Assembly (NCBI GenBank): GCA_963971405.1
Contig: OZ020492.1
Span: 17,142,204 to 17,206,203 of the forward strand
Length of the DNA: 64,000 nt
DNA from: Psococerastis gibbosa
Taxonomy: Eukaryota; Arthropoda; Insecta; Psocodea; Psocidae
Direction of reading: 5' to 3'
Shown here: positions 1 to 64,000 of the stretch, piece after piece
Position numbering within the stretch: the first letter of the stretch is position 1
Layout: every line of letters starts with the position of its first letter
Notes under the pieces: generated by a model
What the model was told of the DNA's origin: nothing
Database searches by the model: none
Seen by the model: only the letters and a program-made list of their open reading frames with translations
Program-made: the position numbers and the translations under genes

Positions 1-1345
1 GTGCAAAACTCAGCAAGTTGAGTTTTGGTGCCGTCCTTTTCTCATGCAGCAGTCCAGTTCAGGTCTTGCCTTTAAGCTCACGCGTTCACCTTTACATATC
101 TTTATTTATTTATTGTTTCGTTCTTCCTGCCAATCACCTCATCCTACCACACTGTGGCGGCTCCGACTACTTCGCAAGTGTACTTCAGCACCGGTACCGG
201 TAAGCGTCACCTACACGTCGCAAGGTAAGCCACAGTGCTCCTGAACTCCCTTCTAGCGCCCAGTCGCGTCTAGTTCCAAGGTCAAAGGTCAAAAATTCAG
301 TTTTTTTCCCCATTTATTGCAAATATCTCGTTTCTTATGGGCTTTATGATATTTGTAGTAATTATAAAAATTGTAGACTAGACAATTAAATTTGCCACAC
401 TGTTTCAACAATTTTTTTTATATCTTGAACAATTGTCGAGATAGAGGACACAGCGCGCGCAATGTTTATCTATTATGAGTATCATTCGAGGTCAACCGTA
501 GTCCCGATTAAGAACCTCGGTATAAGTTGTCGAGTCGGACACTCACTAATCGCTACATCAAAGAATATCGGCAATCGGGTACATAAAACGAACAATAACG
601 TTTTAGGGAGCATATTAGAATCCTGCCTAAAATAATTGAACTCACCGAAAAACCGAACAACCCTCCTTTTTGAAATAATCAGCAACAGTTCTCTCTTCTT
701 GACGAGGATACATACTGTCATATTGCTTCCTCTGAGGTGACTTCAAGTGTTTTAGCAGCCCCTTGGTATTTCCTCCCGCGGTTTTAATTGAGATAGTACG
801 CTTTGCTTTAAGGCATTAAGCCACACATTTAGATCGGAAAAAGCAGCAAATTTGATCCTGGACTCTTTGTGAATATCAGCTTCGCCTTCTGTACCTTTGA
901 AGGTCCAGCTTCAACCAAATCACGCTCACTCATCTTCAATAACAAACCGATCAGACAAACTGAACAATTAAGTATGAACCCACCGGCAACCGCTCGAAAC
1001 AAAGATCGCTATTAAATGAAAAGCTTCGCTTCTTCGTTGTAGCCTGAAGGTAATATAGGCGTATCCTCTGCGACTCAACAGTATTGCCCGTGCCAATCAA
1101 TTTAGTTATTAGACTCTAGTAGAAAAAAGTATCATTCATACCCTGAGCATATGATGGAGTACGTCTTTTTATAGTTAAATAATCTAGTCAGCACATTGGT
1201 GTAAATGCAGAATGCTGACGAAGGGGAATACGTACATTGCTATGCTGGGTCATTAGTATCCATGGACTCATATAACTGCATACCCAAACACACACAAATA
1301 GGCCTATCTAACACAAGGAATGGAAGATAAACAAGATTATCCCCT
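1..1345. other. Unannotated non-coding stretch
   Basis: No repeat family shared with the rest of the window and no convincing reading frame. The frames that are open are short and overlap one another on both strands. Confidence 0.5.
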
Positions 1346-1350
1346 AGCTT

Positions 1351-2683
1351 AGGCGCCCATTCCACCGACCGGCTAGGGCTATTTACAAAAACGGTGACGT
1401 GGTAGCAGACATCAAACATTTTAATAGATTTCTATACAAAGAAAAATTCTATTTTCCGTCAATGTCATTTGCATTCTGCAATGCGAGGTTGGTGGAAACG
1501 CCACCTAAGTCTTGAATGTCTGCTACCACGTCACCCCTAGCATTGCAGAATGCAAATGAAATATTTGTTTTCCTCTATGCCATAGTTAAAATTGATCAAT
1601 GATCATAGAGTAAAATCACAAACAAACTAAAATTAAAAAATGGCTTCATGGGATATGTCAATTACAAACATTTTAATAGATATCTATAAAAAGAAAAACA
1701 AACATTTCCGTCAATGTCATTTGCATTCTGCAATGCGAGATCGATGGAAACCCCGCCTAAGTCTTGAATGATTGCTACCACGTCACCGTTTTTGCTTTCC
1801 AATTTATACGTAGTATAAGGAAAGCTTTGTGATGGTCGAAATTTTCGATTCCGAGATTTCAACGGATTTACACGTTTTGAGGTCCCAGGAACCCAAAAAA
1901 GTGGTTTATACAAAATGTCTGTCTGTCGGTCGGTCTGTCGGTCTGTCTGTTCGTCGATTTCCGGGCAAACTACTCGGTGGATTTGAGTGAAATTCGGCAT
2001 GTAGGTTCACAAAAATCATACCTCGGGAACTTTTTTTTTTTTGGGCTAACTCTATTTGGGGGGGTTTTATTTTCAAAAAACTCCAAAAAAACGTCTAAAA
2101 AAATTATTTCTCAAAAACGGCTCCAACGATTTCTTTTAAATTCTCGTAGATTGTAGTCGTTATTAATGTTGACAAAATGCGGGGGGTCGCTTGCCCCTTG
2201 ATAGTTTGCTTCTGGGGGTAAAAAAATAAAAATAATTAAATTTTAATGAAAAAATGACTAAAAAATGCGAAACCTTTCTATCGATGATTTCTACCTTCAA
2301 GCATGTTTTAGGTGTTAAATTGAGTAACGAAACCGGATAGGTTGCTTTCCCAAAAAAATATTTGGTTTTGCCCAAAAAATTATTTTTTGAAAAAAATGAT
2401 AGAAAATTCGCGCTCAAATGCATTGCATGCCCTGCCATTATTGCTGTGTGGTAATTAATGTGTTTGTTTGACCTATCGAGAATTAACCTCACTTCCAGTG
2501 ACGTCAGGGGGACAACCGCCCCCCCCCCCCCGAGATATCGGAAATTTAACCATAGGAAAAATATTTGCCATAAAATTACTAATTTTCTCTATCTAATAAT
2601 TTTGATAAATTGGAAAGCATGTTCGAGTGAACTCGGACCGGTTCTTGTAAATAGCCCTAGCCGGTCGGTTGAATGGGCACCTA
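1351..2683 (+). mobile_element. MITE-H copy 1, rearranged and split by HINE-E
   Basis: The left end carries GGCGCCCATTCCA followed by GACCGGCTAGGGCTATTT and GTGACGTGGTAGCAGACAT. The inverse of this appears at the right end, 2644-2683. Between them lie further inverted pieces of the same element at 1470-1540 and 1725-1793, so this copy has been internally duplicated or inverted. A HINE-E copy at 1794-2644 sits inside the right terminal arm. The flanks look like TTA and TAA, which fits a PIF/Harbinger (Tourist-like) TWA target. No transposase is present. Confidence 0.7.
1794..2644 (+). mobile_element. HINE-E copy 1 (Helentron-type non-autonomous element)
   Basis: Reference copy of the family. 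The 5' end starts with GCTTTCCAATTTAT. Its reverse complement ATAAATTGGAAAGC lies at 2605-2618, short of the 3' end, so it is a sub-terminal inverted repeat. A TCTG-rich microsatellite runs at about 1918-1950. A short 3' hairpin (CGAGT/ACTCG) at 2624-2635 is followed by CGGACCGGTTC and then TT. There is no coding capacity. Sub-terminal inverted repeats, a microsatellite core, a 3' hairpin and a TT insertion site are the described hallmarks of Helentron-associated elements such as Drosophila INE-1. Assignment is by structure only, because no Rep/helicase partner is in the window. Confidence 0.65.
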
Positions 2684-2740
2684 AAACAGAAATGCTGAAA
2701 CGGGCGTTGGAAAACAACAAACGAAGGACCATTTTAACCC
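2678..2740 (+). repeat. Rep-D (D2 type) 3' fragment
   Basis: AGAAATGCTGAAA and the following GTTGGAAAACAACAA match the 3' part of the Rep-D copies ending near 12325 and 36290. Confidence 0.4.
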
Positions 2741-3240
2741 GCAGTGTTAAATTATCATGGTACCTTGGCTAGGACTGTGAGACAAATTTATCCGCAGAAA
2801 TGTCTATTTATGATTGTAACCTTTCATCAACGGTTATTTCAACGAGAGATATCAAAAACGTTTACCAATGCAAAGGTAAAAGAGCCTCTTTCATCCCTTT
2901 GGCCCTTAGAAGTGACAACGTCGTATCTATTTATGACATAACTTTCATCAAAGATCCGAAAGAGCAAAAACAGAGCCTTTCATTACCCTTTTGATCTGAA
3001 GCATTGGCGATGGCGCGTTGAAAAGGGACGAGAATATTAAAATAGTACGGAAAAACAGTTCAACTAACTTACATCTACCGAAAGACTGCAAAAAACTTCT
3101 AACAACCAAAAAATGCTTTTCACTCATTTCAGTGTAAATTTATACGCAGTATAACTTGAAGGATCCGCAAGAGTAAAAACTTTTATCAATATATAACATA
3201 ACAAATCAAAATCAAATTATATATAATTTTATTATAATAT
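2741..3240. other. Unannotated AT-rich stretch
   Basis: Contains two imperfect direct repeats (TATTTATGA with CATCAA about 100 bp apart, near 2807 and 2928). No gene or shared repeat recognised. Confidence 0.4.
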
Positions 3241-3337
3241 AGAATATAAGGGCTTCGATGGCATTGTGGTATTGTGGCATTGTACAGAAGTATATTAATT
3301 ATGTTATAATATATAATACGATAAAATTATTAGGTAT

Positions 3338-3480
3338 AGGCATAGTGGTAGCTTGTTCGTATTGTGCGAGTTTCTACACATCATGCGATCGGTGACCTGT
3401 CGTAACTCAACACAGGCGACTGAAGAGGTTATTCGGATACATTCATTGAATTGCTTGTAAGTAAATAATCTTTTTTAAAT
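3338..3480 (+). repeat. SINE-B copy 1
   Basis: Begins with a tRNA A-box-like GGCATAGTGGTAGC, continues through ATGCGATCGGTGACCTGTCG and ends GAGGTTATTCGGATACATTC then TTTTTTAAAT. Five other copies in the window share this order. A second fragment of the head (CTTCGATGGCATTGTGGT) lies about 85 bp upstream at 3254. Pol III origin is inferred from the A box only, since the B box is degenerate. Confidence 0.65.
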
Positions 3481-3754
3481 ATGTATATAAAATAATAATT
3501 ATAAAATAAAATAATACATTTATTTTTATTTTATAAAATAATAAATTTATTTTTATTTTATTTTATATATTTGCTGTATGTATATTGGGTAATGTTTCAC
3601 TTTCATGAAATCACGGGAGAAACTCTTACATGACTATATAGGATACATAGGATACTCATACAGTTTTTATTTCTCATTGACCCTCCAGCTGCGGCTACTT
3701 CGCGTTGGAATGTGAAAGGAAAAAATAAAAATAAAAACTACTTGAAAAATTAAT

Positions 3755-4100
3755 TTAATGCAAAACCATTCTATCGATGATTTCTACCTTCAGGCATGTT
3801 TTAGGTGTTAAAATGAGTAACGAAACCGGACAGGTTGCTTTCCCAAAAAGTATTTGGTTTTGGGCGAAAAAAAGGTCTTTGAAAAAATGATAGAAACTTC
3901 ACGCTCAAATGCATTGCCTGCCCTGCCATTATTACTGTGTGGTTACCTCACCTCCAGTGGCCCCAGGTGGACACCCCCCCCCCTTTCCCGAGATATCCGA
4001 AATTTAACCATAGGAAAATTATTTGCCATGAAATTACTAATTTTCTCTATCTACTAATTGATGAAATGGAGAGCATGTTCGAGTAAACTCGGACCGGTTC
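3755..4100 (+). mobile_element. HINE-E copy 2, 3' half only
   Basis: Starts inside the family at CTATCGATGATTTCTACC and runs to the CGGACCGGTTC end, including the C-tract near 3975 and a degraded sub-terminal repeat. The 5' half is missing. Confidence 0.75.
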
Positions 4101-4104
4101 TTTT

Positions 4105-4947
4105 GAAATATGTTACGATTTTTTTCCTTTGGACGTCCGGCCCCAAACAACTATTTTTGGTCCGACCCGCCGGGTAAATGCCCGTCTACCCGCTGGCCTA
4201 GTCCCCAACTGCATGCAACGTTAACAAAGGAAAAATTGTAAACATACGGTATTGTGGTCCACTATTGGATAGGTATTAAAATTGAATATATAACACTATT
4301 ATATATTCAATGGTATTATATATTCACAAGCAGCGCATGGATGAGAAGTTCAAGGAGAAGATGAGGGGAGGGAAGATGGAGAAGAATATATAAAGCTGAA
4401 AAAAAACTACCAGAAACTATATAAATAAACAGCTGTTTTGACAGTGTCTAAATCGGTTTTATTTACAAAGTAAAAAAACAAAGAACGTGAAAAAATACAA
4501 AACATTCATAAATTCAATGGCAAAATTTTGAAGTTGTCACATCTTAGACAAAAAGGGGGGACAAGATATATTTATTATTCTCCGAACTTTTCAAGCAAAT
4601 CAATGTAAATTTATTCGAAGTAATAACAATTTTATGATAAAACTTTGATCAAAAAACCGAAAATACTAAAACTTTTATCAATAAAAAGCTCAAACAGTTT
4701 TTATTTTTCATTAACCCCTTAGCAGTGGCAACTTTGGGTTGGAAGGAGACAATGGCTGGTACAAAGGTGGAGAACGGTGGAAACCAAGAAATTAGCCATA
4801 GAGGGGATGTTGCTCTGAAGGTAGGGGTTGGATGCTGGGACTCAGGGAGCGCTGGATCGGCAGATCGGCAGGATCGGCTGCGTTGGCTTCAGTATTGGGG
4901 ATGACAGCGAAGGGGTAGTACCGCGGGCGTCCGCGAAATACTTCGCC
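4105..4947. other. Unannotated stretch, GC-richer towards the right
   Basis: A palindromic AT patch built on TATATTCAA and TTGAATATA lies at 4280-4330. From 4800 the base composition becomes GC-richer, leading into the possible exon at 4948. An initiator-like TTCAGTA sits at 4888. Confidence 0.35.
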
Positions 4948-5002
4948 ATGCGGTACCGCACCGTTAAACTTCTCTTTACTATCTACCTCCTCATTTCTGA
5001 CG
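4948..5002 (+). CDS. Possible first coding exon with signal-peptide-like start
   Basis: From the ATG the frame reads MRYRTVKLLFTIYLLISD and then breaks at G|GTAAGATT, a good 5' splice-site match, leaving a phase-1 junction. The product has two basic residues, a hydrophobic stretch (LLFTIYLLI) and a polar end, as expected of a secretory signal peptide. Phase-1 introns after signal peptides are common in secreted animal proteins. The local sequence is GC-richer than its neighbours, and the upstream TTCAGTA resembles an arthropod initiator. No downstream exon could be joined with confidence, and short hydrophobic frames arise by chance in AT-rich DNA. The protein family is not recognised. Confidence 0.2.
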
Positions 5003-5073
5003 GTAAGATTTAACTTATTTCTTTTAGTTTTAATTTAAAATGTATATCTCTGTAAAATTTTATAACTTAAGAC

Positions 5074-5545
5074 TCTCCGGGAAGGAAATGTGTATCTTTC
5101 AGTGGTGAAGTTATGAGGCGAGGAGAGAACGTGCCTTTCAACCTGCGGTGTGAGCTGGACCACAACAAAACTAGCCAAAAAATTGTTGTTTTCTCTGAAA
5201 AAATTCTTTAAAAAAATGACAAAAAAATTTGTACCTGGAAGTGGCGAGAGAACTTGGTGAGCATAACTTGCCAAAATCTCATTAAAAATGTATTGACAAA
5301 AATATTTAAAATTGAAATAATTATAAAATATGTAGAGGCGATATTTACGACATGATAACTTTGTTAGACTAGCTTCTCAACGTCATTGCAAAAGGTGAAA
5401 TAGGTGCAAAAGGTGAGATATTTACCTCATTTCTTATAATTTGAATAAAACATATTTTTCTCTTCTGAGTTGTTTTAAAAATAATTGCAGGAAATATATT
5501 TGTATCTGGAAGTGGCGAAGGTAGGAACCGCGAGAACTTAATTAT
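5074..5545 (+). repeat. Three degenerate copies of a short GGAAGTGGCGAAG motif
   Basis: Versions of GTATCTGGAAGTGGCGAAG occur near 5088, 5230 and 5501, each followed within about 15 bp by a GAGAAC-like word. The last copy is bounded by TTGCAG at 5485-5490 and GTAGGA at 5521, so it could be read as a 30-nt micro-exon. The first copy has no open continuation. Most simply this is a decayed local duplication. Confidence 0.4.
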
Positions 5546-5565
5546 TTTTTTATATTTTTAATAGG

Positions 5566-5783
5566 TAAATAAATAAATAAGGACTTTCTTGTTCTATTAC
5601 TAAACCAACCTAGCGGAGTTAGGGCTATAAAACCCTCTCTTACACTCAACTAGGAAGGCCCGGGACCGCCTGCTCTACATGCCCTCCGAAGCATGGCCAG
5701 AAAATGTAGGAAGTGTAGGACTCGAAGCAACAACCTTTCGGGTGAAAGGCCGAGTCCGTACCACTACTCTACATGTCTTGACA
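5566..5783 (-). repeat. SINE-A, near full length, antisense
   Basis: Read on the minus strand it has an A-box-like GTAGAGTAGTGGTACGGAC, a B-box region degraded to GCTTCGAGTCC, then CATGCTTCGGAGGGCATGTA, GTGTAAGAGAGGGTTTTATA and GCTAGGTTGG. It ends in a TTATTTATTTA tail, which appears as AAATAAATAAATAA on the plus strand. The box spacing is that of a tRNA. The TTTCACC word in the head resembles the anticodon loop of tRNA-Glu. It encodes no protein and depends on a LINE for mobility. Confidence 0.85.
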
Positions 5784-5827
5784 GTACTGAACATACTATG
5801 TGAAAATTATTAACAAGTCTTCCTGGG

Positions 5828-6396
5828 CAGTGCCGGATTAACCCATGGGCACAGAGCGAACATTTTCCCCCGGGGGAGACCTCCGGCCCTCCTGTTCCCA
5901 ACAATTATATTAATTCCATGTAATTTATATTATACCTTATTGCTCTCAAAATGCGTAGAACCCCAATATTTCAGCCCTATTTTTCAAAATTTTTCACCTC
6001 CGGGCCCCCCTCGTTCGCAATTATATTAATTGCCTGAAACTCAAAGTTACTGCTATCAAAATGCGTAAAATCAAACTATATCAGGTCTGTTTTCCTTAAA
6101 TTCTCCTCCGTGGGAGACTCCCGGGCCCCCCTTCATATCCTCCGAACCGAACTAAGGTCATTAATTTAAAATCTGCGCACGTCCATGAGAACGGCTTTCC
6201 CCATTTTATTCACTTTTATGAAAATGGGTGGAGGGGCGCCAAATTATACGCCACCCCCTTCGAAAACCTATCGTTAGTTCGTTACGCCACTGTCAAGTGC
6301 CTCCCCGTTTTATGTGGTCTGGGACCGCATCTGGGTTGCACCCACGGCCCCAACATATCTTGTGCCCCCGGCCCCCCAGGGGTTAATCCGGCAATG
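5828..6396. mobile_element. hAT-type non-autonomous element (569 bp)
   Basis: Terminal inverted repeats CAGTGCCGGATTAACCC and, at the right end read in reverse, CATTGCCGGATTAACCC. The 8-bp flanks are TTCCTGGG at 5820 and TTCCCGGG at 6397, which match at 7 of 8 positions. The interior is two or three imperfect units of a GC-rich block (CCCGGGGGAGAC-like) and an AT-rich block with AAAATGCGTA. Shared interior pieces recur at 35.4-35.9 kb and 47.7-47.9 kb. No transposase frame. Confidence 0.7.
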
Positions 6397-7104
6397 TTCC
6401 CGGGAAAAAAGAGTGAACGAAAATGGGAATCGTATTTCAACCTGCCGCACGAGTGCACAAAAAGTAGGTAATTTCTATTTCAAAATAATGTAGTAAAATT
6501 AAATAAAAAAATAAGATGTCGGTTATGTTCTTTACTAATTAATTTAATTTAACTTGGCTTGCGTTAGCTTAGCTACGGTACATAAAAAGCAACTCAATTA
6601 AATGGCGAAAAAAGTACATATTGGAAAAGAATGCGACGTGTATTGGAATAATGTACAAGTTATTATGATCGCATAATGTCAAAATTTGACAGTCAAATTA
6701 TTGTGATGTGATAAAAAATGAACTTTTTTAAACAAACTTCTTTCTTGAATGTTTTCTCTAATTTCTCATGGTATTATTTACCTTACATCGTTATTATAAA
6801 ATGCATTAGTATTTAATTTGTATATTTGAATACAATACTGTAGATATTTACAGTAAAAAAGTGTGTCAAGAGGTAATAGCGGAGTGGAGGAACTTGGCTC
6901 ACACGTTCTCACGCGAGATAAACCTCACAAATCAAACTTAACTTGATTAAAAATGTATTAATTAATTAATACAAAATCATTGCCTAAGATAGGACAAGAT
7001 AAAACATAACGGCCGCATATACCAATTTTCTTAGTCAAAATAATGAATATTATCGAAAAGTGATGAGGATATTCTATACATATACAATATATAATTTACT
7101 GAGC
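6397..7104. other. Unannotated AT-rich stretch
   Basis: Low GC with ATTAATTAATTAAT near 6958. No gene or shared repeat seen. Confidence 0.4.
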
Positions 7105-7105
7105 T

Positions 7106-7195
7106 TTGGGCATGTTGCTGACCACAATATCCAAAATAGAGCAGTGGTAATGGGAGAGTGTCCCCTGCCAGTGCTCAGGCCTGGACCCTTATTGG
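7106..7195 (+). repeat. Rep-M copy 1
   Basis: GGGCATGTTGCTGACCACAA with AATATCC and AGCAGTGGT is repeated at 8738-8815 and, inverted and diverged, at 39408-39475. Origin not recognised. Confidence 0.45.
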
Positions 7196-7294
7196 GCGGT
7201 CGTGCCACGGCGTTTTTTTATGGCAATGTAGTCATTGTAACTTGATCCTTGATTGGTTAATACTTTCGGAGCAGCCTTTATCATGTTTTCAATA

Positions 7295-7678
7295 GGCGCC
7301 CATTCCATTGACCGGCTAGGGCTATTTCCAAAAACAGTGACGTGGTAGCAGACATTCAAGACTTAGGTTGCGTTTCCACCGATCTCGCATTGCAGAATGC
7401 AAATGACATTGACGGAAATTAGAATTTTTCTTTTTATAGAAATCTCTTAAAATGTTTGTACTTAACATATCCCATGACGCCATTTTTTAATTTTAGTTTG
7501 TTTGTTTGTGATTTTACTGTATGATCATTGATCAATTTTAACTATGGCATAGAGGAAAATAAACATTTCCGTCAATTCTGCAATGCGAGGTTGGTGGAAA
7601 CGCCACCTAAGTCTTGAATGTCTGCTACCACGTCACCGTTTTTGGAAATAGCCCTAGCCGGTCAATGGAATGGGCACC
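7295..7678. mobile_element. MITE-H copy 2, intact palindrome (384 bp)
   Basis: The outer arms of about 75 bp run from GGCGCCCATTCCATTGACC through GTGACGTGGTAGCAGACATT to CAAGACTTA, with the exact order inverted at the right end. Inside lies a second inverted-repeat layer, GGTTGCGTTTCCACCG against CGGTGGAAACGCCACC after allowing for mismatches, so the element is two nested palindromes. Flanks are ATA on the left and TTA on the right, compatible with a mutated TWA duplication. Non-coding. Confidence 0.85.
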
Positions 7679-8570
7679 TTATTCAAAATGTGTTTATTTG
7701 GGGCACAAATATAATTAAATTTTTAATTTAATTTATTTGTCTCAACTGCTTTTCCGGTGAAAATGTACACATTGAGCTCACATGTTGCCTATATAACGTG
7801 TCATGCATCAAATGCGGATATACAGTGTTGCCAACCCCCGCTGTCTTGTCATGTTTATCATTAACATAACGCTATCAGACGTATTGTGAACGCATCTTAA
7901 CCCAATTTTACCTACAATGCACAGCACAATGTAATTAATTATATTAAACACAACGTCCTTTGCGCATTTATGTTTGGATGATGTGATGGAATAACTACAA
8001 ACATTTGTCCTTGTATCACAGTCGGGCAAACATAAAAATGCAGAAACTTTTTCATGTTAAAAAAATGTTAACAAAGCAAAACATTTCTATGCTAGCTTTC
8101 CCTAATTATTATTAAAAAATTCCGAGAGATGCTAATGCAATTTAGTTACCATTTCTACGCTCAAGGTATTCTTTATTACATTACATCTGCACCAGGTAAA
8201 ATGTTTCTTGTATAGTGAAAAGTTTTAATTATTCATTGTTTTTACTTTATAATATTAATTCTTGATTTTACCCACAATGTACGGCTAATTACCTAATTAA
8301 TACTATTGTACTGTAGGAGAAACCTTGGGAGATACTTGGCATTATGGGGCCCTCTACACATTTGTTCTGCTATTCCGTTTCAACATTGTTGTAAGGACGG
8401 GCAGGGGGTCTCACGTCTTTAGACATTTATGCATTTTTAAGTACCTGATAAAGGCAGGCGGTTCCCTTTTCATGGTTCATGGTCAGAAACAAGACAGCAA
8501 AGGAAGTTTTCTCAAAGGGAATTGAAAAAATCAAAATGGAGAGGGACTCGATCAACCTTTTCCGCGGGGT
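7679..8570. other. Unannotated stretch
   Basis: AT-rich, no shared repeat and no convincing exon. Confidence 0.4.
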
Positions 8571-8645
8571 AGCTAGTTTGAGGTAACGCGATGCCCCAGA
8601 GAGGCACAGATCGTGAGTTCTAGTCGCGTATAGTCCAGATTTTTC
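8568..8645 (+). repeat. Weak tRNA-like head, possible lone SINE fragment
   Basis: GGGTAGCTAGTTTGAGG is A-box-like and GTGAGTTCTAGTC about 45 bp later is a poor B box. Single copy in this window, and no cloverleaf could be closed by eye. Confidence 0.2.
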
Positions 8646-8737
8646 TCGAATCTTTTTTCCGGATTTAATCTCCAAATGAGGTTATCCAATACTAATGGGT
8701 GCCTTATCTTCACCGGCAGGGGAGAAATGCGGCAGCC

Positions 8738-8815
8738 GGGCATGTTGCTGACCTAAATATCCCTAATATAGCAGTGATCGAGAGTGAAGATCCTCTACCA
8801 GTCTCTATCCTCTTA
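8738..8815 (+). repeat. Rep-M copy 2
   Basis: Shares GGGCATGTTGCTGACC, AATATCC and AGCAGTG with the copy at 7106. Confidence 0.45.
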
Positions 8816-9389
8816 GGGCAAGACAATCAATGAGTTTATTGTCTTTAATGAGCGACAAGTCGTTAGCTTAAAGTTATATTGCTGGCAGTTTGCCTACCGT
8901 AAACTGACATCGCTCCCACCCTTAGAAATACTGTAATAATAAAGAAATGGCGGGAGGGGGGGGGAAAGGGGGGTTGGAAATTTCTAACTGTTGATAGAAT
9001 TATAAGTTATCTTTGTTTGAGGCACCCAAAATCTGCTTATAAACTCGCTTTTGAAACTTGTAATCCCTAGGAACTTCAAGTCTTGAGCCATTTGCAATTC
9101 ACTTGGCAAAACTTTCCGACTTTTTTGACGTAATCCTACTTTATTTAACTGCTTTACCAACCATAAAGAAATTTCAATATTATATTCAAACCCCAGTTTT
9201 ATTTTACCTTCTCTTGTCAATATTTAGTAGCATGTCAGAAAACTAATTTCCTTTGGCAAACATGAACTTCATAGCACTGCATTGTTGAATTTTTAGAAGA
9301 ATATAAAGTTACAGGGGCGCCCCACTAGAGATTATTTTTTTAAGTTTATGTGTTGTTTATGTGGTTTTGGTTTTTTTTTTCGGGGGGAA

Positions 9390-9625
9390 CCAAAATTGGT
9401 TTTACGTAATTTATTAATGATATTGATTTGATGATAATTATTTAAGTCCATTCTATCCAGTGTTCAAATTGAAATAAATGTATTCTAATTCTTCAGGTTT
9501 ACATAAAATGGTAAATTGTGTCCCTAAAATATAAAATTAAATTTAAATGTGTGTAAAGCTCTTTTATTACGGGGGGTGGGGGGTCTGGATACCATGGACC
9601 ACCCCCCTGGGCACGGTCATGGTGT
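9390..9625 (+). repeat. Rep-F copy 1
   Basis: A block running from a TTACGTAATTTATTAATGA-like start, through GGTTTACATAAAA, to a G tract and TCTGGATACCATGGACCACC, CTGGGCACGGTCATG. The same order is found at 51775-51905 and the 3' part at 45966-46030. Confidence 0.6.
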
Positions 9626-9706
9626 TAGAATAGACTTGGTTATAAGTAATGCTTATAACAGCTACATTGTACTAATGGCAGGCTTGTCTTAGCTTTTTCA
9701 TTGTCA

Positions 9707-9802
9707 CTCTAGCTGGTACGGGTTGACATCAAGCTCGTGTTCCAGATTGCCAATGGCCAAAAACTGTAATGTAAACAATAACAATAATGTACGAAAACCA
9801 TT
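9707..9802 (+). repeat. Rep-C, left half, interrupted by SINE-A
   Basis: The Rep-C core words (CCAATGGCCAAAAA then AACAATAACAATAATGT) run up to the SINE-A at 9803. The Rep-C 3' part (GTGGGCAAGGGCCAATGGG) resumes at about 10083, beyond the SINE tail. Confidence 0.7.
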
Positions 9803-10062
9803 GTCAGGACATGTAGCGTGTCAGGACATGTAGCGTGTCAGGACATGTAGCGTAGTGGTACGGACTGTGACTTTCATTCGAAAGGTTGTTGGTTCGAGTC
9901 CCACACTAGCTACATTTTCTGGCCGTGCTTCGGAGGGCATGTAAAGCAGGCGGTCCCGGGTCACCATAGTTGAGTGTAAGAGAGGGCTTTATAGCCCTAA
10001 CTCCGCTAGGTTGGCTTAGTAATAGAAACTATAAAAAGTCCTTATTTATTATTTATTTATTT
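9803..10062 (+). repeat. SINE-A, full length, with triplicated 5' end
   Basis: The first 17 bp, GTCAGGACATGTAGCGT, occur three times in tandem (9803, 9820, 9837) before the body. The B box GGTTCGAGTCC is intact at about 9891, and the TTATTTATTATTTATTTATT tail is present. ATTG occurs at both Rep-C junctions and may be all that remains of a target duplication. Confidence 0.9.
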
Positions 10063-10065
10063 TAT

Positions 10066-10105
10066 TGAGCAGTTGGTAGTGGGCAAGGGCCAATGGGCCA
10101 CAATT
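10066..10105 (+). repeat. Rep-C, right half
   Basis: GGGCAAGGGCCAATGGGCCAC is the Rep-C 3' portion displaced by the SINE-A insertion just upstream. Confidence 0.6.
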
Positions 10106-10149
10106 AGTTCCATTCCGTCAGAACATTATATTTATTTTTTATTTATTAA

Positions 10150-10341
10150 TTATTATTATTATTTTTTTTTTTTTTAAAAAAAAGATTAATCACATACAAA
10201 CAATTTAATGAATGTATCCGATTGACCTTTTGAATCGCCTCTGTAGGTTATTACCCGTGATGAGTACGACACGTCTCCGATTGCATGGAGTGTAAAGACT
10301 CGCACAAGTGCAAGCACGTTACCACCTGGCCATCGAAGTCG
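10150..10341 (-). repeat. SINE-B, antisense, full length
   Basis: On the minus strand: CTTCGATGGCCAGGTGGTA, GTGCGAGTCTTTACAC, GGAGACGTGTCG, CAGAGGCGATTC, ATACATTCATTAAATTG and a T-rich 3' end. Best preserved in its 3' region. Confidence 0.75.
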
Positions 10342-10349
10342 ATATATTA

Positions 10350-10960
10350 AGTATGCATTATTATGTGATCGGGAGAGGGGGGGGGGGGGTTGCAGCCTTA
10401 CGACCCTAATTCACGTGCTATTCAAAATCCATGAACAAAGAACGATCTCATCTGAGTTCCTAAGTTGTTTGTATTATCACAAAGAAGGTACTTCTAAAGG
10501 TACATAGTACGGTAAGCAGAAATAATGGGAAAGAAACTTTATATGGAGTTACGGGAAGCGCCGAAGAATAATGGTACGATATATGTGAGGCGAATCTAAT
10601 TTATCAATGTCTCTATTATATGCTACAGAATCTTTACTTTTTCTCCGATTGGGAGCAAGATTCTTATTATAGTATTAATTGGCACAGCTGAATTAGTGGA
10701 AATGTTGTAACTTTAATAACTCTAGGACTCTGCTGCAGGTGGCCCGTAGGCCAATGGGTACTCCCTACTCCATTTCTTTCCAATGATTGAGTATGTTCAT
10801 TAACAAATTTATAAAATCTGTATAAAGTCTTATAACGTCTGCATATCACTTATCGGTGTCGCGCTTGCGCATGGCCACTCTTCCTCCAGCCATTTCCCGA
10901 CATATTTAAATCCGTTACAATGTGGACTATTGAATGAAAGGATCGAGGATAAACACAAAA
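10350..10960. other. Unannotated stretch with a G tract at 10376
   Basis: A run of 13 or so G lies near 10376-10389. No shared repeat or gene seen. Confidence 0.35.
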
Positions 10961-10964
10961 GACG

Positions 10965-11217
10965 GACTCTCACTTCGGACTTTCACCCGAAAGGTTGTTG
11001 GTTCGAGTCCTACACTTCCTACATTTTCTGACTATGCTTCGGAGGGCATGTAAAGCGGGCGGGCTCCAGTAGTCCAACCCGTAGCCATGGCGAGATTCGC
11101 TGAAGCAGTGGGCCTTGGTCCCGGGTTTTTCTAGTTGATTGTAAGAGAGGGCTTTATAGCCCTAACTCCGCGAGGTTGGCTTAGTAATAGAACAAAAAGT
11201 CCTTATTTATTTATTAA
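10965..11217 (+). repeat. SINE-A, 5' truncated
   Basis: Starts within the head (ACTTTCACCCGAAAGGTTG), keeps the B box, and carries about 45 bp extra between the GGCGGGC and GGTCCCGGG body words (CTCCAGTAGTCCAACC onward). Tail TTATTTATTTATT. Confidence 0.8.
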
Positions 11218-11405
11218 AAGAAAAACTTTTCACCTAGTCTGGGACCTCCCAGCCCCAACCACCTTACCGTCATGAGTAGTGGAAAACTAGGGCTGCCACA
11301 ACACATAGGAAATAGAGGAATGGTCACGTAAGATAATCCACTATCAGATTGATTCTGACAGATTCAGGTCTCATTAAGTAGAGTTAATATAGCAGCTCCT
11401 ATTTG
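11218..11405. other. Unannotated spacer
   Basis: No recognised feature. Confidence 0.3.
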
Positions 11406-11407
11406 AG

Positions 11408-11470
11408 CGCTTCCCGCCAAAAATATGTTTTTGAATTTCTGATGCCACGTCTCCTATGACCAGAAATAGA
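11408..11470 (+). repeat. Rep-N copy 1
   Basis: CTTCCCGCCAAA, a T-rich run, then GCCACGTCTCCTATGACCAG. The same string order occurs at 50550-50612 and 61010-61072. Not identified. Confidence 0.55.
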
Positions 11471-11930
11471 AAATAAGTGCCAGGTACCAATCGAAATCGA
11501 AACATGGTGGGAGTGCTACGGTAACTATTAACGTATTAGAAATTGTTTTACGTGACAAGTCTAGCTAGTCTTCGCTGGTTTTTCTCCGGGGGGACGGGGG
11601 CCCCTGGGGCCGTCACTACAACGGTGAAAACCACGATAAGGCAAGATTCACTAGGAAATTTATAAGCTGACAGAAAGCACTTGAACAACGTAATGGGATG
11701 TAAATTAGGTATGTAAGTGACAGGTTCAGCACGGGAAGGTACCATTTGAAAATGCCAAGCTCACGTGGAGAGCTGTGACAATAAGAGACAAGTAATGGAC
11801 ATGTTTGATTGATGCTCAGCCCCAGCGGAGGTTACATCCATAGCAGCATTTGGATCGTTACTTAAATTAGGGCAAATAGCGCAGCCCAAGCTGGTTCAAG
11901 ATTGTCATTTCCTGTGTCGAGTATTCAGTA
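11471..11930. other. Unannotated stretch
   Basis: Moderate GC, no recognised gene or repeat. Confidence 0.3.
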
Positions 11931-11935
11931 CTAGC

Positions 11936-12325
11936 CAACAGCCTTACCAAATTGAATCCATGAGAGCAGAGCGTGTTTCGAACTGCGGCAAACTTGGTAG
12001 TGTGCACAGCGTTGGCCATGGGAACATGGTGGGACATGATGACGCGCTGAGACTATACCAGTCAGTCTACGTGCGTGGCGCGTCCTGGTCACCTCCGAAT
12101 TAATCGTGTGACTTTACTATGTTCCCCAAGTGGTTCGGAATCGACTATAATCAGGAGGTTCACCCTGTCAGTCAACTCCCCTTCTCCTCGAGGTGAAGGA
12201 GTCTGCCTTTAGGGTGCCTACAGTTAAGGAACAGACTCACTCCCCCCGCCATGCTGACAGGGTTGCTTAAAGCAAAAATGCTGAAAACAGGAGTTAGAAA
12301 AAAAGTATTCAGTACTCAGAAACCC
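11936..12325 (+). repeat. Rep-D, D2 subtype
   Basis: Runs from GCCTTACCAAATTGAATCCA, through ACTTGGTAGTGTGCACAG, CCTGGTCACCTCCGAATTAA and CCCCAAGTGGTTCGGAATC, to a 3' region AGACTCACTCCCCCCGCCAT and GGGTTGCTTAAAGC. It carries an extra segment around CTATACCAGTCAGTCTACGT that the (TAC)n-tailed D1 copies lack. The closest relative is the split copy at 35064-36300. Confidence 0.7.
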
Positions 12326-12668
12326 AGAACTATATGCTGACGACGCCAACAAACCACACGCATTAGAAAGAAAGATAATATTTAAAATCTATGGACCCCT
12401 GAGGAGGCCCATATGTAACAACGCCGAAACAGACGCAATACTCAACGGAGAAGTCACAGTCCGTTTTACAAAAGAAAGAAACAAAGATGACTGCGACAGA
12501 TTGCGAGAACAAACTGTACAAAATGTACAAATTACTATCGGGAGGTTCTCCTCTAGCTGTCAACTCGCCGTGGGCCGAGGACCGAAACGACTTTGAATTC
12601 TATCAACCGAACCGCTTACCGCTCACTGTTGACCAAAGTATTCATCGTGGCAAATTATGCATTACAAC
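12326..12668. other. Unannotated stretch
   Basis: No recognised gene. Ends in TTATGCATTACAACA (12655-12669), which is repeated directly at 13121-13135. Confidence 0.35.
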
Positions 12669-13082
12669 ATAAACAAAAAATAACAAAAACTTAGAGTTTT
12701 AGAAAAACTTGTTATAACAACCCGAATTAGTAAAACCCAAATAATCGTTAAGAAATTAACTTTGTCTATATAAGAAACCCACTTGTGTTAGTATAAAACC
12801 CTGAGCGCTTTCGGCAAGAACTGCCATCTACTATGCCATCTAGTCACATTTGCATCTTCTCCTCGAGTTGAGCAAGTCTCAAATCGCAGATAAGGTGTAA
12901 CTGTGCTAGTGGGTTTCCCTCTGTAGATGGCAGTTCTTGCCGAAAGCGCTCAGGGTTTTATATTAACACAAGTGGGTTTCTTAGACAAAGTTAATTTCTT
13001 AACGATTATTTGGGTTTTACTAATTCGGGTTGTTATAACAAGTTTTTCTAAAACTCTAAGTTTTTGTTATTTTTTGTTTATA
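12669..13082. repeat. Large inverted repeat, ~160-bp arms, 91-bp loop
   Basis: The left arm 12669-12831 pairs with 12923-13082. By eye the arms differ only by a 4-nt insertion (CTATATAAG against CTTAG read inversely) and a few substitutions. A 15-bp direct repeat, TTATGCATTACAACA, lies at 12655 and 13121. A transcript across this would form a long dsRNA hairpin. It matches no other family here. It may be a foldback element or a local inverted duplication. Confidence 0.85.
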
Positions 13083-13207
13083 AAAATGAAATACCACGAA
13101 GTCACGAGTAATCTAATTATTTATGCATTACAACAACTCACAGTACTTAATTTCGTCTTACATTTTATTTTTCTCATTTAGGGCGAGGGGGCGTTAAATA
13201 GGTTGTC

Positions 13208-13262
13208 TCTAAATAAATAAATATTGGATTTTCTTGTTCTATTACTAAGCCAACCTAGCGGA
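13208..13262 (-). repeat. SINE-A 3' end fragment
   Basis: Only the tail (AAATAAATAAATATT) and the last body segment (ATTACTAAGCCAACCTAGCG) remain. Confidence 0.75.
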
Positions 13263-13587
13263 TAACATACGATATTAAGCGATTGAGTACGCAAATTTGA
13301 CCCATATTAATTGTGTCAGAGCAGCTGATATTTGGGAAATCAGCGTTTCCATGGCGAAGCCTAGCTGCGTAATATATTTTATGAGGACTTAGGCTACAGA
13401 TCGTTTGACCGTCGTGATTAAAAACACATCAACCGTGATGGATGACAGCAAAGCCTCTCTCACCTTCCCTCAAAGGAAATTTTGAACTGAGCACTAAAAA
13501 GGGGTCGATAACCACAAAAGGCGATGTGAAAACGAATACTCTAACCAATTTTTTGTTGTTAGAGGTGTGGACTATTCTTTTAAATAA
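13263..13587. other. Unannotated stretch
   Basis: Nothing recognised. Confidence 0.3.
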
Positions 13588-14307
13588 GAACCGGTCCGAG
13601 TTTACTCGAACATGCTTTCCAATTTATCAAGTAGCAGCTAGAGAAAATGAGTAACTTCATGGTAAATATTTTTCCTATAGTTAAATTTCGGGCATCTCGG
13701 GGGGGGGGGGGGGGGGTTGTCCACCTGACGTCACTGGAGGTTGGAGGTGAGGTAAATTCTATATAGGTCAGACCAACACATTAACACACAGCAATAATGG
13801 CAGAGCACGCAATGCATTTGAGCGTGAATTTTCTATTATTTTTTCAAAAAAACATTTTTTTGCACAAAACCAACTAGTTTTTTGGGAAGGCAACCTGTCC
13901 GGTGTCGTTACTCAGAAGCAAACTGTCAAGGGGCAAGCTACCCCCCGCATTTTGTCAACATTAATAACGATTACAATATATGTGAATTTAAAAGAAATCG
14001 TTGGAGCCGTTTTCGTGAAATAATTTTGTTTGACGTTTTTTTTTGGAGTTTTTTGACAATAAAACCAAAAAAAAAAATGGTCCCGAGGTATGATTTTTGT
14101 GAACCTACATGCCGAATTTTATCATAATCGACCGAGTAGTTTGCCCGGAAATCGATGAACAGACAGACAGAGCGACCGACAGACATTTCGTAAAAACCAC
14201 TTTTTTGGGTTCCTGGTACCTCAAAACGTGTAAATCCGTTGAAATCTCGGAATCGAAAATTTCGACCATCACAAAGCTTACCTTATACTTCGTATAAATT
14301 GGAAAGC
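13588..14307 (-). mobile_element. HINE-E copy 3
   Basis: On the minus strand it runs from GCTTTCCAATTTATACGA at 14307 to the GACCGGTTC end at 13588. Both sub-terminal repeats, the 3' hairpin (CCGAGTTTACTCGA at about 13596) and a 19-nt G tract at 13698 are present. It is flanked by TT at its 5' side and followed by TT at its 3' side. Confidence 0.85.
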
Positions 14308-14505
14308 AAAAAACATATGAACCCGTACTGGTTCTCACCGTTCCAGCCCATGGGCTTTAGATAGGGTTTTATATCCATCTACATACAATCATATCGTTGC
14401 ATAATTTTAATTGTATAAAAGGTATTATTTGAAGGGTTACCTGTAAAAATTCGTCCATATGGAAAATAAAGACAATTTTCTTTATTTCTTTCTTCTCATT
14501 TTATT

Positions 14506-14790
14506 GCTTTCCTATTTATACGTTAGCATAAGGAAAGCTTTGTGATGGTCGAAATTTTCGATTTGCACGTTTTGACGAACCCAAAAAATATATTTTTTAA
14601 TGAAATGCCTGTCAGTCTGGGGGTTTTACAACTATTTAAAAAAAATGTCAAAAAAAAATTATTTCTCAAAAATAGCTCTAATGATTTTCCACTAATTCAC
14701 ATATATTGTAGTCGTTATTGATGTAAACAAAACCCAATAGGCAGGCGAGGGGGGATCCAAATTAAGGGGGGGGGGGGTAGTGCGGTACCC
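14506..14790 (+). mobile_element. HINE-E copy 4, variant subfamily, 3' truncated
   Basis: Starts GCTTTCCTATTTATACG rather than GCTTTCCAATTTATACG. The A-to-T change is mirrored in 3' ends of the same subfamily elsewhere (ATAAATAGGAAAGC). Internal deletions remove most of the microsatellite and 3' half. Confidence 0.7.
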
Positions 14791-15555
14791 GGGAAAAATT
14801 CCGCAAATCTTAAAAAAAAAAATTAAATTAAATGTGTCTTATTATTATTAACTTTTCAAAATTGTCAGGCGCCCAATTAAAATTTGAAATAAAAATTATC
14901 TTTAACCCAATTTTCGAGATCAGCAGCCATCTTACAAATTATATATTATATATGAAAGCTAATATCGCACATATCTTTTGTAAGATGACTTATATTCGCG
15001 TAGAAGTTACGCAGAATTCCTCAGTCTTCTTACCGTGATTTTTCTACTGTGACATATGGCTTAGTTCTGCGTAGTTTACCTATGGTACGAGTAAAATCAC
15101 GTAGCCATTTTAAAAATAACCAAATATAATACAATAATAGCAGTGCTAGTAAAATCAAATACCTTTTGGAACTAAGTACTCTTATGCTTCGTGGAAACAA
15201 ATTACAAAATATTTTGCTTTTATTAGTAATTCCAGCCTTTTCGTTCGGTTGTAATCAAGTGTCCTCTCTACCTCTGGGTAGGGTATCAATGATTACAGTT
15301 TCCAGGGACACAAGAGTCATCAATTAATTTCTGTTTCCCCAACAATGGTAATTTATAAACAAATAATGGGGAAAAGGCATTATTTCAAGTTGATTAAAAA
15401 CCTCTATACCTACAATTTGTGCTCACTATTGCTAGTTTCTATTATTAATTAATTAATTATTTATTTATTAACTATGTACATATGAGCTGGGATCGTGAAT
15501 AGCCTGTCATAACGTCTGGTTTAGTAATCCTGAGGTAGGAGTTCAAGAAACGGGT
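14791..15555. other. Unannotated AT-rich stretch
   Basis: No shared repeat or exon recognised. ATTAATTAATTAATTATTTA near 15445. Confidence 0.4.
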
Positions 15556-15558
15556 GTT

Positions 15559-15750
15559 CAATAAATAAATAAATATTGACTTTTTTGTTCTATTACTAAG
15601 CCAACCTAGTGGACTTAGGGCTATAAAGCTCTCTCTGACACTCGACCGCCTGCTTTACATGCCCTGTGAAGCAGAAAATGTAGGAAGTGTAGGACTCGAA
15701 CCAACAACCTTTCGGGTGAAAGTCCGTACGGTACCACTAATCTACATGTC
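15559..15750 (-). repeat. SINE-A, antisense, internally deleted
   Basis: Tail AATAAATAAATAAATATT, the CCAACCTAGTGGACTTAGGG segment, B box (plus-strand GGACTCGAACCAACAACC) and a disrupted A box. About 25 bp of the body (AGTTGAG to GGTCC) is missing. Confidence 0.8.
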
Positions 15751-15964
15751 TGTTGGTCATTTAATATTTCCTCCGTCCATACTTCCGTATCTTTATGAAG
15801 GTATAACGAGAGCGACGCTAGGCCGTTCAAACGCTCTGGGACCTTGGTAGCCGTCGTAGGATGCGTGAAAATGCCGTTTAAAAGAAAGCGCGTTTTATCT
15901 TGTTCGAGTTAGGCTAGAGAAGGCAGTCCCATGAGCCCATAGCTGGATCCGCCAGCGGTAACTG

Positions 15965-16093
15965 GTACATGGCTTCGAAGACAACCCATACCTGCTTCAA
16001 GCGACAATAGACAACCTGAGACAAGCTTATCATTGACCCAATGTAACAGGCGTAAGCATGAGTTAACCAAGTTTGGGTACGAGTCTGAAGGTG
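15965..16093 (-). repeat. Rep-C, antisense, 5' part
   Basis: Plus strand shows CAAGCGACAATAGACAACC, ACAAGCTTATCATTGACCCA and AACAGGCGTAAGCATGAGTT in Rep-C antisense order. Confidence 0.65.
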
Positions 16094-16510
16094 GTCACTT
16101 CCACCCCCTTCGTATTGTAGCGCATATTATCGCTATCAGAATATCAGAATTATTCAGAGAAAAACCCAGCCGGACTTCCACTAGAGAACAATAAATTACA
16201 TGTTAAATAGTTAATTTCTGTGTCAAAAATTTAAACATGCCAACAGTTAGTGGAAAGCTTCGTGCCTCGGGGTGTCATAAGGAAATCCGACCCTGGGCTG
16301 AAACATGGTGAAAGTAATTATTTTGGGCCTCGTCTCAAGGGTAGGTAGTTCCCTAAGGGTTGTTCTTCGCCAAATAGCAATTTCCATGGGACCATCATCT
16401 GAAATCCGCACACGTAATTTTCTGATTAATAATGTTGCTACCTGCGTCTGTAACATTTCCTAACGCTTTTGCCAAGACTAATACTACCACCACTATTGTT
16501 TTTGTTGCTG
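16094..16510. other. Unannotated stretch
   Basis: Nothing recognised. Confidence 0.3.
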
Positions 16511-16561
16511 ACCCCTAGTTGAGTGTAAGAGAGAGCCTATAGCTAGGGTGGTCTCAGCTAA

Positions 16562-16708
16562 GGCGACTATTCCACTTGTCAATTTTTCTGCAATAATTGA
16601 TGAGATGATGGGCTGTATGGGCTTACGCTCATCGCCGTCATTGATGTATTGTCAGAAATGTATTTATTTTCTATTAAATGTAGTTGTCAATTTTCTGGTC
16701 AATACACA

Positions 16709-16750
<42 letters not shown>

Positions 16751-17316
16751 TTCCTTACTCTATGTCATTGTCCATTTTCCGCATGTTAAAATTGATCAAC
16801 AATCATAGAGTAAAATCACCCTTTGCAAACAATAACAAACTAAAATTAAACAATGGCGTCGTCTGGATATGATAAATAATAATATATATAATAAAATAAT
16901 ATTGGCATGCCTGGCCTTGAGCTAAGGTAGACCAGTCTTAGTTTTAGTTTTAGTTTAGATTAATTCATTGATTATTGTCTTTGTTGTATTGTGCTATACT
17001 AATGACTTGTTCCATGTATTCATTAATACCTGATGGAATATACGATTATTTATTTATTTCCTTATTTTAATTGTAATTAATTTCTTGAGAACAAACGAAT
17101 TATTTCATAATTTAAATCATAAAATTTCTTGCAAGTTATAAAAGTAAAATAAAGACGGTTGGCAAACTTACAAAATTGGAAGAAATTGAATACAAAAATG
17201 GTTGATTATTGTTTAGACAAGTGGAATGAGGTGTAAAAATATAAATGCAACATTGATTATTTTCCGTCAATGACATTATCAAAATTGAAGAAAAATTGAC
17301 AAGTGGAATAGCCGTC
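16562..17316. mobile_element. MITE-K, relative of MITE-H (755 bp)
   Basis: Ends GGCGACTATTCCACTTGTCA and, read inversely at the right, GACGGCTATTCCACTTGTCA. It is flanked by TAA on both sides (16559 and 17317). The interior carries a MITE-H-like piece (GATCAACAATCATAGAGTAA) and a (TTA)n microsatellite at 16711-16751. TAA duplications fit PIF/Harbinger. No transposase frame. Confidence 0.7.
16611..16712 (+). repeat. ~100-bp module shared with 21887-21985
   Basis: GCTCATCGCCGTCATTGATG through TTTTCTGGTCAATACACAA is nearly identical in both places, apart from TTCTATTAAATG against TTCTCTTAAATG. Here it lies inside MITE-K, and at 21.9 kb it lies inside Rep-C. Confidence 0.8.
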
Positions 17317-17554
17317 TAAAAATAAAGTCATTATTTATTTATTTATCGTTTGAAAAGTATCAGTAAGAAATACTGGACAGTACCGCCATCTGCCAAAGCA
17401 TGGAGGTGCCGAGCTGGTTTCCTTACCTAAACTTTTCAAGCGATGGTGGGAACTACTCTAAATAGTACACTGCTGGTATTGCCCAGTTTGTAGAGGTATG
17501 GGAAGAAGAGGTAGGCGAATCGAGGTCTACCCGAACCTAACTGGCACCATCGAC

Positions 17555-17720
17555 TTCTGTGGCAAAGTGGTAGCGTGCTTGTACTTGTGCGAGTCTCCAT
17601 ACGCCATGCAATCGGAGACAAGTCGTAACTCACCTTACTAACCTACAGAGGCGACTGAAGAGGTCAATTGGATGCATTCATTAAATTGTTTGCATGTGAT
17701 TAACCTCTTTAAAAAAAAAT
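17555..17720 (+). repeat. SINE-B copy
   Basis: GTGGCAAAGTGGTAGCGTGC, TGTGCGAGTCTCCATACGCC, CAGAGGCGACTGAAGAGG and ATTCATTAAATTGTTTGCA. The T-rich 3' end merges into an A-rich run. Confidence 0.75.
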
Positions 17721-17984
17721 AAAAATAAAATAAAAAAAACCTTACCCTCACCAGTAAGGGAGATTGTTGCTACCAACTTTCCGTCGCTTCCTCAATTTCA
17801 AATTGCTGTAATTGGTAGAGATTTGGGACATGAATCGGAAGGGAGAGGTTCGAGGCTCGACCTAAAAGAAGCGGTGTGGTTCCACCCGACCCCAAACGGG
17901 TTCAAGTGGCCGCCGAAAATGCCACTGACATCGTCCGAAATAGACCAATGGTCTTCTTCTTCTTTTAATGGCTCTTACATCTTA
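17721..17984. other. Unannotated spacer
   Basis: No recognised feature beyond an A-rich run at 17712-17740. Confidence 0.3.
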
Positions 17985-18605
17985 TATTATTATTATGGCA
18001 ATTGGGCCTAAGGGACTGCCGCCCTGAAAAGGGAAGTTGTGCTCTTGCCAGACCACTGCCTCAGGTTTTTCAGCCAGAATCCTCTTCTTCTGCCAAGAGC
18101 CTCGGTCCTTCCCTTGGATTATTACATGAAGAAAGCGATACGTTTCGTTCCTCATCACATGTATGTTAGTTTCCCTTTCTTAACCGTCTGCAACAAATCT
18201 GTATACATTCGTCTCAGTTCCTCAGCATTGAGGACACCATCTTTCCAGGATTTGCGCAGCATTCCTCTGTATACCCACATCTTAAATGCACTGATTTTCT
18301 TCTCCAAAACTTGTGTCAACGTTCATCCCTACATACCATATCGAAGGATTGGGAACACATAACATTTCACCATTCACAATGGAAGGTCTAACCGCAGATT
18401 ACGACACCGAAGTATACTTTTTGCATTGTGATGAAGACATTTCGAGCTTGCTCAATGCGGCTGCGAATTTCCTGGCTCACCTCCCGCTCACTGTTAGCAA
18501 AGCATTTGAGGTACTGGTATTGTTTACACTGTACTGCAACTAAGTTACTACTACTGCTAGCAATGGTCAAGAAAGGCGGTTCACTAACAGTCCTAAGCAT
18601 TCATG
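17985..18605 (-). pseudogene. LINE reverse-transcriptase C-terminal remnant, frameshifted
   Basis: Read on the minus strand, the piece at about 18520-18420 encodes SEREVSQEIRSRIEQARNVF, the post-RT segment seen in many animal non-LTR retrotransposons. After a frame break, 18350-18000 gives EKKISAFKMWVYRGMLRKSW, LNAEELRRMYTDLLQTVKKG and GRRRGFWLKNLRQWSGKS. These correspond to the family's conserved C-terminal region (normally the E-x-W-T-L, F-E-M-W, W-x-D, GHVMR and R-R-x-x-W-L blocks). Several stops and at least two frameshifts show it is dead. The catalytic RT palm (YxDD) and the endonuclease are absent, so it is 5' truncated. It ends at an (ATA)n-like tail at 17985. The clade was not assigned. 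Confidence 0.8.
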
Positions 18606-18624
18606 GCATTTAAATTCATTTTGG

Positions 18625-19066
18625 GCGTTTTCCCCTCACAGACAAAAAAAAAACTATACTTTAATGTTTTCAGAAACTATTACTTTTAAACTCACATATA
18701 TTGTAGTAATTATTAATGTAGACAGTCCCGACTAGGTTACAGGCTACGCGCCATTTAAAAAAAAGGCCTCACGCTTGCATAAATTTCAAGATTATCCCCT
18801 TGTTTGCGCCTTGCTGGGCCCACGTTTTCTTCGGTGGATGGCGGCCATCATGGGAATTTAATCAAGTGTGACGTCATTTTAAAAATGGCGCGTATTTTAA
18901 AATATGTGATTTTTTATATTTTTATAAATAAACTATAAAATCTTTGGAAATTAGTGAAAATTTGAAAGTTTCCTATTTTTTAAAAGTAGAATCCATTTCA
19001 ACAAAAAAGAAACTCAGTTTGACTTGGAAAGTCTACTAATAAATAGGAAAGCATGTACCGGTTTTT
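18625..19066 (+). mobile_element. HINE-E variant, degraded
   Basis: Shares ACTCACATATATTGTAGTA with the family core near 18690 and ends AATAAATAGGAAAGC, ATGTACCGG at 19039-19062. This is the variant sub-terminal repeat. The middle is diverged and lacks the C tract. Confidence 0.45.
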
Positions 19067-19069
19067 ACA

Positions 19070-19865
19070 TAAAATTAGAATGGCGGAACGGGTTTAAAGT
19101 GAATTAAGATTCGATTTCAAATGGTAAAACCGGCAGGGTTGTGTGAAGAGCCTTTGTGTTATGGTAAAAATCACGAGAGGCAGTTTGGAGTGCCCTTATG
19201 TCGGAAAAGTTGTGGGGGGCGGGGATTGGGTCAGAAGTAGTCAGCAGTGAGGGGAAGGGGGTACCCAGCATGGCTTCTATTCAAAAGGAACTGCTTGAAA
19301 CAGAGCCCCCAGTACTTTTAAATTTAATTTAATTCGTACCGCTGCTTATGAAACTCACTCAATTACTTTACTACCTTCCTTCAAACTTCTGCATTGCGCT
19401 GCAATTTCATTAGATTTCCAGAAAAATCATCTCTAGAGTTTTCTGGTACTTTTCTTGTGCTGCATTGCAATGCTGCAAAGTTCACGTTTTGACCTCTTCA
19501 GAAACCCGATTTTTTTTATAACTTTTGTAGGTCAAGTGCCTTTTTATAATTGTCTGTTACACAGGTCAGGAAGCTCGAATTCAAATCTTTCACCTGGCTG
19601 GAGATACGAGTATAAGACGCTGTTAGACCCAGGCATGGCGTGGAAATAATAATGGCGGCTGATTTCTGAAACGTCTAATTTTTTAAAGGGTCATCGCGTC
19701 CTTATTTAACTTTGAAAAGATAAAAATAATCTTCTTTAATATCCGAGGTTCTGCCTAGCCCAGGCCTACACGAACCAAGTTCCATTTTATATAGGGGGAC
19801 ATCTCACCAAGGAAAACTCACCAAGAGGTTATCTCACCGCAACGGATATAACATACGGGATTAAA
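19070..19865. other. Unannotated stretch
   Basis: No shared repeat recognised. Confidence 0.35.
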
Positions 19866-19869
19866 TAAA

Positions 19870-20045
19870 AAATTGCAGTCAATGGTAAGCATGTCTCAGT
19901 ATGTCCGTTTTCGCTTGTAGTCGGTGTAGGTTGACATCGGGGACATGTACCAGTTTACCAACGCAATTCAAAAAAACTCATGCAGGAGCAATTAGAAAGA
20001 ATAAAGGGGTTTTTGGCATAGGGCTTGGTACCATGGACTACTACA
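19870..20045 (+). repeat. Rep-C, diverged, first of a tandem pair
   Basis: GTCTCAGTATGTCCG, CGCTTGTAGTCGGTGTAGGT and CCAGTTTACCAACGCAA, followed directly by a second better copy. Confidence 0.6.
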
Positions 20046-20297
20046 CTGTACTTGGTTAAGTCATGCATGTTTCATTGCGTCAATGGTAAGCTTGTCTCCG
20101 CTTGTCCATTATCGCTTGTAGCAGGTGTAGGTTGCACTGAGAATGTATACCACTTTGCCAATGGTCAAAAATGCATACGTAAACAATACAAATAATATTC
20201 GATATCCATGGGGTCGTTGGCATTGGACAAGGGACCTATGGGCCACTCACTATAAGTAGGCCTGGGTCCATAAAAGATCATTAAAAAAATGGCACCC
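20046..20297 (+). repeat. Rep-C, near full length
   Basis: Runs from TACTTGGTTAAGTCATGC through CCATTATCGCTTGTAGCAGG and AACAATACAAATAAT to GGGTCGTTGGCATTGGACAA and AGTAGGCCTGGGTCCATAAA. The AT-simple 3' end and absence of coding suggest a SINE-like element. No convincing pol III boxes. Confidence 0.75.
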
Positions 20298-20304
20298 TAC
20301 GGGC

Positions 20305-20565
20305 TCACTCCTTTACCTCAGGGAGAAGAGGAGTTGGCTGACAGGGTGGACCTCATAATAATAGTGGATTCCGAACCACTTGGGCAATATAGTAATGTCA
20401 CAAGACTAATTTGAAGGTGACCAGGACTCGACACGCGCGTAGACTGACTGGTAGTCTCAGCGCGTTATCATGTCCCCCCATGTTCCCCTGCTATCTCTGC
20501 GTGCACTACCGAGTTTTCTGTAGTTTCGGCTCTTTCTTGTGGATTCAACTTGGTATGGCCGTCGT
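20305..20565 (-). repeat. Rep-D, D2 subtype, antisense
   Basis: Plus strand shows GGATTCCGAACCACTTGGGC, GGTGACCAGGACTCGAC, GTAGACTGACTGGTAGTCTC and TGGATTCAACTTGGTATGGC, the inverse of the copy at 11936. Confidence 0.7.
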
Positions 20566-20569
20566 GGAG

Positions 20570-21345
20570 ATAGAATAATGTACCTTCCGTTTGAAGAAAT
20601 GCTCCATTGCTTTATGATAAATGATATGTGGCCGTCACAAACATTGTTACTAGCAGTTATTTTTTTAAAAGTCAAGTTCAAAAATTGGGGCCAATCAATG
20701 TTGAGGCTCAGAACTTAGAATAAAATGTAGAGGAGTATTTCTTTTGAGGGATGTGATATTTTAGACAGTGCTAAGGTCGATATTTCATGTGTTATTTAAT
20801 TTTATACGTCTGTTAGTATTTTTCCCTATTGCCATATTATAAAAGAACAGCGAAGAATTCCGAAATCCGAAAATTAAACTTCTCCATTATATGGTTGGCA
20901 GCTAACTTACCATAGAAATTACTTAAAACTTTCTAGAAATATCTTGAAACTGTTGAAAGCTTGATTATACTGGTGTAATGTTACCCAGGGCATGCCTGAG
21001 CTTAAAATTCAGGAAGAATGCTATAAAAAAATTAAAACGTCTCAAGTGAAAATGTTAATTAGAGAACACCAAGTATCCATTAATATTCATACGGAGAATC
21101 AGCATAATATAAACCTTCTACCCTCACAGTTCACCCCCCCCCCCCCCCCGCGGCTGCTTCTCCCTATCCAACTTCAAAGTTGGGGGGGGAGGGGCTCACA
21201 GAGAAGGTTGGAAGCTTTCGACAAGTTCCATTTCTCAAGAAATCCGATGGGGATTGGCTTCTGCTAGAAGTAATTTCAAACAATGGTTACTGGCAATGTT
21301 AAAGGTATACATTTCTTTAAAGTAACTAATTACGTCTCCCATAAG
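20570..21345. other. Unannotated stretch with C tract at 21133
   Basis: A C run of about 17 at 21133-21150 is followed within 40 bp by a G run (21182). No gene seen. Confidence 0.35.
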
Positions 21346-21346
21346 A

Positions 21347-21585
21347 GACAAATAAATAAATAAATAAATAAATAAATATTGACTTTTTTTGTTCTATTAC
21401 TAAGCCAACCTAGCGAAGTTAGGGCTATAAAGCCCTCACTTACACTCAACTAGGAAGGCCCGGGACCGCCTGCTTTACATGCCCTCCGAAGCATCGCCAG
21501 AAAATGTAGCAAGTGTGGGACTCGAACCAACAACCTTCCGGGTGAAAGTCGGAGTCTGTACCACTACTCTACATGTCCTGACAAA
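21347..21585 (-). repeat. SINE-A, full length, antisense
   Basis: Long tail of AAATAAATAAATAAATAAAT, complete body, B box and A box, ending ACATGTCCTGACA. Among the best-preserved antisense copies. Confidence 0.9.
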
Positions 21586-21805
21586 TGGAGGCGAAAAACC
21601 TTACAAGTGTGTGAAAAAAATCGAAAGAGAAAATTAGACAAGCCTCCAGACTCTTTTGCCTTAAAATTAAATTTCTCATAAAATATCGATCATAGAGCCA
21701 TAAATGAGTTGGTATGAAGTTGAAAACGGTCATGTACATTTTGATACACACTAAGTATTCGGTACTAAGAATAATAAAGTCCCCAAGGACGTTTCTATGA
21801 ACCTA

Positions 21806-22130
21806 GTCTTGCTTGCCCATTGGTCCCCTGTCCAATGCCAACGACCCCAAGGATTTCGGGCATTATTTACATTGTTTCCGGGCTATATGGGTATACGCTC
21901 ATCGCCGTCATTGATGTATTGTCAGAAATGTATTTATTTTCTCTTAAATGTAGTTGTCAATTTTCTGGTCAATACACAAGTATTGTTATTATTTCCGAAA
22001 GAATTTTGGGCCATTGGCATACTGGTATACGACCTCGATGTCAACCTACACAGGCTACACCTGTACAAGCGATATTGGACAAGCTGTGTTACGATCGCTA
22101 TCCAACACATTACGACTTTTTCCAGCAACT
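21806..22130 (-). repeat. Rep-C, antisense, with a ~110-bp insertion
   Basis: CCATTGGTCCCCTGTCCAAT, AACGACCCCAAGGATTTCGG and ATTTACATTGTTTCC precede the insert. GAAAGAATTTTGGGCCATTG, CCTCGATGTCAACCTACAC and GGACAAGCTGTG follow it. Confidence 0.7.
21883..21994 (+). repeat. Insert within Rep-C, shared with MITE-K interior
   Basis: Contains the module described at 16611, bounded by GTTTCC on the left and ATTTCC on the right. Target duplication is not clear. Confidence 0.6.
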
Positions 22131-22139
22131 CACACATTT

Positions 22140-22570
22140 ACCCCCCCCCCCCCCCCCGGGTACGTTACGGGTAGTTCTGTGCTTGGGAATGAAAAAGACA
22201 TGAAAGGAACGAAACAATTCTTTCCCCAGAGGATAGCGCAATCAAAAGGCATAAATGTTCAACTAAAGACCCAGAAGCCATTTGTCCAAAAAAATATGAG
22301 CCTTTATACCTTCCTTCATTTTTAGCACCCTTAAAAGATGTTTTCAGTAGTAGTCACTGACTATAAATGTGATTTATGAAACAGCCATTAACAAAACCTT
22401 GCGTTTTTGAAACGGTCCCTAATATCTGAAAACGGACATCAGGAAAAAACTGGTTAGAGCGAGATTCAAAACCACTATTTTTGGCTTACCGGGGCGACGA
22501 TCTCATGAAATGAGATAGTTCGTTCCTCGGTGGCATAATTGCCGGGGGGGGGGGGGGGGTCAAAATATAA
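22140..22570. other. Unannotated stretch, C and G tracts
   Basis: A C run at 22141-22157 and a G run at 22543-22559. Nothing else recognised. Confidence 0.35.
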
Positions 22571-23540
22571 TAAACGTATTTATTCGCAAATTGCCATCAT
22601 CAGAGAAGTGATAACCTCATTGGATTTGAGGATAGAGCGCGTGTCAACTAGTCTTTAAAATGAAGAGTAGTTGCTCCATTTTTGCATAGTTGATGATATT
22701 GTTTATTTTGTTTTTGTATTTTATTGCATTATGCATTATATTATAAGTATTTTTCTAATATAAATATTTAAAAAAATAATAATATTGGTAAAGAAAGAAT
22801 GCCCGACTCAATTAGCCGAAATAATTAATAAATAATTAATTCCTGCTTATACAGCCACAAAGATGGGAAAAATTCAGAGAATAAACGTTTTTGCAGAACA
22901 TTTACATTTTCACTGAAATATTATTAGGTTCAAAAAACGTACTGGAAAAGTTGGAGAGGTAGTGTGCATTAAACTGATTTTACAGAATAGTAGTAAATCC
23001 GTCGGGTGGGTTTGCCATTGCTTTTAGCCCATTTTTTTTTTTTTTTTAAATCTTCGTTCAGTCCAACAAAATCTCACGGGCCGTCAATTCCAAATGCGCA
23101 CAAAAAAGGAAAGGGCAGAATGTATGTATTACATGTAATGTGAAGCAAGGAATGAAAATAGAAGAGGGAACAGAAGAAAATTGAAAATTTAAAATAAAGC
23201 CACAGATTTAGGAAATTTGGTATGCATACATTTCAACAGCACCTTCGAATAAAAATGTAGAAAGAATTTGAATTTGATCTGTTGAAAAATAGCGGTGTTG
23301 TTGGGAAAGAATAAGCAATATCAATTTCCCGAAATCTATTTTTCCACTTCGAGGGCGTCCCATGAGAGCATAAGTAGAAAATCATAGAAATTTTGATGGA
23401 ACATATGTTCATGTTACCATCGAAAATATTGTTTTTTGCAAAAAAGAGACATTTACTAATCGGCCACCATAGAATTAGACCTGTTGCTGCAAAGCTTATA
23501 TATATTGCCGGCGATATTGCATTCACGGGTATAAATAAGG
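22571..23540. other. Unannotated AT-rich stretch
   Basis: T run at 23029-23047. No gene or shared repeat seen. Confidence 0.35.
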
Positions 23541-23545
23541 GACAT

Positions 23546-23662
23546 GAAGAGCAGTGGTACGGAATCTGACTTTCACCCGAAAGGTTGTCAGTTCGAGTCC
23601 CATCCTTCTTACATTTTCAGACCATGCTTCGTAGGGCAAAAGTCATTATTTATTGATTTATT
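23546..23662 (+). repeat. SINE-A with large internal deletion
   Basis: Head with A box (GAGCAGTGGTACGG), B box region (AGTTCGAGTCC) and CATGCTTCGTAGGGCA, then directly AAAGTCATTATTTATTGATT. About 110 bp of the body is missing. Confidence 0.8.
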
Positions 23663-23663
23663 A

Positions 23664-23884
23664 TAAATTCATAAATAAATAAATAAATAATTACTTTTTG
23701 TTCTATTAGTAATCCAACCTAGCGGAGTCAGGCCTATAAAGTCCTGTCTTATACACAACCTCAAGGCTCGGGACCGCCTGCTTGACTTGCTATCCGAAGC
23801 ATGACGAGAAAACGCAGCAAATGTGGGATTCGAAACCTTTCGGGTGAAAGTCAGAGTGCGTACCACTACTCCACATGTCCTGAC
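23664..23884 (-). repeat. SINE-A, antisense, tail-to-tail with the previous copy
   Basis: AAATAAATAAATAAATAATT tail abuts the tail of the upstream copy. The body is complete but diverged, and the B-box region has lost a few bases. Confidence 0.85.
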
Positions 23885-23889
23885 TGAAT

Positions 23890-24283
23890 GTTTTTTTCAG
23901 AATTGCCATATCGCGCTGGGAATCGTTGAATTGATATCAGCAGGTCAAGAAAACGGTTAATTTACCACTGGTAATTTTTGGGGGAAGTCCCACGGTCGGT
24001 TGAAGAGTCTCGGTAAAGAAATTCTATAAAAATTTTAAATAAAAATAAACTAATTTAAGAAAAGAAGATGAAAGTTGAAGCCTAGTGTAATTGAAAAAAA
24101 TTGTAGGGTAGTGGGCATTGCTTTGTCTTGCGTAAGGGCCCCCAAAAATTTATTACGCCACTGCACACAATATTTCACCATTTCCCATATGATCAATATT
24201 TCATCTTCAATTTTATTTTCTATACCTGTAAGGTTTTCTCCTGCCGGTAGTGCAAAGAGCTGAAAGTTTTAAACTTCCCCTTC

Positions 24284-24314
<31 letters not shown>

Positions 24315-24855
24315 GGAGTAAAGGAAGAACTAATACTGTTCAACTACAGACTGTAAAGTTACTCGTAACAGCCATAAATTATCATTTGGGGGAGACAATC
24401 AAAGCCTTTCCATAAAAGAAAAACTGGAAGGAAGCGAATGTAGAGACTTACAAGGTACTTATCAACTTAGCTTGGCAACTTAATTTTCCTAGCTAGACTT
24501 GAAAGTTTTTCTTCCACAAAGTTCTGTGAAGGAACAGAAGAGCAAAACAGTAAGTTATTCCTCTATAGTATAAGTTCATAGTCAGTCTTTATTTAACAGT
24601 GTTTTTACTTCTTATTAGTTAAACCTTTTACTACTCAAATTAAAAAAAAAAAAAAGTTAGTCACGATTCCTCCTATAGTATATATTAACACTTTTGCATG
24701 ACGTTAGTTTCTTTGATGCTCTATAAATTCCCGTTTTCCATCAGTTGTTCATCTTTCACCATTTTTCAATTTTAAACTATCGTTGATATGTACAGTCAGG
24801 TCCAAGAGAGGACCATAGGCGGCGCACGCCCTAATCTCGCTGTACCTGTATTATT
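23890..24855. other. Unannotated stretch
   Basis: GTAATTTTTGGGGG at 23970 and an inverse-like CCCCAAAAATTTATTACGCC at 24140 may be the ends of a decayed hAT-type element, but no matching 8-bp flanks were found. No gene seen. Confidence 0.3.
24285..24314. repeat. (TA)n microsatellite
   Basis: About 14 TA units. Confidence 0.95.
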
Positions 24856-24859
24856 ACTT

Positions 24860-25034
24860 TAGTGGTGCGGACTCAGACTTTCAACCGAATAGTTGTCGGC
24901 TTGAGTCTCACAATTGTTACAGCATTGTAAAGCAGGCGGGCCCGGGTCTTTCTAGTTGAGTGTAAAAGAGGGCTTTATAGTCCTAACTCCGCTAGGTTGG
25001 CTTAGTAATAGAAATAGAAGTCATTATTTATTGA
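24860..25034 (+). repeat. SINE-A, internally deleted
   Basis: A box (TAGTGGTGCGGAC), degraded B box (GGCTTGAGTC), loss of the CATGCTTCGGAGGG segment, then GTAAAGCAGGCGG to the TTATTTATTGA tail. Confidence 0.8.
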
Positions 25035-25039
25035 TGAAA

Positions 25040-25820
25040 AATGTACATTCTGTCGTATAATAATGGGATGAGCAATTTAATATAATTTTATTCATATTCT
25101 TGTTTCATATTTTTATTCACCGTCGAAGAATTATTATCTGTAATGAAATTTCTTTTTCATAAAAGAGAATTCAAAGCGAAACGTCCCCCCCCCCCCTCCC
25201 TCCCAACAGGTCAGCTTGGCTGGTCTGCTGGCACTTTTGGATCTTATCGAAAATTGATATATCTGATTTTTGAATCAATAATAATTACCGAACAAGAACG
25301 TTACCCTAAATAGCCCCCGGATCCAAAAAGAAAAAAAGGAGAGAAAGCACACCTTTACGTAAAAATGAGAGGAAAAAAGTTGCGGTAGGAACATTAATAA
25401 TCAACTTGCAAGAGCTATCTGATACGTTTTTGAGGGGAAGAATTTAATGAAGAAAATGCACAGACTCTGCGAAAGAAATTTAATTCAAAACTGCGAGAGA
25501 TAGCGGGCTAAGAGCGGATTTCTGGAATGTCAAAAAATTACGTCCGAAAAATTACAAAGGAAAGTTGAAAAAAAAGTTCAATTTATAAGTCAAGATCTCT
25601 TCAGCCTTCTGCATAATCAGAAAATTAGTTTGCAAGAGTAAATGTCCCCGTAGGCTGGCCTGTAGGTAAAGTTGGGTTATAATTAAAATTTTGCGAAGAA
25701 CTATTTTCCATAATCTCTAAGACTCATTGGGGTGGAAAATTAACGGCTTTTTATTATTATTATTTCCTTTCAAAACAGTATCCATATGGACGACTCCACT
25801 ACACTGAGCTTCACCCATGT
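25040..25820. other. Unannotated stretch
   Basis: C tract at 25185-25200. No shared repeat or exon recognised. Confidence 0.35.
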
Positions 25821-25823
25821 TTT

Positions 25824-26682
25824 GCTTTCCAATTTATGCGTAGTATAAGGAAAGCTTTGTGATGGTCGAAATTTTCGATTCCGAGATTTCAACGGATTTA
25901 CACGTTTTCAGGTCCCAGAAACACAAAAAAGTGGTTTTTACGAAATGTCTGTATGTCGCTCTGTCTGTCTGTCTGACTGACTGTCTGTAGTACTGTCTGT
26001 TCATCGATTTCCGGGCAAACTACTCGGTCGATTTTGATGAAATTTGGCATGTAGGTTCACAAAAATCATACCTCGGGACAATTTTTTTATATTGGGCTAA
26101 CTCAATTTGGGGGGTTTTATTCTTAAAAAACTCCAAAAAAACGTCTAAAAAAATTATTTCTCAAAAACGGCTCCAACGATTTCTTTTAAATTCACATAAT
26201 TATATTGTAGTCGTTATTAATGTTAATAAAATGTGGGGGTCGCTTGCCCCTTGATAGTTTGCTTCTGGGGGTAAAAAATAAAAATAACCCATTTTTCAAA
26301 ACAAAAAATATGACTAAAAAGTAATTTTTCTGCGGATACTTTCTATCGATGATTTCTACCTTCAGGCAGTTTTAGGTGTTAAATTGAGTAACGAAACCGG
26401 ACAGGTTGCTTTCCCAAGAAACTATTTGGTTTTGTGAAAAAAAAAATATTTTGAAAAAATTCACTCTCAAATGCATTGCATGCCCTGCCATAATTATTGT
26501 GCGGTAATGTGTTGGTCTGACCTATCTATTATTTACCTCACCTCCATTGACGTCAGGTGGACCCCCCCCCCCAGGTATCCGGAATTTAACCATAGGAAAA
26601 TTATTTACCATAAAATTACTCATTTTCTCAATCTACTAATTGTTAAATTGGAAAGCATGTTCGAGTAAACTCGGACCGGTTG
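25824..26682 (+). mobile_element. HINE-E copy 5, near full length
   Basis: GCTTTCCAATTTATGCG start, TCTG microsatellite at 25946-26000, core ACTACTCGGTCGATTTTGAT, C tract at about 26562, hairpin CGAGTAAACTCG and GGACCGGTTG end. Left flank ...TTTT, right flank TTTTAG. Confidence 0.85.
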
Positions 26683-26689
26683 TTTTAGA

Positions 26690-27110
26690 ATTCGACAGAA
26701 TGGAAAATATTATTCAGAAATTAACAAGACAAGAATATAAAGTAAACTAAATGTTATTTATCGAGAAATACATTTTACATACATTTTATTGGTGGCTCAC
26801 AGAGGCACCTTTGGGAATTCCCGTGATGGGCCCCTCGACTTAATATAGATAACACTTACATTAAAACTTATTCTGAACTTAATCTACGTACAATACAAAA
26901 CAAATTCTTTTAAAATTGTATTATAAACAAAACAATTAACTTCCGGTCGTGTAATTAAAATACAACGTATTTAAATGATTAAAGTTATTAAAATACATAC
27001 GTGTTATTAAAATGCAAAAATAAAATAAAATGAACTTTAAAATTAACATTAAGTTTTAACATTAACTTTTTAATAATGGTAATGGCCTTTTTTGGCTTGC
27101 TACTAAGCCA
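26690..27110. other. Unannotated AT-rich stretch
   Basis: Nothing recognised. Confidence 0.35.
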
Positions 27111-27112
27111 AC

Positions 27113-27375
27113 ACTAGACTCGCATCAGCATTTGGTTAACTCATGCTTTCGCCTGTTTCGTTGTATCAATGTTAAGCTTGTCTCAGCTTGTCAATTACCA
27201 CTTGTAGCCGGTGTAGGTTGACATCGAGGACGTCTACCAGTTTGCCAACGGCCAAAAATTCATACGAAATCAATACAAATAATTCCCAAAATCCATGGGG
27301 TCGTTGGCATTGGACAAGGGCCTAAGGATAAGTAGGCCTAGGTCCATAAAAAGTACTCCGGGACATTAATACTTA
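27113..27375 (+). repeat. Rep-C, full length
   Basis: GACTCGCATCAGCATTTGGT start, all core words, CATAAAAAGT end followed by ACTTACTTACT. Confidence 0.8.
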
Positions 27376-27379
27376 CTTA

Positions 27380-27760
27380 CTATTTACTAAGCCAACCTAG
27401 TGGAATTAAGGTCCCGTCTCAATCCCATGCAAGGATTTGTACATAGAATTATTGCAATTTTGGCCCCTTTGCCTTAATTGCGATAATTTGAAACAGCTGT
27501 ACCTGGATTTTTGTAACACTTTCAGTGTTTTGTGAATGTAACCTTTTTGGATGAATGTTGTCTGTGGTATACATAATAACATATATATATATATATAAAC
27601 GCCTAACGCCTATTATCAACTATGACTGCCTGTCCTGTAGTTCTAAATGAGAGGGACTGGACACTCGCTAAAACCAAGGATATGATAATGATATGATATT
27701 TATGGTGTGACATCTACATCGACCAATCAAAGCTCACCTTGCAGCCACGACTGAATTTTT
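27380..27760. other. Unannotated stretch with short (TA)n
   Basis: TATATATATATATATA at 27579-27596. No gene seen. Confidence 0.35.
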
Positions 27761-27765
27761 ATTTG

Positions 27766-27916
27766 ATGAAGAACCAGTAGAATCCGGGCTGATGGGCCGT
27801 GGGCGAATTGAAAGTGAACTTCCATACGTTTCGTCAACATCTGCGGTCGACATCTTCAGTGGCGCTGCGTAGACTTCGAAGGTTGCCCAACAGCCCGGAT
27901 TCTACTGGTTCTTCAT
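27766..27916. repeat. Inverted repeat, 32-bp arms
   Basis: AGAACCAGTAGAATCCGGGC at 27769 pairs with GCCCGGATTCTACTGGTTCT at 27893. The right arm and the following GACTCCGGCCGTGAAAGCCT recur at 43424-43486, and less well at 45005. Confidence 0.7.
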
Positions 27917-28895
27917 TTGACTCCGGCCGTGAAAGCCTTTGCAGTTACAGAATTTTTGTTTGTTTGTAATGGTCCAAGGCGTGCTGTGATTGGTGGAAGA
28001 AGACGTGGTGGCACCAGAAATACAAAAAAATAACCTTGGCATGAGAAAATTTCCTAACTGTCAGATATACTCTATAACTTTATGTGTCATGCCCTATTAT
28101 CTGAATAAAATTTTATGCTCTTCTTGAGAGTGAAAAGACGCGGCTGCTGGACATGTAGTCAAGAAAGAGGAGCCTTGACCAATTCTCTAATTGGGATGTT
28201 ATGGCCAGCAACAAGCCTGGCAGCCGCGTTTTCTCTGTGGATGAATGTAAGGCGCCCATTAGGGTTGGGTTGACCCCGGACCGGTGAGAAATGTTTTATG
28301 TCTAGTTTCGAAACTCGACCGTCCATTTCTTAGTCCAGGTCTCTAACGTTACTGGACTATTCCTGACCTGTTATTTGAAGAAAGAAAGAAAGAAAAAATA
28401 AATTATCTATTTTCTTATCACCTTTCTAATTCAATTGTACATTTTTAAGACTTCAAAAACACCAATAATCAGGCGAAAGTTTAAAAAAAAACTCTCTAGA
28501 CGTGACGAGGACTGGAGACTATTATTTGGCAGGTTGCCCAAAAGGCTTAATTAGTAGCTCTGTATTCCTCTTTTAATACAGCTTTACTTGAAAAAAAATC
28601 AGGAAAGCTCTCGAGATCATGAGTTTTTAATAGCTATATAACGCTATTGAAAACTTTTCAGACATAATAAAATGGATGACAGCCAAAACACTTCATACTT
28701 TGAAGTAGTATTTGGTATGTGAGACTTATTTTTTTTTTTGTGAGATTCTCTAAGTTATGAATGGGGGTTTGAAAAAAATTATGCTGTTGAAAGAATTAGC
28801 CCTTGCGTGTTGCTCGGACACGCTAAGTAAGTAAGTATGTATGGCAAATAGCAAACTACAACTACCTGGACTGAACTGAAAGCCGGGGGGTAATT
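27917..28895. other. Unannotated stretch with a short hairpin
   Basis: ACGCGGCTGC at 28138 pairs with GCAGCCGCGT at 28222 across about 75 bp. GAAAGAAAGAAAGAAA at 28379. No coding region recognised. Confidence 0.35.
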
Positions 28896-29195
28896 AGAAG
28901 AAGATCTAGGAATGCTGCTATGCCTCACGAAGACAACCCCGACTTTAGAAGAAGATCTAGTGAAGTGAAAACGTTTTATGAGGACGAACCTAAACTTCGT
29001 TAGAGGGTCTAGGGAAACCGACTTAGGAAGAAGACCTAGGGAAGCGAAGACGTTTTATGAAGACGGACTCAATCTTCGTTAGATGGCCTAGAGAAATGGC
29101 AATGTTCTATGAAGAAATGTTCGGCAGAAGACCCAGGGAAGCGATAACGTTCTACGGAGACGGCCCCAAACTTAGCATGGATTGCTAGAGAAGTA
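28896..29195 (+). repeat. Degenerate minisatellite, about four ~75-80-bp units
   Basis: Recurring order: AGAAGAAGACCTAGGGAAGC-like word, ACGTTTTATGAAGACGG-like word, AAACTTCGTTAGAGGGTCTA-like word. Units differ by substitutions and small indels. No frame is kept open. Confidence 0.75.
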
Positions 29196-29200
29196 ATTTC

Positions 29201-29529
29201 AGCTGGACGTGCACTGATCATAGCATCAAAGTTCACATTGTTGAGAATTGTTCCCTGAAGTGTCTCTGAAGCAGGACTTTCTACGAGCCGAGTCTTTCCC
29301 CAAGCTAAGACAAATTACACTCATATGAAACAAAATACAGGCCCTCCGTAGCAGGCGCGTACCGCTTAAGCTGGATGTGCGCTGATCATAGCATCAAAGT
29401 TCACATTGTTGAGAATTGTTTCCTAGAGTCTCTAACGCAGGACTTTCAACGAGCCGAGTCTTTCCACAAGCTATGACAAATTACACTCACATGAAACACA
29501 ATACAGGCCCTCTGTAGCAGGCGCGTACC
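29201..29529 (+). repeat. Tandem duplication, two ~167-bp units
   Basis: AGCTGGACGTGCACTGATCA at 29201 and AGCTGGATGTGCGCTGATCA at 29369 start the two units. Each ends GCAGGCGCGTACC. About 95 percent alike by eye. Confidence 0.9.
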
Positions 29530-30300
29530 TAACTATTTCTAGAAAATACTGCCGAAAACGAACACACTCTCAAAACCGGATTGTAAATAGTCTAACTGCT
29601 TTAGAGAGAAAATAAACTAGCCCATCCAGTTGATTACAAAAGAAACACATTGCCCCATAAATTGGACCTCGGGTAAGAAGAGACAGTGGGAGTGAAGTTG
29701 GGGAGTATATAGTAGAAGAGAAAAGCCAGTCTACCAGAATCCTCGCTCAGATGTAAATTGTGGAGAATCAGGGGTGTAGAGGAAGGGGGGCAAAATGTGG
29801 CTAGGGAGAAAGGGGGGGGGGCTAACCCCCAGCCCCAGACTGACTAATTCAGGAGTCGAAGGTTTATCTTAACTTCTCGCTCCCACCAACCTCTAAAATG
29901 TTAAGTCCTGATCCCTGCACGGTTGAGAGCAATTCTAACTAATCGGAATACTGTCCCAGAATATTAACCGTTTATATTCGCCTCCCATCTGCACCTGACT
30001 CCTATAAAAGACGTCGACCACGTAATAGTTTGCTCTAGTTTACGGATTCTGGCACGACAGATGTTTTGGAGAATATGTTTATCGTTGGTTGCTACAGAAT
30101 TGCATTAGTCTCTCCGTTGACGAGACTTTCCCGCTGTGCAACATCGGATGAATGAATGAGGATCATCTGAGGGTATCTGTTTTAACACACCCTACCCATG
30201 ACACTACAAATCGCTACTGGGAAGCTCGACGTCGAATGGCTCAACAGCCACGGACGGGCGTTGGATATAGTAAAGTAAGCAAAGTAAGGTTGCTATAGAA
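29530..30300. other. Unannotated stretch
   Basis: G tract at 29811-29820. No recognised repeat or gene. Confidence 0.35.
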
Positions 30301-30305
30301 TAAGT

Positions 30306-30372
30306 CGTGTAGTGGTACAGACCCAGGCTTTCACTCAAAAGGTCGTTGGTTCGAGCCCCACACTGAATTTTT
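30306..30372 (+). repeat. SINE-A head only
   Basis: A box GTGTAGTGGTACAGAC and B box GGTTCGAGCCC, then the body is lost after CACTGAATTT. Confidence 0.7.
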
Positions 30373-30387
30373 AAATTAGACCAGTTC

Positions 30388-30575
30388 CCGTACTTGGTTA
30401 AGTCGAGCTAACACCTGTCACAATGGTAAGCATATCTGAAGTTGCCCGTTGACACTTGTAGTCAGTGTGAATTGACATTGAGGTGTGAGTCAATTTACTA
30501 GCGGCTAAAAATTCACGAATACATTACTAATAATGTTTAAAAATCGACGGGGTCGTCGGTAGGGCGAGAAGCGTT
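30388..30575 (+). repeat. Rep-C, partial
   Basis: CCGTACTTGGTTAAGTCGAG, AATGGTAAGCATATCTGAAG, CACTTGTAGTCAGTGTGAAT and GGGGTCGTCGGTAGG. Confidence 0.65.
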
Positions 30576-30599
30576 GGGCTACATGCAAAATAAAAGCGT

Positions 30600-31365
30600 T
30601 AAACAGTAATAATACGTTGAATTAATGCATTTCATATAACTGCAGTATAATTTCACAAATAGGATATATATTATATACAGTTTATATTATTATTATATTA
30701 TGTGAAAATAAGAAAATGAAATGTAAATAATGGTACATTTAAAAAAAAGAAAATCTGCTTCAAAAGAAATTAACAATAACATAAACGGGGAAGTCTGGAG
30801 TAAGAACAAAGGCTAACTAGGGGGCTGTTTGTTCAAGTGGGGCAAAGCAGAGGGGGGAAAGGACAGCACGATAATCAAGTAGACCCCGGGACTCGGCTGG
30901 CTCATCTCTCTCTCTCCCGTTTCCCCAATTAGGCCCTGATAAAACTCCCCTCTCCTCCTTGGGGGCCCGGAAACAGGTTCGACCTGAAACCCCCTTCGCC
31001 TCCAGTTTACAACGTGGTATTGTCGAGGCAAACAGGAAACGGATGTTCCTCTATACGATTGCTGCTGGAGATATAGGTTTCTCTGCAGAACAGCAGCATT
31101 ACATTTCTACAGAGGTATTTTAGTTTTATATGTTATACCGCCGTTGTTGCGGGACCGCCAGTGCAGAGAAACAATCACGGGTGTTTCTACCTAATTTGCA
31201 GGTGCGAGTAATGTGGCATTTGTACTCCCTCCCAGGCACGCTTGAAAAGAGGGGATTTGGACGGTTATGGCATTTCGAAATTCGCCATGCAGGGTTAAAA
31301 AAGTATCCGCCCTCTGTAAAAAAAATATTTTTCGGAAAGCAACAAGCTACCAAAAGTTACATACA
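30600..31365. other. Unannotated stretch
   Basis: AT-rich to 30780, then GC-richer (30830-31330) without a recognisable exon or shared repeat. A frame of 83 codons at 31130-31381 on the plus strand resembles no family known to me. Confidence 0.35.
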
Positions 31366-31392
31366 GGTTAGGTTATGTTAGGTTAGGTTAGG
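31366..31392 (+). repeat. Interstitial TTAGG-type tract
   Basis: GGTTAGGTTATGTTAGGTTA followed by GGTTAGG, i.e. four or five units of GGTTA with one substitution. TTAGG is the ancestral arthropod telomere repeat. Short interstitial tracts are common in insect genomes. Confidence 0.6.
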
Positions 31393-31576
31393 AATGTACG
31401 TAAGGGAGATAATGGCACTCGACCTTGAATTAGGGGTAACTTCGGTTAACCTATGCCTTGCTAGGGAGTTGGATGATATAGTCACGAGTTAGGCGTGACT
31501 AAACTTGTACCTCATGCCTTATGTAATAAAAAAATAAATAATAAAAAGAACATACCAACAAAAAATAATAAATTAG

Positions 31577-31797
31577 TAAATAAATAAATAAATATTGACT
31601 TTTGTTCTACTACTAAGCCAAGCCTAGCAGATTTAGGGCTATGAAGCCCTCTCTTACACTCAACTAGGAAGGTCCGGGACCACCTGCTTTGCATGGCCTC
31701 CGAAGCATGGCCAGAAAATGTAGGAAGTGTGGGACTCGAACCAAGACTCTTTCGGGTGAAAGTCGGAGTCTGTACCACTACTCTACATGTGCTGAAC
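31577..31797 (-). repeat. SINE-A, full length, antisense
   Basis: Tail AATAAATAAATAAATATT, complete body, B box damaged (ACTCGAACCAAGACTC), A-box side TACCACTACTCTACATGT. Confidence 0.85.
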
Positions 31798-31835
31798 GAA
31801 CATTTATTGCATTCGAAGGCCTTCTACGGACATAG

Positions 31836-32165
31836 GCCTACCTGAATCTTGCTCCTACCCCATGGATTTTCGAACATCACTGGTGTTGTTTTGGCATGAA
31901 TTTTTGGCCGCTGACAAACTTACGCGAGCCAACGCTCGCACGTGGCCTTTGGCCATCCGACGCCGTGCCACTAAGTATAAGGAAGCTCTTCCTAAGGCCA
32001 TTGCAGGCCGTAAGATGTTACGCAGTGGCTTCCCACTGACAAACTCGAACAGGTCCTCGATGTGAACCAACACTGGTTACAAGTGATAATGGACAAGCTG
32101 AGACAATAAATTGGCAAGATGTAAGAGGCGTCAGCGTGGCTTAGCCAAACGAATACGAGTCCGAA
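31836..32165 (-). repeat. Rep-C, antisense, with a 115-bp insertion
   Basis: ACCCCATGGATTTTCGAACA, TTTTTGGCCGCTGACAAACT precede the insert. CGAACAGGTCCTCGATGTGA, GATAATGGACAAGCTGAGAC and a diverged 5' end follow. Confidence 0.75.
31921..32035. mobile_element. Orphan 115-bp insertion with 10-bp target duplication
   Basis: CTGACAAACT at 31911-31920 is repeated exactly at 32036-32045, bracketing 115 bp absent from other Rep-C copies. The insert is GC-richer than its surroundings, with no terminal inverted repeats and no A-rich tail. It is open on the plus strand (within a 67-codon frame at 31862-32065), including RRRATKYKEALPKAIAGRKM, but no family is recognised. It could be a fragment inserted by LINE machinery or break-repair filler. 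Confidence 0.65.
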
Positions 32166-32306
32166 ACAGGGGAGCCGGTTAGATTAGTCAGTTTACATGA
32201 GTCACCGCCCTCCGGTCCAGTACCATATTCCACCCAAGACAGCTTAAAATCTCTGTCAATTAATACTCCTCTAGCCTGGTTCAGTATCAGAACAAAAGTC
32301 ATTATT

Positions 32307-33161
32307 GCTTTCCAATTTATACGTAGTACAAGGAAAGCTTTGTGATGGTCGAAATTTTCGATTCCGAGATTTCAACGGATTTACACGTTTTCATGTCCCA
32401 GGAACCCAAAAAGTGGTTTTTACGAAATGTCTGTATGTCGCTCTGTCTGTCTGTCTGACTGTCTGTAATTCTGTCTGTTCATCGATTTCAGGGCAAACTA
32501 CTCGGTCGATTTTGATGAAATTCGGCATGTAGGTTAACAAAAATCATACCTCGGGAAGATTTTTTTTTATTTTGGGCCAATTCAATTTCGGGGGGTTTTA
32601 TTCTCAAAAAACTCCAAAGTCTAAAAAAATTATTTCTCAAGAACGACTCCAACGATTTCTTTTAAATTCACATATATTGTGGTCGTTATTAATGTTGACA
32701 AAATGCGGGGGGTCGCATGCCCCTTGATAGTTTGCTTCTGGGGGTAAAAAAATGAAAGTAACTAAAAACGACTAAAAAATATTTTTTCTGCGAAACCTTT
32801 CTATCGATGATTTCTACCTTAAGGCATGTTTTAGGTGTTAAGTTGAGTAACGAAACCGGACAGGTTGCTTTCCCAAAAATCTATTTGGTTTTGCACAAAA
32901 AATTATTTTTTGAAAAAATGATAGAAAATTCGCGCTCAAATGCATTGTGTGCCCTGCCATTATTGCTGTGGTAATTAATGTGTTGACTGACCTATCAAAA
33001 ATTTATTTCACTTCCTGTGACGTTAGGTAGACGACCCCCCCCCCCCCCGAGATTTCGGAAATGTAACCACTGGAAAATTATTTACCATGAAATTACTCAT
33101 ATTCTCTATCTACTAATGTTGATAAATTGGAAAGCATGTTCGAGTAAACTCGGACCGGTTC
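32307..33161 (+). mobile_element. HINE-E copy 6, near full length
   Basis: Both sub-terminal repeats, TCTG microsatellite at 32430-32480, C tract at 33035-33049, hairpin and GGACCGGTTC end. The left flank ...AAAAGTCATTATT resembles a SINE tail. The right flank starts TTAATTTATT. Confidence 0.9.
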
Positions 33162-33164
33162 TTA

Positions 33165-33565
33165 ATTTATTGCTTTCCTATTCATGGGGGGGGGGGGAAG
33201 CACGGGTTAATCCATTGGCGTTCCACCCACCACCAATTATTGTAATATACTGTTGACCTATTGTAAAATACAATTCACGGGTTCACTCATTCAAGCATGT
33301 TTCGCCTATTGCATACCTATATACACAAATTAATAGCAATTAATCTCTGTTGAGAAACAATGACGATTTTTATATTTAATACGCTATTATTGTTATAATT
33401 CGATTTTCGTATATGGGGATTATATAGACTAATTTACAAGTGTTATTCTGACATAAGTTATTCTCCTACGTTGGTGCTAGGTCCGCAGGAGAGACTTAGT
33501 TCAATATAGGCTGGAAGAACGCAATTTAATTGGTTCCAGCATTTTTTCATACCTTCCTTACAAGC
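33165..33565. other. Unannotated stretch
   Basis: ATTGCTTTCCTATTCATG at 33170 may be the first bases of a further HINE-E variant, followed by a G tract. Nothing else recognised. Confidence 0.3.
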
Positions 33566-33567
33566 GA

Positions 33568-33745
33568 CTTCGGTGGCCAGGTGGTTGCGTGCTTCTACTT
33601 GTGCGAATCTCCACACACCTTGCGATCGGAGACGTGTCGTAACTTGACACAAGTACCTATAAGATTAGTGAAGAGATTGAAGTGGTTAATCGCATACATT
33701 CATTAAATGGTTTGTACGCGATTAACCTTGTAAATAAAAAACAGA
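33568..33745 (+). repeat. SINE-B, full length
   Basis: CTTCGGTGGCCAGGTGGTTG, GTGCGAATCTCCACACACCT, GCGATCGGAGACGTGTCG, ATACATTCATTAAATGGTTT and GCGATTAACCTTGTAAAT. Confidence 0.8.
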
Positions 33746-34190
33746 AACAAATCAAAAAACATTGTATGGAGCCTATTTTTGTCAACTTATAAAATAACGT
33801 GCGCCTATATGACTTTTTTAAGATGCCCCATGCTTCTCCGCATATAGTTTTGCGCCCAAAAGTAACAGCCCCGCCTTCATATTGGATTTGACAGGTTTTA
33901 TCGATTGAGATTTTCACAGCCGAATCTTAAAATTGAGGTCACGTTTGCCCATTCCCCATGATTTTCATTTGAAACACCTTTGAAGTTTCTTCTCCGTATA
34001 CCTTTGAAACAAATACTTCATGATAATTCCATAGTGCCAATCTCTTCCAATTTAGGAGGGGGAGATTCGAGTTCAAATCCTGTTTCCGTCAATTTTTCGG
34101 TTTTCTCTCTAATAAGGCCTTTGTCGCATTCAAAGCCCTAACAGAATAATCATACCCCGACGGACATTTTATGGGCCTAGGCTTACTACA
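33746..34190. other. Unannotated stretch
   Basis: GAGTTCAAATCCTG at 34072 is B-box-like but has no A box at tRNA spacing. Nothing else recognised. Confidence 0.3.
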
Positions 34191-34195
34191 GTACT

Positions 34196-34495
34196 CTAAG
34201 CCAACGACCCCATGGATTTTTGAACACTATTGATATTGTTTCCACAATTGGACCGTGTCAACCTACACTGGCTACAAGTGATAATGGACAAGCTGAGACA
34301 TGCTCACCATTGACACAATGTAACAGGCGTAAGTGTGAATTAGTACGGATACGAGTCTAAAAAAATTAAAATGACTTTTTAGACTCGCACTTAGTTAAAT
34401 CACAATTACCCCTGTTACGTTGTGTCAATAGTGAGCATATCTCAGCTTGTCCATTATCGCTTGTAGCCGGTGTAGGTTGACATCGAGGACGAGAA
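34196..34495. repeat. Two Rep-C copies head-to-head
   Basis: An antisense copy (34196-34357) and a sense copy (34378-34495) meet at their 5' ends, GGATACGAGTCTAAAAA against TTTTTAGACTCGCAC, giving a roughly 110-bp imperfect inverted repeat with a very short spacer. Confidence 0.75.
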
Positions 34496-34499
34496 ATTG

Positions 34500-35060
34500 G
34501 AAGAATATACGAGATGCAGAAAAGGGCAAGTCAATGGAATACAGAAAAAGTGCTTATTATTAATTACTGTATTTACATATCTCTACATTAGCTGCTGCAA
34601 AATACACATCATCTAGTGGGTCACTAGATATGGGGTGAAAATTGAAAATTAATTAGAAAAGGTATATACTATATATTTAATTTTTTTTTAAATAATCATA
34701 ACGCAACGCCCTTAGGGGCTTAAATATTTAATAATTGTACTATTTTCCAATTCTTAACGAGTGAGCAGCATTTTTTTTAATGCTCCTTTCTGCCTCCAGT
34801 ACATTGCAATCATACATTTTTTCAATAAAAATAACAAATTGTCGAGTAAGTCGCTGTGTAGCATTCTCAATTTGGAATATAAAAAAAAATTAATAAAAAA
34901 AAGACGTTTGCCTAGAGAATAAGATTGAAAATGCTTTATTTATCTATGCTAAATAACGCTGAATTTTGATTAATTGTCCATGATCTGCATATTTGAGTGT
35001 TATACACACCTCTCATGCCCCGCAGCCCCGCTTAATTTCGGTGAAGGTAAGGTACCCATT
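34500..35060. other. Unannotated AT-rich stretch
   Basis: Nothing recognised. Confidence 0.35.
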
Positions 35061-35063
35061 AGA

Positions 35064-36300
35064 GCCTTACCATGTTGAATCCATGAGAGCAGAGCATGTT
35101 TCAAACTGCGACAAACTTGGTGAGACAAGATAACGCGCTGAGACTATACCAGTCAGTCTACGTGCGTGTCGACTCCTGGTCACCTCCGATATAATAGGGT
35201 GACTTTACCTTGTCCCCCAAGTGGTTCGGAATCCACTATAATCACGAGGTCCACCCTGTCAACCAACTACCCTTCTCCCCGACACTGGCGATTTCAAGGG
35301 GGGGGGGGCATGGGGGCTATGCCCCCTCCCCTTGACAGTTCACAGGAGCATTTTAGTATAGTCCTAAATAACTATAAAATTGATACGCATTATCCCATAC
35401 ATTAAGCGAATAAAGCGACCAGCCTTTAGGCCCCACGATTTTGTAGGAAGTCGCTATATTGGGTGTATTTATAAATTTATTGCCCAGTTATTTTCATCGC
35501 CAGTAGAATCTAAACGTTACTACTATCAAAATGCGTACAATCCCACTATTACAAGCCAAATATAAAAAAAAATTCTCACGGGGGTGACCCCGGCCTCGGC
35601 GACGGACGCAGCGACCGGCACTGCGGGCAATTCTCTGGCTCCTGCACAAAGGACACTAAGGTCATTAATTTAAAAGCTGCGTACGTCCATGAGAGCGGCT
35701 TCATCTCTTTTCTACACTTTTTTGAAAATGTGAGGAGTGGCGCCAGATTATCGAAAACCTATTGTTACGCCACTGACAATAGCTTTCCCCTTTTATGAGG
35801 TCTGGGACCGCCTCTGCCGGGCCCCGCTGCAGGTCTCCTCGGGCTCCTGCCCAGAGGACACTAAGATCATTAATTTAAAAGCTGTATGTATGAGAACGGT
35901 TTTCCCCCATTCGAAAACCTATCGTTACGCCACTGAGTATTGCTATTATAATCTTTCGTGAATATCCCAAGCTATTTTTATTTTTTGTTTTAATGAGAAG
36001 AGCGAGACTTCTGGAAGATTTACTATTTTTTTTATTTTATTTTATTTTATTAGGGACTTAATCCCCCACCCCAGACTTTTTGAGATTTTTCGCCAATACT
36101 CTGATCTCTTGTCAATGCCCCTCCCCCCTTTTGAAAATTTTAAAACCGCCACTGCTCTCCGAAGTGAAGGAGTCTGCCCTTACTTAGGGTGCCTCATGTT
36201 AATAAACAGACTCACTCCCCCCGCCAGGCTGACAGGGTTGCTTAAAGCAGAAATGCTGAAAGCAGGTGTTAGAAACAACAACATGAGGGTTGGGGAACCA
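35064..36300 (+). repeat. Rep-D, D2 subtype, split by a hAT element
   Basis: The left part 35064-35282 (GTTGAATCCATGAGAGCAGA to CTTCTCCCCGA) and the right part 36155-36300 (GTGAAGGAGTCTGCCC, ACAGACTCACTCCCCCCGCC, AGCAGAAATGCTGAAAGCAG) join into the order seen uninterrupted at 11936-12325. Confidence 0.8.
35283..36154. mobile_element. hAT-type non-autonomous element (872 bp) inside Rep-D
   Basis: Ends CACTGGCGATTT and, read inversely, CAGTGGCGGTTT. Flanks CTCCCCGA and CTCTCCGA match at 7 of 8. The interior contains two tandem units with GGACACTAAGGTCATTAATT and ending TTACGCCACTGA, related to the interior of the element at 5828. No transposase frame. Confidence 0.75.
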
Positions 36301-36579
36301 GGTGGAACATTTTTTCGTTCTCTGTTTATTCTCGAACCTTGACCTTCCGTTTCATGTCCAGTTCCCTACCGACTGGACTATTCCACTGACATATACAGTA
36401 TAATATCAAGGTAATTCAAGGAGGGTTTTGGAAAACCAGCTCAATACGAAGATACGTGTTGTGTTCATGACAGCCTGGTTTAACATGTGGAGCCCAGGTG
36501 AGCTCATCATCTACATTTATCTCTACAAAATTAATTTCACTGACTATTGGAATATTCAATCCCATCGAGCTTCACTGGC
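36301..36579. other. Unannotated spacer
   Basis: GGTTTTGGAAAACC at 36424 is palindromic. A short open stretch ending at CCCAG|GTGAGC (36500) was considered as an exon and rejected. Confidence 0.3.
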
Positions 36580-36582
36580 TAA

Positions 36583-36972
36583 GGCGGGGATTCCACTGAC
36601 CTCTAAGTGCAAAATACACATACGGTGACGTGGTAGCTGACATTCAAGACTTAGGCGGGGTTTCCACCGACCTCTCATAGCAGAATGCAAATGACATTGA
36701 CGGAAATTTGAATTTTTCTTTTTATAGAAATCTATTAATATGTTAGTACTTAACATATCCCATGAAGCTATTTTTTAATTTTAGTTTGTTTGTTTGTGAT
36801 TTTACTCTATGATCATTGATCAATTTTAACTATGGCATAGAGTAAAACAAAAATTTCATGTCATTTGCATTCTGCAATGAGAGGTCGGTGGAAACTCCGC
36901 CTTTATTCATGATATCTGCTACCACGTCACCGTATGTGTATTTTGCACTTAGAGGTCAGTGGAATCCCCGCC
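36583..36972. mobile_element. MITE-H copy 3, intact double palindrome (390 bp)
   Basis: Outer ends GGCGGGGATTCCACTGACCT and its inverse. Inner ends GGCGGGGTTTCCACCGACCT and its inverse at 36882-36902. Flanks TAA (36580) and TTA (36973). The central core ATTGATCAATTTTAACTATG is shared with the other copies. Confidence 0.85.
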
Positions 36973-36975
36973 TTA

Positions 36976-38110
36976 TGGCTATAAATACGATTTGAAAATT
37001 TTGCGCAAAACCGGTACGAAATTGCTTGTTTATGTTCATTAAAAATTTCAAATATGCGCTGCCCTTCAATCAGTATAAGAGCAAAGGCGGATCCAGCGGA
37101 AAGTTTAGGAGCAAAGGCGGACTCAGAAATATTTCTCGGGGGGGGGGGGGCGGAGTTGGTTCCATGCTATGGTAACTATTTGTATTTGTTTTGCGTGGCG
37201 AGTGCATTTTATCCAGTCTTCAATGGGTTTTCTCGGAGGGAGGGGGGTCACAATGTGTAGGTGGTAGGTGTAGTCTATACTCCCCCTCTGCCGAGAAATA
37301 GTTTTTAAAATTAAGGTGAAAACGATAAGGTTTTGAATCTGTCCTTCGCAGTGAACGCAGGCTTTGGAATTTCTTGCCAGTAACTAGGACAGAGAATCAT
37401 TCGGGAAAATATAGTTCAGCCTGTAAACTATTTCTGGGGGGTTATGTGTGAAAGTGAATGAATGAGTGCCTGTATACTGTATTACGGTACTATTAATTTC
37501 TCTCTAGAAACATTGACCTTCACACACAAAACTGCTCAAACATTACAATCCCGCCAGCACAACCATGGAACTCGATATCTACAAAATAGACCACTTACAA
37601 TACCACGAAATCGATTGCAACTAACATCTAGCTAGACAATACATATTAAAAATACTCAAAAACATTAATGTATCATGGGAGTAGGGAAAACATTAACCGG
37701 TGTCACTTTGTACACTAACGTGTAAATAGAAAAGCAAAAAAAATGAAAGCAGAAAAATATCAAATTAAGTACACATTTTTTAGAACTCAAACATCTGCTG
37801 CCACCGCAATATGCTGCAAACATAGAGAGTCATTTTCAAAAGCTAAAAAAGGTTGGAAAAGTTCATGAAAAAGCAGACGGATAAGTTGAGCTTAAATAGA
37901 GTTGGGGTTGCGGCCCGCGAACAAGGGTGGTAAACACAACCCTTTTCAGCCGTGCCCTTCATTAGAGGGTGGAACAATGAAGGGGTGTCTTGAAGAAAAG
38001 AGAAGACACTTGATTAGTTCAAGAGTTTAGGGGGCAAAAGTCACTGACACCAAACTAAGACTTCATCCCTTTTACAGCCATAGGTTTTGAAAACACCATG
38101 CAGTAGTTTG
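36976..38110. other. Unannotated stretch
   Basis: GAGCAAAGGCGGATCCAGCG at 37078 and GAGCAAAGGCGGACTCAGAA at 37110 are two adjacent hAT-like termini followed by a G tract (37139). No partner end was found. The rest is unrecognised. Confidence 0.35.
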
Positions 38111-38169
38111 TTAAGAGTGTACAGCCCGTCGGAAATTGGTAGCCGGAAATTTAATACTTAAACATTTTT
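38111..38169 (+). mobile_element. MITE-G terminal fragment
   Basis: TTAAGAGTGTACAGCCCGTC then GGAAATTGGTAGCCGGAAAT matches the end of the palindrome at 42058. Cut off at the HINE-E copy that starts at 38170. Confidence 0.75.
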
Positions 38170-38611
38170 GCTTTCCAATTCATACGTAGTGTAATAAGGA
38201 AAGCTTTGGGGCGGTCCAAATTTTCGATTCCGAGATTTCAACGGAATTACACGATTTGAGGTCCCAGGAACCAAAAAAAGTGGTTTTTACGAAATGTCTG
38301 CCTGTCTGTCTGTCTGGCTGTCTGTCTGTCGCTCTGTCTGCCTGTTCATCGGTTTCCGGGCAAACTACTCGGTCGATTATGATAAAATTCAGTATGTAGG
38401 TTAACAAAAATCATACCTTGGGATAATTTTTTTATTTGGGGCTAACTCAATTTGGTGGGGGTTTTATTCCCAAAAAACTCCAAAAAACGTCTAAAAAAAT
38501 TATTTCCCCAAAACGGCTCCAATGATTTCTTTTAAATGCACATATATTGTAGTTGTTATTAATGTTGATAAAATGCGGGGGGTCGCTTGCCCCTTGATAG
38601 TTTGCTTCTGG

Positions 38612-38650
<39 letters not shown>

Positions 38651-39052
38651 AAATTTTAATGAAAAATGACTAAAAAAATAATTTTTCTGCGAAACCTTTC
38701 TATCGATTATTTCAACCTTCAGGTATGTTTTAGGTGTTAAATTGAATAACGAAATCGGACAGGTTGCTTTCTCAGAAAAGTATTTGGTTTTGTACAAAAA
38801 AATGTTTTTCTGAAAAAATTCCCACTCCAACGCATTGCGTGCCCTGCCAGTATTACTGTGTGTTAATGTGTTGGTCTGACCTATCTAGAATTTACCTCAC
38901 CTCCAGTGATGTCAGGTGGACGGACAGCCCCTCCCCGAGATATCGGAAATTTAACCATAGTATAATTTATTATTTACCATGAAATTACCATTTTCTCTAT
39001 CTACTAATTTTGATAAATTGGAAAACATATTCGAGTAGACTCGGACCGGTTC
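38170..39052 (+). mobile_element. HINE-E copy 7, near full length
   Basis: GCTTTCCAATTCATACG start, clear TCTG microsatellite at 38299-38345, a 34-nt A run at 38616, no long C tract (GACAGCCCCTCCCC instead), hairpin CGAGTAGACTCG, GGACCGGTTC end. The right flank continues as Rep-C antisense. Confidence 0.9.
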
Positions 39053-39054
39053 TT

Positions 39055-39205
39055 TACATTGCTTCCGTAAGAAAATTGGTATAAGTCCCCGATGTCAGCC
39101 TTAACCGGCTACAAGTGATAATGGACAGGGCTGTGACAAGCTTACCATTGGCGCAGTGTAACAGGTAAAAGCGCGACTTAAACAAGTAGAGATACGAGTC
39201 AATTA
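39055..39205 (-). repeat. Rep-C, antisense, right of HINE-E
   Basis: ACATTGCTTCCGTAAGAAAA, CCCCGATGTCAGCC, GCTACAAGTGATAATGGACA and ACAAGCTTACCATTGG. Its left part is not intact beyond the HINE-E. Confidence 0.7.
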
Positions 39206-39407
39206 GGGTAACTAAATTTTTCGATCAAATGCTCCCCCCCCCACTTAATTTTTTTATACAAAATTTCCTGATTTCTCTGTCAGATAGAAGTCCAGTGTGC
39301 ATAAAAAGCGCCGTGGCACGCCATCCCAATGTCGTCTAGGTCTGAAAACTGATAAAGAGAGATGAATTCAATGTAAACTTCAAACATGTGCTTCATGAGC
39401 CGTAATG

Positions 39408-39475
39408 TGTGAGGGTGACCCATCTGTCTACTGACCACCCCTCGATTTGGGATTTTGTGGTCAGAAACAGGCCAA
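39408..39475 (-). repeat. Rep-M copy 3, diverged
   Basis: Inverse of CCTGTTTCTGACCACAAAAT and CCCAAATCGAGGGGTGG, resembling 7106-7165. Confidence 0.35.
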
Positions 39476-40216
39476 AAAGCCAAATTCCTCCCGGTCAATA
39501 AAGGTAAGGTAAGTTCTCTACCAACCAGACAAAAGACCTTTCCACCCGTATTGACTAAATTTAAAATACATAGCTTGATGGGAATATCATTTCTAACTCC
39601 CCCTAGCTCTAATACGTTTCTGATTCTTCTCTCCTATGTAGAACTTCAGTGTGAATCGATAATACAATAGCATGGCATAAACTAATAAGAAGAAAAAGTT
39701 TAATAACAATATCGGTAACATATTTGAAAGAAATAACATATGTGTAAGTCAATATTGTAGGTGAACTGCAACTTCTGCTGGCTGATGGGTTAAATATTCC
39801 AGTAAGAGGAGAAGTGTCTGCAATTTTATTTCCAGCTACATTTTGTGAATACTGAATGCGAGGGGCAAGAAGTTTCATAGGTTATAAAAATGTTATAAAA
39901 CGTTGCAATTCCCTTTACCCTCCTCTTGCCCTTTTTCTTTTAGCCCCCCCCCCCCCTCTCCCTATAAGTCTATCCCGTTTTATATTCTTCTTCTCGCACT
40001 TTCCGTTCATTTTCTGCAGATTTTATGAGCGAGTAATTGTTTCGAAGGCGCGTCACTTCAGACAAATTGAATAAAATTTGTTATCGACGGGGCGCCATAA
40101 ATGTTTTAGTAGGAAGTAGAAGGAAAAATTGTGAAAATCTACCCGAAATGCTCAACCTGTACTCAGACCTATTACCCTCAACGGCTGTCAAGCCACAGCG
40201 TTTGATATGTTTGTAT
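39476..40216. other. Unannotated stretch
   Basis: C tract at 39945. No gene recognised. Confidence 0.35.
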
Positions 40217-40224
40217 ATAGTAGA

Positions 40225-41367
40225 CAGCGGCGGAGCGTGGGATGATTGCGAGTGTAATGCTTGAAGAACAATTTTATTATATACGAAGCAAGGACGGGTA
40301 CAGCGAAGGGGGGCACCCCCAAAAAAAAAAATTTGGTAAATCGATTGTAAATTAATTTATTATGCTCTGATTTAATCGATCCTACATATGTTTTTCCTAT
40401 TTTGACCCACAACTACCCCCCCCCCCCCCCCAAGATACCAAGTACAGTAGGCATTTTTTTTTTTACGGCACCGACGTTTCTCCCCATATGTACAAGCAGA
40501 GAAAGATTTCTGCTTTAATTCGTCAATCAGACATTCACACATGGTCACTTGGAACCGTATAAACAATTGCACAATCACATGCAAAGAAAAACTAAAAACA
40601 AAACAATAATTAATTAATAATAAGTAAAACCGGCTGAAAACGCACACGCGGTCAAAGAAGTAAGTGAATTCCGGGGAAATGGGAATAAAGCAACCCTTAG
40701 CGTTTAGGGGAGGACAGTACAACGCTACCCTCGAAGCCTATTGAAATTCCCCGGAATTGGGAGAGTTTACCGGAAAATGGCAGCCCTGTTTTGATGTTTC
40801 CCACTATTTATGTCGTTGAAGTTAAAGAAGAAGGAAACATGCATCATTTTATATAGCATGTTGGATCTTCTTAAAACGTTAAAATTTGAAAACAAAAAAG
40901 AAAATACTTGAATTACAACGTGGCGAGATTCTTAATTTTCTTAGACTGCGTTGACAACATCATGCTCACACAATCTTATTTGAACGTGGCTTCCTATGGA
41001 TTTCAACTAAATTCTAAATACATTCTAAGAATTTGTTGCCACGTAGCTACACATTTTGAAAACTGCAATCCGAGTTTTTAGCGTGTACTTAGCTTACCTA
41101 TTTTTTTTCCTATGTTAAGGCCCCATATGGTTTATTAACACACAAATGCTAGTGCCTCACAGAAATGACTACGCCTGCCGGGTGGCCTGCTGCCTTCCTA
41201 GTTCTCTACTCTTATATCGCTACACAATGTCAGGCTGATGAGTCATGTTCCAAACTTTTTTGTGCATAATCGTATAGTTTTATTATTTAACTAAAAGACA
41301 TTTTCCCTTCATCGATTTTTTTAGGGTAATGCGGCATTACCCGCCTTACATGCACGCTCCGCCACTG
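40225..41367. mobile_element. hAT-type non-autonomous element (1143 bp)
   Basis: Ends CAGCGGCGGAGCGTG and, read inversely, CAGTGGCGGAGCGTG. Flanks ATAGTAGA and ATAATAGA match at 7 of 8. The interior includes Rep-L (40282-40430), a C tract and a 116-codon minus-strand frame at 40372-40722 with no resemblance to a hAT transposase. Confidence 0.75.
40282..40430 (-). repeat. Rep-L, inverse copy of 60137-60260
   Basis: TTAATTTATTATGCTCTGAT, TTAATCGATCCTACATATGT and TTTTTCCTATTTTGACCCAC match the inverse of the later copy at roughly 90 percent by eye. Confidence 0.75.
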
Positions 41368-41379
41368 ATAATAGATGTA

Positions 41380-42050
41380 ACAAACTAGTGTGAGAAATAC
41401 ACGTCAAGTATGTAAATAAATTAACGCACGCATGTCAGAATTAAAAAAATTTAAAACATTCCAGACATTTAGAGCAGGATATCCAAATTAGTTAGGTATT
41501 TGTTGGCTTCATCAGGTGTCAGGGAGTGTAGCCTTTTCAACCCACTAAGGAAAGATCTCCGGAGTTACTTAATAATATAATGTAAATAATATAATATATA
41601 GATTTATATAGTGTATATAAAATTAGTTGTATTTCTGATACCAACGTGTAAATAAGGAAACATTGAAAAGACAACCCTTTTAAATCAATAATGAATCGCG
41701 GAATGAACGGAATCATTTTGAAACTCTTTCACAAAATTATCAAAACAAAATTTAATATTTATTACTAATTAAAGGGATTCAAAATTGGCGGTAAACCATT
41801 TCGGTTTTGTCGGTTCTCTTTCATGTAGAACTCCTGCGGCTGTATTCATGAATAACAATTAAGTTATGTAACCTGCCTTTCAGAGGGAATCAGAGTAACT
41901 TTTGAATACACGGGAGGATCACGCCAACTCACAAAAGCGACATGGGATACCAAAAATTAGCATAAGTCCACACACTAATTTTCTCTCTCCTAAAGCATCA
42001 GTAGTATTTCGGCTTTTCTGTCAGTGTCTCCATACATAAATCTGTTCACA
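41380..42050. other. Unannotated AT-rich stretch
   Basis: Nothing recognised. Confidence 0.35.
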
Positions 42051-42057
42051 GCTTTAA

Positions 42058-42450
42058 GAGTGTACAGCCCGTAGGAAATTGACAACCCGAAATTTATTAC
42101 TTTTTATTTTTTATTTAATTAACTAAGCATGGTATTAAGGATTTGGCTCATCAAAGTTGTAGAAGACTACTTCATGCATCATATAATAAGGTATTTTTAG
42201 TTTTCGAAATTGTAGTTTTTTTTTTTTTTATATAAAATCGCTTTTACGTGAAAAGTTGTTGTTTATAAAATATCTGCATGTTTATGAAACAACTACAATT
42301 TCGAAAATTAAAAATATCTTATAATATGATGGATGAAGTAGTCTTCTACAACTATGATGAGCCAAATCTTTAATAACATACTTAGTTAATTAAATAAAAA
42401 ATAAAAAGGAATAAATTTCGGGTTGCCAATTTCCTACGGGCTGCACACTC
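42058..42450. mobile_element. MITE-G, near-perfect palindrome flanked by TTAA (393 bp)
   Basis: Arms of about 165 bp start GAGTGTACAGCCCGTAGGAA on the left and its inverse on the right (one A/G difference in the first ten bases). They are separated by a loop of about 60 bp rich in T and A. TTAA lies immediately outside both ends (42054 and 42451). TTAA duplication is typical of piggyBac; a Tc1/mariner-type TA duplication would also fit. Non-coding. Confidence 0.85.
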
Positions 42451-42570
42451 TTAAAATGCCAGGCATTTTTTATTTTGATAATTCAACCAGAACTTTAAAC
42501 ACACGTTTTTTAGTTTCAAAATTTCAAAATTATTGAATTTAGAGTTGTTTAAGAGAAAGCTGAGCATAGA

Positions 42571-42695
42571 CTTCGATGGCATGGTGGTAGCTCGTTCGTA
42601 CTTGTGTGAGTCTCTACACATCATGCGATCGGTGACCTGTCGTAACTCAACACAGGTATTACCTACAAAGGCGACTGAAGAGGTTATTCGGAAAA
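42571..42695 (+). repeat. SINE-B, 3' truncated
   Basis: CTTCGATGGCATGGTGGTAG, CATGCGATCGGTGACCTGTC, CGACTGAAGAGGTTATTCGG, then the family match ends. Confidence 0.75.
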
Positions 42696-42699
42696 GCCC

Positions 42700-43135
42700 A
42701 AAAGCATAAGTGTTCCGCCGCCAACGCCTAGCATATACAATAATGAACAACAATTATTAATTTATATATATGTACATAAAATATATATTGATATGTATGT
42801 TGACAAAAAATGTGTAGCTATAGGACATAGCTTATGGAAACAGTCCTTTTTATAGATACTTTACTTGCAGCAACCTGTAAAAAACATGAGCATACATTAT
42901 ACAGCTGTGCTCGTTGGCCTCAGTGAACGTGAACATGATAGAAATGGCTAGACAGTTACTGGTCACATGGGATTTGGAAATTGTGCGAGGCGGTTATTGA
43001 GTTGCTGGTGAAAGCCGTAGGGTCCTGTCGCGCTGTGTCATCCCGCCACCCATTGTAAAATAATAAAAAAATTATTCAAGTGAGTGACTGCAACCAAGTG
43101 GTTCAGAAATGTCACGTCTGGGCGGGACGTACTGT
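42700..43135. other. Unannotated stretch
   Basis: TTTATATATATGTACATAAAATATATATTG-like AT patch near 42760. Nothing else recognised. Confidence 0.3.
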
Positions 43136-43137
43136 TA

Positions 43138-43256
43138 CCAGGACGTGCAGAGTAGAGGTACGGACTGTGACTTTCACCCGAGAGGTTGTTAGTTCGAGCC
43201 GCACACTGGCTACATTTTCTGGTCATGCTTCGGAGGGCATGTAAAATAGGCAGATC
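43138..43256 (+). repeat. SINE-A, 3' truncated
   Basis: CCAGGACGTGCAGAGTAGAG, TTCACCCGAGAGGTTGTTAG, TTCGAGCCGCACACTGG and ATGCTTCGGAGGGCATGTAA. No tail. Confidence 0.8.
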
Positions 43257-43423
43257 CATTATGACTTGAAAATTGATATTATAATATGATTTGGAAGTAC
43301 GCGTTCAGAACGACTTGATTTATCCAACGCCCGAACGTGGTAGTTCAACCATTCGTCGCCGAGCTTCCCAATAGCGGTTCACCAAGTCATCGTTCGGGTA
43401 GGTGAGAACGACCACGGCCAACC

Positions 43424-43486
43424 ATCCCGGATTCTACTGATTCGTCACGTAACTCCGGTCGCGGAAGCCTTTGCAATTATATCCCT
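43424..43486 (+). repeat. Fragment shared with the inverted repeat at 27766
   Basis: TCCCGGATTCTACTGATTCG then ACTCCGGTCGCGGAAGCCTT and TTGCAATTATA, matching 27893-27955. Confidence 0.6.
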
Positions 43487-43494
43487 CTCTTACC

Positions 43495-43718
43495 GTCAGG
43501 ACATGTAGCGTAGTGGTACGGACTCTGACTTTCACCCGAAAGGTTGTTGGTTCGAGTCCCACACTACCTAAATTTTTTGGCCATGCTTCGGAGGGCATGT
43601 AAAGCAGGCGGTCCCGGGCCATCCTAGTTGAGTGTAAGAGAGGGCTTTATAGTCCTAACTCCGCTAGTTTGGCTTAGTATTAGAAACAATAGAAAGTCCT
43701 TATTTATTTATTTAGTTG
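43495..43718 (+). repeat. SINE-A, full length, consensus-like
   Basis: GTCAGGACATGTAGCGTAGT, TTCACCCGAAAGGTTGTTGG, TTCGAGTCC, CATGCTTCGGAGGGCATGTA, GTGTAAGAGAGGGCTTTATA and a TTATTTATTTATTTA tail. The best sense-strand reference copy of the family here. Confidence 0.95.
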
Positions 43719-43724
43719 GAACTG

Positions 43725-43815
43725 CACGGGACCACCTGCTAAACATAGCCTCTGAAGCAGGCCACCGCTAGGGTGGTCTCATGTATATTAAAGCCATTAT
43801 TTATTTATTTAAGTG
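43725..43815 (+). repeat. SINE-A-related 3' variant
   Basis: ACGGGACCACCTGCTAAACA followed by GCTAGGGTGGTCTCATGTA and a CATTATTTATTTATTTA tail. The same 3' variant flanks MITE-K at 16.5 kb. Confidence 0.5.
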
Positions 43816-44304
43816 CGGGCTCGAGCAAAGGAACTTCCGAGGGCGAGTACGAGTCCTTCAAAATTATAAACGCAACTCAGAGAAATGCCAAAATATATTG
43901 ACATTAAACTCTTTGCACTTTCAAAATTGAGGAAGATGAAAATTTAACCAGGGGAAGCAGTCTTGTTAAAAATGACAAAAAGCATTCTAAGCTCTACTGG
44001 GCATGATGGTTCTAGAAGATTTCCCAGTGGAGTTCAAGTCCCATTGGTTTTTTTTTGGAGCTAAAAATGAGGTTGAGAACAGTCCTCAGAATGGGAAGAT
44101 TACAAAAGGGGGAAGGAGACAGAAAAGGGTATGGGGCAGGGAGAAGAGGATCGTACATGATGTGGGGCATATTACAGGTCTTTGTTTGCGTTAATCAAAA
44201 ATAATATTGGCAAGTACACAGCATTTTTCTCGGGTTTCCCTTTATTCACCGGTTTTCTATTTACTGAGTACGATCTGCACGATTACACCTCAGTTCTTGA
44301 CTAA

Positions 44305-44555
44305 GACCCGTTACACACGGGCGATTCTCCCAGTCGCGGTTTGCCGTCGTTTTTCCATTGTAGGGATTAGGGCTTGGTGAATGGTCGTTGCAAAACCAAA
44401 GAGTCTAATTCTGAAGATTTCTTGGCCTGGCTTGCCTAGGGGAAACCCTTGTACTTTTGTGCGGTCGGCTTCACGCCGAAATCGACAAGAAAGACGTCGG
44501 CTAATCGCGACTGCGAAAAGCGTCCGTTTGTTTGAATGCAATAGGCTTAACAGAA
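44305..44555. mobile_element. Possible degraded terminal-inverted-repeat element
   Basis: CACACGGGCGATTCTCCCAG with CGCGGTTTGCCGTCG at 44313 is imperfectly mirrored by the inverse of CGACGTCGGCTAATCGCG-like sequence at 44490-44530. The interior is open on both strands but unrecognised. Confidence 0.35.
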
Positions 44556-44582
44556 AATTTGATTGAAATGCCATTTTGTAGT

Positions 44583-44797
44583 CGGGACATGTATAAAGTA
44601 GTGTTAGGGACTCTGACTACCACCCGAAAGGTTGTTTGTTCGAGTCTTGCACTTCCTACGTTTTCTGGCCATGCTTCGGAGGGAATGTAAAGTAGGCGGT
44701 CCCAGGCCTTCCTAGTGTTGAGTGTAAGAGAGGGCTATATAGCCCTAACTCTGCTAGGTTAGCTTAGTAATAGAACAAAATGTCCTTATTTATTTAT
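44583..44797 (+). repeat. SINE-A, full length, diverged head
   Basis: GGACATGTATAAAGTAGTGT, CACCCGAAAGGTTG, TTCGAGTCTTGCACTTCC, CATGCTTCGGAGGGAATGTA, TTATTTATTTATAAA tail. Confidence 0.85.
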
Positions 44798-44799
44798 AA

Positions 44800-45760
44800 A
44801 TATTGGTCGTCCCGGGATCTACAACTTTCATCAACCAAATCTCTATAACGTACGTAGCAAATTATTTCAGAACTTTGGATTTCTCCATAAAAATACTGGT
44901 AGGAAAAAGAATCCGGTTTGTTGGGTCGTCTTCAGTGTCTATAGTTACACATAGTCTACGTATTGCCACTGCAGGTGCTGCAGTTGGAAGTATGCTTTCA
45001 TATTGGCCCATCAGCCTGGATTCTATTGCCTCCTTGCCTGAAAGCCTCTTAAATTATGTGACAAGAAAGTTAGTATTTTGCAGATGAAAGGTAGCAGCAT
45101 ACCATATGAGGTACCGGCTTCGGCCTTCGAACACCTCTCCACAACAGCAGGGGAGAAGTCCGTCGGTTAGAAGTCGAATTATATAAGCCTATAAAAATTT
45201 CCTAGAATTCCAAAAGTTTTATATTTGTAAAACAGAAATTAGTGCTAAGAATTTTAGAAGCACATAGAAATAAGATCTTCAGATAGTCTAAAAAATGCTT
45301 TGAAAATAACTTCCGATCCATTTGAGTAACTTGTCATCAAAGAACTACTAGTAGATTCCCAGAAGCCAACAAATGATTTTTGAAAATCTATACAGGAAGA
45401 AACTCTCCACGGGAAATTCATCAGAAGGAAATAAGGTTCACTGAAACTTCAAAATTTGTTTCCGAAATTCCCCCGGAAGGGAAAAAGAGATCTGATATGT
45501 ACGTATACACACATGGGAGTCTGACCCTTTGTGGAACCCCTTTTCTTTGAAATCATGGGCTATGCTCCTAACTTAATTTTAATAGAACATTGGATTACAA
45601 ACTATCTTGCTGACCTATTTGCCATTTAAAGGCTCGATAATTGAAAGCCAAAGTTGCGAAAGGGTCCTAGAAGCAATTTTGCGTAGCTTATGGAAACATA
45701 GAGTACTTCTTACTAGGACTTGACTCGCAGCAACTTGCCCAAAACAAACAATCTGAAGTA
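44800..45760. other. Unannotated stretch
   Basis: GCCTGGATTCTATTGCCTCC at 45015 weakly resembles the 27890 and 43424 repeat. No exon recognised. Confidence 0.3.
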
Positions 45761-45765
45761 AATAA

Positions 45766-45966
45766 AAGTAAATAAATAAGGACTTTTTGTTATATTACTA
45801 AGGCAACCTAGCGGAGTTAGGGCTATAAGCTATCTCTTACACTCGTCGGTGAACACAGGAGAATATTTCCTCGCTGATCTATACTGGCTTGCGCGACACC
45901 GAATGGCAGAGATGCCAAGAGTGGGCATTGGATAATAATAATAATCTCTTACACTCAACTAGGAAA
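45766..45966 (-). repeat. SINE-A 3' part, split by a LINE fragment
   Basis: GTAAATAAATAAGGACTTTT, GGCAACCTAGCGGAGTTAGG to ATCTCTTACACTC lies left of the insert, and ATCTCTTACACTCAACTAGG lies right of it. Confidence 0.85.
45845..45943 (+). pseudogene. LINE 3' scrap with (TAA)n tail, inserted in SINE-A
   Basis: Encodes YWLARHRMAEMPRVGIG and a stop, matching the last residues of the LINE remnant at 48984 (YWLARHRMTQKSRVGVG), then ATAATAATAATA. ATCTCTTACACTC flanks it on both sides (45832-45844 and 45944-45956), a 13-bp duplication expected of target-primed reverse transcription. It is about 99 bp long and severely 5' truncated. The family is the RNase H-bearing non-LTR group described at 48358. 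Confidence 0.9.
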
Positions 45967-46030
45967 GGGGGATCCGGACCCATTGGACCACCCCTTGGGC
46001 ACGGCCATGGGTGCACTCAAGGGTCGGTCA
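45966..46030 (+). repeat. Rep-F 3' part
   Basis: GGGGGATCCGGACCCATTGG, ACCACCCCTTGGGCACGGCC and ATGG, as at 9575 and 51855. Confidence 0.5.
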
Positions 46031-46034
46031 CAGG

Positions 46035-46680
46035 TGACCCATCAACAACCGTGTACATAATAGGGATCAGTATTTGGGGAGAGGTGAGATCTTCGTGGCC
46101 CTTGTGTTGTATGTTGAGACCATAGGCATAGTAAAAGTTTTATTAGCCCCATGGTTGAGACTTGAGGGCTTGAGACCCCTTGGCCCTTATTAGCCCTCAA
46201 GAACGTACAATAGGTACAGCGACGCGGAGGTTTGAATTTGGGGTGGCCAATTGAAGGTCACGTGCACCCCTCGGGTAACGCACCCCTCTAGTTTCTACTT
46301 TGAGCTCTCTAAAACTGTAATAACCGAGTAAACTGGAGGACGATATGCAGGGAGTTGCTGCCAACCAATCGCTAAGATTGTAACCTTAAGAAGAAGGAAA
46401 ACTGTAACGCACGAAGGCTTTGTTGGCGCCATGTTCCATAGTTGAGCCAAATGCCAATGCCCATTCAAAAATCGTGCAAACAACAGAAAATTTGCTATGA
46501 CGGAATCTAGAGTCCCTTGACACCCCGAGGGAATACCAACAAGGTATGTAAAGATAAAGAAGTCTTCATTTATGGTTAGGAAGTACTATACCCTGGGGGC
46601 CCCCTGATTGGTCGAAGAATATAGGCTTTGCTAATGGGGACCACATTTCGTTGAATGGATAAATGGCACCTGAAATACAA
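46035..46680. other. Unannotated stretch
   Basis: Nothing recognised. Confidence 0.35.
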
Positions 46681-46681
46681 A

Positions 46682-47645
46682 GAACCGGCACGAGTGAACC
46701 CGTACCGATTTATCAATTAGTATAGGTACCGATAGATAATATGAGTAGTTCTATTGTAAATAATTGGCCTTGGGTTATATTTCGGGTGCCTAAACTTTCC
46801 CTATCCCAAAGCACTTAATTGATCGATGGGACGATTGCATAGTCTAGAATGGGAAGACCAATATAAGACAACACAGTAATAATGGCAGGGTATCATGGGC
46901 GGATTTGAGGGGGATCAGGGGGTCTGGACCCCCCCAAATTAAATGAACTTACACTGGATAATATGGGTTTACAGTGGAAATTAAAAATAATGATGTTTTT
47001 TAATGTTATATTCCACTGAATCTGCCCGCTGAACCCCCCCTAAATTGGAGGCAAAATCCGCCCTTGCAGGGTGTGCAATGTATTGGGGCATGAAAACCCC
47101 AAACCTTCGCTTAGGCAACCTGTTCGGTTTTGTAACTCTATAAAGCACCAAAAACATGTCAAAAGTAAGAAAAAATCTATAGAAAGGTTCCACAGAAAAC
47201 ATGTTTTTTACTAATGTTTCATGAAAATAGAGTTTTTTATTATATTTGGTTTGCCCTCAGAACTACACTTGACACTATCAGCTATCTAATTGGGTTTGTT
47301 AATTTTGTTAATAACGACTACATTATATGTGAATATACAAAGAAATAGTTAGAGTCGTTTTAGGGATAAAGTTTTTTAGCCTTATTTTTTGGCGTTCTTG
47401 GAGGGTAAAACCCGCCGAAATTGGGTTAGCCCTGTAAAGAAAAGTTCTATCGAGATGTGATTTTTATGAACCTACAATAAAAGCTAAATTTTATCAAAAT
47501 CCAACGAGTAGTTTGCCCACAAATCGGTGTATAGACAGAGATTTCGTAAAAAACACTTTATTGGGTTCCTGTGACCGCAAAACGTGTAAATCCGTTGCAA
47601 TCTCGCGATCGAAAATTTCTACCATCACAAACAAAGCTTTCTACT
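46682..47645 (-). mobile_element. HINE-E variant copy 8, split by a small hAT
   Basis: On the minus strand the 3' end reads GTGCCGGTTC at 46682. Family words TAACGACTACATTATATGTG-like at 47320 and CGAAAATTTCTACCATCAC at 47610 follow in order. The 5' sub-terminal repeat is nearly lost. Confidence 0.7.
46894..47066. mobile_element. hAT-type MITE (173 bp) inside HINE-E
   Basis: Ends CATGGGCGGATTTG and, read inversely, CAAGGGCGGATTTTG. Flanks CAGGGTAT and CAGGGTGT match at 7 of 8. It interrupts the HINE-E segment normally reading AATGGCAGGGCACGCAATG. Confidence 0.75.
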
Positions 47646-47688
47646 AAAATAAGAGATTAAATAAGAAAGTGAAAATGGGATGTGTATC

Positions 47689-47922
47689 CAGGCGGAGCCG
47701 CCCCCCCCCCCCCCCCCATTAGGTTCCTCAAAATGCGTATAACCCCACTATTTCAGTCTTATTTTTCACAAATTTTCTCCCCCTTGTGCTCCATTGTATT
47801 AATTACCTATAATATAGAACCCTTATTGCTCTGAAAATGAGTAAAACCCCAATATTTCAGCCCTGTTTTTCAAATTTTTTAATTTTAGCCCCCTCCTTGG
47901 TCTCATTCTAGATCCGCGCCTG
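47689..47922. mobile_element. hAT-type MITE (234 bp) with perfect 8-bp duplication
   Basis: TGTGTATC flanks both sides (47681 and 47923). Ends CAGGCGGAGCCG and, read inversely, CAGGCGCGGATCTAG. The interior carries a C tract (47701) and two units with AAAATGCGTA or AAAATGAGTA and ATTTCAG, shared with 5828-6396. Confidence 0.8.
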
Positions 47923-47934
47923 TGTGTATCGTAA

Positions 47935-48357
47935 AGATACATGGCAGAACTGAAGCTTTTGTATTGCAGGAAACATTTTATTATTCATTTATTATACGTT
48001 CATTCATCTTTTGAACTTTCAACTGTTTGAATAAGCTGCATAGCTGGAGAGTTACCAGATTTCAGAAAGCTCAATTCCTGACACCTGAACGAAAGTGTCA
48101 TTGTAGATAGTGTAAAGTTCCTTCTGAAGAGGCATATTATAAACGAATCCAGTGTAAATTTATGCATTTCACTGTTGAATACTGCTGTGCTAGAATTAAA
48201 ATAAATAAAAATGCAATATTATATTTTATAATGTCATAAGTTCCTGCCAAATTTTGAATTAAAGTTAAAGCGCGAAAAATTTTTTCATTTCAGTATTTGT
48301 CATTTCAGTCTTTATTTCACATTTTTAACGTTACGAAATCCATTTTTATTTATTTAT
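47935..48357. other. Unannotated AT-rich stretch
   Basis: No recognised feature. TTTATTTATTTATAG directly precedes the LINE homology and resembles a 3' splice site by chance or design. Confidence 0.35.
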
Positions 48358-49002
48358 AGCAAAGCTGTCTTTCTGGTCGACTCACATGCTGCTGTTCTCG
48401 CGGTGACAGGAAACAATGACACTGACTGCAGCCGCACCCTCCAATGCCGTCGATCACTTAACGAAATGTGCAAGAGCTCTTGGACAATCGCGGTACAATG
48501 GGTACCGAGTCACGTGGGCCTCGTCGGTAACGAAAAAGCGGATATTCTTGCGAAAATTGGAAACACACTACCGCAACCTAAAGTACCAGCAAGCCTTACC
48601 TCTGCTAAAAACACCATAAACTTGAAATGCAGCCAAAAGACCAAGGAGCAACACATATTGGCCGCCGCAGGGAAGTCATGGGAGAGACTGGCCACAGTTG
48701 GACCCATTGACAGAAGCCTACCCAGGCAAGTTGCCGTGGCAGCATTTCGAGCAATTACCGGACATGACTATCTAGCAGCTCACCTCCAGAGAATTGGGGT
48801 GTCGGCCTCCGGCGAGTGCACCATGTGTGGTCACCATTCAATGGTCGCAGAACATCTCAACTCCTGCCCTGGGCTTGCGGACGTTAGGGAGGAATCCACC
48901 CTCCAGGGCCCGCATCACTTCTCATCGCTCTACTGGCTGGCGCGGCACCGCATGACTCAAAAGTCAAGAGTGGGCGTTGGATAAACTAAACTAAACTAAC
49001 TA
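48358..49002 (+). pseudogene. 5'-truncated non-LTR retrotransposon: RNase H and C-terminal zinc-finger-like region
   Basis: The open frame (in-frame ATG at 48403, open from further upstream, stop at 48982) is the C-terminus of a LINE ORF2. KAVFLVDSHAAVLAV gives the second-strand Asp region of RNase H. IAVQWVPSHVGLVGNEKAD gives the conserved His and final Asp motif. The C-terminal C-x2-C-x8-H-x3-C (CTMCGHHSMVAEHLNSC) is the post-RNase H zinc-binding-like motif seen in such elements. The first two RNase H catalytic residues, the RT and the endonuclease are missing, so no activity is expected although the frame is intact for about 200 codons. It ends in TAAACTAAACTAAACTAAC, a short tail. An RNase H domain and TAA-type tails suggest the I or a related clade (inference). 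The ATG at 48403 is probably not a real start. Confidence 0.85.
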
Positions 49003-49005
49003 TTT

Positions 49006-49525
49006 TTATTTATTTGCATGCTTCTCGTAAAATTCCCGACATTCACCCGGCCATTCCTGACGGCTGTCTGAATCCCTTACTGCCAGGGCGAATCCCTGAT
49101 GTCTGGTAAGTGGTAACCCTAAGCATAGTGGACAACCAACCGCATAAGAAAGTGTAACACTGAGGCATTTCCTGATCCCGATCCGCCCTATTAGCAAATT
49201 AAGTATATCAGAAGTTTATGGGGTGTGTAGGAGGTTTGACGCCGCGCCGTACAGCGAGAAGAGCGAGAGAACCTGACAATCGAGCGAGAACCTGACAATC
49301 CCTCCATCAACACTTCAGAAGTATTAGTATATCAGAAGTTAAGGAGGTCTCGTTTCTCATTTTATCATAATAAAGATAGATACAAAATTCATCACTTCCA
49401 CAATAATATTACTCTTACTTTATCCTCTTTTTATCGGTTTCGTCATAGAAAAAGATTGCCTATCAAGACCTTACCCAGAAGAAATTTGTTTCACTTCAAA
49501 ACAATCCTTGGTGGGAGCACTCGTA
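49006..49525. other. Unannotated stretch with short direct repeats
   Basis: GAGCGAGAGAACCTGACAAT and CGAGCGAGAACCTGACAATC are adjacent at 49261. TATCAGAAGTT recurs at 49206 and 49331. No gene seen. Confidence 0.35.
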
Positions 49526-49757
49526 TCTGTACTTGGTTAAGTCATGCTTTCGCCTGTTTCATTGTGTCAATGGTAAGCTTGTCTAAGCTTCTTCATTATC
49601 GCTTGTAGCCGGCGTAGGTTGACATCGAGAACGTATACCAGTTCGGCAATGGCCAAAAATTCATATGGAAACAATACAAATAATGTCCGATATTCATGGG
49701 CATTGGACAAGGGACCTATGAGGCACTAAGTAGACCTGGGTCCATAAAAAGTCCTTC
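49526..49757 (+). repeat. Rep-C, full length
   Basis: TACTTGGTTAAGTCATGCTT to CTGGGTCCATAAAAAGTCCT. A deletion removes GGGGTCGTTG near 49698. Confidence 0.85.
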
Positions 49758-50140
49758 AAAAAAATTACATTGCAAGTTCTGGTGGGAGCAAGTGACTCAA
49801 TAGTCAGTAGTCAATACTCAATAGACTAGTAAAAGTTTAAGAGGGAATAGGACACTCTAGACACCCGCTATCAGTTTTTTCTCAAAAATAAAATGTTACA
49901 CTTTATACATGTCGCGGCCAACCGGGAATTAGTTGCTCATTTCATGAAATCTGCCCCAAACCATATCATGATGTGCCCAAAATGACAATGAAACATTTCA
50001 TGAGATTCTCGAGCATTTCATGAAATGAGTGATTCTACGATATGGCATCATCAATAAAATGTCGGTTTGCCACAACAAACTGATCCCACCAAACCTGCCC
50101 GCTCGACACCTCACTATTTAATGTATTATCATAGAACCCA
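49758..50140. other. Unannotated stretch
   Basis: CATTTCATGAAAT-like palindromic words recur at 49938-50030. Nothing else recognised. Confidence 0.35.
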
Positions 50141-50144
50141 GACT

Positions 50145-50531
50145 TCTATCTTCTTTATATATAAAAATTATGTGTCACGTGTTTGTTCGCGATGGACTCC
50201 TAAACTACTGAACCGATTTTAAATTTGATTTGCACACTATGTGCAATTCGACCCAACTTGAAAGTTAGGATAGCTTACATTTCAATTCATAGTCGCAATA
50301 TTATTTTATTACTTGTCTGCATTACATGGTTGCATAATCGCAAATTCACAGGAAAACGTAGATCGCGATTTTCAAAAACCCTGCTGCGGAGCAGTACGCG
50401 GGACGGGATGGGTGAAAAACATGCCCACTGAAAAATGTAATGCAGGCAACGGAGAATGTGGAAAATTGACGGAATCCTTGACACGACATTCATTGACTGT
50501 TAGGTGGTACGAAGTTCGCCGGGTCCACTAG
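50145..50531 (+). mobile_element. Non-autonomous Helitron (~387 bp)
   Basis: The 5' end TCTATCTTCTTTATATATAA is followed by TTTGTTCGCGATGGACTCC and AAACTACTGAACCGATTTTA. The 3' end is ACGAAGTTCGCCGGGTCCAC then CTAG, followed by T. A TC start, a CTAG end next to T, and a small GC-rich hairpin before the end are canonical Helitron features. These particular end sequences resemble insect Helitrons from memory of the family. No Rep/helicase, so it depends on another copy. Confidence 0.8.
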
Positions 50532-50549
50532 TATATATATGTGACATTC

Positions 50550-50612
50550 ACTTCCCGCCAAATGAATTTTTTATTTATTTTGGGCCACCTGCCACGTCTC
50601 CTATGACCAGTC
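50550..50612 (+). repeat. Rep-N copy 2
   Basis: CACTTCCCGCCAAATGAATT to GCCACGTCTCCTATGACCAG. Confidence 0.6.
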
Positions 50613-51774
50613 ACTAGGGGTATTCACTGTGTTGCGTTTATCCAAAGGGAAAGGAGGAGATTGAGGTAAGATGAAAGAATAGAACTCCAGTTTTTCTATT
50701 AGAAAAATGATGCCAAAAGAAACCGGTTTCCCTAACATTTCCACTTTACCTGCACTTGGAGAATCGAAAACGGTCATATATTGAGTGATATATAGTGATA
50801 GTTTTTCTTTTCATTTCATTTCTCATTACACACTGTATTTCACAATGTAAAGAAACATTTTATCTAAATTATGACTCTGAAATCAACATCTCCTGCTGTT
50901 AAATTCGATTTTGTCCAAACAGCGATTAATAGGTGATTCCCTCGTAAGAGCATGCGCTATGCACTCAAAAAAAGTCTGTGATGTGACGTCACACTCCCAC
51001 CCCCTTCAAAAAAAGACTGGTCGGTTTAAAAAGCACGGTGAATGATGTGACGCTTCACTGGAACCAATATTGAGTGTTGATATTCAGCTAAAAGGAGGGT
51101 TTGGGGAAGGGGGGGGGGGGCGAGGAGGTGACTCCAGCCTCTCAAATTAGATTGGACTTCTCAGGGGGGGGGGGACTTCACCCTCACCTCCGCTCCCCCA
51201 TCCGTTGCAGATGCCACACTCAAATCAACTTTGGATTTTCTTCTGATTTTCCTCGGAATATTTCGGTTCTCATCATGCTTCCTTTTGACCTCTTTCGGTG
51301 TTTTTGCTTTTATTTACAATGAGCCGGCGTTGAATTGGCAAGCTTAATAATGGGGTAACCACGTTACGCATAATTTATGAATATCCAATTCATCAATTAA
51401 ATCATTATCATTATCAACATTACTATATCATCATTAATTGCTAATGAGATTATCGACCATGTTTTTATTTTTTATATTTTTTTTAAATTACGCCATAGCA
51501 TATGGCTTCCGCCATCAGCTCATCCAATACAACACATAATCTGGTGAACCTCTGCTCAGCAGGGCACGTCTTAAGGTGTTTTCGGTCCATCTCTTCCCGG
51601 GTGTCGGACAGAGGGCAGAAAGGTTCCGCTGCTACACCTAAATACGTTGGAGGTGTTTTTGAAGGTAGTCATGACCCGCTGTCAACCTAAATTTTGCCAC
51701 TGATTGGTATCTGGGTAGGTTCTTTGGCGTCCTGTCTTTCTTCTGCACTAGTTTCTCCCACGGATTTCCCAAAT
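50613..51774. other. Unannotated stretch
   Basis: G tracts at 51109 and 51163. No convincing exon. Confidence 0.35.
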
Positions 51775-51905
51775 GTGGTCCCAAAAATTATTTAACGTAA
51801 TGAATTAATGGATAAATTCTTCAAACCATTTAGGTTTACATACAAAAATTCATTTCGGGGGGGGGGGTCTGGACCCCATGGACTACCCCCTGGGCACGGT
51901 TATGC
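51775..51905 (+). repeat. Rep-F copy 3
   Basis: AACGTAATGAATTAATGGAT, GGTTTACATACAAAA, a G tract, TCTGGACCCCATGGACTACC and CTGGGCACGGTTATG. Confidence 0.65.
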
Positions 51906-52052
51906 CCAGCGGCGTCGGTCCTGTGAGCCTTCGCGCACTTGGCTCGAAAGAATTCATTGGTAAACCACTTAGAGTCACCACTTACAGTCACCATGTACTA
52001 TTCTACTATTCCATGTACTTATCTATTTCTACTTATATCTGTGCTAATCGAT

Positions 52053-52091
52053 AAATAGGACAGCATGTACGGGCTTACTAGTACCGGTTCT
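52053..52091 (+). mobile_element. HINE-E variant 3' end
   Basis: ATAAATAGGACAGC then ATGTACGGGCTTACTAGTAC and CGGTTC, followed by TT. It carries the variant sub-terminal repeat and a 3' palindrome different from the main subfamily. Confidence 0.6.
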
Positions 52092-52127
52092 TTAAAACTA
52101 ATTTTCAAAGAAGGGTTAATAGTGCCC

Positions 52128-52322
52128 ATACTCGGTTAAGTTACAATTTGTAAATGGTAAGCTTGTCCCAGCGTGTAGCTGTAGCTGGTGTAGGTTGACA
52201 TGGAGGAAATGGACCAGTTTATCAACGCAACGACCAAAAACTCCATACCAACAATATCCAGAATATTATTGGGGTCGTTAGAATTGGGAACAGGTTCAAT
52301 GGGCCACTACAGGTACAGTACA
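52128..52322 (+). repeat. Rep-C, diverged
   Basis: CATACTCGGTTAAGTTAC, GTAGCTGGTGTAGGTTGACA and TTGGGGTCGTTAGAATTGGG. A further 3' fragment (TTTGGGTCGTTCACATTGAG) follows at 52429-52500. Confidence 0.65.
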
Positions 52323-52504
52323 GTACAGACTTTAGAAAAATCTTAAAAATCGCCCGAATATTGGAGTAAATAAAGACCAATTTTTCTTTCTTCCTTTCCA
52401 GTTTTTGACCAGTTATATTGGAAAATCATTTGGGTCGTTCACATTGAGTAAGAGACTCAATGAGGCACTAGACGTTACCTCCTTAAAAGCCGTTCAAAGA
52501 CATA

Positions 52505-53065
52505 ATAACAAGCCCCAACATTTGTCCGAATTTTGGAATCATTGAAGATCATATTTCATTCTTTTTTGAGGAAGCATTAACAAAAATGAGCGTCGGAAAA
52601 GTCAGCTGAGCTGCGGAGCACACATCGTAATCCCTACCAGAGATGCTCAGCTCTGCTGCAGACAGAGAGGAGATTTTCTTTTTTCTTTCAAAAAGGTCAG
52701 AAGGATTTGTCACCGTCCCAGGTACGATGAGTTCCTAATTGGGCCAACCTTTTATGAGATCTATGGTCAATTCAACATGAATATAATTGGTGACAGTCAG
52801 TTCTAAAATTGTAGGAATTCTTAATCTCTTAATCACCCCTTTGGAGGTCTTGTACGGGTTAGTTGTAAGAGTGGGTGACCCTAAATCCGTCATGTTCCCG
52901 CCTTTTGATGGCTTTTCATTCATGAAGATATCTCGTATGGATTAATTGTAGGAGTGGGCGAAAGGTTCAATGCAAAGCAAAGATTATTATTATTATTTTG
53001 TAATACTATACGACGGAAAAATACAATTAGAACAATTCCAAACCGAGTGGTTTGGCTGAACTACT
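52505..53065. other. Unannotated stretch with a ~30-bp direct repeat
   Basis: TGTACGGGTTAGTTGTAAGA at 52852 and CGTATGGATTAATTGTAGGA at 52933, each followed by GTGGGYGA. (ATT)n at 52986. No gene seen. Confidence 0.4.
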
Positions 53066-53067
53066 TA

Positions 53068-53986
53068 AAGTGGCCCATTAGTCTCTTGTCCAATGCCAAC
53101 GACCCCATGGATTTAGGACATTATTGCTTTCCAATTTATACGTAGCCTTGTGATGGTCGAAATTGTCGATTCCGAGATTTCAACGGATTTACACGTTTTG
53201 AGGTCCCAGGAACCTAAAAAGTGTTTTTTACGAAATGTCTGTCGGTCGCTCTGTCTGTGTGTCTGTCTGTATGTCTGTCTGTTCATCGATTTCCGGGCCA
53301 ACTACTCGGCCAATGATGATGAAATTTGGCATGTAGGTTCACAAAAATCATTCCTCGACACCATTTTTGTTTTATTTTGGGCTAACTCAATTTGGGGGGG
53401 TTTTATTCTCAAAAAACTAAAAAAAAACGCCTAAAAAAATTATTTCTCAAAAACGGCACCAACGATTTCTTTTAAATTCACATATATTGTAGTCGTTATT
53501 AATGTTAATAAAATGTGGGGGGTCGCTTGCCCCTTGATAGTTTGCTTCTGGGGGTAAAAAAATAAAAATAACTAAATTTTAATGAAAAATGACTAAAAAA
53601 TAATTTTTCTGCGAAACCTTTCTATCGATGATTTCTACCTTCAGCATGTTTTAGGTGTTAAATTGAGTAACGAAACCGGACAGGTCCCCCCCCCCTCCCC
53701 CCGAGATGTCCGAAATTTAACTATAGGAAAATTATTTGCCATGAAAGTACTCATTTCCTCTATCTACTAATTGATAAATTGGAAATCATGTTCGAGTAAA
53801 CTCGGACCGGTTCTTTATATTGGTTTCCGCATGCAATTTTGACCATTGACAAACTGTAAGCGTTCTCGATGTCAACCTACGCCGGCTACAGCGGATAATG
53901 AAAAAGCTGCGACAAACTTACCATTGAGGCAATGTAACAGGCGAAGGCATGACTTAACCAAGTACAGATACGAGCCAGTTTCGACC
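53068..53986 (-). repeat. Rep-C, antisense, split by HINE-E
   Basis: The left part (GCCCATTAGTCTCTTGTCCA to GGATTTAGGACATTATT, ending 53125) and the right part from 53814 (TTTATATTGGTTTCCGCATG to GACTTAACCAAGTACAGA) join exactly into Rep-C order. Confidence 0.85.
53126..53813 (+). mobile_element. HINE-E copy 9, nested in Rep-C
   Basis: GCTTTCCAATTTATACGTAG start (the AAGGAAAGC segment is deleted), TCTG microsatellite at 53251-53281, short C tract at 53686, hairpin and GGACCGGTTC end. An internal deletion removes the region between AACGAAACCGGACAGGT and the C tract. Confidence 0.9.
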
Positions 53987-53989
53987 TAA

Positions 53990-54540
53990 GACAGAGGCAA
54001 ATGAAAAAAAGGGAAGTACTCTAACATTAAACACATTTAGTTATTCAGCTAGTTGCAACAACGTTATGGATTTTGCAATGAATAAGCAATAAATTAAGCT
54101 AGAGGAGAATGGGGTTATTGGTGAAAAGAGTAGAAATGAATGGTTATTAAAACGTTTGGATGCCAATTTCCCCCTCTCAAAGATAATGTAATGGAAATGA
54201 AAAACTTAATTATCTTTCGTCAAAGGAGAAACTCTGTTAACGCTGTTTGATCGAACTTTCTCGTCACAACAGAAAGCTTTTTAATATTATGACCTGCGTT
54301 CAAGAGTTGCGTATTTCTGCGAAGTGGAGCTCCCATATTATATTGACCTATATTACAATTTTTTTTCTATTTAAAGTGGAGCTAATGCAGGGGAAAGCTG
54401 CACTAGCTTTGTGTTAAAATTAAATTTCCGAGCAATGTTAACATTTTCCCATTTTCCTTTTTCAGAAAGATGTTTCGTGTACAGTATGTTACTCTATCTT
54501 CTAAGTTAATTTAATATGTTCTATTATTACATTGACTCGT
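53990..54540. other. Unannotated AT-rich stretch
   Basis: Nothing recognised. Confidence 0.35.
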
Positions 54541-54560
54541 ATATGTACTTGGTTATGTCA

Positions 54561-55001
54561 TAGTAGTAGTATGGTTGGACACAGTCCCAGGCCACGGTGT
54601 GGGCCCATAGGACAGGGGACCTCCTGATTATAGTGGATCCCGAACCACTTGGGAAACACAGTGACGTCACACGATTAGTTTGGAGGTGACCAGGACAAGT
54701 CCTACCATGTTTCCCTACCGGCACTGTGCACACTACCAAGTTATCTGCATCTTTGAACCTGCTCTGGTCCGCTGGATTCAACTTGGTAAGGCGGCCGGCT
54801 CTGATCGTACCTATGTATCTTGTATGGCAAGTTGTTATGCACTTGTAGATGTAAGGCTTGGAACATTAAACTCCTCATAAAAGCTGGTAGATTGAAAGTG
54901 GATAAGTTTAAACGCAGAAAACCCGAGAAATACATTTCTTACGAATTTTATAAATCCGCCTACAGTACATAACGCTCAGTAGAAATAATGATCTAAGACT
55001 C
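54561..55001 (-). repeat. Rep-D, D1 subtype, long copy
   Basis: On the minus strand it ends CCAACCATACTACTACTA, a (TAC)n tail, preceded by CCAAGTGGTTCGGGATCC, CCTGGTCACCTCCAAACTAA and GGCCGCCTTACCAAGTTGAA. About 190 bp of further 5' sequence (ACTTATCCACTTTCAATCTA etc.) is shared with the copy at 62876. The reading frame NLVVCTVPVGKHGRTCPGHL stays open in three copies. Confidence 0.8.
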
Positions 55002-55085
55002 GATGTAAGGCTTGGAACATTAAACTCCTCATAAAAGCTGGTAGATTGAAAGTCGATAGGTGTAAACGCAGAAAACCCGGGAAAT
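55002..55085 (-). repeat. Partial tandem duplication of Rep-D 5' region
   Basis: GATGTAAGGCTTGGAACATT to AACGCAGAAAACCCGGGAAA repeats 54848-54931 with about four differences, at a period of 154 bp. Confidence 0.85.
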
Positions 55086-55087
55086 AT

Positions 55088-55305
55088 GGTTATGTCATAC
55101 TTCCACCTAATAATGGTAATCTTCTTACAGTTGGTCCATTATCGCTTGTAGTCGGTGTAGGTCGCTATCGAGAACATAATTACACCAGTTTGCCAATGGC
55201 CAAAAATGCTTAAGCAATACAAATAATGTCCGAAATCCATGGTGTCGTTGGCATTTGACAAGGGACCAATGGGCTACTATATAAAACGTCCTTCTGGACA
55301 TTATT
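55088..55305 (+). repeat. Rep-C, near full length
   Basis: TTATGTCATACTTCC, CCATTATCGCTTGTAGTCGG, ACCAGTTTGCCAATGGCCAA, then AAACGTCCTTCTGGAC and ATTATTATTATTATT. Confidence 0.8.
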
Positions 55306-55309
55306 ATTA

Positions 55310-55626
55310 TTATTTTTAGTATGAGATAACATATAACAAAATATAAGGAGAGAGTTTAAACAAAGTACCTATACCAAAGATAATAAATGAACTTCCTCCA
55401 CAAATGACAAAATTTAAACTGATGGGAGAGTAAAAGCGGGTATAAAGAAATGGTTTGAAGGATGGAAGGAGGAATGAGCTAATGTCAATGGTAATAACAA
55501 TAACAGCCTAATAATATTAATATAAGAAATAAAAATAAAATTATCTTTATAAATAAATAATTAAAAATTATATGATTATGCCTTGTTTTAGTAGCACTGT
55601 ATAACTTCTTTGTCCCAATCAAGCGC
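55310..55626. other. Unannotated AT-rich stretch
   Basis: Nothing recognised. Confidence 0.35.
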
Positions 55627-55634
55627 TAGCTTGG

Positions 55635-55873
55635 CAGTGGCCGCGCTAGAAATGTTAAGGTGGGGGGGGGGGGCATGGGGGGCATGACTTCTATCTGGGG
55701 CCAAATACAATGAAAACACAAAACATTTTTCATTGGGAGTAGGTATACCGTTCAATAATTCTGAAATTTAACGTCATGTAAAATGTCTCAAAAGTGGGGG
55801 GCCCCGGAGGGGCCGGAGAAACGGTTGGGGGGGGGGGCAGGCCCCCTCGGCTACCCCCGTAGCGCCGCCACTG
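55635..55873. mobile_element. hAT-type MITE (239 bp) with perfect 8-bp duplication
   Basis: TAGCTTGG on both sides (55627 and 55874). Ends CAGTGGCCGCGCTA and, read inversely, CAGTGGCGGCGCTAC. Two G tracts (55661, 55828) inside. Non-coding. Confidence 0.85.
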
Positions 55874-55881
55874 TAGCTTGG

Positions 55882-56959
55882 GGAATTGGGGATGCGGGCA
55901 ATATTCTTTTCCATTATTGTGCAGTACGTAATATTAAAAATAAATAAAAAACATTGGTATATTATTATGCATTGTATTTTATGAATATATGCTCCTTGCC
56001 TAGGGAATACTGGGCAAGGAAAAGAAAGAAAAGATTATTACTGTTATTATTATTATTATTATATTAAATTTGAACTGGAAATATTAATTGCCGGTCAATC
56101 AATGAGGTCTCGTGTAATAGAAGAAACGTTTTTCTGCATTATGATATCAAGTATAGCCGTTAATAAATAACATAAGGTTATGGAACTACGGAAGGCTTAA
56201 AATGTGTCTGCATTTTTCGTCAATTTCCCATGCTTCCCATATACAAAAATAAAGGAAAATGTCTTCTAACCCTCACGTTACACTAGCAATCGAATCCGAT
56301 TAATATAGTTAGCCTGGAAAAGACTGCTGTAAGGGCAAACCTACTTCTAGCAAGACTTAACAGGTACTGGTCAAAACTCAAAATCGCCAAAACCTGTGCA
56401 TTGGTCACTAAAACATTCTTATAAGTGCGGGAAGATGTGGAGATTTGGGTGGATACCACCCCAACCAGTTGAGAACTCAGGTTCGAATCTGATGGTGACA
56501 CTATTTTGACTCTTTTACATTATAATTTTATTTATATATTAATATACTTACGCATATCATTGTGAATCAAGAAACCCACTAATTTACACCTAATTACTCA
56601 AAAATGTCAACGCTTATATAAACCTTCGTCTGTTAAACATTAATGCTATCAAAATGCGTTAGCTCATGCCTAATTAAAAAAAAAAATCAAAGGTTTCTTA
56701 ACGCTTGTCCTATATTTCGCCCCAATAAAGTTAGCCTAAATAAGAAATCGCTCATCAACACTCTAGCATAATGTACTGCAATTTAATATTTAAATCTCAC
56801 AATATTCACATAATTTGAACACCATGATTTGAATAATTTTACGCGCGGTAACTTCCGAATAAAGCGATGACGAAAATGTATTCAAGTGTTAACGCAATGT
56901 ACGAGCAACTTTTTGCTACTTTAACTTGTCCCATTCGTGTGTACATCATTGCATTCAAT
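55882..56959. other. Unannotated AT-rich stretch
   Basis: CAGGTTCGAATCTGATGG at 56478 resembles a B box but has no A box at tRNA spacing. (ATT)n at 56047. No gene recognised upstream of the possible exon. Confidence 0.35.
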
Positions 56960-57019
56960 ATGGAGCTCGTCTACTTCGTTTTTGTTGCTTGTAGTATTGC
57001 GTGCAGCAATGCTTTCGAG
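56960..57019 (+). CDS. Possible first coding exon encoding a signal peptide
   Basis: The ATG opens MELVYFVFVACSIACSNAFE, and the exon would end at GAG|GTAAGCT, a near-consensus 5' splice site, at phase 0. The product has an acidic or neutral start, a hydrophobic core (VYFVFVACSIAC) and small residues (A, C, S) suited to signal-peptidase cleavage, plausibly after SNA. TCATTGCATTCAATATG just upstream contains initiator-like TCATTG and TCAAT words. No second exon was joined, no family is recognised, and the 5' UTR frame is open upstream to 56867. Chance formation is possible. The combination of codon-complete end, signal-peptide profile and strong donor is what makes it worth listing. Confidence 0.3.
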
Positions 57020-57024
57020 GTAAG

Positions 57025-57530
57025 CTGTCAAAGCATTATGTTTAGAATTTTTATTACTGATAGTAGTGGAGACACAGGTTCGAATCCCGTCCATTTTTCC
57101 ATGTCATCCTTTTCCCAATTCTTCTGCCCGTAGAGACTTTCTACAAAGTTAAAAAGGTACCTCTAAAAAGGACTTTAAGCCCAAATTTAGTATCTACCTA
57201 TCGCATAGCGCAGAGTTACAGAAATAATAAAGAACCAATCAAATGCCAATTAGGGATATATCCACATTTACTTACTTACTAATTATATTATTATTACTAT
57301 TATACTATTATTACCAGTCGAGCGAATAATAAGTCAGTTTTTTTATATTATTTTTTAAGTAATTTTTTTATTTGTTAGTAATTCGTAATTAGCCATAGTT
57401 GATCACGGGGAAATCCTAAGGTTCAACCACTAATACTAAAATTGTATACTTAACATGAAATATTGATTTACTATAATTGTTGCTATATGATAGCATACAA
57501 CAATGATACAAGACCGGTCACGATCTCGTC
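57025..57530. other. Unannotated stretch
   Basis: CAGGTTCGAATCCCGTCC at 57075 is an isolated B-box-like word. AT-rich otherwise. Confidence 0.35.
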
Positions 57531-57536
57531 TTGAAG

Positions 57537-57860
57537 ATTCATGTAGAGAAGTGGTACGAACTCTGATTTTCACGGGGAAGGATCGATACCCAGACTGGAA
57601 GCATTTTCGGGCCATACTTAGGAGGGCAAGTCAGGCATGAGGTCTCGAGCTTTCCTAAAGTTGAGTGTAAGTGTAATATTATATCTAAATATATAATTTT
57701 TATATATTATAATCATATATTATATCTAAATATAATATTGATATTTTAATAAATGTAACCGGTTTCGGTAAGACATCCGACTAACAAACAACGGGCTTAT
57801 AACCTTTAAACCCACAAGGTTGACTTAGCAATAGAACAAAAAGTGATTTTTTATTTATTT
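57537..57860 (+). repeat. SINE-A, old copy with AT-rich insertion
   Basis: CATGTAGAGAAGTGGTACGA, GATTTTCACGGGGAAGG, GGGCCATACTTAGGAGGGCA and GTTGAGTGTAAGTGT, then about 110 bp of TATATCTAAATATAAT-like sequence, then CCCACAAGGTTGACTTAGCA and the TTATTTATTT tail. Confidence 0.7.
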
Positions 57861-58046
57861 TCTTATTACGTGACAATACTTCAAATTTGAAAATATTTTT
57901 AATACTCCAGAAAGAATGGTCAGGTGAAAATTATGGACACAATATTTCGCAACGAGGGATAATTGGTGGCAATGTATTAGCAGTATTATTCATATTATCA
58001 CCAATACTGCTAATCCTTCTGCCAATGCTACTACCAATTCTAGTGC

Positions 58047-58322
58047 CAGTACTTTCATGATTCAGCTACCAATCCTCAAGCCAGTTCTGAATACAGTAAT
58101 TGCAATTCTAACACCATTGTTAATACTTCTGTAATTGTCAGTACTTTCATGATTCAGCTACCAATCCTCAAGCCAGTTCTGAATACAGTAATTGCAATTC
58201 TAACACCATTGTTAATACTTCTGTAATTGTCAGTACTTTCATGATTCAGCTACCAATCCTCAAGCCAGTTCTGAATACTGTAATTGCAATTCTAGCACCA
58301 TTGTTAATACTTCTGTAATTGT
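58047..58322 (+). repeat. Tandem array, exactly three 92-bp units
   Basis: Units start CAGTACTTTCATGATTCAGC at 58047, 58139 and 58231 and are nearly identical (ACAGTAATT against ACTGTAATT and TCTAACACC against TCTAGCACC in the last). The upstream 80 bp is made of related short ACCAAT-ACT-GCTA words, so the array may have grown from a shorter-period ancestor. Confidence 0.95.
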
Positions 58323-58324
58323 CA

Positions 58325-58668
58325 GATACAGCAGAAACAAGAGTATACTCACTAATATACTAACACCACCAGTCAGTGTTGTGCTTGTCATAAGGGCTAG
58401 GGGTACTCGCCCCCCTGCGCCCTTGCTGAAAAACCATAATGGCGCCCTTCATAGGACAGACATTAAAAAAAAAAAAAATTTAATCGGGAGAAGGAGAAAA
58501 GAAAAACTTAGTGAAAGTTGGTATAATTCAATAACTTGGAGGAAAACTTATATAAAACACATTATATTTCGGTAATATAAAACTATTGTAGCGGTGAGGA
58601 CCATTGTGGCGCCCCTTCGGTGCTGTCCCGCGCCCCCTTTGCTACCCAGTTCGTAATAAAGAACCAGT
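58325..58668. other. Unannotated stretch
   Basis: GGCGCCCTT at 58441 and GGCGCCCCTTCGG at 58609 with GCGCCCTTGCTG hint at a decayed terminal-repeat element. No ends were fixed. Confidence 0.3.
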
Positions 58669-58670
58669 TC

Positions 58671-59634
58671 GACCTTCCGACTTATCAATTAGTATAGGTA
58701 CCGTAATTGTCCCATGGTAAAGAATTGTCCCATTATTAAATATGCTCATAGATTTCCTCAAAATTCGAAGGCACAGGAACGATCGATGAGACAATTGCAT
58801 TGTCTATAGAATGGGCAAACCAATATTGTATTTATTAATTTTATTTATATATTTATTGACCTTATAAGACTGAAAGAACAACAAACACATAAACCTGCCA
58901 TCACAGCGAAGTTCAGGCCACTCAATTATTGCACTCAACTGGGAATACAAGCAATCATAAACATACGTCAGTACAGAGCAGGTGCAAACACTGAGATAAA
59001 AGGAATGGCACACATCACATCTGCATGCCCGTCATCAAGTGAGCTTTTAAACTCGACCTATATAATATAATACTAGTATGGTGTATGCAATCCATTGGAA
59101 CTCAGATTTATCCCTAATATCTTCAAAAATTAATTTTTTCTTCAAAACAAACCTTCCTTGTGAAAGCAACCTATTCTGGTGTTTTACTCTATTTAGAAAC
59201 TAAAACATACCTGAAAGCATAGATAGAAAGGTCGCCCGGAAAAATGATATTTTTAGTCTTGTTTTTTTTTAATGAAAATGGAACCTTTTTATTGTTTGAA
59301 CCAAACTATCAAGGGGAATGCGTGTTTACATTAATAAGTACTACTACATTACTACATTATCTGTTTTATTCCTTTTTATAAGAAAACATATGAGCCGCTT
59401 TGGAGAAAAAACTTTTTTAGTTGTTTTTGAGGGCTTGGGGGGGGGGGGGGGTTATCAAATCGCATCGAGTAGTTTCTCCCCAAAATCGAGTTACAGACAA
59501 TAGACAGACCGACATGCTGCAATTTCGTAAAAAATCGATTTTTGGGTTCCTGGGACCTCAATCCGTTGAAATATAGAAATAGAATATTTTGACCACTACA
59601 AACTTTCCATATACTAACTTATAAATAGGTAAGC
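58671..59634 (-). mobile_element. HINE-E variant copy 10, old
   Basis: On the minus strand it starts GCTTACCTATTTATAAG at 59634, has GGTCCCAGGAACCCAAAAAT, a short TCTGTCTATTGTCTG remnant and TACTCGATGCGATTTGATAA, and ends CGAACTGGTTC at 58671. A G tract lies at 59437. The core from 58800 to 59050 is replaced by unrelated sequence. Confidence 0.65.
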
Positions 59635-59814
59635 AAAAAGAAGAATGCAATTCGTTTCTGTACCGTAGCTCAATATAGTTATTTACATATTTTTATAGTT
59701 TAATTTAGTATACATTATACAGCATGAACTATAAAGTATTTTACCTCCTTCCATAAATATGGCCAATTAGTGACGGCAGAGCAGAGCAGTTCTTCTAATT
59801 TATACCATCACACG

Positions 59815-60033
59815 ATGCCGGCCGCCTTACAGGTTCAAAGATAACTTGGTAGTGTGCACAGTGCCGGTAGGGAAACATGGCAGGACTTGTCCTGGTCACC
59901 TCCGAACTAATCGTGTGACTTCACTGTGTTTCCCAAGTAGTTCGGAATCCACTATAATCAGGAGGTCCCCTGTCCTATGGGCCCACACCGTGGCCTGGGG
60001 CTGTGTCCAACCATACTACTACTACCATCACAC
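59815..60033 (+). repeat. Rep-D, D1 subtype, sense, (TAC)n tail
   Basis: GCCGGCCGCCTTACAGGTTC, ACTTGGTAGTGTGCACAG, CCTGGTCACCTCCGAACTAA, GGTCCCCTGTCCTATGGG and CCAACCATACTACTACTACC. It starts about 200 bp inside the longest copy, so it is 5' truncated. Confidence 0.85.
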
Positions 60034-60136
60034 GATCAATATTTTTTGTAAAATTTGGAACAGTTTCGTAAAATAACCGATGTAAGGAGTGTTCGATTTG
60101 GTATTAACATAGATTTTACCACAATAACACTTAAGG

Positions 60137-60260
60137 TCAGGGACGGATCCAGCCCATTTGGGGGGAGGGAAGGTAGTTGGGGGTCAAAATAGGAAAAACA
60201 TACGTAGGATCGATTAAATCAGAGCGTAATAAATTAACTTACGATAGATTTACTAAATTA
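60137..60260 (+). repeat. Rep-L, possible hAT end
   Basis: CAGGGACGGATCCAGCCCAT, a G-rich patch, GTCAAAATAGGAAAAACATA and GATCGATTAAATCAGAGCGT. The inverse copy is at 40282-40430. The first bases resemble a hAT terminus but no right end was found. Confidence 0.6.
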
Positions 60261-60264
60261 CTAA

Positions 60265-61005
60265 TAAAAAATCAAAAGATTTCAAAATATTATGTAATCA
60301 AAAAATGAAAAAGAAAGTAGAAAGTGTCAATTTGACAAAAATGAGGAAAGGTTTCGCAGTAAATTGACAATACGTGGGGAATAAACTCGGATAAATTTCA
60401 TTGAAAAGATTTCATGGAATATAAATAATTAGCTTGCCTTTTGAGAATGTATGCATTTTTTAAATGAATTTTTAGTCTGACCACTTTCATATGCTTGCTT
60501 CTATGGAAAGAGGAGTTAATTAATTTTATCAAAAGCGCACAGCCATTCCTTGCTTGAAAAATATTTTGAAATGCCTCCCTTAATTTGCACGTTCGCATCA
60601 ATACATTTTTTCCAAATGCTGTTGTAAATGCAATTTGTTGATTTTTGCACATAATGTCAGTCAGAAGTGCTTGTTAGTAGATATAAAGGGGGACTTTTTT
60701 AAAAAAAAAATTAACATTCATAAAAAGCCAGCAAAAATATCCTGACGCATTGAATGTTATTATTAGTTTTGCATTACATTGAACTGTGCTGTTTTTGTAT
60801 TTACACTTATCAATATATTTAATTTAGTAGGTACACATGCATTTATTTATTTACTGCTCCGGATCCGTGGGTTGTTCTGTGCAGCCTGTGTTTGCCTGAA
60901 ATATATAAATATGTATGAAAATAGGAAATAAAGGAAATTAGAACAATAGTAGAACTGAGTTGTTAGAGTTAGGGTCAGGCTAGAGTTGAGATGGCAGATG
61001 GAGTA
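60265..61005. other. Unannotated AT-rich stretch
   Basis: Nothing recognised. Confidence 0.35.
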
Positions 61006-61009
61006 TTCC

Positions 61010-61072
61010 CTTCCCGCCAATTTTTTTTTTAATTTCTGGGGTCACCCGTCCGGTCTCCTATGCCACTGAAAA
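61010..61072 (+). repeat. Rep-N copy 3
   Basis: CCCTTCCCGCCAATTTTTTT to GTCTCCTATGCCACTG. Confidence 0.5.
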
Positions 61073-61074
61073 GA

Positions 61075-61530
61075 CGTAGCAAGTGACCTCAGGATTCGAA
61101 AAAAAAATATTGCCGGGCTCGAATCACCCATCTCTCCTCTATAGAACTCTAGGTCGGGCCAAGCTAGAAGAGCCCCCCCCCCCCCCCCCCCGTATAGCCG
61201 CGCCTGAACCTAGCTAACTGCGTACAGAAGAAAGTTTCCAAATTCACTTACTTGAAAATGCCTCTTCATTTTTTTATTACCATTAGTTCGGAAAATAAAA
61301 TTTATTGTTTCTTAAAGTTTAAATTCTACTTTCATAAGTAATATTTTGTTTGGTTCATTGTGCAATGTATTAGTGTATGTATTTTTTGTACATTAAATAC
61401 TTTTCTATTTCTAAAAAGATCGTTGTGAAGATTGGTGGTACTGAAATCAAATAAATTATATTTGGAAAATTTTAAAAGACTCGCTACCGAAGAGGGTTTC
61501 TTCGTCTTGGCTAATAAGTAAATCCTATAG
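61075..61530. other. Unannotated stretch
   Basis: C tract of 20 at 61172. Otherwise AT-rich with nothing recognised. Confidence 0.35.
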
Positions 61531-61533
61531 TAG

Positions 61534-61640
61534 GCCTTCGATGGCATAGTGGTAGCTTGTTCGTACTTGTGAGAGTCTCAACACACCATGCGATCGGAAA
61601 CCTGTCGTAACTCAACATAGTTATTGCCTACAGAGGCGGA
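61534..61640 (+). repeat. SINE-B, 3' truncated
   Basis: CTTCGATGGCATAGTGGTAG, CATGCGATCGGAAACCTGTC, TTGCCTACAGAGGCGG, then the match ends. Confidence 0.75.
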
Positions 61641-61644
61641 CATT

Positions 61645-62115
61645 TTCGTATTAAAGAGCTACTGCTTTAAAAATAGAATTTCAACAAAGCAAAATACCAT
61701 ATACAAATAGGTACGACAAATTAGTACAAGAAATACACATTAAGTATAGGGTTGCCAACTTTTTCCCCCCGAAATAAAGTACATCGGCCTTTTGAGAAGG
61801 ATAATAAAGAGTACAGTATTTTAAAAAGGAGTGCTTAGTATGCTTACTGTTAAATGAGTCAAAATCACGCCGAAAATACACTTTAACATTGTATTGTAAA
61901 TCAGGGGAGTTCGAATTACGAGCTATTTACTATTTAAAACAATATGTTTTTTATAGGTTTTCGCGGAATTTAATAATTAACAGATTTTTTTTTTTTTTTT
62001 TTTTTGACAGCTACTAAAACCCTCTTCACACGGCAAATCTGTAAATCAGCTGAAATTCGCGCTGAAATTCAAACAATTTTCATTTGAGCTAGACGGTCTT
62101 TTCATTGGCGTAAAT
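61645..62115. other. Unannotated AT-rich stretch
   Basis: T run at 61985-62005. Nothing recognised. Confidence 0.35.
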
Positions 62116-62117
62116 TC

Positions 62118-62385
62118 CCGAAATTTCTGGGGGAGGGGGGCTTTCGGACCCCGGAGAAAAAATTGATAAATGGGCCCAAATTAGTGAGGTTTTACGAATA
62201 TCATTTCCTGGAGAATGGGGGGCCCGGGGGGTCTCCCCCGGAGAAGGAAATTGAGAAATAGGCCCAAATTAGTGAGCTTTTACGAATATTATACCCTGGA
62301 GGAAGGGGGGCCCGGGGGTCTCCCCCGGAGAAAAAATTGATAAATGGGCCCAAATTAGTGAGGTTTTGCGTATGTTATACCCTTA
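62118..62385 (+). repeat. Tandem array, three 87-bp GC/AT mosaic units
   Basis: CCGGAGAAAAAATTGATAAA-like starts at 62151, 62238 and 62325, each continuing GGGCCCAAATTAGTGAGGTT and ending in a GGGGGGCCCGGGGGTCTCCC block. The GC block resembles the interiors of the hAT elements at 5.8 and 35.6 kb in inverse orientation. Confidence 0.85.
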
Positions 62386-62389
62386 TAAG

Positions 62390-62870
62390 TTTTTTCATAA
62401 AAAATAATATTTTGCTTCTTACATGTTTCAGAAAAAAATAGTATTTTTGCGTACTCTAAATGACTTTCAATTTGTAGAGTACACATGCATGGAAAAGAGT
62501 ACAATACTCTGAAATAGAGTACGGTTGGCAACCCTAGAAGTAAAACACTAGCGTTATAGGGCCTATACTTATTATATTCAATGGCATAATATATCAAGGC
62601 AAGTCAGCAGGCAGACACTTACTAACGAAAGTAGATTATAAAGACCGTAAAACATTCCAGAAATTTAGAGCTGATTTTAAGAAATGGCGTTGATGCTTTC
62701 AGTTCGACTGCCAGCCTATTCACTATTGTGCTTGTGGTGTGGAATTGCGTTATAAATATGTTAGAACAGTTTTGTTTCTGCTTTAATTGACCGCAAATTG
62801 CGGCCACGTTCCCACCCCATGTTGTACAAACTATCGTATGTTAGTTATGCTTGTGTTGTGTTCTGATTGT
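62390..62870. other. Unannotated AT-rich stretch
   Basis: Nothing recognised. Confidence 0.35.
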
Positions 62871-62875
62871 ACCTA

Positions 62876-63314
62876 GTAGTAGTATGGTTGGACATAGTCC
62901 CAGGCCACGGTGTGGGCCCATAGGACAGGGGACCTCCTGATTATAGTGGATTCCGAACCACTTGGGAAACACAGTGAAGTCACACGATTAGTTCGGAGGT
63001 GACCAGGACAAGTCCTACCATGTTTCCCTACCGGCACTGTGCACACTACCAAGTTATCTCCATCTTTGAACCTGCTCTGGTCCGCTGGATTCAACTTGGT
63101 AAGGCGGCCGGCTCTGATCGTACCTATGTATCTTGTTTGGCTAGTTGTTATGCACATGTAGATGTAAGGCTTGGAACATTAAACTCCTCATAAAAGCTGG
63201 TAGATTGAAAGTGGATAAGTTTAAACGCAGAAAACCCGAGAAATACATTTCTTACGAATTTTATAAATCCGCCTACAGTACATAACGCTCAGTAGAAATA
63301 ATGATGTAAGACTC
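62876..63314 (-). repeat. Rep-D, D1 subtype, long copy
   Basis: Almost identical to 54561-55001 over about 440 bp, with differences such as CACAGTGAAGTC against CACAGTGACGTC. (TAC)n tail at the 62876 side. It lacks the extra 84-bp duplication. Confidence 0.85.
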
Positions 63315-63319
63315 GCGAG

Positions 63320-64000
63320 AAATGTATTATATATAACCTCCTGGAAATGCTCAGTGAGCTCTTAATAATACGGCAGCAGACTGTAACAAACAGTATTACA
63401 GATTCTATGATCTCACTAAGAAATTCCAGGAAGTTATGCACTTCTATACAACCTATGCAACAATGAATGGAATGGATTCTAGGAATGAAAGATGAGTGTA
63501 CAGTCGAGCTTATCGGTAATCCGAGAGGCGGGCTTGTTATAATATAAGAACTTCATCTTCGGTGTAAAGTGGGGCTGATACCTAAAGACAGTATACTGTA
63601 GGAAGATATTTCTTGAAGTAGTTAGAGCATTGAAGTTATCAACAATAGGTTGACGTCACTGTATATGAACGCTGATTGATTGCCTTATTATTTTGCTGAA
63701 TCGGGGTTTTAATGAACTGAAGGGTTTTTTAGGGATATATAGCCTTGGTCTTTCCCTAATGCCAGCTTGTTAGCCTGAAAACAAGACTTTATATTCTTAA
63801 GCCTTGTCCAGACTGGTGCATTAACGCATTGCATTTCGGCATAGCCGCAGTGCTTTGCATTAAGACCTCCGTCCACACTACAGTTGCAGTATGGGCAGTA
63901 TGGACGTGTGATAGCGGGGTCAGTACTCAATATCGCTCGCACTACTGCCGTGATTTTGTCGTGTGCACCTATGCGCAGGAAGAAAAGATTTTGGGTTGGA
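63320..64000. other. Unannotated stretch to window end
   Basis: GTCCAGACTGGTGCATTAAC at 63807 and CCGTCCACACTACAGTTGCA at 63869 have the style of terminal-repeat elements, but the window ends before a partner could be seen. Confidence 0.3.

Follow-up and report, generated by a model that had tools for sequence, protein, structure and literature searches.

What class of mobile element do six similar sequences of 688-883 bp represent, and what do the inverted repeats near their ends do? These are the questions raised by the window, by which we mean the whole 64-kb stretch of DNA analysed here (C20:17142204-17206203, in a 409-Mb genome of 68 contigs). We find that the sequences very probably belong to a large, old family of Helentron-associated interspersed elements (HINEs) of the DINE-1/INE-1 type, gene-less relics once moved in trans by the Rep/helicase/endonuclease of a Helentron. 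Directly observed are the anatomy, the insertion at TT, the lack of any duplicated target sequence apart from T's, the copy number, and dispersed near-seamless head-to-tail joints. The role of the repeats calls for more graded answers.

The copy at 1794 consists, in order, of a T-tract, GCTTTCCAATTTAT, ACGTAGTATAA, GGAAAGC, a GTCT/GTCG microsatellite, a mostly AT-rich interior of about 650 bp, ATAAATTGGAAAGC, ATG, TTCGAGTGAACTCGGA, CCGGTTC and TT, and carries the following features:

1794..1807, plus strand: 5′ sub-terminal repeat GCTTTCCAATTTAT, terminal here except for T's
1819..1825, plus strand: inner arm GGAAAGC of a nested inverted repeat, which could form a 5′ hairpin with 1794-1800
1916..1951, plus strand: GTCT/GTCG microsatellite (GTCY type)
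2605..2618, plus strand: 3′ sub-terminal repeat ATAAATTGGAAAGC, which matches the 5′ repeat perfectly in inverse orientation and lies 26 bp short of the 3′ end
2624..2635, plus strand: 3′ stem CGAGT..ACTCG
2635..2644, plus strand: 3′ end GGACCGGTTC, then TT

The remaining copies share this plan, with changes. The 5′ repeat reads GCTTTCCAATTCAT in the copy at 38170 and GCTTTCCAATTTAT in the other five complete window copies; its inverse at the 3′ side is perfect in three of the six and one base off at 26643 and 53774, and it is followed in the window copies by the TTCGAGT..ACTCG stem, GGACCGGTTC and TT. All 14 distinct complete copies collected from the genome, which were picked by their ends, have the 14-bp inverted repeats with the 3′ one 26 bp internal. 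The nested inverted repeat GCTTTCC..GGAAAGC is present in most of 15 aligned copies, being lost at 53126 and altered in several, and the GTCY microsatellite lies in the 5′ half both at window 1916-1951 and in locus L062. The longest stop-to-stop frame overlapping 1794-2644 spans 141 aa; judged by frame length, the copies have no coding capacity. Two copies of different subfamilies have doubled 5′ ends 27-28 bp apart (L002:1501-1528 and L005:2815-2843, the latter on the minus strand).

Within the window, the 14-mer occurs 20 times at no more than two mismatches, against 2.4 expected, and the following copies and fragments can be delineated:

1794..2644, plus strand: complete A-type copy, preceded by TTTTT and followed by TT; six empty sites aligned
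3722..4100, plus strand: 3′ fragment, A-type
13588..14307, minus strand: complete A-type copy, 720 bp
14506..14732, plus strand: 5′ fragment, second type (GCTTTCCT)
18613..19064, plus strand: 3′ fragment, second type (ATAAATAGGAAAGC, ATGTACCGG), most likely from another copy than 14506
25824..26682, plus strand: complete A-type copy, the 3′ end reading GGTTG at 26682
32307..33161, plus strand: complete A-type copy, used as query (A4) of the genome search
33172..33185, plus strand: second-type 5′ end (GCTTTCCTATTCAT), 10 bp downstream of the 32307 copy
38170..39052, plus strand: complete A-type copy with one change per repeat, the changes not matching each other
52051..52092, plus strand: second-type 3′ end (ATAAATAGGACAGC, ATGTACGGG...ACCGGTTCTT)
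53126..53813, plus strand: complete A-type copy, 688 bp, with four empty sites within the window
59088..59634, minus strand: second-type 5′ fragment (GCTTACCTATTTAT)

The end at 33172..33185 is followed by a G-run in which no HINE sequence was recognised by eye. A preliminary description of this DNA had listed six copies on one plan, and all six indeed prove complete, with both ends and TT; the TCTG microsatellite that it named is present at 1916-1951 of the 1794 copy, and its CGAGT/ACTCG hairpin sequence is found in the A-type ends. The second-type 3′ repeat that it placed at 52053 is present at 52051 but reads ATAAATAGGACAGC, one base off the quoted sequence.

The preliminary description went further, holding that the two repeats of the second type had changed together and that this was direct evidence for their pairing. 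No complete second-type element was found in the window. The description gave 14506 as a start and 19041 as an end of this type; the piece with the T-type 5′ end at 14506 and the one with the A-type 3′ end at 19052 share an internal segment, corresponding to 282-397 and 273-394 of the 32307 copy, and, because both contain this stretch, are most likely different copies, an internal duplication within one copy being less likely. Thus, a joint change is unshown in the window, whereas the genome at large supports it. Exact 3′ ends with a letter other than T at the variable position number 1,332, and exact 5′ ends with a letter other than A 1,064; among the places listed with their letters, all on contig C1, 100 3′ ends comprise 88 A, 9 G and 3 C, and 100 5′ ends 76 T, 17 C and 7 G. 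The excess of A over C (3′) and of T over G (5′) has a binomial p <1e-14, whereas decay would favour the transitions, 3′ C and 5′ G. When 77 5′ ends and 100 3′ ends of C1 up to 26.7 Mb were paired by coordinate (same strand, no more than 2.5 kb apart), five pairs emerged in the right order and none reversed, with about 0.36 expected by chance; read at their ends in all five cases (and in the interior only for the 98-bp one), four are matching T/A copies and one is a non-matching C/A copy.

Of the four matching pairs, two end in the A-type tail TTCGAGT, and the other two in ATGTACGGGG and ATGGAGAGAG, so T/A repeats are not confined to a single 3′ background. A letter other than T is found at 299 of the 3′ ends that carry the A-type tail (22 A, 3 G and 2 C among the 27 with listed letters), and only 2 of the 22 with letter A have an exact 5′ T end no more than 2.5 kb away (C1, 0-26.7 Mb). 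The data suggest an intermediate with T/A repeats and an A-type tail, and then a switch of both repeats. The 98-bp pair (L063, C1:26507533-26507647) is a second-type HINE whose repeat starts lie 98 bp apart, a near-minimal element. A candidate mismatched copy has its 3′ end, with letter A, at C1:56211; the A-type 14-mer 1,274 bp upstream, at C1:54937, would make it mismatched if it is the 5′ end of that copy. A third subfamily with C/G repeats was considered and rejected: C among the listed 5′ ends (17 of 100) and G among the listed 3′ ends (9 of 100) fit transition decay from T/A, and the sole linked C copy has a 3′ A. Among 15 complete A-type copies, eight have both repeats perfect, and none of the other seven carries a matched change, so the repeats of single copies decay independently.

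The second type is, therefore, real at the subfamily level, and its repeats show one matched difference from the first, A/T versus T/A. This is no direct evidence for pairing, since a single matched change is equally expected if one protein reads both ends. In that case, to which we give an even chance, both repeats changed because each follows the same Rep, and strand pairing is not needed; this explanation accommodates a single matched difference and also predicts that four of the five linked variant copies match, but the evidence does not separate recognition by one Rep from pairing. The argument that such repeats keep a structure while their sequence changes was itself printed in 2008 for Drosophila DINE-1 (PMC2374699).

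Would the repeats pair if given the opportunity? Ends were folded computationally as single DNA strands and compared with shuffled sequence. The 5′ end folds on the nested arm at -8.1 kcal/mol (z -5.15), and that of the second type at -6.2 kcal/mol (z -3.33). When the ends are joined as 3′-TT-5′, the predicted fold is a stem of 15 bp with the 3′ stem and the T joint inside it, at -14.6 kcal/mol (z -4.93). The A-type 3′ end alone forms its stem with an energy no better than that of shuffles (z -0.62), and four second-type 3′ ends alone yield z values of -1.14, +0.53, +0.84 and +0.31; the assignment to HINEs does not hang on this stem. The 5′ and joined-end folds largely restate the inversion of the repeats. 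Since the 5′ repeat can engage in only one of its two pairings at a time, a conformational switch is possible.

The insertion sites bear on how these elements moved. Flanks were read for 14 distinct complete copies (15 rows, two of which are one copy with a doubled 5′ end). TT is present on both sides in all 14, and the five bases on the 5′ side are TTTTT or TTATT in 13. Comparison of the joined flanks with available sequence gave clear paralogous empty sites for 3 of the 14 insertions, two of them scorable: the 53126 insertion has three T's at four empty sites versus five at the filled site, and the 1794 insertion has five (four sites) or four (two sites) T's versus seven. The three empty sites of the L048 insertion all lie inside a long T-run and are, hence, unscorable, and one weak partial match for the 32307 insertion was left out of the count. 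There is no target duplication beyond the T's. The empty-site check proposed at the outset, of TT-TT sites, thus came out as anticipated, with only T's gained. The element may have brought these two or three additional T's with it, or they may be a TT duplication; both fit equally, an ambiguity that Yang and Barbash met in D. yakuba (PMC2374699). Nor do terminal inverted repeats with a fixed-length duplication, one of the contrary outcomes envisaged in the preliminary description, occur here: the 3′ repeat is internal, and a TT duplication is indistinguishable from element-borne T's.

Copies also occur head to tail. The 3′ end GGACCGGTTC followed within 0-12 bases by GCTTTCCWATTTAT gives 56 exact junctions (control, 0), with spacers of 2 (2 cases), 3 (8), 5 (1), 6 (4), 7 (1), 8 (8), 9 (16), 10 (13), 11 (2) and 12 (1) bases; spacers of 13-41 bases add 23 junctions, or 0.79 per length (control, 0). 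Spacers of 2-3 bases, found in 10 of the 56, are in excess (Poisson p 7e-6), and the five of these ten spacers whose letters were read consist of T's. With 2-3 bases there is no room for the TTWTT found before 13 of 14 insertions, and these near-seamless joints look like direct end joining. The ten, which are dispersed, fit rolling-circle joining; end joining is also how PMC5876387 interprets head-to-tail junctions and tandem arrays of Helitrons. Alternatively, they could reflect insertion into the T's after a copy, or the spread of one dimer.

The main peak, at 8-10 bp, accounts for 37 of the 56 junctions (p 6e-31 if the cases are independent). Given that 30 of 35 readable spacers of at least six bases end in TTWTT, this peak looks mostly like nested insertions. 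Two of the five other spacers (8 and 9 bases) terminate in CAT and resemble inverted 3′ ends rather than 5′ ends, and two spacer-10 cases with an identical spacer, 1,443 bp apart, are probably one array; the peak survives both corrections. An AT-rich stretch of about 8 bp that follows insertions (14 copies) may be part of the preference. The pair at 33161/33172 in the window, with a spacer of 10 (33162-33171), is outside the count of 56 because of a mismatch in its 5′ end.

Sites and junctions together weigh on a different class assignment, a MITE-like DNA transposon whose cut-and-paste transposase would bind the inverted repeats and make a 2-bp TT duplication. The 5′ repeat is terminal except for T's, and the two extra T's at filled sites in 8 of 10 scored comparisons (three in the other 2; two insertions, ten empty sites) can be read as that duplication. 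However, the element does not have the inverted repeats at both termini that define TIR elements and MITEs, its 3′ repeat being 26 bp internal in 14 of 14 copies, and ten near-seamless head-to-tail joints are unexpected from cut-and-paste, so we regard this assignment as very improbable. Canonical Helitron ends (5′ TC, 3′ CTRR, insertion between A and T) are likewise not seen, the ends here being GCTTTCC and GGTTC and the sites TT.

For HINEs, transposition might proceed as follows. A Rep would recognise the inverted 14-bp repeats and nick at the T's; one strand would be peeled off, with replication stopping at the 3′ stem; and the ends would be joined as a circle or concatemer, the product of which would insert into a TTWTT tract. 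Least certain is a two-state role of the 5′ repeat, which in the resident element might fold on the nested arm and in the joined circle might form 15 bp with the 3′ repeat, which would bring the 3′ stem and the T joint together in a single structure. That the 5′ repeat is indeed a switch, that its pairing with the 3′ repeat marks the circle as ready to insert, that the matched change between A/T and T/A kept this pairing, and that this machinery also favours inserting a second copy 8-10 bp downstream of an existing one is a composite proposal that we deem unlikely.

HINE ends are very numerous. The exact 14-mer GCTTTCCWATTTAT occurs 14,490 + 14,597 = 29,087 times genome-wide, and the reversed pattern 5 + 2 = 7 times; with no more than two mismatches, the 409-Mb genome contains 25,359 5′ ends with the ACG context (reversed-pattern control, 142) and 37,253 3′ ends with ATG (control, 356). 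Used as a genome-wide query, the 32307 copy drew 9,589 first-look candidates; 40 of them were scored, and apart from the query itself 39 rows span 757-855 bp of it at 85-90% identity on many contigs, while three more rows are short pieces. The notion that the ends, short and AT-rich as they are, represent simple-repeat or satellite debris with chance inversions is refuted by these 39 long copies, by the low pattern controls and by the existence of empty sites.

The 15 aligned complete copies, a non-random sample found by ends, near Rep genes or in the window, differ by 3.4-13.8% from the majority sequence and by a mean of 12.5% from each other; on these figures, the family is not young. Divergence amounts to 1.9% within the 5′ repeat and 1.7% across the last 40 columns, compared with 7.7% inside, but, because the copies were selected by their ends, the low values carry no evidential weight. 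Spread through viruses was entertained and rejected: 11 IMG/VR stretches contain the exact 17-mer, and none has the surrounding HINE sequence by eye.

Other repeats share the window. One dispersed repeat (9841-11215, 23540-25036 and 43141-44798) has a GGTTCGAGTCC motif, which we take to resemble the B box of tRNA genes, and a TTATTTATTTA-type tail, and is presumably a SINE. Another, of 300 bp (54561-54860 and 62874-63173), is 97% identical between its copies and, by that identity, probably younger than the HINE copies. A 250-aa open frame at 48232-48984, with a weak RNase H match below the Pfam cut-off, is probably a remnant of a non-LTR retrotransposon, the class being inferred.

An autonomous partner should be a Rep/helicase element with the same ends, for which the preliminary description had called. 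The PF14214 profile gave 20 Rep matches in the genome and PIF1 15 matches, nine of which fall in nine of the ten 20-kb regions that we read around Rep genes, the Helitron-type ones. In none of these ten Rep-bearing regions is a Rep gene bracketed by HINE ends. Open Rep-helicase frames reach 1,671 aa (three places), 1,619 aa and 1,441 aa. The Rep motif is RGLPH or RGMVH in eight of the ten regions, which puts them on the Helitron side, RGLPH versus RGSPH being the distinction between Helitron and Helentron Reps drawn in PMC4067079; in the C19 region no motif match was obtained, although 5.9 kb of it are 99.3% identical to C2. In the tenth region (C15:2836273-2839677), the translation by eye reads QFQHCGSPHAH, the Helentron form, within a frame of 1,135 aa (L047:1219-4623, minus strand) that contains DUF6570 and Helitron_like_N. 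No match to the Rep-helicase proteins of the other regions, and hence no helicase, was found in the surrounding 20 kb, and the frame is a truncated or possibly host-adopted gene; its protein matches six more loci, short or broken. No HINE piece was found near L024 and L028, two of six weak Rep loci, with 0.5-1.5 kb read on each side.

Three candidate partners were rejected. The Helentron-type Rep at C15:2836273 has two complete HINEs beside the gene and no single pair of ends around it. The Rep-helicase elements on C1, C14 and C15 have a 330-bp stretch with HINE 5′ sequence just before the gene, but, as the similarity among the three copies extends well upstream of it and their 3′ hairpin is a different one, this piece sits inside a larger unit, and their GLPH motif is Helitron-type. 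The C21 elements (L034, L036) carry a reversed HINE remnant of about 105 bp after the Rep-helicase frame, inside a shared unit; its parts are a 5′ end of about 55 bp and a 3′ end that has diverged, BLAST supporting 24 bp and the rest being recognised by eye. As an observation in its own right, the C1, C14 and C15 elements (L037/L038, L039/L040, L041/L042), with an open 1,671-aa Rep-helicase frame, are 99.5-99.96% identical over about 13 kb and, judging from this similarity, were probably active recently. The Helentron partner of the HINEs probably died out here or lies outside the loci read, which bears on the partnership, not on HINE anatomy. The Helentron/INE-1-like assignment made initially is supported by the ends, the nested inverted repeat, the microsatellite, TT insertion and the empty sites, although no end-sharing Helentron was found in the loci read and the 3′ stem, while present, does not fold better than shuffles.

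The family adds a very abundant DINE-1-type group in a 409-Mb genome with little Helentron protein found. With tens of thousands of natural ends, one matched change and dispersed joints, this genome offers data for asking what Helentron sub-terminal repeats do. As far as can be told from the literature on Helentron, HINE and DINE-1 elements, compared by description, it is new as a family; the defining features of HINEs were taken from PMC4067079 and PMC2374699.

Among known systems, Cg_HINE of the oyster Crassostrea gigas (2020; PMC7492417) is alike in its subTIR, complementary IR, GTCY-type microsatellite, 3′ palindrome and several families, and in that no partner could be related to them; unlike the elements here, it has central satellite-like arrays, and its subTIRs are normally 11-12 bp. 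HINE-Mo/Helentron-Mo of the mite Metaseiulus (Thomas et al. 2014; PMC4067079) shares the non-autonomous nature, sub-terminal repeats and 3′ palindrome, as well as a T-rich target with a variable number of T's that is otherwise unchanged. However, the repeats of the mite elements are palindromes at a distance of 38-60 bp from the 3′ end, compared with 26 bp and a separate, DINE-1-like nested inverted repeat here, and the mite families have a known partner, whereas none was found here in the loci read. Another close system is DINE-1/INE-1/DNAREP1 of Drosophila (Yang and Barbash 2008; PMC2374699). The repeat here, GCTTTCC(A/T)ATTTAT, is different, and no central tandem repeat was noticed in the 850-bp copies; DINE-1 copies range from 334 to 5,424 (Table 1, BLAST hits >100 bp), and the end counts here are far higher, although counted differently. 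Yet in DINE-1 the sub-terminal repeats are 13 bp long, and the 5′ one lies 0-2 bp from the end with a partial inverted repeat next to it; the element has a GTCY microsatellite, a stem-loop after the 3′ repeat and insertion at TT, and its subtypes, too, differ in the repeats, types 2 and 3 of D. willistoni by one base.
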